From contig CALVSK010000009.1 of assembly GCA_944359015.1 (NCBI GenBank), forward strand, positions 1 to 34,000: 34,000 nt of DNA, given 5' to 3'. Both the position numbers and the translations under genes were made by a program. Positions 1 through 34,000 of the stretch are shown here, one piece after another. The notes beneath the pieces were generated by a model. The model worked only from the letters and a program-made list of their open reading frames with translations, was not told where the DNA came from and made no database searches. This stretch comes from an uncultured Bacilli bacterium. Its GTDB lineage: Bacteria > Bacillota_I > Bacilli_A > RF39 > UBA660. How positions within the stretch are numbered: position 1 is the first letter of the stretch; each line of letters starts with the position of its first letter.

Positions 1-707
<707 letters not shown>

Positions 708-761
708 CTATATAAGATATGCAAGCAAAAAAATATTAGAAATAATATTTATCATTAAATG

Positions 762-790
762 TTGATAGTAACATACTTTTATAATATAAT
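762..790 (+). promoter_or_regulatory. Sigma-A-type promoter for the HD-domain gene
   Basis: TTGATA (762-767) and TATAAT (785-790) are separated by exactly 17 bases. The predicted transcription start is near 797, just before the GAGGA ribosome binding site of the gene at 811. Confidence 0.75.
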
Positions 791-810
791 TTTATAAAAA
801 CGAGGAAAAT

Positions 811-1545
811 ATGAAAAAAGAAATATATTTAATATATAAATATTACTGTAAAGAATATAAATTAAGTGATTTTAAAACCAAAAAATTATGGAATATTATA
901 CGTCCAATATGTTACCATAAAGAATTTTTAACAAGATTTAAACCACCTTATTGGCATCATGATAATAAAACATTAGCAGAACATATAATTTGCGATGCAA
1001 TAGTAACATACAAAATTATTACAAAGCCAAAATTAAAAAAACATAAAGATATAGATATTAACACCACGATATTAATTGCTATGTTTCATGATTTATACGA
1101 AGAACCATGGCAAAATAATATAAAATTTAAATACAAAAAAATAGTAAATAAGCATGGTTTCATCCATCCAATAGAAGCAATTACAAACGCAATAACATGG
1201 TTTCCTCAATATTTTAAAGATGAACAAATAACCTTTAAAATAATAGATGGAATATTACATCATATGTACCCTCTTCCAGTAAGAGCATTAGACAACACAA
1301 AAATGGAATTAAACAATCAACAAAAGTTTGATAAGCTTTCAGATAAATACAAAAAAATGATAGAAATATCTACTAAAATTGGAAAAGTAGGCTCTCTATC
1401 GTTTCGAAAGTCAATTTATCTAGAAGGACGAATTTTATCAAAAGCAGATAAAATTGTTGCATTAGGAAAAGACATTAAAAGCATAAACGGATTAGTAGCA
1501 TTAATAAGTGGAAAAAACAAAAAATTATTAAAAAAATTGAAATAA
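811..1545 (+). CDS. HD-domain metal-dependent phosphohydrolase
   Basis: This 244-residue protein has the spaced metal ligands of an HD phosphohydrolase: H58 (in LAEH), H93-D94 (in AMFHDLYE), H119 (in HPIEA), H150-H151 (in ILHHMYP) and D213 (in SKADKI). The order H...HD...H...HH...D is that of HD enzymes acting on nucleotides or phosphodiesters; the substrate cannot be told from the sequence. The protein is Lys-rich, with no membrane segment or signal peptide, so it is probably cytoplasmic. It is a single gene with its own promoter, transcribed away from the collagen-like gene and towards nusG. The ATG at 811 follows a GAGGA site. Confidence 0.8.
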   Translation: MKKEIYLIYKYYCKEYKLSDFKTKKLWNIIRPICYHKEFLTRFKPPYWHHDNKTLAEHIICDAIVTYKIITKPKLKKHKDIDINTTILIAMFHDLYEEPWQNNIKFKYKKIVNKHGFIHPIEAITNAITWFPQYFKDEQITFKIIDGILHHMYPLPVRALDNTKMELNNQQKFDKLSDKYKKMIEISTKIGKVGSLSFRKSIYLEGRILSKADKIVALGKDIKSINGLVALISGKNKKLLKKLK

Positions 1546-1551
1546 AATAAA

Positions 1552-1578
1552 AAGCAAATGATTAAGTTACATTTGCTT
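1552..1578 (-). terminator. Rho-independent terminator of the secE-nusG unit
   Basis: A perfect 9-bp stem (1552-1560 with 1570-1578, AAGCAAATG and its complement) has a 9-base loop. On the minus strand a T-rich run follows it. The stem overlaps the nusG stop codon. It may also stop the convergent HD gene, although the T-run on the plus side is weaker. Confidence 0.75.
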
Positions 1579-2110
1579 AAATTTTACTTACTTGATAAAG
1601 TTCAACATCAACATTAGTTTCTTGACCAAATAAATCAATAATAATATTTAATCTATTATTTTCAATATCAATATTATCAACTTTTCCACTCATACCATTA
1701 AATGGACCATCAACAATATTAACTGTATCTCCAACTTTCAAATCATTTTCTATATTGACTCTACTCATACCCATATTAGCTAAAATTCTATCAATTTCTT
1801 GAGGCAACAAAGGTGTAGGTTTAGCTCCTTTACCACTTGAGCCAATAAATCCAGTAACTCCAGGAGTATTTCTAACAATATACCAAGCTTCATCAGTCAT
1901 AATCATTTCAACTAAAACATAACCTGGAAACATTTTTTTTACTTTTTCTTTTTTTACACCATCTTTAACTTCAACTTCTGTTGTTTCAGGAATAATTACA
2001 CGAAAAATATAATCTTGCATTCCCATTGATTCAGTTCTTGCTTCTAACTTTTCTTTTACATTACTTTCATGACCAGAATAAGTATTTACAACATACCATT
2101 GTTTATCCAT
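1577..2110 (-). CDS. nusG: Transcription termination/antitermination factor NusG
   Basis: NusG binds the RNA polymerase clamp, modulates pausing and termination, and links transcription to translation. The N-terminal NGN domain begins with WYVVNTYSGHE and holds FPGYVLVEM and VRNTPGVTGFIG. The C-terminal KOW domain begins near GDTVNIVDGPFNGMSG. The length of 177 residues is normal. I choose the ATG at 2110, giving the usual N-terminus MDKQWYV, one base after the secE stop. An in-frame TTG at 2119 would add three residues but sits too close to the AAAGGA site. It is co-transcribed with secE and ends in a terminator at 1552-1578. Confidence 0.96.
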   Translation of the reverse strand: MDKQWYVVNTYSGHESNVKEKLEARTESMGMQDYIFRVIIPETTEVEVKDGVKKEKVKKMFPGYVLVEMIMTDEAWYIVRNTPGVTGFIGSSGKGAKPTPLLPQEIDRILANMGMSRVNIENDLKVGDTVNIVDGPFNGMSGKVDNIDIENNRLNIIIDLFGQETNVDVELYQVSKI

Positions 2111-2111
2111 A

Positions 2112-2363
2112 TTATACAAACCATCCTTTAACCATAGACATAATTAAATCTAAAAACATAAACACACCACAAAGAAATGCACAAAAAACAATTGTTGAAA
2201 TAGTATATTTTAAAACTTCTTTAAATTTAGGCCATTTAACAAGTTTTAATTCTTTTTTTACTAATTTGAAATAATTTTCTTTAGGTTGTTTTGTAGAAAC
2301 TTTTTTCTTATTTTGTTTACTCTTTAAATTATTTTTTTTGACTACTTTTTCTTCTTTAGTCAT
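2112..2363 (-). CDS. secE: Preprotein translocase subunit SecE
   Basis: SecE is the small clamp subunit of the SecYEG channel. This 83-residue protein has a Lys-rich cytoplasmic N-terminus, the conserved amphipathic stretch KELKLVKWPKFKEVLKYT, and one C-terminal membrane helix (ISTIVFCAFLCGVFMFL), as in single-span bacterial SecE. The ATG at 2363 is preceded by GGAGG with a 10-base spacer. A longer reading of the frame back to 2441 would cover the promoter and is not credible. The gene sits directly before nusG, the standard bacterial arrangement. The rpmG gene often found between sigH and secE is absent. Confidence 0.93.
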   Translation of the reverse strand: MTKEEKVVKKNNLKSKQNKKKVSTKQPKENYFKLVKKELKLVKWPKFKEVLKYTISTIVFCAFLCGVFMFLDLIMSMVKGWFV

Positions 2364-2387
2364 TATATAAAAACCTCCATTTAAAAA

Positions 2388-2401
2388 AACACTTTCGTGT
2401 T
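2388..2401 (-). other. Hairpin at the predicted 5' end of the secE-nusG mRNA
   Basis: AACAC-GAAA-GTGTT on the minus strand forms a 5-bp stem with a GNRA-type tetraloop, followed by seven T residues. It starts about where transcription from the 2409-2437 promoter should begin. It could be a weak terminator for sigH or a 5'-end stabilising hairpin. Confidence 0.45.
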
Positions 2402-2408
2402 CAAAAGT

Positions 2409-2437
2409 AATATACCATACTTTTTTAAAAATATCAA
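2409..2437 (-). promoter_or_regulatory. Sigma-A-type promoter for secE-nusG
   Basis: On the minus strand, TTGATA (2437-2432), a 17-base spacer and TATATT (2414-2409) match the vegetative consensus closely. The site lies between the sigH stop and the secE ribosome binding site. Confidence 0.75.
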
Positions 2438-2451
2438 GCATTATAACTTTA

Positions 2452-3051
2452 TTATGTTAAACACGATTTTATTTTTTTCTTAATTCTTTGAATTGTATTA
2501 TCAATTTGTTTATTGGTTTTATTTAATTTCAAGGCAATTTCTTTATAGTTCCAACCTTTAATTAAATAAGTATAAACAAGATATTCAAAATTTGATAACA
2601 CACTTTTTATTTTATTTTTTAACTCGCAAAAATCTTCATCATTAGATATTAACTTTAAAGGTTCATTACTATAATCTTTCAAATATTTTGTTAAAGTAAC
2701 ATCTGTTTCGTCATACACATAATCTAAAGAATAACAATTATCACAAATTACATTTTTCTTTCTATTTTTATAAACAACATATTTAATAACTTTTCTACTT
2801 ATAATTAAAGATGCAAAAGTAGAAAAAGACGCATCTTTATTTGGATTATAATTTTTAATGCTTTCTAACAATCCAATATATGCTTCTGCATAAACATCTT
2901 TGTAGTCGGCATTAGCATTTTTTAAAATAACATAATATTTTTTTATAATAACATTTAATAAATATTTATATTTTTCAATAATTAAATTTAATGCATCTTC
3001 ATTTTGTTCTTGTGCCAAGTAAATTAACTCATTAATAGAAACATCATTCAT
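2452..3051 (-). CDS. sigH: SigH-like RNA polymerase sigma-70 family factor
   Basis: The 199-residue protein has sigma region 2 (DYKDVYAEAYIGLLESIKNY followed by FSTFASLIISRKVIKYV) and a region 4 helix-turn-helix (WNYKEIALKLNKTNKQIDNTIQRIKKKI). Region 3 is missing, as in the SigH/sigma-30 group. Its place between rlmB and secE-nusG is where Bacillota keep sigH, which supports the assignment more than sequence alone. SigH governs entry into stationary phase, competence or sporulation in relatives; the target genes here are unknown. The start overlaps the rlmB stop by 8 bases, with GGAG inside rlmB, implying translational coupling. Confidence 0.85.
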   Translation of the reverse strand: MNDVSINELIYLAQEQNEDALNLIIEKYKYLLNVIIKKYYVILKNANADYKDVYAEAYIGLLESIKNYNPNKDASFSTFASLIISRKVIKYVVYKNRKKNVICDNCYSLDYVYDETDVTLTKYLKDYSNEPLKLISNDEDFCELKNKIKSVLSNFEYLVYTYLIKGWNYKEIALKLNKTNKQIDNTIQRIKKKIKSCLT

Positions 3052-3712
3052 TATCTATCTCCATTTTATAAATTAATATACCAGCAGCAACAGATGCATT
3101 TAAACTTTCAACATTTTCTTTAATAGGGATTCTTACTAAAAAATCACAATTATCTTTTATTATTTTACTTAATCCCTTACCTTCATTTCCTATAACTAAA
3201 ACCTTTTTACCACTATAATCTAGTTTGTTATAATTAGTACCACTCATATCTGCAGCATAAACATAATAATTCAATTTTTTCAATTTATTTAAAGCATCAT
3301 TTAAGTTATTAACCATAACTATTTTTACAAAGTTTATCGTACCAACACTTGTTTTAACAACAACATCAGTAACACCAACACTTCGATTTTTAGGAATAAT
3401 TATTGTTTTAACACCAGCAGCAGCACAAGTTCTAATAATTGCTCCGAAGTTATGTGGATCTTCAATATGGTCCAAAACTACAACAAAATCTCCTTCAACA
3501 TCATCAAAAGAATAATAATTATAATCATAAACATCAATTATTACACCTTGATGATTTCCTTTACATAAATAATCTAAAAATTTATTATCTTTCTTTTCAT
3601 ACTTAACTTTATATTCACGACAAATATTTATTGCTTCATCTCTTGAGGTATAGACCTTTTTGATTTTTTTCTTATCCAATTCTTTTAAAACATTTAAACC
3701 GTATACAAGCAT
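3044..3712 (-). CDS. rlmB: 23S rRNA (guanosine-2'-O-)-methyltransferase RlmB
   Basis: This is a SpoU/TrmH-family enzyme that 2'-O-methylates G2251 (E. coli numbering) in the peptidyl-transferase P loop. An N-terminal L30e-like substrate-binding part is followed by the knotted SPOUT domain. Motif 1 is NFGAIIRTCAAAGV, motif 2 is VIGNEGKGLS, and motif 3 is RIPIKENVESLNASVAAGI. The length of 222 residues is slightly shorter than the usual ~245, trimmed at the N-terminus. The ATG at 3712 follows GTGAGG. It lies between a tRNA gene and sigH and is probably co-transcribed with both. Confidence 0.93.
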   Translation of the reverse strand: MLVYGLNVLKELDKKKIKKVYTSRDEAINICREYKVKYEKKDNKFLDYLCKGNHQGVIIDVYDYNYYSFDDVEGDFVVVLDHIEDPHNFGAIIRTCAAAGVKTIIIPKNRSVGVTDVVVKTSVGTINFVKIVMVNNLNDALNKLKKLNYYVYAADMSGTNYNKLDYSGKKVLVIGNEGKGLSKIIKDNCDFLVRIPIKENVESLNASVAAGILIYKMEIDNE

Positions 3713-3774
3713 AAAAACCTCACAAAATAATTACCTTAAAACAGCAATTAAATATTAAATTAAATTTTATTTAA

Positions 3775-3850
3775 TGGTGCTGGAAGTAGGACTTGAACCT
3801 ACGACCTATGCGTTACGAGGGCATTGCTCTACCAACTGAGCTATTCCAGC
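3775..3850 (-). tRNA. tRNA-Thr (anticodon CGT), CCA encoded
   Basis: The minus strand folds as a cloverleaf. It has a 7-bp acceptor stem (GCTGGAA with TTCCAGC), a D-arm with GCTC/GAGC, an anticodon loop CTCGTAA, a 5-base variable loop, a T-arm GTAGG/CCTAC, discriminator A and an encoded CCA. U33 before CGT fixes the anticodon, so it reads ACG (Thr). The last anticodon-stem pair (31:39) is a C-C mismatch. A strong promoter lies just upstream. Confidence 0.93.
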
Positions 3851-3859
3851 AACAAATTA

Positions 3860-3888
3860 ATTTTATCAAAATAAATTAGTAATTTCAA
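3860..3888 (-). promoter_or_regulatory. Promoter for tRNA-Thr and probably rlmB-sigH
   Basis: On the minus strand, TTGAAA (3888-3883), a 17-base spacer and TAAAAT (3865-3860) lie about 10 bases before the mature tRNA 5' end. No terminator is visible between the tRNA and rlmB, so read-through into rlmB is likely. Confidence 0.7.
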
Positions 3889-3925
3889 TTATTTATGATA
3901 AAATATCATTAACAGGAGTAAAAAT

Positions 3926-4843
3926 ATGTTCAAATATAGTTTAGATAATAAAAGATATCACACAATGAATTACTTTTTAAAAACCAAATTTGGTCAAAAA
4001 GTATTTAAAGTACCAATAGATATTAACAGCAAATGTCCCAATCAATTAAATGGAGGATGTATATTTTGTTCTAACAAAAGCATATCAAACATAGTAAATC
4101 CCAATTTAAGTATTATTGAGCAATTTAACAATTGTAAAAAAATATTAGAAAAAAAATGGCCAAATAGTTTATACATACCATATTTTCAATCAGGGACAAA
4201 CACATATAATGATGTAAAAATAGTAAAGCCAATAATTGAAAATTTGTTAAAAGAAAAAAATGTTGTAGGAATTTCTATAGCTACAAGGCCAGATTCAATA
4301 TCTGATGAATGGTTAAAATATTTAGAGGAATTAAATCAAAAAACCTTTTTAAGTATTGAACTAGGACTACAAAGTAGTAACAATAAAACATTAAAACTTA
4401 TTAACCGCGGACATACAGTTAAAGATTTTACCAATATGGTAAACAAACTAAAAAAAAGGAACATATTTACAGTTGCCCACATAATAAATGGATTACCATA
4501 TGAAACTAAAGAAGACATGTTAAATACAGCAAAATATTTAAATAAAATTAAAATTAATGCAGTAAAAATTCACATGTTATTTATAAGTAAAAACACTAAA
4601 TTAGCAGATATTTACCAAAAAAATGAGTTTAATTTATTAACAAAAGAAGAGTACATAGATATAGTATGTGAACAATTAAAATATCTTAATGAAAAAATAG
4701 TAATTGAAAGAATAACTGGTGACCCCATAAAAGAAGAATTAATAGCACCAAAATGGTTAATTAAAAAATTTTGTGTTTTAAACGACATAGACAAAGAAAT
4801 GGTTAAAAAAGATATTTATCAAGGGATTCTAACTAACAAATAA
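3926..4843 (+). CDS. Radical SAM protein, YhcC/YtqA (TIGR01212) family
   Basis: The 305-residue protein opens with FKYSLDNKRYHTMNYFLK and the Cys motif CPNQLNGGCIFC, whose three Cys (spacing C-x7-C-x2-C) hold the 4Fe-4S cluster that cleaves S-adenosylmethionine. The motif spacing and the motifs ATRPDSI, ELGLQS and KIHMLFI are typical of the COG1242/YhcC family, whose reaction is still poorly defined. The ATG at 3926 follows ACAGGAG. The 3' end overlaps the convergent RelA/SpoT gene by 25 bases, leaving no room for a terminator between them. Confidence 0.9.
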   Translation: MFKYSLDNKRYHTMNYFLKTKFGQKVFKVPIDINSKCPNQLNGGCIFCSNKSISNIVNPNLSIIEQFNNCKKILEKKWPNSLYIPYFQSGTNTYNDVKIVKPIIENLLKEKNVVGISIATRPDSISDEWLKYLEELNQKTFLSIELGLQSSNNKTLKLINRGHTVKDFTNMVNKLKKRNIFTVAHIINGLPYETKEDMLNTAKYLNKIKINAVKIHMLFISKNTKLADIYQKNEFNLLTKEEYIDIVCEQLKYLNEKIVIERITGDPIKEELIAPKWLIKKFCVLNDIDKEMVKKDIYQGILTNK

Positions 4844-6291
4844 TCTCTATTCTTTTTATTTAAAAATTCTTTTATTTTCTTTTTAGCCTTAGCAGTTTTT
4901 ACATAATTAAGCCAATCAAGAGTTGGACCTTCAGCATTATCATCAGTAACAATTTTTATTCTATCATCAGGATTTAATTCATAATCCAGAGGGACAACTT
5001 TACCATTAACAACTGCAGTTACCATTTTATTACCTATTTCAGTATGTAATAAATATGCAAAATCAACTACAGTAATCCCTTTAGTAACTTCAATTAATCT
5101 ACCACTTTTAGTATATACTTCTATTTTTTCAGCAAAAACTTCTCCTTTAATAACTTCCACAAATTCTCTATTATTAGCGGACAATTTATTAGCATCGATT
5201 ATAGATTGAAAAAAAGGATATTGAGAGTATAATGCTTCTTGCATTAACATTGAACTATTTTCACCATCAGCATGCCAAAAATCAGTAATCCCATATTTTG
5301 AAATTTTTTCCATATCAGCAGTTTTATTTTGCATTTGCATGAATCTATCATCTGGACCTACCACAGTTGAATGGATAGCTTGATAATTATTTATTTTAGG
5401 AGAACAAATATAATCTCTAAAATATTGATTAACCGGTTTATACAATTTATGAATATATCGCAAAGCTAAATAACAATCATTAACAGTATCTAAAATAACA
5501 GTAAAAACCATTAAATCATGAATATCTTGTGTTTTCTTTTGAATTAAAGTATCTTTAAATATTGCATAAGCACTTTTCAATCTAAATTTTATAGTACTAG
5601 GAAGATTATTTGCACGCAAAAGTGCATCCAACGTTTCTATAACTTCTTGAACAATACCTTTAATTTCCGTACTTATTTCATTTTTCATTGCTTGTACTTT
5701 AGCATAATCATTAGGACGCAAAAACTTAAAAGATTGGTCTTCCAAATCTCTTTTTATGTTATATAAACCTAAGTATTGAGCAATTGGAACATAAATTTCC
5801 ATAGTTTCTAAAGCTTTTTCTTTTCTTTTTTCAGGCTCTTTATATTGTAAAGTTAACATATTATGAAGTCTATCAGAAATTTTTATAATAATAATTCTAA
5901 CATCTTTAGACATACCAAGAATTACTTTTCTTAAATTAGCATTATCAAAAGAAGTTTTACTATTAAAAGACATTTTAGTTAAATTAGTAACTCCATTTAC
6001 TAAAGTAGCAACATTATTACCAAAAAGGTCTTTAATTTCATCCAAAGTAGTGTTAGTATCTTCTACAACATCGTGTAATAATCCAGCACAAATAGTATCA
6101 CAATCAGCATGCAAACGTGCTAAAATAATTGCAACAGCAAGTGGATGAACAATATATTCTTCACCACTTGCTCTATACTGACCCTTATGCTTTTCTTGAG
6201 CAAATTCATAAGCTTTTGTAATTTTTGAAATACCTGTTAAATTATATCGTGCTACCTGTTCAATTAATGCATTTAAACTAACTTCTCTCAT
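4819..6291 (-). CDS. Short RelA/SpoT homologue: intact (p)ppGpp hydrolase, degenerate synthetase
   Basis: The protein has 490 residues, against about 730 for a full RelA/SpoT enzyme. The N-terminal HD hydrolase keeps its key residues: H49, H73-D74, E77-D78, and D140 with N144 in DRLHNML. The synthetase domain (about 200-345) keeps R237 and K239 but lacks others. T264 replaces the Arg of the D-LLAIR motif. Q319 stands where the catalytic Glu of the E-x-Q-IR motif should be. The substrate-loop motif reads NNYQAIHS. A TGS domain spans about 390-450, and the protein ends soon after, so the helical, zinc-finger and ACT regions are absent. I infer a mainly alarmone-degrading enzyme. A TTGACA promoter lies upstream. 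Confidence 0.88.
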   Translation of the reverse strand: MREVSLNALIEQVARYNLTGISKITKAYEFAQEKHKGQYRASGEEYIVHPLAVAIILARLHADCDTICAGLLHDVVEDTNTTLDEIKDLFGNNVATLVNGVTNLTKMSFNSKTSFDNANLRKVILGMSKDVRIIIIKISDRLHNMLTLQYKEPEKRKEKALETMEIYVPIAQYLGLYNIKRDLEDQSFKFLRPNDYAKVQAMKNEISTEIKGIVQEVIETLDALLRANNLPSTIKFRLKSAYAIFKDTLIQKKTQDIHDLMVFTVILDTVNDCYLALRYIHKLYKPVNQYFRDYICSPKINNYQAIHSTVVGPDDRFMQMQNKTADMEKISKYGITDFWHADGENSSMLMQEALYSQYPFFQSIIDANKLSANNREFVEVIKGEVFAEKIEVYTKSGRLIEVTKGITVVDFAYLLHTEIGNKMVTAVVNGKVVPLDYELNPDDRIKIVTDDNAEGPTLDWLNYVKTAKAKKKIKEFLNKKNRDYLLVRIP

Positions 6292-6317
6292 AACACACCA
6301 CTTCTTTTTTAAAATAT

Positions 6318-6346
6318 ACTATACAACAAAAATGCAAATATGTCAA
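6318..6346 (-). promoter_or_regulatory. Strong promoter for the RelA/SpoT homologue
   Basis: On the minus strand a perfect TTGACA -35 (6346-6341), a 17-base spacer and a TATAGT -10 (6323-6318) are followed by the gene start about 27 bases downstream. Confidence 0.8.
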
Positions 6347-6376
6347 AAATAAACATATAATTAATTGGGGTGAATA

Positions 6377-7309
6377 ATGAACATTATTGATTACAAATTT
6401 AAAGATTTAATAAATAGCATAAAAAATTTAACTTTTAATAATATTTTCACAAATACATTAAATAATTATTTAAAAATTAATGATGAAACAAAACTTTCTA
6501 TAGAAAGATTTTTAGAAAAATTTAAATATTGGGGAAATTTAGATTTTAAAAATGGCAATTTTGAAGAATTACACTTAAGAGCAACATCCTTAAAAAACAA
6601 TTTAGAAGACATAATATGGCTATATGAAGAGTTAAGTGATTATAGGTCAAAACAAATACTAATGGCAATATTAGATTATTGGTATAAATCTGATTTCAAT
6701 TTATTAGATAAAGCATTCGAAAAAAATTATCAACAATATTTTGACTTAGATTTAATAAAGTGTAATAGTGAAGAAATTTATGTAGATATCGGAGCATATA
6801 ATGGTGATACGATAAAAAATTACATAGATAATTATAAAAATTACAAAAAAATTTACGCCTATGAGATAACTGAAGAAAATATAAATAAAATGCAAGAAAA
6901 TTTAAAGAAATATGACAATATAATTTATGTAAATAAAGCCATATCTGATAATACAAATATAAAATACATAGATTATAATAAAACAAGTAGTTCAGCAAAT
7001 AAATTGTTAGACAATGGAACTACTAAAGTTGAATGTACAACACTAGATATTGATATAAAAGAAAAAGTATCATTTATTAAAATGGATATTGAAGGTGGAG
7101 AATATGCGGCAATAAATGGAGCAAAAGAGCACATAAAAAATGATACACCCAAACTTGCAATAGCAGTGTATCACAATCACGAAGATATTTATAGAATTCC
7201 TAAATTAATATATAATACAAATAAAAATTATAACTTTTATTTAAGGTATTTTGGAAATAGATACTACCCAACAGAAATTGTTTTATTAGCTATTCCTAAA
7301 AATAGTTAA
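6377..7309 (+). CDS. FkbM-family SAM-dependent methyltransferase
   Basis: The 310-residue protein has an N-terminal helical part of about 130 residues followed by a Rossmann methyltransferase core. The SAM-binding loop is VDIGAYNGDTI, the acidic strand end is YAYEIT, and the FkbM signature IKMDIEGGEYAAINGA is clear, followed by AVYHNHEDIYRIP. Family members O-methylate sugars or other small hydroxyl substrates. No glycan or polyketide genes lie nearby, so the acceptor is unknown. There is no signal peptide. The ATG follows GGGGTG, and a TATAAT (6356-6361) lies close upstream. The 3' end overlaps the convergent CinA-C gene by 24 bases. Confidence 0.85.
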   Translation: MNIIDYKFKDLINSIKNLTFNNIFTNTLNNYLKINDETKLSIERFLEKFKYWGNLDFKNGNFEELHLRATSLKNNLEDIIWLYEELSDYRSKQILMAILDYWYKSDFNLLDKAFEKNYQQYFDLDLIKCNSEEIYVDIGAYNGDTIKNYIDNYKNYKKIYAYEITEENINKMQENLKKYDNIIYVNKAISDNTNIKYIDYNKTSSSANKLLDNGTTKVECTTLDIDIKEKVSFIKMDIEGGEYAAINGAKEHIKNDTPKLAIAVYHNHEDIYRIPKLIYNTNKNYNFYLRYFGNRYYPTEIVLLAIPKNS

Positions 7310-7759
7310 TAAAACTTTTTTTACTTCTTCAACAATTTTATTTTTATTTTCTTTTCTACTTTTTAAATCTGATATAATTTCAAAATTATAGTACTTATTT
7401 TTATTAAAGTCATAAATACTAACAAAAATTTTATTATTTTCCCCAACTAAATTATTAATATCTACTCTATTTAATTTACCAGTAATTCCAACACCATAAT
7501 CAGCATGGGTAAATTTTACTATATTAGTACTCATTTCTATAGCAGTATTCATACTATAAACAGAATATTTATCAATTATATCAGAGTCAACTCCAAACTT
7601 AATTTTAAATTCATTTGAATAAGTAACAGCACTAAATTTTAAAACTTCACTTGCACCTTCAACATTAGTTATTTCATTTACTAAAGCACCGCCAGTACAA
7701 GATTCCATAGTTGCAATAGTTTTTTTATTTTTTATTAAAAAATCAACAACTTCATCCAT
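7286..7759 (-). CDS. CinA C-terminal domain protein (nicotinamide-nucleotide amidohydrolase-like, PncC)
   Basis: A stand-alone CinA C-terminal domain of 157 residues. The family deamidates nicotinamide mononucleotide to nicotinate mononucleotide, which recycles NAD. Recognisable motifs are TMESCTGGALVNEIT near the N-terminus, TYSNEFK, and DYGVGITGKL (family form: G-x-G-I-T-G-P). The ATG at 7759 follows AGGAG by 7 bases and is preferred over an upstream in-frame start at 7783. It overlaps the stop of the GNAT gene by 8 bases, so the two are probably translated together. Confidence 0.85.
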   Translation of the reverse strand: MDEVVDFLIKNKKTIATMESCTGGALVNEITNVEGASEVLKFSAVTYSNEFKIKFGVDSDIIDKYSVYSMNTAIEMSTNIVKFTHADYGVGITGKLNRVDINNLVGENNKIFVSIYDFNKNKYYNFEIISDLKSRKENKNKIVEEVKKVLLTIFRNS

Positions 7760-8324
7760 TACATTTCTCCTTATAATACTCACCTTTAGTAATAGAATAA
7801 ACTATTAAATCATTTTTTTCACCAAATTTATCATTTACTCTGCAACGTAATTTAGTTTCATATTTCAAACCAGCTTTCATCATTACTTTTCCACTAGCAG
7901 GATTATTACTCATATGCTCACCTACAATAATATCGGCATCGACTTCTTCAAATAAAAACTCGATGACTCTTTTAAAGGTTTCTGTTGCAGAGCCATGATT
8001 CCAAAATTTTTCACCATAACAATATCCAATTTCACAAGTACCAAAATTTAAAAATTTTTTACTAACATCTATAGAACCAATTAATTCTTTAGTTTCTTTT
8101 AATAAAACCACCCATCTAAAGGTATCCATTTCTTTATAAGCATCCATCCACTTACTATAGACTAATTTGGTTTCTTCCAAACTTTTATGTTTTTCCCACA
8201 TAACATATTTTGAAACAACATCACTAGAACACCAATTATTAAAAGCATCAATAGCATCATTAAAAGTTGCTTTTCTTAAAATTAACCTTTCAGTTTCTAA
8301 TTGTTTTGTCCCTATAAAATTCAT
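7752..8324 (-). CDS. GNAT N-acetyltransferase, RimJ/RimL type
   Basis: The 190-residue protein begins with TKQLETERLILRKATFNDA, the usual opening of the RimJ/RimL group, and shows IGYCYGEKFWNHGSATE and NNPASGKVMMKAGL, the acetyl-CoA-binding and C-terminal motifs of the fold. Substrates of this group include ribosomal protein N-termini, small molecules and antibiotics; nothing here decides which. The ATG follows AAGGAGAAG, which lies in the end of the metallo-hydrolase gene 3 bases upstream. The gene overlaps the CinA-C gene downstream, suggesting a three-gene operon. Confidence 0.88.
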   Translation of the reverse strand: MNFIGTKQLETERLILRKATFNDAIDAFNNWCSSDVVSKYVMWEKHKSLEETKLVYSKWMDAYKEMDTFRWVVLLKETKELIGSIDVSKKFLNFGTCEIGYCYGEKFWNHGSATETFKRVIEFLFEEVDADIIVGEHMSNNPASGKVMMKAGLKYETKLRCRVNDKFGEKNDLIVYSITKGEYYKEKCNG

Positions 8325-8327
8325 AAT

Positions 8328-9047
8328 TTACTTCTCCTTTATAATAATTTTTCCATCACAAGGAACTATAATATTTTTTAATTTTATTTTTTCCATTTCC
8401 TTTATAGTATTTTCAAACATATGGGAAGTGATAAATTTACATTTTGGATATTTTTCTGCTAAAATTTTAATATTATTTATACCCATATGCGCATTATTTC
8501 CTAATATAAAACTACAATCACAAATTAAATAATCACAAATACTTGCCATATAATCAACATTAGTACAATATGCTGTATCACCGGTAAAACCAACAGTTAA
8601 AGAATCTTTTTTAAAAACATATCCATAGGCAGGTTTTAAATTACCATGGTCTACTTTAACTTTAAATACTTCATAATCATTTATCTTAAAATTATTTCCA
8701 AATTCATATTTTATATTTAATTTTTTGAGAACTTCTTTTGATGCAGAAGGAAAACCTAATTTAAATAACTTTTCAATTTTATTTTTTCCATTTTTCGAAC
8801 AATAAATATTAACATCTGAAGACTCATTTTTACTTTTTTCTAATAAATAAAAAGGCATATCAAAATAATGGTCAGCATGAAAATGTGTTATTAAAACATC
8901 ATTTATTTTAGATATATTATTATTTTGCAAAAGTAATTGTTTACAACAACCATTTGGTATATCGATTAAAATACAATCATCTATTAAATAACAAGCACTA
9001 AATTCTTTGTTCCACATACCACCGCAACCAATGACTTTTAATTTCAC
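8328..9047 (-). CDS. Metallo-beta-lactamase-fold hydrolase (RNase Z-like group)
   Basis: The 239-residue protein has the metal-binding motif ITHFHADH, then VDHG, a GDTAYC Asp ligand, CDCSF and a final SHMF His. The glycine-rich opening VIGCGGMW and the layout match the Lactamase_B_2/RNase Z-like group, which contains phosphodiesterases and esterases. The exact substrate is not evident. It is shorter than true RNase Z and lacks its exosite arm. The start is GTG at 9047 with GGTGAT upstream. It is the first gene of the run continuing into GNAT and CinA-C. Confidence 0.85.
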   Translation of the reverse strand: MKLKVIGCGGMWNKEFSACYLIDDCILIDIPNGCCKQLLLQNNNISKINDVLITHFHADHYFDMPFYLLEKSKNESSDVNIYCSKNGKNKIEKLFKLGFPSASKEVLKKLNIKYEFGNNFKINDYEVFKVKVDHGNLKPAYGYVFKKDSLTVGFTGDTAYCTNVDYMASICDYLICDCSFILGNNAHMGINNIKILAEKYPKCKFITSHMFENTIKEMEKIKLKNIIVPCDGKIIIKEK

Positions 9048-9082
9048 AATATCACCAATATAATTATAAAATAATTTTTTGC

Positions 9083-9110
9083 AAAAAAAAAGAAAAGTTT
9101 ACAAAAACTT
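9083..9110 (-). terminator. Terminator after the ferritin-like gene
   Basis: On the minus strand a 6-bp stem (AAGTTT with AAACTT, loop TTGT) is followed by a long T-rich run (9094-9083). It overlaps the stop codon of the gene ending at 9099. Confidence 0.65.
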
Positions 9111-9530
9111 CTTTAAATCTTCCACTGCTCTTTCTTGCATGGATACATAATCATTAATCAAATCCTTAATATTTTCATCAACATCTTTATTATTTAGCAT
9201 TTTTCTTCCTTCAATAATCCCCATATTTGTTCCTTGCAAAAGTAATTCAGCAATTTTAGAATCACTTTTATCAATTAAAGTCTTCATTTCTACGCCATAC
9301 CAAGTAGCAACTTTATTTAAAGCACTAGTTTCATGTGGCTCCCCATCACAAAATTTAGGATATTCTCTTTCAATTCTTTTGCATATATGTTTATAATCGT
9401 TATATTGCTTTTCTATAACTTTCCTAAAATCTTCATTACTTACTTTATCAAGAATAAAATCTATTGCATCCATACCCATACATGCCCCTTTATTTAACTC
9501 ATCTAATGCATTTACATTATTATTTTCCAT
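9099..9530 (-). CDS. Small all-helical, ferritin-like (DUF2383-type) protein
   Basis: This 143-residue protein is predicted wholly helical, with no membrane segment. It shows paired helices carrying E and H (CKRIEREYPKF, EPHETSAL, IIEGRKML, YVSMQERAVEDL). The pattern resembles the ferritin-like DUF2383 group of conserved small proteins. Whether it binds a metal is not certain, since the ligands are only partly in the usual spacing. The ATG at 9530 follows GGAGG by 7 bases. The start codon sits in one arm of a 7-bp inverted repeat whose loop holds the ribosome binding site. A terminator follows the gene. Confidence 0.6.
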   Translation of the reverse strand: MENNNVNALDELNKGACMGMDAIDFILDKVSNEDFRKVIEKQYNDYKHICKRIEREYPKFCDGEPHETSALNKVATWYGVEMKTLIDKSDSKIAELLLQGTNMGIIEGRKMLNNKDVDENIKDLINDYVSMQERAVEDLKKFL

Positions 9531-9554
9531 ATTAAGCCTCCGTTAATAATATGG
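9527..9554 (-). promoter_or_regulatory. Inverted repeat enclosing the ribosome binding site and start codon
   Basis: CCATATT (9527-9533) and AATATGG (9548-9554) are complementary. In the minus-strand mRNA the GGAGG lies in the 14-base loop, and the ATG of the gene at 9530 is in the 3' arm. It could lower translation or serve as an operator. Confidence 0.4.
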
Positions 9555-9587
9555 CTTAAAAATAAAAATACATACTATTTTTTATAA

Positions 9588-10187
9588 TTATCTTGAACCA
9601 AAAGTATTTTTTCTTTTTTCATATTCTTCTAAAGTTATACCTTCTTCATAGAGTTTTTTTGCCAAATCCAAACCAACAAATCTAAAATGCCAAGGCTCGT
9701 ATTGATAACCAGTAATATCCTCTTTTCCTTTAGGATATCTTAAAATAAAACCATATTTATAAGAATTATTTGCTAACCATATAGCTTCATCATCATCTTC
9801 TTTCACATCATCACTATAAACACCATTTTTATAATATGCAATATCAATAGCTAAACCTGTTTGATGTTCACTTGAACCAGGTTTAGCCACTTTTTGATAA
9901 GCAATATTTCCTTCTTTTTTTACAAGTTCTTCAAGTATAACTTTTTGATAAAAATATGATCTATAACCACTATCAACAATAAAATATATTCCAGATTTTT
10001 CAGCATCAGAAATCATCCTTTGAATATATGGATAAATATCTGCACGGACCATAGGTTTTAAATTAGCATTTTTATAATTATGAAAATTATTTTCATTATT
10101 ATCAGTAATTATTAAAGATTTAGGATAATAATCACTAGGTAATAAGTTATCTTTATTTATTAATACATCAACCGACAAATCATCCAT
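9588..10187 (-). CDS. D-alanyl-D-alanine carboxypeptidase, VanY/M15B family
   Basis: The 199-residue protein carries the M15 zinc peptidase motifs: SGYRSYFYQ, the SxHxxGxAxD motif SSEHQTGLAIDI (H108 and D115), and EPWHFRF (E164 catalytic, H167 zinc). These enzymes trim the terminal D-Ala of peptidoglycan stem peptides. There is no signal peptide or membrane anchor, and the start is fixed by a TAATG overlap with the upstream aminopeptidase gene. The protein therefore appears cytoplasmic, as VanX-type dipeptidases are, and may act on soluble peptides or dipeptides. Coupling to an aminopeptidase fits peptide recycling. Confidence 0.9.
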   Translation of the reverse strand: MDDLSVDVLINKDNLLPSDYYPKSLIITDNNENNFHNYKNANLKPMVRADIYPYIQRMISDAEKSGIYFIVDSGYRSYFYQKVILEELVKKEGNIAYQKVAKPGSSEHQTGLAIDIAYYKNGVYSDDVKEDDDEAIWLANNSYKYGFILRYPKGKEDITGYQYEPWHFRFVGLDLAKKLYEEGITLEEYEKRKNTFGSR

Positions 10188-11398
10188 TATATATTAAAGT
10201 CTCCATCTTTAAATATTAAAACTTTACCTTTATTAGTTTCAGCCCATATATTTAAATCATCAGTGCCAATCATAAAATCAACATGATTAGATGAAAAATT
10301 TAAGCCTATTTTTCTTCTTTCATCTACACTTAACATTTCGCCATTTAATATACATTCTAAAAAACCTGTACCTAAAGCAAGATGACATGAAGCATTTTCA
10401 TCTAAACAAGTTTCACCGAAAACAAAGTTTGTTTTAGCAATAGCAGTATTTTTAGATACTAAAGCAACTTCACCTAAAAAAGATGAATATTCATCACTTT
10501 CAATTATACCTTTTAGAATATCTTTTCCCACTAAAGCATCATAGTCAATTACTTTTCCATCTTTAAATTTTAACCAAAATTTATCTATTAGTGCTCCACT
10601 ATACATTAAAGGCCTAGAAGAATAAACTATACCTTTAGTATATCTGTAATCAGGAGATGTAAATACTTCGTAAGTTGGCATATTAACAATCATATCTTTA
10701 GTACTACCAGCACTTCTCCATATAACATTTTTTGGCAACATAATTTTTAAATCGGTTCCCAAACTATTTATATAATGTAAACTAGTTATATTTAACTTAT
10801 TTAATTTTTCAGTTAATAAAGCTTGCTTTTTTAAAAAATCATTCCAATTTTTTATTGGGTTATCACTAGTAACCATAGTACAGTTCATCATAAGTTCAAA
10901 TAATTTTTTATAAGCATCAGGAGCATCTAAATTAGGAAACTTATCTTTTGCCCAAATATTATTTGGCATAACAGCAATACACCAAGAAATTTCATCAAGC
11001 TCTTGTTTTTTCTTATAAATTGGTTTTGTATTTCGCATTTTAAATGCCGCAACACTAATATTTTCAGAAGGAACATCTTCAAAATAATGTGGAAATTCTG
11101 TTGACAAAATCAAAAAAGCCGAATTTTTTTTAGCATATTCATCCCATGTGGATTCATCAAAATACTCATCTTCATTTATTTCTTCAATACTTTGAAGTAA
11201 TTTACATTTATGTTCTTCCTTATTCTTTACATTTAAATAAATATCATTTACACCAATTTTATTTGCCCATTGGACAATTTTATTTACAAATTCTTGATTA
11301 TCATCAAAATAACTAATAAACAAAGATTTAGATTTTTTAAAATTTAAACATCTATTTATCAATAAATCAGCATACTTATTTTCTAAATCAGTAATCAT
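10187..11398 (-). CDS. M29-family metal-dependent aminopeptidase (AmpS/PepS)
   Basis: The 403-residue length is typical of the thermophilic-aminopeptidase family M29. Expected metal ligands are visible: a Glu in LGEVALVSKN, a Glu in FGETCLDENASCHLALG with its His, and the SSNHVDFMIGTDDL motif with His and Asp. The N-terminal domain is an alpha/beta fold (SLFISYFDDNQEFV). It removes N-terminal residues from peptides in the cytoplasm. The ATG follows AGAGGTG. The stop overlaps the ATG of the carboxypeptidase gene (TAATG), so the two are coupled. Confidence 0.92.
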   Translation of the reverse strand: MITDLENKYADLLINRCLNFKKSKSLFISYFDDNQEFVNKIVQWANKIGVNDIYLNVKNKEEHKCKLLQSIEEINEDEYFDESTWDEYAKKNSAFLILSTEFPHYFEDVPSENISVAAFKMRNTKPIYKKKQELDEISWCIAVMPNNIWAKDKFPNLDAPDAYKKLFELMMNCTMVTSDNPIKNWNDFLKKQALLTEKLNKLNITSLHYINSLGTDLKIMLPKNVIWRSAGSTKDMIVNMPTYEVFTSPDYRYTKGIVYSSRPLMYSGALIDKFWLKFKDGKVIDYDALVGKDILKGIIESDEYSSFLGEVALVSKNTAIAKTNFVFGETCLDENASCHLALGTGFLECILNGEMLSVDERRKIGLNFSSNHVDFMIGTDDLNIWAETNKGKVLIFKDGDFNI

Positions 11399-11427
11399 AT
11401 AAACACCTCTTAAAATAATAATATTTT

Positions 11428-11456
11428 ATTATAAAAAATACAATGAATTATATCAC
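11428..11456 (-). promoter_or_regulatory. Possible promoter for the aminopeptidase-carboxypeptidase pair
   Basis: On the minus strand, GTGATA (11456-11451), a 17-base spacer and TATAAT (11433-11428). It overlaps the terminator of the upstream alcohol dehydrogenase gene, and the -35 is imperfect. Confidence 0.4.
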
Positions 11457-11458
11457 TG
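11433..11458 (-). terminator. Probable terminator of the alcohol dehydrogenase gene
   Basis: On the minus strand, CAGTGA and TCATTG form a 6-bp stem with one G-T pair and a 6-base loop, followed by TATTTTTT. It sits just after the stop of the gene ending at 11472. Confidence 0.5.
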
Positions 11459-11471
11459 CTTTTTTACAATT

Positions 11472-12497
11472 TTATTTTTTTGGAGCAACCAATATCTTAA
11501 CTGCTGAATCACTACCAGAAGTTAAACGTTCATAAGCTTTTTGTACATCTTCAAAAGAAACAACATCATCAATAAACTTTAAAGCATCTATTTTTTTATC
11601 AGCAATTAATTTTAAACAAGCATTAAATTCATTATAAGTATAAGCTATAGAACCTTGAACAACTAATTCTTTCATAACAGCTAAAGTGCTATATATAGCA
11701 ACAGCACTGGTGGAAACTCCAACTAAAACAACTATACCACCTGGCTTTACCATAGTAAAAGCACTATTAATAGCTGCCTCGTTACCAACACATTCTATAA
11801 CAACATCAAATCCACCCTTGGTTTTTTCAATCAATTTAGCAGGCAAATCTTTATCTAAAGCATTATAATATTCATCAACAACTTTTAAATCAATAGCCTT
11901 TTTACCACGCAAAGGATTAGTTTCAGTTAATGCAACGTAACTTGCCCCTTCTTTTTTAGCAAATTCGGCTGATGCAAGTCCTATTATTCCACCACCAATA
12001 ACCAAAACATCATCACCTACTGCAATTCTACCTAAATGAGCAGCGTGCAAACCAACAGCAAGAGGTTCAACTAAAGCAGCTTCATCATCACTTACTTGGT
12101 CTGGAATTTTTATAACCATATCACTTCTAACAGCAATTTTTTTTGTCAATCCTCCAGGATTATCTAATGAAAGGCCTACAGCATGACTCCAGGTTTCTGG
12201 ACAAAACTGAACATTACCATTTACACATGCTTCACATTTTCCACAAGGAGAAATAGGCAGAGCAGTTACGCGATTTCCAACATTTAAATCCAAACGATTA
12301 CCACTATCTATAACTTTTCCAACAAATTCATGACCCATAACTAAACCTTTTGGTTCACCACTAACCCAATAATGAATATCTGAACCACAAATACCAGATT
12401 TACTCACTTCAATAATTACCTTTTCACCATCAACAACAGGTTCATTAATTTCATCTATTTTAAATTTTTTTATACCATCTAATATAACAGCTTTCAT
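11472..12497 (-). CDS. Zinc-dependent medium-chain alcohol/polyol dehydrogenase
   Basis: The 341-residue protein has the catalytic zinc site of medium-chain dehydrogenases (C37 in GICGSDIHYW, H56-E57 in MGHEFVG) and the structural zinc Cys set C85, C88, C91 and C99. A Rossmann NAD(P) site follows (VLVIGGGIIGLASAEFA), with VIECVG further on. The form resembles the threonine/sorbitol/galactitol dehydrogenase branch, but the substrate cannot be named. It stands alone. An 18-bp perfect palindrome abuts the GGAGGAG ribosome binding site, suggesting control by a dimeric repressor. The ATG at 12497 is well supported. Confidence 0.92.
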   Translation of the reverse strand: MKAVILDGIKKFKIDEINEPVVDGEKVIIEVSKSGICGSDIHYWVSGEPKGLVMGHEFVGKVIDSGNRLDLNVGNRVTALPISPCGKCEACVNGNVQFCPETWSHAVGLSLDNPGGLTKKIAVRSDMVIKIPDQVSDDEAALVEPLAVGLHAAHLGRIAVGDDVLVIGGGIIGLASAEFAKKEGASYVALTETNPLRGKKAIDLKVVDEYYNALDKDLPAKLIEKTKGGFDVVIECVGNEAAINSAFTMVKPGGIVVLVGVSTSAVAIYSTLAVMKELVVQGSIAYTYNEFNACLKLIADKKIDALKFIDDVVSFEDVQKAYERLTSGSDSAVKILVAPKK

Positions 12498-12506
12498 ACA
12501 CTCCTC

Positions 12507-12524
12507 CTATACTAATTAGTATAG
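12507..12524. promoter_or_regulatory. 18-bp perfect palindrome, candidate operator of the alcohol dehydrogenase
   Basis: CTATACTAATTAGTATAG is identical to its own reverse complement. It includes a TATACT that could serve as the -10 box and ends next to the GGAGG of the downstream gene. A bound protein would therefore block both promoter and start of translation. Confidence 0.6.
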
Positions 12525-12605
12525 CACACAAAAAAAACAAAATGTAAAATTAGATTTAAAATATACAATTTGTTTACAAAACATTTTTATTATTAAATAT
12601 AGTTT

Positions 12606-13487
12606 TTATTTGCTTTTTTTAGATTTATTATCAACAATTTTTAAATGTGGATAAGGAATTTCTATACCATCCTTATCAAACCTATTTTTTATAATGTAAT
12701 TTAATTGATACATATTTTCAAAAACTTCTGCATTATTACTTCCCCAAACCCACGCAGTTAAAACAATACCTGAGTTTCCTAATTCAGTTACTCTAACTTT
12801 TGGAAATTCCACATCTTTATTTCTTCCTTTTGGATTAGGATGATACATTTTTTTTAATTCATCTTTTATTATTTTTATAGCCAACTCAATATTAGAGTCA
12901 TAGGAAATAGAAAAATTAACTAACTTAACATTTTCATTTTCACCATAATTAAAATTTTCTATAGTATAAGTGTTCATTTCACAATTTGGGATAATAACAC
13001 GTCGATTATTAATAGTTCTAATAATAGTATGTCTCATCGTAATATCTTCAACAGTTCCACTTACCCCTTTATCTATACATTCTATAAAATCTCCAACTTC
13101 AAATGGATTACCCAAAACAATTGCAAAACTACCAAAAAAGTTTTTTAAACTTTCTTGGGCAGCTAAACCTAAAACAACAGAACCAATTCCTAATCCAGAT
13201 AATAATGTCATCGAAAAAGAACTAAAAACATCAAATTGTGCCAAACATACTAAAATAGACAAAGAATAAATTATAATCTTTTTTATCCTCTTAACAAACA
13301 TTAACAAAGTTGTTATATTTTTTTTGCGCCTTAACCTAATTGTCTTATCAATTATTCTATCAATTATTTTATTTAAAATAAATGCAACAATAAATATTAA
13401 CAAAACTGCCAATATATTAAATAAATACTTATCCAAAAAATCTTTCACGACATCACCTAAAACAATTATACCAAATAGTTTTGACAT
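12606..13487 (-). CDS. Small-conductance mechanosensitive channel (MscS family)
   Basis: The 293-residue membrane protein has three helices: about 18-42 (LFNILAVLLIFIVAFILNKI), about 70-85, and the pore helix (SMTLLSGLGIGSVVLGLAAQ). The MscS beta-domain begins at NPFEVGDFIEC, followed by RTINNRRVIIPN, and the C-terminal alpha/beta vestibule has EIPYPHLKI. It opens on membrane tension to release solutes during hypo-osmotic shock. The ATG at 13487 has a poor ribosome binding site. A GTG at 13448 (Val14), preceded by AGGTGAT, is a credible alternative start and still precedes the first membrane helix. Confidence 0.92.
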   Translation of the reverse strand: MSKLFGIIVLGDVVKDFLDKYLFNILAVLLIFIVAFILNKIIDRIIDKTIRLRRKKNITTLLMFVKRIKKIIIYSLSILVCLAQFDVFSSFSMTLLSGLGIGSVVLGLAAQESLKNFFGSFAIVLGNPFEVGDFIECIDKGVSGTVEDITMRHTIIRTINNRRVIIPNCEMNTYTIENFNYGENENVKLVNFSISYDSNIELAIKIIKDELKKMYHPNPKGRNKDVEFPKVRVTELGNSGIVLTAWVWGSNNAEVFENMYQLNYIIKNRFDKDGIEIPYPHLKIVDNKSKKSK

Positions 13488-13531
13488 AATAAAGGTATTA
13501 CACCATAATAACCAAAAAAGTCTCTATAATT

Positions 13532-13559
13532 ATTATAAACCACAAAAACATTTAATCAA
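13532..13559 (-). promoter_or_regulatory. Promoter for the MscS gene
   Basis: On the minus strand, TTGATT (13559-13554), a 16-base spacer and a perfect TATAAT (13537-13532). The -35 lies over the last codons of the DedA-family gene. Confidence 0.65.
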
Positions 13560-14136
13560 TTTTAAAGACCTTTTTAGTAATTAAACTAAGTATATATGCA
13601 ATTATAACCATACCAAACACAATAATTAAATTTTTAGGTTGTCTAAAGCTTTCCAATAAACTAGTTCCTATAACACCCCAAAAATACACTAAAAAAATTT
13701 TACTAATAATAATAGACAAAAAAAATTTTTTAAAATTCATATTTACTAATCCAGCAGCAATATTCATCATAAATGCAGGAGTAAAAGGTATTGCTAAAAT
13801 AACTGTTACTTTTGTCAAAGATAAATTTTCTATATAGCACATACATCTTGTAAGTAAATTAATATTTTTTATTTTTTTAATAACAAAATTACGAAAAAAT
13901 TTTTTTACTAAAAAATAAGATATAACACAACCAATTACAGTACAAACCCAAGAAACTATAAACCCTATTACATTACCAAAAGCAATAAAATTCATAGTTA
14001 TAAAAACAAATAAAGGTAACGGCGGAATTATAGATTCTAATACAATAAATAAACAACCTAATAAAGGCCCATAAACTCCTAGGGCATCAATCAAAAACAT
14101 TACAAAATCATAAAATTGATTAAAAAGGTTACTCAT
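13552..14136 (-). CDS. DedA/VTT-domain (SNARE-associated) membrane protein
   Basis: The protein has 194 residues from the ATG at 14136. A TTG nine codons upstream has no ribosome binding site. It shows the DedA opening GVYGPLLGCLFIVLESIIPPLPLFVFI with the conserved E and PP, several hydrophobic spans, and the C-terminal motif FTPAFMMNIAAGLVNMNFKKFF with KIF. DedA proteins are thought to move lipids such as undecaprenyl phosphate or phosphatidylethanolamine across the membrane. It lies downstream of the rhodanese gene and upstream of MscS, on the same strand. Confidence 0.88.
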   Translation of the reverse strand: MSNLFNQFYDFVMFLIDALGVYGPLLGCLFIVLESIIPPLPLFVFITMNFIAFGNVIGFIVSWVCTVIGCVISYFLVKKFFRNFVIKKIKNINLLTRCMCYIENLSLTKVTVILAIPFTPAFMMNIAAGLVNMNFKKFFLSIIISKIFLVYFWGVIGTSLLESFRQPKNLIIVFGMVIIAYILSLITKKVFKID

Positions 14137-14189
14137 AAAATCACTATTTTTATTATAGTACAATTTTTAAAAAAATACTACATTATTAC

Positions 14190-14444
14190 TTATTTTATTA
14201 CTTGAGTTACATCATAACCTAGAAATTCTAGCATAGAAACTACTTTTTGACTTAAAAAACCTTTATTACAAACAATAAAGTATTTATTATTTTTATCCAA
14301 CAAAGATTTATAATTTAATAAAAGTTTATCTGAATATATATTTATACTATTAGGAGTAGGATTATTTATATAATCTTCAGGATGTTGAACATCAATTAAC
14401 ACACCCATATTAACATCATAATCAGTTAATTTTATTCTTTTCAT
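14190..14444 (-). CDS. Rhodanese-like domain protein
   Basis: The protein has 84 residues from the ATG at 14444. The domain reads LIDVQHPEDYINNPTPNSIN, then LLDKNNKYFIVCNKG with the active-site Cys, and ends LGYDV. These are the blocks of a single-domain rhodanese that transfers or carries sulfane sulfur. The loop after Cys is CNKGFLS rather than the usual CxxGxRS, so activity is uncertain. The longer reading to 14492 begins inside the terminator of the T4SS operon and has no ribosome binding site, so I reject it. Confidence 0.75.
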   Translation of the reverse strand: MKRIKLTDYDVNMGVLIDVQHPEDYINNPTPNSINIYSDKLLLNYKSLLDKNNKYFIVCNKGFLSQKVVSMLEFLGYDVTQVIK

Positions 14445-14472
14445 TCTAATCACAATATATCTTATGAAGCAT

Positions 14473-14500
14473 AAAAAAACATAGATAGTCATTTATCTAT
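14473..14500 (-). terminator. Terminator of the type IV secretion operon
   Basis: On the minus strand, ATAGATA and TATCTAT form a perfect 7-bp stem with a 6-base loop, followed by G and seven T. It begins 4 bases after the virD4-like stop codon. Confidence 0.75.
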
Positions 14501-14503
14501 ATT

Positions 14504-16756
14504 TTAATCATCTCCAAAAAAATCATCAAAAAATTCATCATCTGAAATTATATTTTCATCAATAACTTTACTTTCAGAATCAACATTTATTTTAGGAGAT
14601 TCATTTATAATCTTATTTTCAAATTTTTCATTTTGAGATTTTTTTAAATCATCATTATTTAAAAATGATATATCATCAACAAAGTTTTTATTTTCTTGTA
14701 TTTTATTTTCCTGTAATGATGATTTTAAAATATTATCATCAATTTTAAACTTAGGTAAAGTAAAATCATTTGAAATTTTATTTAATCCTTCTTTCCTTTT
14801 AAGTTCATCTTGTCTATCTAATTCTTTAAATTTTTCATCCAAGTCCTTTAACATACTATCAATATCTAAAGAATCAAAACTATTTTTATTACTAAAAGCA
14901 TTATTGTTAAACATACTACTATTTAAAGGATTAGAAGTTAAATTGTTATTTGAAATATTTGGATTAAAAGAACTATTAAAATCCACTGGTTTAAAAGGAT
15001 TTGGGCTAGAAAAAGGATTATTATTCATATTAGCCATTTTTTTAGATTTTTCTTCAGTAACAAATTTCTTTAAATCAAAAATCTCCACTTCTTGTCTATT
15101 TCTAGATGGATAAGGTTCATCTTTCCTTTCTATTCCCCAATTCATCATAAAATCAGGTGTTAACTTAGTTCTAAATGGGTCAGTTCTAAGCCTTTTTATA
15201 ATAGCTTCAAATAATTTCATTTTTTGTAAATCCGTAACAGTTATAAGAGGTCTAGTTGCATTCTTATCTTTTTCATCAGTAACTTTTACTTCACCACACA
15301 TTTTACTAATTTCTTCTAAAGCTTTCATTTCTGTACTAATCAAATAAACCAAATTACCACAGTTACCTTTAATTATTTCAGCAACATTATCACCATATAC
15401 ATCATTTAATTGAGCAAAATTTTGAATAATAAAAGTAAAACGAATATCACGACTTCTCGCGGCTGAAACCATAGCATCCACATCTTTAAGTGGTGGCATA
15501 TTAGCAAACTCATCTAAAATAAAATTAGTTCTAAAAGGTAATTTCCCGCCATTTTCTTGAGCAACATCAATTAATGTTTCATAACATTGTTTAATAAAAA
15601 TAGTCATCAAGCTGTGATAAGTTTTCTTTTCATCGTGAATAATCATAAAAACAGCAGTTTTACCATTACCAATATCTCTCATATCAAAATCACTATATGA
15701 AAGCATTTCACTTAGTGCTTCTCCAGTTGAAAAGTTACGTATTTTTTGCCTAAAAGTTGCAAGCAAACCACCCTTAGTATCATTCGGAGCATTAATTGTA
15801 CTTGTAGCAAAAATATATGGAGTAGACTTTTCGCCTTTTAACCCAAAATATTCTTTAATATAATTGCTAGTAGCATACCTTTCTTCTCCAACAGCACTCA
15901 TATAGTTAATACTATTTAAATTTACTTCCTTTTCTTTGGCATCTTCAAATAAGCCTAAAGCTAATCCTGAAAAATAATCGGCTGCAGACTTTTCCCAGAA
16001 ATCTGATTCTGATTTATTACTGGAATCATACAAAATATTTAAAGCAACGTCATTTAATAGTTCTATTGCTTTATCTTGATTACCATTTCTATAATAATTT
16101 AAAGGTAAAGTCAAAGGATTCCAAGAATTTCCACGTTGTGGTTCTCTAAAGTTTAAAACAATTATTTTATAACCTTTTTCTTTTAAATAAGTGGCACTAT
16201 ATTTATAAATTTCTCCTTTAGGGTCAGTAATTATCATACTTTCACCTTTTTTAGCAAGTAAATTTACCATTGGCTTAACAATTGTTTCAGTTTTACCACT
16301 ACCAGTAGAACCAATAACTAAATTATGATATTCACCATTATCGACCCAAATTTCTTTTCCGTTATTTATAAGAGGTATTCCTGCTGCCTCAACAGTATCC
16401 GTATCTGGTGTAACTCTAACAATTTTACTTTGACTTTTTATTTCTTTTTCTTTTGCCCAAGTAGAATATCCATCATTTGATTTTTCTTTAAAAATTAAAC
16501 CAATTCCACCGCTTTTATCTTTTTTAAAAATATAAGAAGAAACACTTGTAAAAATTATAATTAAAGCAGCCAAAAACAATAACATAGTTACTGGAAAATA
16601 TGCACCAGTAAAAGCTTCAAAAGGCATAAGACCATAAAATGTCCCCTCTTGAGCCAAAGAATGTACATTTAAAACTGCAATACAACATAAATAAAGTAAC
16701 AAACCACAATAAATACAAAATAATAAGAAGTCTTTAGGTTCTACTTTAAATTTCAT
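14504..16756 (-). CDS. VirD4/TraG-type coupling ATPase with long Asn-rich acidic tail
   Basis: Of 750 residues, two N-terminal membrane helices (about 9-30 and 54-76) anchor the protein. The Walker A motif GSTGSGKT lies at 149-156, ITDPKGEIY follows, and the Walker B region is NFILDEFANMPPLKD. These mark the T4SS coupling ATPase that brings substrates to the channel. About 185 residues after the ATPase core have no fold I recognise. They form an Asn/Phe/Ser-rich stretch, then a charged segment (LDEKFKELDRQDELKRK), then an acidic end (DDEFFDDFFGDD). The tail may be a substrate or partner docking site. The gene is the last of the operon. The ATG follows AGGGAGAG. Confidence 0.92.
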   Translation of the reverse strand: MKFKVEPKDFLLFCIYCGLLLYLCCIAVLNVHSLAQEGTFYGLMPFEAFTGAYFPVTMLLFLAALIIIFTSVSSYIFKKDKSGGIGLIFKEKSNDGYSTWAKEKEIKSQSKIVRVTPDTDTVEAAGIPLINNGKEIWVDNGEYHNLVIGSTGSGKTETIVKPMVNLLAKKGESMIITDPKGEIYKYSATYLKEKGYKIIVLNFREPQRGNSWNPLTLPLNYYRNGNQDKAIELLNDVALNILYDSSNKSESDFWEKSAADYFSGLALGLFEDAKEKEVNLNSINYMSAVGEERYATSNYIKEYFGLKGEKSTPYIFATSTINAPNDTKGGLLATFRQKIRNFSTGEALSEMLSYSDFDMRDIGNGKTAVFMIIHDEKKTYHSLMTIFIKQCYETLIDVAQENGGKLPFRTNFILDEFANMPPLKDVDAMVSAARSRDIRFTFIIQNFAQLNDVYGDNVAEIIKGNCGNLVYLISTEMKALEEISKMCGEVKVTDEKDKNATRPLITVTDLQKMKLFEAIIKRLRTDPFRTKLTPDFMMNWGIERKDEPYPSRNRQEVEIFDLKKFVTEEKSKKMANMNNNPFSSPNPFKPVDFNSSFNPNISNNNLTSNPLNSSMFNNNAFSNKNSFDSLDIDSMLKDLDEKFKELDRQDELKRKEGLNKISNDFTLPKFKIDDNILKSSLQENKIQENKNFVDDISFLNNDDLKKSQNEKFENKIINESPKINVDSESKVIDENIISDDEFFDDFFGDD

Positions 16757-16812
16757 ACACTTTCTCTCCCTTTACACCATTATACAATAAAATTATTATA
16801 AATTGTAATATT

Positions 16813-17700
16813 TTAACCAAATAAATAATCTATTTTATAATCCATTGTGTTATATTCATATATTTTAATCTTATTATTATTATTATCTATAATGTTATAT
16901 AAAACAAATTCATCATTATTGTCCTTAGAAAACGAAAATATAACTGAAGACAATTTATTATAAATATTATCTATGTTATTTTCATAATCAGAAATAGAAA
17001 GATAATTGTTTTTGGCATTATCTGTTAACAAACTATAAGCATAATCGACATCAACGTACATCAATAATTTATATTGATTTATATACGTTACTAATTTATT
17101 TTTTTCTGAAATTTCGTTAAATTTTAGGGAAAAATTAGAATTTATCGATAAATTATCTCTAAAAACAAAATTATTTACAAAATCATTAAAATTAGAATCG
17201 GTTAATGGATATATTCTATATGATTTATTACTATTAACAATAATCATATAATTTACATCACCATAATATTTTACTTCTTCATTATAAATATATTGATTAA
17301 GTAAATATCCATTAATAAAATAATACGTTATAGTTTCCCCTTCTAAAAAATAGATTTTTTTTATCAAAAAGGAAACATCTTCATAATTAGAATAAATAAT
17401 GTTTAAAACATTATCAATATTTATACCATTCTTTAAAACAAAATCATCATCTAATACACTTAATAAATCGGTTTTATTTTTATTTGACAACAAATCATAA
17501 TAATCATTAATAGCTTTTTGTAAAGCCCAAAAAACTTCATCATTATTTTTTAATAAAACTAATTCCGAATTAGAAATAATAATATTGCTATTTTCACTTT
17601 CGCTAATATTTTCCTTTTTATTAAACAATATTAACGCCAAAAAAGTTACAACACATAATATTATTATAATTAAGATAACCGCTTTTTTTTTAACATTCAT
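16813..17700 (-). CDS. One-TM extracytoplasmic T4SS protein, possible VirB8/TcpC counterpart
   Basis: The 295 residues begin with a short Lys-rich cytoplasmic end and one membrane helix (AVILIIIILCVVTFLALILF). About 265 outside residues follow, rich in Asn, Tyr and Asp. Two similar halves can be seen: INDYYDLLSNKNKTDLLSVL (about 65) and INQYKLLMYVDVDYAYSLL (about 208). Both look like the opening helix of NTF2-like domains, and two NTF2-like domains after one helix is the layout of TcpC/VirB8. I infer that role from architecture and from operon position between the lysozyme and virD4; sequence identity alone would not show it. The ATG follows AGGTGAT. Confidence 0.55.
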   Translation of the reverse strand: MNVKKKAVILIIIILCVVTFLALILFNKKENISESENSNIIISNSELVLLKNNDEVFWALQKAINDYYDLLSNKNKTDLLSVLDDDFVLKNGINIDNVLNIIYSNYEDVSFLIKKIYFLEGETITYYFINGYLLNQYIYNEEVKYYGDVNYMIIVNSNKSYRIYPLTDSNFNDFVNNFVFRDNLSINSNFSLKFNEISEKNKLVTYINQYKLLMYVDVDYAYSLLTDNAKNNYLSISDYENNIDNIYNKLSSVIFSFSKDNNDEFVLYNIIDNNNNKIKIYEYNTMDYKIDYLFG

Positions 17701-17708
17701 TATATCAC

Positions 17709-19754
17709 CTATCTACAGCCATTATTAACATATTCAATAAATTTATTAACATAATTATTTGCTCTATTTGAACAAGTCGTATTTTTATTTGCTGGCCTTT
17801 CAAAATCTAAGCAAAAATTATTAGCAATATCATAAGCAGAATAATTTCCAGTAACATATTTATTAGTAACAGGATATGATTCATTAAGTTCTTTCACAAA
17901 ATATTCTAATTGAGCTTTTAACGAAGTTGGAGACATTCCATTACTTTTAGCATAACTTATCATATTAACTCTACGTCCAAAACTCCATTGAAATAAACCA
18001 AAACCTGCAGCTTCAGAAGCCGAAACATTATATATATTGTTAATATTATACCCACTACTATACTCAACGGCATCAGTTCTAAAACCGCTTTCAGCATTTA
18101 TATTAACCATAATACCTGCTGTTGCATTTTTAGAAAAACCACTCGCCAAAAGTGCCTGACAAACCGCTTGTTGACCACCTTCATCTCCGGCTGATATATT
18201 AATTTTTTGTGAAATAGGTCTAGGTTCGTCAGGGTTAACATAATCTAAAGGATTTACTTTAGAATCATTTATTCTAATTTCAAAGTGCAAATGACACCCA
18301 GTAGAACTACCACTTGATCCCATTAATCCTATTTTTTCACCTTGACGTACAACAGAACCTTCATTAACTACAATAGATTGATTGAACATATGAGCATAAA
18401 CACTTACCGTTCCATCACCATGATCAATCATAACATAATTACCGTATCCACCGCCACAACTACTTCCATAACTTCCTTCACTTGGGCAACCATCATTAAC
18501 TTTTATAATTGTACCATCTTTTGTAGCAACTATTACATTATCTTCACAAGCTCCAGCAATATCAATTCCATAATGAAATTTATTTTCCCCTTTTATAGTC
18601 CTTGGACCATAATTTGAAGAAATGTAAACAGTTGAGGGATTACCACCATAAATATTCCCACTAGTTGGTGTTAAACTACCAATTGGCCACCAATAAGCAT
18701 CATTTTCAGTAATATTATAAAAAGTACAATAACTTGCCAAATCATATAGTTCATAACTAATACTGTCTTCTTCAGTATTATCATAAGAGTCTATATCACC
18801 ATTAACATTTTCATCATTAAAAATAATATTTAAAATATCTCTATAATCATTATCTAATAATGCTAAGTCTTCCATTTTCGTAATAATAGAATTATTAATA
18901 AACAACGCATCATTACTAGATAACTCGGTAATAGTTGTTGTGTAACTAGATGATAAATATAAATAATTTTCTACTTCTAGATACAATTCAGAAATATCTT
19001 CATACAAAACATTATCATCCTCAGATACAGCTTCAAAACCTACATCACAATCATCTAAATATAAAGTTTTCCCTATATTATCATATTCACCATCACTTAA
19101 AGCATTTGTCTTTAATATTATAAGTAATGCCTTAATAGTTTCATCAGTTAAATCATAATCTTTTATATAAGAATATGTTAAACCAATAACATATTTATCT
19201 AAAGGTAATTCGCTAGTTTCAGTAGTATCACAAGTAGTTAACACTACAACTGCTTCATTATAATTACACTCTGAATCAAAGTATCCAGTTTCTGTAATAT
19301 TAAATTCACCACCAATTATAATAATTATAATAAAAAATATAACCAATATTACAGCAATAATAATTAAAACCCAAGGATTAGCAATTAAAAAGGCCCCTAT
19401 TTTACTAGCAACTTGACCTACAACTTTTTTTATAGCAGTACCTACAGCTTTACTGGCTTGCTTTGTTACCTCTTTTGTTGCTTGTTTAGCAACTTCTTTT
19501 GAAGAATTATTAACATTCTTTTGAAAATTTGAATCATTATCTAAATCGTTTTCGTTAGAAACAGCATTATCCTCATTTTCTAAATTTTCTTCTAAATCTT
19601 GTTCTAATTCATCATTTTCTTCTATAGAATCTAGTTCATTATTTTCTAAATTTTCTTGCATAGAAAAAGCACCTAATCGTTCTAATTTTCTTTGATTAGG
19701 ATCATAAAGTAATTTATTATGATTATTAATATTTACTTCTCTTTTTCTATTCAA
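17709..19754 (-). CDS. Membrane-anchored M23 endopeptidase plus phage-type lysozyme of the T4SS (VirB1 role)
   Basis: The 681 residues fall in order as follows. About 120 cytoplasmic residues come first, very acidic and then with a Lys/Ala repeat (KEVAKQATKEVTKQASKAV). One membrane helix follows (about 123-148). An outside region begins LPLDKYVIGLTYSYIKD, faintly like SpoIID/LytB. The M23 metallopeptidase covers about 380-505 (H394, D398, H455, H488 and H490 in CHLHFEI). The last 160 residues are a phage-tail-type lysozyme with E555 in NINAESGF and GFGLFQW. It should cut both peptide and glycan bonds so the channel can cross the wall. The start is TTG at 19754, fixed by AAGGTGG five bases upstream. 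Confidence 0.9.
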   Translation of the reverse strand: MNRKREVNINNHNKLLYDPNQRKLERLGAFSMQENLENNELDSIEENDELEQDLEENLENEDNAVSNENDLDNDSNFQKNVNNSSKEVAKQATKEVTKQASKAVGTAIKKVVGQVASKIGAFLIANPWVLIIIAVILVIFFIIIIIIGGEFNITETGYFDSECNYNEAVVVLTTCDTTETSELPLDKYVIGLTYSYIKDYDLTDETIKALLIILKTNALSDGEYDNIGKTLYLDDCDVGFEAVSEDDNVLYEDISELYLEVENYLYLSSSYTTTITELSSNDALFINNSIITKMEDLALLDNDYRDILNIIFNDENVNGDIDSYDNTEEDSISYELYDLASYCTFYNITENDAYWWPIGSLTPTSGNIYGGNPSTVYISSNYGPRTIKGENKFHYGIDIAGACEDNVIVATKDGTIIKVNDGCPSEGSYGSSCGGGYGNYVMIDHGDGTVSVYAHMFNQSIVVNEGSVVRQGEKIGLMGSSGSSTGCHLHFEIRINDSKVNPLDYVNPDEPRPISQKINISAGDEGGQQAVCQALLASGFSKNATAGIMVNINAESGFRTDAVEYSSGYNINNIYNVSASEAAGFGLFQWSFGRRVNMISYAKSNGMSPTSLKAQLEYFVKELNESYPVTNKYVTGNYSAYDIANNFCLDFERPANKNTTCSNRANNYVNKFIEYVNNGCR

Positions 19755-19767
19755 CTAAACCACCTTA

Positions 19768-21552
19768 CTAAAAACCTCCACCAGAACCAAAAGAATCTAA
19801 CTCTTCTTGAGTAACAACTATTTGGATTCTCATACGTTTATTGCCACAAACAAACAAAGCATCACCTTGATTATAATATTTAATTTGTTCTTTTTCTGCT
19901 TCATTTAAATCAATTAATTTTGCCAAATCTTCTACTGCTTGCTTCCTTAAGCCCATTACTAAATAGTAAGAAGCATTATCAAATATAGCTTTACCATGAG
20001 TTATTATATTTGGTGCGGTAAAATCGGTTGGCTGTTGTGTTATTATAATGGTACCCGTATTATATTTTCTACTTCTTCTTTGTATTTGTGCTAAAAATTC
20101 AGCACCTAATTCATTATGTCCAGATAATAAAACATGTGCTTCATCAACCATCATTACTGTATTAACATCTTTATCCAAACATAAGCCCCATGCATATTTC
20201 AAAATATTAAAGAACAAAGCATTTTTAATATTTTCATCACTATTCATTAATTCTTTAATATTAAATACTATAAAATCGCTTTCTATAGACAAAGTAGTGT
20301 GTCCAGTAAAATAATATCTTAATTCTTGAATTAAAGGTCTTATTTTTAATTCAAGTCTTTCCAATACATCTCTTTCATGAGTAGCATCTGTCATTGATAA
20401 AAGTCTACCCTTTATCGTAGCATATACATCATCAAATGTTGGAAAATCCTGACTTGTTAATTTAGTAAAATCCGTATTATAATCAATTTTATAACGTTTA
20501 TAAGTATCTTGTAAAACTTCACTAAACATAGTTAAAACATCATCTTCTATACTAGGAGAATAATATTTCATAAAAGCTTTAACTTGTTGTAAAGTTCTAG
20601 TTAAAACAGTATATCCTAGTCCCTGAGCAATTTCTTCTTCATCGGCATCAATAACAATTTCAAGTGGATTAATCATTCCAAATTCTCCACCTTTTCCTAA
20701 ATCAATAAAATCTCCACCGAAAGAATAAACCATTTCACCTAATTCACCTTCTGGATCAACACAAACAATTTTAAAACCATTTCTAATATGTGAACGTAAC
20801 AAAATCTTTGCTGCAGTAGATTTCCCACTTCCTGACATACCAAGTAGTATTAAATTTGCATTATTTCTATTATTTTCTTTTTGTATTTGATATAAAAATT
20901 GATTAAATAGTATAACTCCACCTGAAATATCAACACCAAGCAAAGTAGAATCTCCAGGATCTTTGATACTATCAAATATAAAAGGATACATAGCTGCAAT
21001 AGTTACTGAAGGAATTGGTGTACCAATTCTTTGTTCAATATCTTGTGGTGGAAATATAGGTAAAATAGACTTTAAAGCCTTTTCTTGTTCAAACATCAAA
21101 GCCACTGCTCTCATACCTAAAGCATCCAAATAACTACGTACTTGAATTTTTTTCAATTCTAACTCTTCTTTATTATTAGCAGTAATCATCAAATGCATTT
21201 GAAAATCAAAAATTCTAGCTTGTGTTGCTGCAAGCATTTGAATAAATTGTTCTAAAGACTCATAATCTTGTCTAATTCTTTCTTGCATTGTTTGATCTTT
21301 TTCACTTTGATATCTTACTTTTAAATCTGCAATTTCTTTATTTAACATTTTTTGTAATACAGAAAACTCAATAGGTATATGTTTTATAGCAATTTTTACC
21401 CCATTGATATTAGTCATATCTGATAAAAATCCAGGTGGTATATTTTTAGGAAAAGCTATTACAGTTAAGATTGTTGAATATTTTCCGCCAAGTACAAATT
21501 CTGTTGGTTTAAACTCCATTCCCTTTGGAGCAATTTCGCTTTTTAATTTCAT
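19768..21552 (-). CDS. VirB4-like T4SS ATPase, C-terminal (catalytic) gene
   Basis: The 594-residue protein holds the middle and ATPase parts of VirB4. A coiled region (about 60-110) is followed by Walker A GMSGSGKST (238-246), VDPEGELGEM, Walker B VMMVDEAHVLLSG, and the sensor-like IITQQPTDF. VirB4 ATPases power assembly and transfer. The usual N-terminal VirB4 domain is not here; it is encoded by the preceding gene, whose stop overlaps this ATG as TAATG. GGTGAT lies just upstream, so this start is real and coupled. Together the two genes make 778 residues, the normal VirB4 length. Confidence 0.93.
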   Translation of the reverse strand: MKLKSEIAPKGMEFKPTEFVLGGKYSTILTVIAFPKNIPPGFLSDMTNINGVKIAIKHIPIEFSVLQKMLNKEIADLKVRYQSEKDQTMQERIRQDYESLEQFIQMLAATQARIFDFQMHLMITANNKEELELKKIQVRSYLDALGMRAVALMFEQEKALKSILPIFPPQDIEQRIGTPIPSVTIAAMYPFIFDSIKDPGDSTLLGVDISGGVILFNQFLYQIQKENNRNNANLILLGMSGSGKSTAAKILLRSHIRNGFKIVCVDPEGELGEMVYSFGGDFIDLGKGGEFGMINPLEIVIDADEEEIAQGLGYTVLTRTLQQVKAFMKYYSPSIEDDVLTMFSEVLQDTYKRYKIDYNTDFTKLTSQDFPTFDDVYATIKGRLLSMTDATHERDVLERLELKIRPLIQELRYYFTGHTTLSIESDFIVFNIKELMNSDENIKNALFFNILKYAWGLCLDKDVNTVMMVDEAHVLLSGHNELGAEFLAQIQRRSRKYNTGTIIITQQPTDFTAPNIITHGKAIFDNASYYLVMGLRKQAVEDLAKLIDLNEAEKEQIKYYNQGDALFVCGNKRMRIQIVVTQEELDSFGSGGGF

Positions 21553-22106
21553 TATATCACCGCCCCAAAATTAGTTTGTTCTCCACCATTTAAAAAGTTA
21601 TCCAATAATACTCGCAAATCATTATTAGACGCTTGAGTCGATTGCAATCCAGCATTAGCAAGCCCACTAATTAAATTATGTAATTTCTTTTGAACCAACT
21701 CTAATCTTTTTTCTTTAAAAATAATATAGTATTCAGTATCAACAACATTATATTCAACACTAGTAAATAAATTAGCTTTATTAATATCTTGCATAATTAA
21801 TTTTTTTATTGCATTACTAGTAGCATTATTATACATTAACTGTAAACGAGAAACATAAACATCAATATCTACTGGTCTATCAGCGATTAAAAGCCAAAAT
21901 TCATAATCAATACTATTATAAAAATTTCTTAAATTATAAATCATGTTATTTTGACTACCTACATCCATAATGAAAATATTTTTTGGACTAATTTTTACAC
22001 CAGTAACATAAAAACCATCTTCAAGTTGTATCATTCCGTTCATTATTTGTTTAATTGGTAACCAATCTTCAGAATAATTTAAACTATTATTTATCGTTTG
22101 TTTCAT
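21552..22106 (-). CDS. VirB4 N-terminal domain encoded as a separate gene
   Basis: The 184-residue protein opens with NYSEDWLPIKQIMNGMIQLEDGFYVTGVKISP, the pattern found at the N-terminus of single-chain VirB4/TraE proteins of Gram-positive conjugation systems. Hydrophobic strand motifs follow (YEFWLLIADRPVDIDVYV and TEYYIIFKEKR). There is no membrane helix, Walker motif or signal peptide. It overlaps the PrgI gene by 20 bases and the VirB4 ATPase gene by one base (TAATG). The reading frame is clean to its stop, which suggests a true gene split, although a recent nonsense or frameshift break cannot be excluded from one sequence. Confidence 0.75.
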   Translation of the reverse strand: MKQTINNSLNYSEDWLPIKQIMNGMIQLEDGFYVTGVKISPKNIFIMDVGSQNNMIYNLRNFYNSIDYEFWLLIADRPVDIDVYVSRLQLMYNNATSNAIKKLIMQDINKANLFTSVEYNVVDTEYYIIFKEKRLELVQKKLHNLISGLANAGLQSTQASNNDLRVLLDNFLNGGEQTNFGAVI

Positions 22107-22401
22107 ATTTCACACACCAACCCTTCCAATAATACCTTCTTGGATTACTTATATAAGTTAAAACATTTATTATAAATTGTAAAACATTATGATAATAAAG
22201 AACTGGAGTAACTAAAAAGCCTGTGATTAAAGCCGGCAACAAAATTATTATCATCTCCAGCATATTGGCATTTTTCACTAACATTAATAATAAAATTGTT
22301 AAACTACATCCAGTACCAAACAATATTAAATCTAAAGGTGTAAAAAAACCTAATATTAATTGTGATTTTTTCGAATTTGCTGGTATTAAATAATTATTCA
22401 T
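22087..22401 (-). CDS. PrgI-family T4SS inner-membrane protein
   Basis: The 104-residue protein has the PrgI layout. A short N-terminus (NNYLIPANSKKSQLILGFFTPLDLI) leads into two close membrane helices (about 25-42 and 46-70), and a basic end follows with NVLTYISNPRRYYWKGW. PrgI proteins take the VirB3 place and bind VirB4 at the membrane. That fits its position between VirB6 and the VirB4 genes. It overlaps the next gene by 20 bases. The ATG at 22401 follows GGGGA. Confidence 0.82.
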   Translation of the reverse strand: MNNYLIPANSKKSQLILGFFTPLDLILFGTGCSLTILLLMLVKNANMLEMIIILLPALITGFLVTPVLYYHNVLQFIINVLTYISNPRRYYWKGWCVKYETNDK

Positions 22402-22418
22402 TCCCCATTATCCTTTCA

Positions 22419-24515
22419 TTAACTATTATTTTTTTTACTTGCATCATCATTTTGCTTTAAAACAGAAATGTTTATATCATTTTTATTAGTTGTTAACTTA
22501 ATATTATCCTTCATTTTAGAAACTACAGAAATATTATCACCATTTGCATCTTTCTTATAAAAGACTTGTTCATTAATTCCTTTATCCATAGAAAAATCTG
22601 TACCAACAACACCTGCATCTTGCAAGGCTTTTAAAGCAGCATTATTTCTAATTGCCCCAACATAATTAACAGCCTTAACCCTTAAAGTGCCTAAATCAAG
22701 TTGATCAGATTCACTCAAAGCATTAAATGCCTTATTGGAAGCATAAACTTTTCCATGCAATGCTTTTTGTGCTGCTTTAATTGCATCTTTATAGGCTTTT
22801 TCTGCACCAGCTACATTTGCACCAGAGAGCCTAGCTTGATCCAGCTTTTCCTTTGCTAACTTAAATGCACCTAAGTTTTCGCCAGCTAAAGTATTTTCTC
22901 CTTTATTTAGTTTTTTTAATAAAACTTGTTCAAATTCATTATTAAAAGCATCTTCCGCATCTGTAATCTCTGCCATTGCAGCATTTTCTGCTTTTAATGC
23001 ATCAATATTTCCAAAACCTACAAAGCGTCCTGCTCCGCTTACTGCATCAGCAATATGACCACCAGCAGCCCCCAAAATTCCACCAAATACAGGAACTTTT
23101 ACTCTATGTGCAGCTTTGTAATTTTCACGTTTTGTTTTAGCCATAGTAGCACCTGCTACTCCTTTACTTGTTGCATCTTTCATTTCCTTAAAACTTTTAG
23201 CATTTCTAGCACCATATCCAGCTCTTACCATACCAGACCCAGCGCCAGCCAGCGTTGAAGGAACTACCGACAATGCACCCCTTCCAATTTTTTTAAAGGC
23301 TTGCATATAATTTTTATTTTTAAAATCCTTCGCAATACCTTTTCCAGCAAAAGCACCAACTGCATTTCTTAAACCTGTAGTTGCTAGCCCTCCAACGGCT
23401 GCTCCAGCTACTAAACCTCCACCCATAGCAAGTTTATCCATAAGACCAAGTTTCATTCCACCAGTATCAAGATTTAAAATATCACCGATTAATTTAGGTG
23501 CTTGTCTCATAAATGCCACAACGCCCATAATAAGCAAACCTATAACAATACACTCTTTATCAAAGCTTAAAGCATTTAAAACAGGAATTTTATCTTTTTT
23601 ATCAACAATTAAGGTAATCATAAAAATCCCTAAAAATATAACCGCTATCCGAATAAAAACTTCGGCAAATATGCTAACAACTTGTTTTACCCACTTTGAA
23701 AATACATCTTTCATTTTCCCACCTGGTAAAATTCTACAAACAACGGGTATCGGAGCAATTATTTGATAAAACGCTAATTTAACAACTCTTATTCCCATAT
23801 CAAAACAAAAATTTAAAAGAACATAAGCCACAAAAATACCGGCAACAGTAGAAATTAAAACCATATACGTTATTTGACCCGCCTCTACTGCTTCACCATA
23901 TTGAGCAAATTGTCTAAAACTAGCCCCGTTTTTTTCCACATCATTTTTTACAGTTTTTAAATCTGGCCCATTTTGTACAAAAAACCAACCATTACCAGCT
24001 ATATTATCAGCACACTCTTCACTATCTATATCGTACGAATTTTGTACAGTACACCATTCTTCATCCTCATGAAAAAAAGCATAAAATACATTATATGATA
24101 TTTCTCTACCTGCATCACCAGAAACTTTCGATTCATAATCTTCTCCCAAAATCAATTTAGGAATAACATTATTATTCAAAAAAGTATTTTGAACATTAAA
24201 AGCTACACTAAAAATTACAGGTAAAACTATAATTATAACTAAAGACATAACAACATTTTTAGCTAAATTACTAAAAGAACTTTCTCCCTTTGAAAAAGAT
24301 TCAGGATCAATAACTGCCCTTAACAAAGAGTAAGTTAAAACAAACAACATAATTAATCCTAAAACTACATAAATTCGCCCAACTATAAAATTATAATCTT
24401 CAGAACTAAAAACATTAATTCCAGCTAAAGTGTAAAAGATATCATAAAGATAATCAATAAGATTATAAACAATGGAATCTAAAAATAACATTATATTAAA
24501 AAAACTTGCTACCAT
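22419..24515 (-). CDS. VirB6/TrbL-like polytopic channel protein with Ala/Lys-rich cytoplasmic tail
   Basis: From the ATG at 24515 (AGGTG six bases upstream) the protein has about 698 residues; a GTG three codons earlier has no spaced ribosome binding site. The first ~355 residues contain about seven membrane helices with an extracytoplasmic loop carrying Cys residues (ECADNIAGNGWFF). From about 355 on, the protein is soluble. A Gly/Ala-rich start (GGGLVAGAAVGGLATTGL) leads into a long Ala/Lys/Glu helical stretch (FKLAKEKLDQARLSG). The layout matches VirB6/TrbL, which forms the inner-membrane channel. It begins 10 bases after the VirB2-like stop. Confidence 0.85.
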   Translation of the reverse strand: MVASFFNIMLFLDSIVYNLIDYLYDIFYTLAGINVFSSEDYNFIVGRIYVVLGLIMLFVLTYSLLRAVIDPESFSKGESSFSNLAKNVVMSLVIIIVLPVIFSVAFNVQNTFLNNNVIPKLILGEDYESKVSGDAGREISYNVFYAFFHEDEEWCTVQNSYDIDSEECADNIAGNGWFFVQNGPDLKTVKNDVEKNGASFRQFAQYGEAVEAGQITYMVLISTVAGIFVAYVLLNFCFDMGIRVVKLAFYQIIAPIPVVCRILPGGKMKDVFSKWVKQVVSIFAEVFIRIAVIFLGIFMITLIVDKKDKIPVLNALSFDKECIVIGLLIMGVVAFMRQAPKLIGDILNLDTGGMKLGLMDKLAMGGGLVAGAAVGGLATTGLRNAVGAFAGKGIAKDFKNKNYMQAFKKIGRGALSVVPSTLAGAGSGMVRAGYGARNAKSFKEMKDATSKGVAGATMAKTKRENYKAAHRVKVPVFGGILGAAGGHIADAVSGAGRFVGFGNIDALKAENAAMAEITDAEDAFNNEFEQVLLKKLNKGENTLAGENLGAFKLAKEKLDQARLSGANVAGAEKAYKDAIKAAQKALHGKVYASNKAFNALSESDQLDLGTLRVKAVNYVGAIRNNAALKALQDAGVVGTDFSMDKGINEQVFYKKDANGDNISVVSKMKDNIKLTTNKNDINISVLKQNDDASKKNNS

Positions 24516-24524
24516 CTTACACAC

Positions 24525-24959
24525 CTAACCAATTCCACAAGTACCATAAGCACCAAACCAATTCATAATAAAATTAACCAATATTGGCAAGAAAAACAAT
24601 ATTGCTACAAATATAAAACGTTTACCAGCAGTAACGCCAGCCTTTTTTAAAGCATCTTTATCATTTGAAGCTAATGCCTTTACAAAATCTAAAGTACTTA
24701 AAACTAACAAAGCAGCAATAGCAACATATTTCATAACATTTAATGTCCATTGCATCCAATAAGCAGGACAATCAATATCTTTAGGGCTTCCAAAAATAGC
24801 TTGGCATTCACCATCACCAGAGCCACATACACCATCACTTGCATCAGCTAAATAAACACCAACATTATCAAATGAAGCGGCATTAACAAAAGAAATACTA
24901 GAAAAAAAAGTGAAAGAAATAATATAACCCAAAACTATTATTTTACAAAAATTAGTCAT
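24525..24959 (-). CDS. VirB2/pilin-like T4SS protein
   Basis: The 144-residue protein has a signal peptide with a likely cut after SFVNA. A short outside stretch with paired Cys (GVCGSGDGEC) follows, then two membrane helices (about 72-90 and 112-132) joined by a charged loop (ASNDKDALKKAG). The end is NWFGAYGTCGIG. Small, exported, two-helix proteins at the head of a T4SS operon correspond to VirB2/TrbC subunits, or to their Gram-positive equivalents that may not form long pili. It is the first gene after the operon promoter. The start ATG is close to GGATGTGATA. Confidence 0.78.
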   Translation of the reverse strand: MTNFCKIIVLGYIISFTFFSSISFVNAASFDNVGVYLADASDGVCGSGDGECQAIFGSPKDIDCPAYWMQWTLNVMKYVAIAALLVLSTLDFVKALASNDKDALKKAGVTAGKRFIFVAILFFLPILVNFIMNWFGAYGTCGIG

Positions 24960-24998
24960 ATTATCACATCCTATCTTCCAATATTTTCACACACAATA

Positions 24999-25027
24999 AT
25001 TATAACAAAGGCAAAAAGAGAAATCAA
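24999..25027 (-). promoter_or_regulatory. Promoter of the type IV secretion operon
   Basis: On the minus strand, TTGATT (25027-25022), a 17-base spacer and a perfect TATAAT (25004-24999), 40 bases before the first gene. No other equally good promoter was seen inside the eight-gene operon. Confidence 0.75.
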
Positions 25028-25084
25028 GATTTATATAATTTGTCACAAAAAAAGATTAAATAAAATTAACCTTTTATATATTAA

Positions 25085-25101
25085 AGTCGGTCAATACGAC
25101 T
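25085..25101 (-). terminator. Possible terminator hairpin of tRNA-Trp
   Basis: On the minus strand, AGTCG and CGACT form a 5-bp stem with a 7-base loop 10 bases after the tRNA. The T-run behind it is poor (TTAATAT), so termination may be partial. Confidence 0.35.
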
Positions 25102-25110
25102 GATTATCTA

Positions 25111-25184
25111 TGGCAGGGGCGGAGAGAATCGAACTCCCATCAAAAGTTTTGGAGACTCCTATGCTACCATTATACCACGCCCCT
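25111..25184 (-). tRNA. tRNA-Trp (anticodon CCA), CCA end encoded
   Basis: The minus strand shows a perfect 7-bp acceptor stem (AGGGGCG with CGCCCCT), anticodon loop CTCCAAA with U33 before CCA, T-arm GGGAG/CTCTC with TTCGATT, discriminator G and an encoded CCA. The D-stem is weak by simple pairing. The anticodon reads UGG only, which agrees with TGA serving as a stop in this window. Confidence 0.92.
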
Positions 25185-25201
25185 AAAGGAACCACAAAAA
25201 T

Positions 25202-25210
25202 AGTATAACA
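25202..25210 (-). promoter_or_regulatory. Extended -10 promoter for tRNA-Trp
   Basis: On the minus strand TGTTATACT is an extended -10 element (TGn plus TATACT), 17 bases before the mature tRNA. No clear -35 is seen. Confidence 0.45.
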
Positions 25211-25282
25211 TAATTTTACAAACATTACTAGGTATTATCAACAAAAATATTAAATAAACATAAAATAGTAATAGGTGAATAT

Positions 25283-25705
25283 ATGATAATCAATTATACA
25301 GACAGTGATTTAGATTTATTAGCAAGGATAATGCGAGCAGAAGCACTTGGGGAAGGAAATCTTGGAATGTTAATGGTAGGTAATGTTGTAGTAAATAGAG
25401 TTTTAGCAAATTGTTTAACATTTAAAAATATAGATAGTATATATGATGCCATCTACCAGCCCAATCAATTTGTAGGTACAAACAGTTCATTATTCAATGC
25501 AACTTCAACAACTTTAGAAAAACAATTAGCTAAAAGAATATTACGTGGAGAATATTATTACCCCGCAACAAATGCATTATGGTTTTATGCTCCTTCTGGA
25601 AACTCTGCCTGCAAAAGTACATGGTATAACCAAGAATTAGCAGGCAGTTACAAAAATCATTGTTTTTACAATCCTGACCCAGGAGTATGTGAACAATTGC
25701 ATTAA
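25283..25705 (+). CDS. CwlJ/SleB-type cell-wall hydrolase (Hydrolase_2 family)
   Basis: The 140-residue protein is almost exactly the catalytic domain of the spore cortex-lytic SleB/CwlJ family: LLARIMRAEALGEGNLGMLMVGNVVVNRV with the catalytic-type Glu, then YQPNQF, ATNALWFYAP and NHCFYNP. It has no signal peptide, peptidoglycan-binding domain or membrane helix, like CwlJ rather than SleB. Such enzymes cut glycan strands, classically in spore cortex during germination. In a genome of unknown sporulation status it may instead act on the ordinary wall. The ATG follows ATAGGTGA. It is transcribed away from the tRNA and T4SS. Confidence 0.88.
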   Translation: MIINYTDSDLDLLARIMRAEALGEGNLGMLMVGNVVVNRVLANCLTFKNIDSIYDAIYQPNQFVGTNSSLFNATSTTLEKQLAKRILRGEYYYPATNALWFYAPSGNSACKSTWYNQELAGSYKNHCFYNPDPGVCEQLH

Positions 25706-25725
25706 AGAAAAATTTAGAGTATAAT
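25697..25725 (+). promoter_or_regulatory. Promoter for the CmpB-family membrane protein gene
   Basis: TTGCAT (25697-25702), a 17-base spacer and a perfect TATAAT (25720-25725). The -35 overlaps the end of the upstream hydrolase gene. Confidence 0.6.
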
Positions 25726-25744
25726 TAGCATTGATGGTGATAAA

Positions 25745-26446
25745 ATGATATATATTAACATTTTACTTTTTTTTATTTACTCATTTTTAGGCTGGATAAT
25801 GGAAATAACATTAGCATTTTATGAACACAAGAAATTTATCAACAGAGGTTTTTTAATAGGACCTTATTGTCCAATATATGGTGCAGGATGTTTATTACTT
25901 TCAACTTTATTATCAAGATATAGTGAAGATATTGTAGTAATATTTGCACTTTCAATATTTATATGCTCAATATTGGAATATCTTACTAGTTATATTATGG
26001 AAAAAATATTTAAATTAAGATGGTGGGATTATTCCAATATGAAATTTAACATAAATGGAAGAATATGTTTAGAAACTATGGTTCCATTTGGTATTATTGG
26101 AGTGCTTGTTGTAAAATACATTAATCCTTTTTTTATTAACATTATCAATAATTGTAATAAAACTACTATATTATGGATTGTTATAATTTTATCATCAATA
26201 TTTATAGTTGATAATTTAATTTCGTTTAATGTTATATTTAATCTAAAAAATATAACTAAAGACATAACTAAAGATTCAACTGAAGAAATAAAAAAAGCAA
26301 TATATAAATTTATACATAATAATCTATTTATGTATAATAGAATTATAAAAGCTTTCCCCAACATGACAAAAATAATAAAAAAACAAAAAGAAAAAACAAA
26401 AAAAGTATTAAAAAAATTAAAAACAAAAAGAAAAACTAACTCTTAA
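25745..26446 (+). CDS. Putative CmpB-family (ABC_trans_CmpB, PF06541) membrane protein
   Basis: The 233-residue protein opens with FFIYSFLGWIMEI and continues with FINRGFLIGPYCPIYGAG, SYIMEKIFKLRWWDYS and NINGRICLETMVPFG. These motifs are characteristic of PF06541, a widespread Bacillota membrane family labelled a putative ABC transporter permease but without demonstrated transport. About five membrane helices lie in the first ~165 residues, and the C-terminal ~60 residues are very Lys-rich. No ATP-binding partner is nearby. GGTGATAAA precedes the ATG. A bidirectional terminator follows. Confidence 0.85.
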   Translation: MIYINILLFFIYSFLGWIMEITLAFYEHKKFINRGFLIGPYCPIYGAGCLLLSTLLSRYSEDIVVIFALSIFICSILEYLTSYIMEKIFKLRWWDYSNMKFNINGRICLETMVPFGIIGVLVVKYINPFFINIINNCNKTTILWIVIILSSIFIVDNLISFNVIFNLKNITKDITKDSTEEIKKAIYKFIHNNLFMYNRIIKAFPNMTKIIKKQKEKTKKVLKKLKTKRKTNS

Positions 26447-26465
26447 ATAAAGAATTAGTTTTTTT
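26432..26465. terminator. Bidirectional terminator
   Basis: AAAACTAA-C-TCTT (26432-26444) pairs with AAGA-A-TTAGTTTT (26450-26462), with one mismatch and a short loop. T-runs follow on the plus strand and, through the A-rich stretch before it, on the minus strand. It separates the convergent CmpB-family gene and the LysM gene remnant. Confidence 0.75.
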
Positions 26466-27390
26466 ATGGTAACAATAGTTTTTGACCAATTGATAAGACA
26501 GTTGTAGAAAGATTATTTAAATTTGTTATTGCATTAACTGTAGTACCAAATTCTTTAGCAATAGAATATAATGTATCTCCCTTTTTTACAGTATAAACAA
26601 TACTTTCACTAGTAGAAGGTATTTTTAATACCTGACCAATTGACAAAATATCAGAAGTTAAACCATTTATTTGTTTTAAATCACTTACGGATGTGTTATA
26701 TTGTTTTGCTATAGAATATAAAGTATCTCCACTTTTAACAATATAAGAATTATTTGAATCTTCCATATTATTAGCAGGTATCTTTAAAATCTGTCCGATT
26801 GATAATGAATCTGTTGTTAAATTGTTAATAGATTTTAAATTATCAACACTTGTATTAAATTTATTTGCTAATGTATATAAAGTATCTCCCTTTTTTACTG
26901 TATAAGTTGTTTCGTTAACATCCATAGTGGGAATAATTAGGTTTTGCCCAACACTTAATAAATTACTTGATAAATTATTTATTTGTTTTAATTCATCAAC
27001 AGTAATCCCATATTTTTTAGATATACTCCATAAAGTATCCCCACTTTTAACTGTATAATATTTAGAATCCATAGGTGCAACATATACACCACCAGCATAT
27101 TCAACTATAGCCTTCGTCACTGCTTCGGCCAAATTCTCCCAATTATTTTTTATTTGATTAACATCATCACCTGTTGAATCTGCAAATCCATATTCAACAA
27201 TAATTGATTCATTATTAGGAGTATCACGTAGTATATAATAATAATCTTTAGCAGGATTACTAGGAAGTCTTCGTTGATAATATTTTCGAACATTTTGACC
27301 AGCTACTTCAAATTCCTTAGCAATTTTTGAAGATAACACATCGTTATTACGTAACGAATAAATTATTTCAGCACCATCCCCACCACAAGA
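26464..27390 (-). pseudogene. N-acetylmuramoyl-L-alanine amidase, C-terminal fragment with four LysM repeats
   Basis: The frame is open from 27390 (TAA at 27393-27391). It starts in the middle of an Amidase_3 domain: GGDGAEIIYSLRNNDVLSSK, then AGQNVRKYYQRRLP and SIIVEYGFADS with the last catalytic Glu. Four LysM repeats follow, each of the form YTVKSGDTLYSIAK...LSIGQ-LKIP. The domain's first half, with the metal-binding HxG and Glu and the HAN motif, is absent: upstream sequence is unrelated and another gene ends 27 bases away. A GTG at 27339 could make a 291-residue product, but it would lack most of the catalytic site. Interruption by the adjacent recombinase element is the likely cause. 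LysM repeats bind GlcNAc in peptidoglycan. Confidence 0.85.
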
Positions 27391-27417
27391 TTAGCTCGTT
27401 CATCATATATTTAAATT
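27382..27417. other. Probable element-chromosome junction (attL or attR)
   Basis: Amidase homology is recognisable on the minus strand up to codons GGT-GGG-GAT (27384-27376) and stops there. From 27391 to the stop of the next gene at 27418 the sequence no longer fits an amidase in any frame. Serine recombinases cross over at a 2-bp core with little flanking identity, so the exact point cannot be set without the other junction. Confidence 0.5.
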
Positions 27418-27993
27418 TTATTTTTGTTTAATGTTTGAAGTAGCTATAGTATAAGCTAAATAAACCATAATAATTTGATATAAAATTATATTTACTACAA
27501 TATTAACAATTGTAGGTATTTTAAAACCAAAATATCCAAATAAGCAACCTAGTCCTATACATAATATACCACTAAAAAGATTTGTCCAAGTTCTTTTATT
27601 TTTAATTTTGTCTTTAGTAAACGGAAGGATTAATCCTACTAGGATAAATATCCATGCTGCTGAAAAAAATTTTATTGCTTTATTTTTAAAAGATGTTTCA
27701 TTTACAAAAATATTATTTAAATAATTATTTTCTTTTTCTGATATTTCTTCAATTATAGAATTATATTCTTTTTTTAGCTTATCATTTTTATTAATTTTAT
27801 TTTCGTCAATTTTACTAACATTTTCTAAAATGTCTATTCTATTGGAAACTCTCTTATAATACAAAAAATTTGCATCAATAATTGGATATAATACTACCAA
27901 TAATAATATTGCTATTATAAATATCCAAGCTATCTTTTTATAATTTTTACTATACTTTAAAATGTTTAAAAATATGTCCTTCACATCTATCAC
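27418..27993 (-). CDS. Unknown membrane protein with four predicted helices and a central coiled segment
   Basis: I do not recognise this 191-residue protein. It has one helix near 19-38 (IAWIFIIAILLLVVLYPII), then about 65 charged residues likely to be coiled (IDENKINKNDKLKKEYNSII and EISEKENNYL). Three closely spaced helices follow near 112-128, 138-156 and 160-184. It has no enzyme motif. It lies between the recombinase and the broken amidase, so it is probably cargo of the element. A long-helical, multi-span protein of this size could be a superinfection-exclusion or toxin-type factor, but nothing in the sequence shows this. Confidence 0.6.
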   Translation of the reverse strand: MIDVKDIFLNILKYSKNYKKIAWIFIIAILLLVVLYPIIDANFLYYKRVSNRIDILENVSKIDENKINKNDKLKKEYNSIIEEISEKENNYLNNIFVNETSFKNKAIKFFSAAWIFILVGLILPFTKDKIKNKRTWTNLFSGILCIGLGCLFGYFGFKIPTIVNIVVNIILYQIIMVYLAYTIATSNIKQK

Positions 27994-28026
27994 CTACTTG
28001 ACCTACTATTATACCGTTTAATGCCC

Positions 28027-28068
28027 AAAAAATAAAGACCTCACCATATGAATAAATAGTGAAGTCTT
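28027..28068 (-). terminator. Terminator of the serine recombinase gene
   Basis: A 10-bp stem with one mismatch (28035-28044 with 28059-28068) and a 14-base loop is followed on the minus strand by TATTTTTT. The stem overlaps the recombinase stop codon. Confidence 0.7.
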
Positions 28069-29722
28069 AATTATTTATCTTACCCTTTCTCCCATAAGGA
28101 TTACGAATTGGATTTAAATTTTGATATTCAAACGTACAATCTGGTATCACACCATATTTATATTTAATTGTTATAATTCTATTTTTATCTATCACTATTT
28201 TATCTACTAATGTATGTATTAATTCTTTTTTAGGCTTATTTAAATCCAATAGCTTTTTTATTTTTTTAGTATAATCAGGTAATTCTTTTAATTTATTTTT
28301 TATTTCATATTCTCTTATCTTATCATTGTTAATGCTTTCATTAATTTGGTGTAACTTTTCTTCAAAGGGTTTTGCTAATTCCATATAAGTATCAGCATTA
28401 ATAATGCCATTATATTTATCTTCATATAAAGAAGTTAATCTACTTGTTATCTGTTCTTTTTCACTCATTAAAGAACTTATATTTTTATTTATATCTTTAG
28501 TTTGCTTTCGTACTTCACTAGCAACTTTCTTATTTAATTCTTCTATATTTAAATTTTCAATTTTTATCTTTATATTTGATTTTATTTTTTCTACTATTTG
28601 ATCTTCTAAATAATTATAAGGAAAGAAGTGTGGCTCACATCTTTTTCTTAATGGATCTCTAGAGTATCTATTGCAATTAACACTCCAGTAATCTAAATTT
28701 TTTCTATATAAAACACTTAATCTGTTACCACACTCTTTACAAAATAGAAGTCCTTCTAAATCCCTAATTATTCTTCTGTTTTTAGGTCTAACATCCTTTT
28801 TATTTTGTTTTATTAGACTAGAAATATATTCAAATGTTTCTTTATCAACTAATGGTTCATGAGTATTTTCTACTATCATCCACATACTTTGGTCTAGTGT
28901 GATTTTTTTCTTAGATTTATAATTAACTTTAGTTTGAGTATGTTGAACCATATCTCCAGTATATATTCTATTACTTAATATCTTTTTTACAGAAGAAATG
29001 TTCCATGTATCTCTTACTATTAGTCTAGTAGAATAATTTGTTTTTTTGTATCCACTAGGTGTTGGATATCCTTTTTCGTTTAGCATAGTAACTATTCTAG
29101 ATGGACCAATACCATTTTTTCTCCATTCAAATATTTGTTTAACAATAGGAGCAGTTTCTGGATTTGGTATTAAATGTCCCTTATCTTCAGGATCTCTCAT
29201 ATATCCAAAACATGGTAAACTTCCTACAAATTTACCACTTTTTCTTTTTTCATTTAATACATTTCTAATTTTAATAGAATTTTGTTTACTATAATAATCA
29301 TTACATGCAATTATAAATGTTGAAGAATCATTACTAGCTTGATTTTTAAAACTATCGTATGATTCCAATATAGATATAAACCTTACGTTCTTTTCAGGAA
29401 AATATGTTTCCATATAATACCCTGTCTTAATATGATCTCTACCTAATCTTGATAAATCTTTTACTATTACACAATTAATCTTTTTTTCTTCTATATCTTC
29501 AATTAATTTTTGAAAACCAGGTCTTTCAAAATCAGTGCCAGAATATCCATCATCAACATATTCTCCTATTAAGTTAAAATTATTATTTTTAACATAATTA
29601 GTTAATAATTCTCTTTGATTAATTACACTTTCACTATCAGATTCATATTTTTTATCTTTATCTTCTTGAGATAATCTTATATAGATTCCTACATTGAAAT
29701 CTATTCCCGATTTATTATACAC
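28067..29722 (-). CDS. Large serine recombinase (integrase)
   Basis: The 551-residue protein has the N-terminal resolvase domain with the nucleophile Ser in YIRLSQED and the Arg residues in DLSRLGRDHIKTG. The Recombinase domain follows (IFEWRKNGIGPSRIVTMLNE and NPETAPIVKQ). A zinc ribbon comes next (LFCKECGNRLS, then SVNCNR and RKRCEPH), and a coiled-coil (about 410-470) leads to the C-terminus. This is the layout of integrases that insert phages, ICEs or excise elements such as skin. The start is GTG at 29722, with GGAGG four to five bases upstream. The start lies inside a 7-bp inverted repeat. The gene points at the broken amidase about 700 bp away, as expected of an integrase near its attachment site. 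Confidence 0.95.
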   Translation of the reverse strand: MYNKSGIDFNVGIYIRLSQEDKDKKYESDSESVINQRELLTNYVKNNNFNLIGEYVDDGYSGTDFERPGFQKLIEDIEEKKINCVIVKDLSRLGRDHIKTGYYMETYFPEKNVRFISILESYDSFKNQASNDSSTFIIACNDYYSKQNSIKIRNVLNEKRKSGKFVGSLPCFGYMRDPEDKGHLIPNPETAPIVKQIFEWRKNGIGPSRIVTMLNEKGYPTPSGYKKTNYSTRLIVRDTWNISSVKKILSNRIYTGDMVQHTQTKVNYKSKKKITLDQSMWMIVENTHEPLVDKETFEYISSLIKQNKKDVRPKNRRIIRDLEGLLFCKECGNRLSVLYRKNLDYWSVNCNRYSRDPLRKRCEPHFFPYNYLEDQIVEKIKSNIKIKIENLNIEELNKKVASEVRKQTKDINKNISSLMSEKEQITSRLTSLYEDKYNGIINADTYMELAKPFEEKLHQINESINNDKIREYEIKNKLKELPDYTKKIKKLLDLNKPKKELIHTLVDKIVIDKNRIITIKYKYGVIPDCTFEYQNLNPIRNPYGRKGKINN

Positions 29723-29745
29723 TTTTACCTCCTTCTTTTAATCGG
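29705..29745 (-). promoter_or_regulatory. Inverted repeat around the recombinase ribosome binding site and GTG start
   Basis: CCCGATT (29705-29711) and AATCGGG (29739-29745) are complementary. The loop of 27 bases contains the GGAGG and GTG of the recombinase. It may allow repression by a DNA-binding protein or by mRNA folding. Confidence 0.45.
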
Positions 29746-29794
29746 GTATTAAGACTCATCCATGATAGCATCATAAAACGAAATATGCAAATCA

Positions 29795-29896
29795 TTAATT
29801 AGATAATTCTCCTTTTGTTTCTTTTATAATCTCTTCAATAAGATATTTTAAAATAAGATCTTTAAATGAAATATTATTCAAATAGGCTCCTTCCAT
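29795..29896 (-). CDS. Mini-ORF of 33 residues before the recombinase
   Basis: The ATG at 29896 opens a short frame (MEGAYLNNISFKDLILKYL and on), acidic and Lys-rich at its end, likely one amphipathic helix. AGGTGG lies about 7 bases upstream and inside the preceding mini-ORF. Short helical proteins before a recombinase may be directionality or control factors. I cannot assign this one. Confidence 0.45.
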   Translation of the reverse strand: MEGAYLNNISFKDLILKYLIEEIIKETKGELSN

Positions 29897-29954
29897 ATTT
29901 AAACCACCTATTTAAATTTATGTTTAAATTATTCATTATTGATATTTTTTTCAT
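29874..29954 (-). CDS. Mini-ORF of 26 residues overlapping the next mini-ORF
   Basis: The ATG at 29954 is preceded by AAAGGAGTG at good distance and encodes MKKISIMNNLNINLNRWFK plus seven residues. It overlaps the start of the 33-residue mini-ORF by 23 bases in another frame, so its translation would pass through the next ribosome binding site. It looks like a leader peptide that couples or controls translation downstream. Confidence 0.4.
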   Translation of the reverse strand: MKKISIMNNLNINLNRWFKYGRSLFE

Positions 29955-30150
29955 ACTTATATCCACTCCTTTCCTTAATTAATTTTGATTAAGTATGTTA
30001 ATATTTAAAACTTATTTAAATATTTTAAATTTATATAATTAAATTTTTTATATTATATTTATTATATTATTGTAGACACAGAGTACCATTGAAAAAGAAA
30101 AACATGTACATTGAATTAAATAACATTGTCTAAAGTTATGATATTTTTGG
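29955..30150. other. AT-rich non-coding leader between the HTH gene and the mini-ORFs
   Basis: This stretch is nearly all A and T, with several TATAAT-like boxes on the minus strand (30030-30075) but no convincing -35 to pair with them. It probably contains the promoter for the mini-ORFs and recombinase. I see no further structure. Confidence 0.4.
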
Positions 30151-30414
30151 CTATTTAATAATATATATTTTTCTTTGAAATTTATGTTTAAACTCCATTT
30201 TAATATAACCTACGTCAGATAATTCTTTTAATAATCTTGAAATAGTTCTATTACTTGTATTTAACTTTTCAGCTAAATAATCATTTCCAGCAAAACAATA
30301 TCCTTCTTGTTGTACTAGTATTATTAATAAGCTAAATAAAACTTTAGAACTAGGTTTAAGATTTTTATCTGTTATTACTGCTAATGGTACTTTTATATAT
30401 TGTTCATAATCCAT
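30151..30414 (-). CDS. Small helix-turn-helix (HTH_36-like) DNA-binding protein
   Basis: The 87-residue protein begins YIKVPLAVITDKNLKPSSKV, the opening seen in N-terminal domains of Bacillota replication initiators and phage replication proteins. A winged helix-turn-helix follows (GNDYLAEKLNTSNRTISRLLKELSDVGYI). The catalytic or oligomerisation part of an initiator is absent, so it is either a stand-alone regulator or a truncated initiator. GGAGG lies 8 bases before the ATG. It lies directly downstream of the repeat-rich non-coding region, which may hold its binding sites. Confidence 0.75.
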   Translation of the reverse strand: MDYEQYIKVPLAVITDKNLKPSSKVLFSLLIILVQQEGYCFAGNDYLAEKLNTSNRTISRLLKELSDVGYIKMEFKHKFQRKIYIIK

Positions 30415-30488
30415 TTATAATACCTCCTTTCTAACTAGGATGACTTTTCCTTCAAAAATATCAAATTATAAATTAGGAGCATAAGAAG

Positions 30489-30543
30489 ATGGCACCATAA
30501 ACTAAAAAATTCCTTATAAGCTAAGGAAATTTAATGGTGCCAT
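30489..30543. repeat. Nested inverted repeat (10-bp outer arms)
   Basis: ATGGCACCAT (30489-30498) and ATGGTGCCAT (30534-30543) are perfect complements in inverted orientation. They enclose a second 7-bp hairpin TTCCTTA/TAAGGAA (30510-30528). Outer and inner stems can form together. Confidence 0.8.
30504..30528 (-). terminator. Terminator-like hairpin inside the nested repeat, upstream of the HTH gene
   Basis: On the minus strand TTCCTTA-GCTTA-TAAGGAA is followed directly by six T. Lying about 90 bases before the HTH gene, it could act as an attenuator if the promoter is further upstream. Confidence 0.5.
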
Positions 30544-30547
30544 TCTT

Positions 30548-30565
30548 ATTTCGTACTTACGAAAT
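30548..30565. repeat. 8-bp perfect inverted repeat with 2-bp centre
   Basis: ATTTCGTA-CT-TACGAAAT is a near-continuous palindrome of operator type. Confidence 0.75.
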
Positions 30566-30620
30566 TAATCCTACTATATAGGTTGATATTAAGGATCATC
30601 AATAGTTTTATTCTTATTTT

Positions 30621-30641
30621 ATAAGATAATTAATATCTTAT
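30621..30641. repeat. 8-bp perfect inverted repeat
   Basis: ATAAGATA and TATCTTAT are separated by ATTAA. Confidence 0.7.
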
Positions 30642-30642
30642 A

Positions 30643-30686
30643 TACCATCCTACTTTTGAAAAATACAAAGAAATAGTAGGATGGTA
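30643..30686. repeat. 12-bp perfect inverted repeat with 20-base loop
   Basis: TACCATCCTACT (30643-30654) and AGTAGGATGGTA (30675-30686) are perfect complements and contain two of the four GTAGGAT motifs. Confidence 0.85.
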
Positions 30687-30702
30687 GGATTTGTTATCAA
30701 AA

Positions 30703-30714
30703 TTTGTGCACAAA
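30703..30714. repeat. 12-bp perfect palindrome
   Basis: TTTGTGCACAAA equals its own reverse complement. It is flanked by a 9-bp inverted repeat (TTTGTTATC at 30690-30698 and GATAACAAA at 30743-30751). Confidence 0.75.
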
Positions 30715-30739
30715 AAAATCTCAGTTATTAAACTGAGAT
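30712..30739 (-). terminator. Terminator downstream of the helicase gene
   Basis: A perfect 9-bp stem (ATCTCAGTT 30718-30726 with AACTGAGAT 30731-30739, 4-base loop) is followed on the minus strand by a run of T (30718-30712). It lies about 140 bases after the stop of the large helicase gene. Confidence 0.75.
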
Positions 30740-30751
30740 AAAGATAACAAA

Positions 30752-30800
30752 AAAATGAAATAATATAGACATAGTTCTCACCAGCTAATTATTTCATTTT
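30752..30800. repeat. 13-bp perfect inverted repeat with 23-base spacer
   Basis: AAAATGAAATAAT (30752-30764) and ATTATTTCATTTT (30788-30800) are perfect complements. The spacer is less AT-rich than its surroundings. Confidence 0.85.
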
Positions 30801-30880
30801 ACTATATTTTACCACTTGACCAATAGAAGTCAATGACTAAGCGATGCAAAAAAATGCTTTTTTGTGCCAATCCATGCTAT

Positions 30881-33800
30881 TTATATTTTCATCATTTTAT
30901 CTAAATATTTTGCAGGTATTTTATGTTTTAATTTCCAAACAATTCCAACTGGTTTTGATCCACTATGAGATACATATTCAGCCTCACCTAAATAAATATA
31001 TGGACTTGCTTGATTATTTTCTTTTCTATTTATTCTTACAAACAAACTTACTCTACCATTTGAATTAATATACCTATTTAAAGTGTCACTTCCATCTGCT
31101 ACAGAGTTCTGAGTTTGCCAATGAAACAACTCATCATTTATAGCATAATCTTCATATGCAATCGATTCACCAAAATGACTAGATTCTTTATTTATTGTAA
31201 CTAAGAATATATCATGATTTTGTTCTTTTAAATACCATACTCCTTGTAACATTGGTCCTGCATATTTTTCATTAAATACACCTAATCCTGAATATAATTG
31301 TGCCTGTGAATAAACACCATATACTTCTAAAGGACAATCAAAATTTAAATTATTTTTTATAGGCAATACCTCTAATGAATTATAAAGATAATTACATATT
31401 TCGTTTATTTCATAGTTTAAACATTCTGAGTTTTTAACAAATTCTAAGGCTTCAATTATATTTTTGAATCCTTCCTTTTCCGGTAGTTTATTAAATAATG
31501 TGTAATATGTCATTGTATCTAGCAACTCATTATGATTAATATTTTCATCATTTAATAACGACTTAATATAATTTATAAATTTTGGAGAATTAATTGTTAA
31601 TAAATTTTTTAATCTACCAACGATAGCATTTTCTATCGAATTTTTTTCAGCAAAACATTTAATTCCTGCCTCTGTTAACAATCTATAAAAAGACACATCT
31701 TTTTTATAAATATCATTAATATTTAATTTATAATGATTAATAAAATTATATAAAGTTAATTCTTTATGCGTTGTTTCTTCAAATTTTTGCAACATTTCAA
31801 TTATAACTTGTCTATTACTTGTATTAGCTTTTATATTAGACAAAATATATTCTTCAGCTACTCTTTCTAAAGCAATTGAGCAACCTACTGGTAACATTGG
31901 GAATCCATTATTAATAGAATCTTTAACACTAACTCCTTCAATTCCAATTAAAGCTTTAAATTTATCAGCATAATTAAAATGCTTATTACATTCACCAATA
32001 AAATCTAAAACAATTAAATAATCTTTATTAATATGTTTTCTAAGTCCTCTACCTAATTGTTGTAAGAAAATTGTTAATGAATCTGTTGGTCTTAATAACA
32101 ATTCAACATTTACACATGGAATATCTACACCTTCATTATATAAATCCACAGTAAAAATAAATTTAATCTTACCAGACTCAAGATCTTTTATAGCATTATT
32201 TCTCAAATTACTATCTGAATTACCAGTTAAACATACTGATGGAATATTGTTTTCATTAAATTTATCAGCCATATACTCTGCATGATTAATTGAAGAACAA
32301 AATCCTAGTCCATGTACTTTATCTATATCATCAATATATTTAAATAAATTTTCAATAATGGTATTAACTCTTACATTAGCACTTGTTTTATCTTCCACAA
32401 ATAGTTTATCTAAATCACTATTATTATAACCAAATGATGACCATCTTACATTACTTAAATCAGTAGGATCAGTAATTCCATAATATTGAAATGGAACTAA
32501 TAATTTATTATTTATTGCTTCAGGTAATCTCATTTCAGCTGCAATGGTATTACAGAAAAATTCTGTTATATCTTGTCCATCCATTCTTTCTGGCGTTGCT
32601 GTTAAACCTAATAATAATTTGGGATTAAAATAGTTTAAGAAATTAGTATAAGTTTTAGCCGCACCATGATGTATTTCATCTGCAACTATGTAATCATAAT
32701 AATCAGAATCAACTTGTTTCATTATATTTTCTAAACCTAATGGTGTTGTAAATAATCTATTTATATTTTCAGGTTTATAATTGCCTACATATAATTCACC
32801 AAAATTAGCATCTTTTAAAATTTGTCTAAATGTATCACAACTCTTTTTCAAAATTTCTTGTCTATGTACTACATATAAAAATTTAGCATTAGGATTCTTT
32901 TCTAAAAAGTTTTTAAAGTCAAATGCGGCAAGTACAGTTTTACCCACACCAGTGGCAGCTACAACTAAATTTCTATTTCGATGATAAATTTCTCTTTCAA
33001 CCTCTAATTTTTCCAATATTTGTTCTTGATAATCATATGGTTTATAAGTCATTAAATTTTGATAAACATTAACTTTTTCTGTCTTATATGATAATGCCTC
33101 TTTTAGTTTGATTTTATCTTCTTCTGTATTATTTAAAGTTTTATATTCATATGAATTCCAATATGTTTCAAATTCAGAAATAACATTTTGAAAAATTTGT
33201 GGTGAATTTTTTTCAGTTAACTTAACATTCCACTCATCACCATAAACTAAGGCTGATCTAGATAAATTAGATGAGCCAATATAGAATGTAGAAAAACCAT
33301 TGTTTCTTTTAAAGATATATGCTTTTGCATGTAATCTTTGATTTTCAGTTTCATATGAAATTTTTATAGAAGTATTGGGTAATTCCAATAATTTTTCAAT
33401 TGCCTTATATTCTGTAGCTTTAGTATAAGTTGTAGAAATAACTCTTAACTTTTTACCTTTAGCAGTAAATTCTTTTAAATCTTCATAAATAGGCATTAAT
33501 CCTGTCATTCTTATAAAAGAAACTAATAGCATCACTTCATCAGATGAAGCTATTTCTTTTCTTAACTCTGATAATAAAGAAATTTCTTTAGAACTATTTG
33601 TAAATAAAGTTGGTTCTACTAATGAAGTAACTGGTCTAACAATATTTTTACCATCAAATGAATTATTATTTAATTTTTTAAATGCATATTCTAAAACTTC
33701 TGCATCCATAGATAAATCTAAGTCTTTATACTCATCGAAATCTAATTTTATTCTTAATAAATCCAAAATATCATTACAAATTTCAATTTCTTTTAACACT

Positions 33801-34000
33801 CTTTCACTGTCTTCTACATCTACATTTTTTTCTTGAATACAATCCATTGCTTTTCTTGTTACTTCTTTTAAATATTCTGTTATTAAATTCTTAGCATTTT
33901 CCGGAGATTTTAAAATCGTGTTTGTTTTATAAAAGAATTCTGAATTATTTAATTTACTTTTTAATTCATTATTTAAAAGTTGTTCATAAATACCATCTTT
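30881..34000 (-). CDS. HKD (PLD-like) nuclease-helicase-DUF3427 protein; start beyond the window
   Basis: The frame is open from the stop at 30881 to the window edge, at least 1,039 residues. The ATG at 33847 is internal: the 51 codons before it (KDGIYEQLLNNELKSKLNN and on) match the usual N-terminus of this family. In order come a PLD/HKD nuclease domain (RLHAKAYIF near 33,330, then FYIGSSNLSRSAL), a superfamily 2 helicase (VVAATGVGKT near 32,950, VADEIHHG, LTATPERMDG, and QQLGRGLRK), and a C-terminal DUF3427 domain (YSGLGVFNEKYAGPML). Single-chain nuclease-helicases of this kind are found in mobile and defence islands and act on DNA. An anti-phage role is inferred; I see no methylase partner in the window. 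Confidence 0.92.
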   Translation of the reverse strand, partial: KDGIYEQLLNNELKSKLNNSEFFYKTNTILKSPENAKNLITEYLKEVTRKAMDCIQEKNVDVEDSERVLKEIEICNDILDLLRIKLDFDEYKDLDLSMDAEVLEYAFKKLNNNSFDGKNIVRPVTSLVEPTLFTNSSKEISLLSELRKEIASSDEVMLLVSFIRMTGLMPIYEDLKEFTAKGKKLRVISTTYTKATEYKAIEKLLELPNTSIKISYETENQRLHAKAYIFKRNNGFSTFYIGSSNLSRSALVYGDEWNVKLTEKNSPQIFQNVISEFETYWNSYEYKTLNNTEEDKIKLKEALSYKTEKVNVYQNLMTYKPYDYQEQILEKLEVEREIYHRNRNLVVAATGVGKTVLAAFDFKNFLEKNPNAKFLYVVHRQEILKKSCDTFRQILKDANFGELYVGNYKPENINRLFTTPLGLENIMKQVDSDYYDYIVADEIHHGAAKTYTNFLNYFNPKLLLGLTATPERMDGQDITEFFCNTIAAEMRLPEAINNKLLVPFQYYGITDPTDLSNVRWSSFGYNNSDLDKLFVEDKTSANVRVNTIIENLFKYIDDIDKVHGLGFCSSINHAEYMADKFNENNIPSVCLTGNSDSNLRNNAIKDLESGKIKFIFTVDLYNEGVDIPCVNVELLLRPTDSLTIFLQQLGRGLRKHINKDYLIVLDFIGECNKHFNYADKFKALIGIEGVSVKDSINNGFPMLPVGCSIALERVAEEYILSNIKANTSNRQVIIEMLQKFEETTHKELTLYNFINHYKLNINDIYKKDVSFYRLLTEAGIKCFAEKNSIENAIVGRLKNLLTINSPKFINYIKSLLNDENINHNELLDTMTYYTLFNKLPEKEGFKNIIEALEFVKNSECLNYEINEICNYLYNSLEVLPIKNNLNFDCPLEVYGVYSQAQLYSGLGVFNEKYAGPMLQGVWYLKEQNHDIFLVTINKESSHFGESIAYEDYAINDELFHWQTQNSVADGSDTLNRYINSNGRVSLFVRINRKENNQASPYIYLGEAEYVSHSGSKPVGIVWKLKHKIPAKYLDKMMKI

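Follow-up and report, generated by a model that had tools for sequence, protein, structure and literature searches.

Organization of the T4SS Locus

An operon of eight co-oriented genes occupies positions 14504-24959 on the minus strand of the 34,000-nucleotide window (the whole stretch of DNA analyzed here). Profile searches, predicted structures and a fold search assign its products to T4SS functions, in agreement with the original prediction. A candidate promoter (TTGATT-17-TATAAT, with an extended -10 TG) lies on the same strand at 24999-25027, between the pilin gene and a tRNA-Trp gene (25111-25184, minus strand). Its position fits the role proposed for it at the outset and supports the assignment, but its score is not above chance (99 matches vs. 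87 ± 8 expected). The tRNA-Trp gene is the upstream neighbor in close relatives, and adjoins the operon in only 8/54 loci scanned. At the other end, the predicted intrinsic terminator 3′ of virD4 (14473-14500, minus strand) is plausible as an A/U-rich hairpin followed by a U-run (fold z -2.8). Its position is kept in relatives, with a U-run 3′ of virD4 in 20 of the 24 in which virD4 precedes the rhodanese gene. The 3′ neighbors on the minus strand, encoding a rhodanese-like protein and a VTT-domain membrane protein (13552-14492), are conserved next to the operon and probably form a separate transcript, with the rhodanese-like gene likely starting near 14444.

Components of the Secretion System

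The first gene (24525-24959) is predicted to encode a VirB2-like pilin of 144 aa, with a signal peptide and two hydrophobic segments by hydropathy and, in a family alignment, conserved residues Cys52 and Cys141. T4SS_pilin (PF18895) is matched by 21/41 homologs (best E 1.9e-6), the window copy itself falling below a match. There follows a VirB6-like membrane protein of 701 aa (22419-24524), in which hydropathy places the hydrophobic segments within the first 350 aa, ahead of a long hydrophilic C-terminal extension. Its NCBIfam matches, to the MMCAP2_0566 family (1.3e-11) and the Mbov_0396 ICE TM protein (4.9e-8), are both below the curated cut-off, and a fold search with its AlphaFold model (pLDDT 72.6) gave no significant match. 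A small PrgI/TcpE/VirB3-like membrane protein of 104 aa (22087-22401) matches PF12648 TcpE at 9.6e-5, below cut-off, and in NCBIfam also the N-terminus of mycoplasma-type VirB4; its gene is kept in place in nearly all loci compared. The VirB1-like wall hydrolase of 681 aa (17709-19754) combines a TM helix with M23 peptidase (PF01551, 1.8e-26) and phage-tail lysozyme (PF18013, 5.8e-30) domains. The VirB8/TcpC-like protein of 295 aa (16813-17700) is modeled by AlphaFold2 with one TM helix and two NTF2-like domains (mean pLDDT 87.5), and Foldseek matches this model chiefly to NTF2-like folds (best E 2.4e-3).

The ATPase VirB4 is split over two genes. Its N-terminal part is a separate TrsD-like protein of 184 aa (21552-22106), which aligns to positions 98-276 of NCBIfam NF045975 VirB4_plasma (2.9e-13). 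The C-terminal ATPase part of 594 aa (19768-21552) has an intact Walker A motif, and is placed among the VirB4-family ATPases of monoderm (MPF_FATA-like) T4SSs by its matches to PF19044 (1.2e-11), PF12846 and the VirB4-like PDB entries 4AG5/4AG6 (E 6e-56). The last gene (14504-16756) encodes a VirD4 coupling ATPase of 750 aa (PF02534, 3.7e-54), which scores above the cut-off for the NCBIfam CD1115-family VirD4, has intact Walker motifs and is widely retained. Its C-terminal tail (..ISDDEFFDDFFGDD) is conserved in 38/38 full-length orthologs and missing from the VirD4s of relaxase-bearing ICE-type systems. The operon as a whole brings together the VirD4, VirB3/PrgI, VirB6, VirB8 and VirB1-type parts of a monoderm (MPF_FATA-like) T4SS. 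For VirB6 and PrgI the matches stay short of the curated cut-offs, and the fold comparison was uninformative for VirB6.

Distribution and Inheritance

VirB4 is carried, mostly in single copy, by 220/241 genomes of the order, by 27/29 congeners and by 15/18 other genera in a family sample, the compared genomes including incomplete, fragmented MAGs. Canonical Rel, encoded on contig C39, served as the clock marker; a RelA-like protein in the window was dropped as a second, fast paralog. VirB4 distances correlate with those of Rel (Mantel p 0.001), with Spearman coefficients of 0.88 across 36 genomes and 0.71 among congeners, and the two trees share 16/33 splits vs. 0.12 by chance. Well-supported conflicts with Rel affect 4/19 VirB4 splits, so that some exchange between lineages is possible. 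VirB4C, VirB4N, PrgI and VirD4 are 79-93% identical to those of close relatives and the flanking mscS and adh products 75-76%, with figures of 31-57% for the pilin, VirB6, the VirB8-like protein and the hydrolase. Purifying selection within the operon is strongest on the VirB4 ATPase. Judged by these identities, the engine is conserved and the outer parts are variable.

The domestication originally proposed for this operon is borne out by its order-wide conservation, its lack of a linked relaxase and a phylogeny congruent with the housekeeping marker. Comparison of relatives had been put forward as the check, and it revealed conservation without a relaxase across the order and the same local neighbors within the window's genus. 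Sporadic presence on ICEs, the pattern that would speak against domestication, was not seen, the ICE-type T4SSs of relatives being different systems. The T4SS operon is not a mobile element but a permanent, vertically inherited part of an order of small-genome gut bacteria.

Relaxases and Signs of Mobility

That the operon lacks a relaxase, as first supposed, is true of the window, in which none was found, but the genome carries two MOBV relaxase genes with adjacent serine recombinases on other contigs (C1 and C5). In a search of this genome that covered MOBV, MobL, MOBP, MOBQ and MOBT, no relaxase of the last four classes was found, and the MobL and MOBV relaxases known from the lineage have no relative at any of 80 related T4SS loci. 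The ICE-type T4SSs of relatives, ~34% identical to the core system, do carry MobL relaxases. Matches to plasmid VirB4 proteins are all below 60% identity (~29% at best), and so no plasmid searched bears this subtype.

Contrary to what had been thought, the flanks are not free of recombination genes: a large serine recombinase is encoded at 28067-29722, ~3.1 kb from the operon. It was rejected as the operon's integrase, since it belongs to a different element, which has its own insertion site within an amidase gene. In relatives that share the T4SS, the amidase gene is unbroken. An att site at tRNA-Trp was likewise rejected, the 3′ end of the tRNA gene occurring once in the window, with no direct repeat of it flanking the operon, and the tRNA gene itself adjoining the operon at so few of the loci scanned. 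A cognate relaxase nearby, an integrase or att sites bounding the T4SS, and a sporadic distribution, the marks of an ICE, are all absent.

Linkage to a Predicted Tad Pilus

The operon had also been described as self-contained, which is only half the picture: the ancestral arrangement was a Tad-T4SS cluster, and the operon is its T4SS part. Elsewhere in the family, in other genera, a single co-oriented cluster opens with a predicted Tad (type IVc) operon and continues downstream with the T4SS, and cpaF lies upstream of virB4, on the same strand and within 16 kb, in 47 of the 53 genomes with both on one contig. In the window's genus the cluster is split, and the Tad operon of the window's genome is found on contig C19. 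VirB4 and CpaF co-occur with an odds ratio of 10.7 (p 1.8e-6, uncorrected for kinship), and CpaF was undetected in 29/220 VirB4-bearing genomes. Ancestral linkage to Tad and co-occurrence with it are shown by these comparisons, although the CpaF-less genomes and the separated halves in the window's genus suggest that Tad is perhaps not strictly required, or that the linkage is ancestral only. CpaF matches PF00437 (2e-28), TIGR02788 VirB11 (2.9e-33) and TIGR03819 TadA (9.5e-30), and CpaB has a SAF domain; TadB, TadC, CpaE and the Tad pilins are named by gene order, size and membrane pattern only. A large surface protein is encoded next to the Tad genes.

Proposed Function and Alternatives

With no relaxase linked to the operon, what would such a machine deliver? 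We favor, with moderate confidence, a scenario in which a monoderm T4SS, co-opted by the order's ancestor, has become a core system for contact-dependent delivery, with a Tad (type IVc) pilus as its partner. Because no relaxase is linked, the native substrate would most likely be protein or another host-useful macromolecule rather than DNA of the element itself. On the Tad side, the CpaF/TadA motor, the TadB/C platform, the Flp-like and TadE-like pilins, CpaE, CpaB and the adjoining large surface protein would build an attachment pilus that draws another cell near. The VirB4-PrgI-VirB6-VirB8-like channel and the VirB2-like pilins would then form an envelope-spanning conduit, for which the M23/lysozyme hydrolase would open the wall, and VirD4 may pass substrates to it through its conserved acidic-aromatic C-terminal tail. 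Most likely, then, the system is a translocator that depends on cell contact, has a pilus and is driven by a motor of the VirB11 superfamily; we infer the functional coupling of pilus and T4SS, the contact dependence and the type of substrate. The probable role of the T4SS is in contact and delivery between cells, not in the transfer of its own genes. More tentatively, Tad pilus and T4SS might be one chimeric machine, with CpaF powering both pilus and channel, and constitute the core delivery apparatus by which an uncultured, auxotrophic gut order lives on or manipulates its neighbors, in parallel to the epibiotic Patescibacteria.

Among the alternatives, conjugation in trans, an option already raised at the outset, would have the core T4SS and VirD4 recognize the MOBV relaxases of integrated mobilizable elements, or chromosomal oriT-like sites, the machine being retained through a benefit of intercellular DNA transfer such as recombination. 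The two MOBV genes beside serine recombinases and the wide retention of a VirD4 with intact Walker motifs are in keeping with this, and there are reviewed cases in which machines of this kind transfer chromosomal DNA (PMC12857230). It is nevertheless unlikely, given order-wide conservation under strong selection in spite of a genome devoid of MobL, MOBP, MOBQ and MOBT, the absence of any linked relative of the lineage's MobL and MOBV relaxases from all 80 core loci, and a VirD4 tail that the relaxase-bearing ICEs do not share.

More doubtful still is an importer that takes DNA or nutrients from neighbors for an auxotrophic reduced genome, as proposed for Patescibacteria. The window's MAG is small (0.98 Mb) and has no ComEC match, RF39, the probable home of this order, is reported to be highly auxotrophic (PMC6784871), and import of DNA or macromolecules has been suggested for Patescibacteria with a similar gene set (PMC12102498), whose VirB2-like pilins belong to the same Pfam family. 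However, VirD4, an export receptor, is conserved here, whereas the known T4SS importer ComB of H. pylori has none (PMC12857230), and ComEC, the usual uptake channel, was found in 26/28 congeners scanned, so that uptake needs no T4SS. The last alternative, an ICE remnant, recently captured or in decay, that just happens to be widespread among gut Bacilli, would account for gene families that are those of conjugative elements and for a serine recombinase 3 kb away, but is very improbable for an order-wide, mostly single-copy system with congruent phylogeny, intact motifs and strong purifying selection, flanked by no tRNA direct repeat and neighbored by a recombinase element with its own insertion site.

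Members of this order are frequent gut inhabitants with small genomes and have received little study. If almost every one of them inherits a cell-contact machine under strong selection, this would point to a lifestyle dependent on other cells. Next to Patescibacteria, the order is a second lineage in which VirB2-like pilins go with a T4SS devoid of a relaxase, and comparison of the two can test what such machines transport. Monoderm T4SSs are said to be without VirB11 motor and pilus, and the locus in which Tad and T4SS genes are joined suggests a way for them to possess both.

Comparison With Known Systems

A literature search in which subscription journals were sparsely covered found no description of this system in RF39-type Bacilli. 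The operon shares VirB1, VirB3, VirB4, VirB6, VirB8 and VirD4-type parts with Gram-positive T4SSs in general (MPF_FATA class). These have been reviewed as lacking VirB11 and, Patescibacteria excepted, VirB2 (PMC12857230), and a VirB11-like ATPase is reported on the Bacillus plasmid pAW63 (PMC9673590). Unlike the reviewed systems, the T4SS of this order is accompanied by a VirB11-superfamily ATPase (Tad CpaF) and VirB2-like pilins. Among named families, VirB6, VirB4N/PrgI and VirD4 come nearest to those of the Mycoplasma/Spiroplasma ICE conjugation modules (Mbov_0396/0397) and to the clostridial CD1115-type VirD4. Mycoplasma-type ICEs and CD1115-type elements are mobile, whereas here VirB4 is split from its PrgI and TrsD parts, pilins are added, inheritance is vertical and no relaxase is linked.

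Pili and T4SS genes meet elsewhere too. Plasmid pXO1 carries Tad-like and T4SS-like genes. On Cutibacterium acnes plasmids, which are mobile, a tad locus adjoins VirB4/TcpC-like genes, a link noted without proof of function (PMC5696575). In IncI R64 and PAPI-1, as here, T4SS-type ATPases stand beside a type IV-family pilus that aids or possibly aids cell contact (PMC12857230), but both are mobile and Gram-negative, whereas the Tad-T4SS pair of this order is a core chromosomal locus.

Of the known systems, the relaxase-less T4SS of Patescibacteria comes closest. The chromosomal T4SS of Patescibacteria/Saccharibacteria is essential for epibiotic growth (PMC12857230). Reduced genomes and a lineage-wide chromosomal system, mostly with no relaxase, are common to both groups (PMC12102498). 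The likeness is one of gene content, the Patescibacteria-type set of VirB4, separate TrsD, PrgI/VirB3, VirB6 and VirB2-like pilins being present here. In Patescibacteria, the VirB2-like pilins of the T4SS_pilin family often occur in arrays, type IV pili are also used by the cells, and virD4 is rarely near virB4. The present order differs in belonging to the class Bacilli, in having virD4 and the M23/lysozyme hydrolase gene inside the operon, and in the predicted Tad operon with which the T4SS genes form one locus in many genera.

Operon content and setting

The window is an entire 34 kb contig of a metagenome-assembled genome (MAG) of 0.98 Mb in 56 contigs. As originally predicted, its minus strand carries a co-oriented T4SS operon of eight genes (14504-24959), encoding a VirB2-like pilin, VirB6, PrgI/VirB3, VirB4 (two genes), an M23 and lysozyme wall hydrolase, a VirB8-like protein and VirD4. 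The pilin is assigned because its homologues match Pfam T4SS_pilin (21/41). The VirB8-like protein is a putative assignment, made because its AlphaFold2 model (pLDDT 87.5; two alpha/beta domains, one TM helix) matched mostly NTF2-like folds in Foldseek, none below E 0.001. Of the single promoter and terminator proposed, the terminator 3' of virD4 is plausible and keeps its position in relatives; the candidate promoter is well placed, but its strength is that of chance matches in A+T-rich DNA. Despite this terminator, genes for a rhodanese-like and a VTT membrane protein (13552-14492) lie 3' of virD4 in most relatives. Elsewhere in the window, 4819-6291 encodes a second, fast-evolving RelA/SpoT-like protein of 490 aa, which accompanies canonical Rel (on contig C39 of this MAG) in many genomes of the lineage.

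The flanks were also said to lack recombination genes. A large serine recombinase is in fact encoded at 28067-29722, but the T4SS lies outside its element, which occupies 27390-34000 of the window with an HTH protein and a PLD/ResIII helicase-nuclease. The element starts at ~27390 within an amidase-LysM gene, interrupted at a fixed point between ..NAG and GGDGAE... The insertion point is identical in two relatives' loci, L039 and L041 (recombinases 49% and 97% identical), and the amidase gene is intact in three others (L032, L033, L035).

Vertical inheritance without a linked relaxase

Is this a domesticated machine? The evidence is wholly comparative, drawn from fragmented MAGs, and supports that proposal. 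VirB4 was found in 27/29 congeners, 15/18 other genera of the sampled family and 220/241 genomes of the order, with distant matches at most in the class's other families. Most genomes hold one copy of the core subtype (~70-95% identity), and its distances follow those of canonical Rel (Spearman 0.88 across 36 genomes; 0.71 inside the genus). The two trees agree at 16/33 splits, versus 0.12 from label shuffling, and 4/19 supported VirB4 splits conflict with supported Rel splits. Neighbours on both sides recur within the genus (downstream rhodanese, VTT, mscS, adh and pepM29; upstream sleB, cmpB and lysM).

No relatives of the lineage's MobL or MOBV proteins occur in any of the 80 core T4SS loci examined. 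ICE-type T4SSs of relatives (VirB4 ~34% identical) served as an internal control: MobL relaxases adjoin them. The predicted absence of a relaxase holds at this locus, but not genome-wide: among five families searched in the MAG's contigs, MOBP, MOBQ, MOBT and MobL were not found, and two MOBV (Mob_Pre) proteins lie on contigs C1 and C5, each adjoined by a large serine recombinase. These loci are likely mobilisable elements, which might use the core T4SS.

Other arrangements also occur. In two genomes (L061 and L102), prgI-virB4N-virB4C stand alone in another neighbourhood, without nearby virB6, pilin or virD4; genes for collagen-like repeat proteins and one additional conserved gene lie beside them. 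In a subgroup (L060, L065, L066, L070) virB6 is inverted relative to the pilin-prgI-virB4 genes, which suggests rearrangement around a variable pilin array.

Association with a Tad pilus

In many relatives a Tad operon (cpaB-cpaF-tadB-tadC-flp-flp-tadE-tadE-cpaE; TadB, TadC, CpaE and Tad pilins being named from gene order, size and membrane pattern rather than from family matches) runs directly into pilin-virB6-prgI-virB4. Of 53 genomes where the two genes share a contig, 47 have cpaF upstream of virB4, in the same orientation and no more than 16 kb away (median 10 kb). CpaF is present in 199/241 genomes of the order, in 191/220 with VirB4 versus 8/21 without (odds ratio 10.7, p 1.8e-6, uncorrected for kinship or MAG gaps). 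In a genome from another family (L144), genes resembling those for VirB6, PrgI and VirB4 (~30% identical) come after cpaF and genes like tadB and tadC, so the association extends beyond the order. In the window's MAG the Tad operon lies on contig C19, adjoined by a 1141-aa surface protein with no Pfam match and a DUF5411 protein (L143 7431-7838; E 3e-56), which is possibly a pilus component.

Conservation and proposed role

The cytoplasmic engine is highly conserved: identity with close relatives is 93% for VirB4C (whose third-to-second codon position ratio is 11.9) and 81% for VirD4, exceeding the 75-76% of the neighbouring mscS and adh. Much lower values (31-57%) are seen for the pilin, VirB6, the VirB8-like protein and the hydrolase. 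This is how a motor looks that is maintained while its outer parts change quickly. At its C-terminus VirD4 has an acidic-aromatic tail (consensus DDEFFDDFFGDD), which follows a hypervariable linker; the tail is present in 38/38 full-length orthologues and absent from the ICE-type VirD4s compared. It is the best lead toward the substrate.

DNA uptake seems less likely because VirD4 is retained and 26/28 congeners have ComEC, although a search of the window's own MAG found none. We therefore favour a machine for contact-dependent export or delivery, which the Tad pilus would assist.

Comparison with known systems

Among the papers searched, none was found to describe such a T4SS in RF39, which is probably the order of this lineage and is reported to be reduced and auxotrophic (PMC6784871). 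Conjugation is coupled to type IV pili in R64 and PAPI-1 (PMC12857230), and C. acnes plasmids carry VirB4/TcpC-like genes near tad genes (PMC5696575). Patescibacteria, with reduced genomes, have VirB4, TrsD, PrgI, VirB6 and VirB2-like pilins, in most cases without a relaxase (PMC12102498), and their epibiotic growth requires both T4SS and type IV pili (PMC12857230). The likeness to the window's operon is one of gene content; unlike the Patescibacteria system, that of this lineage has VirD4 and the hydrolase inside the operon and is linked to Tad.
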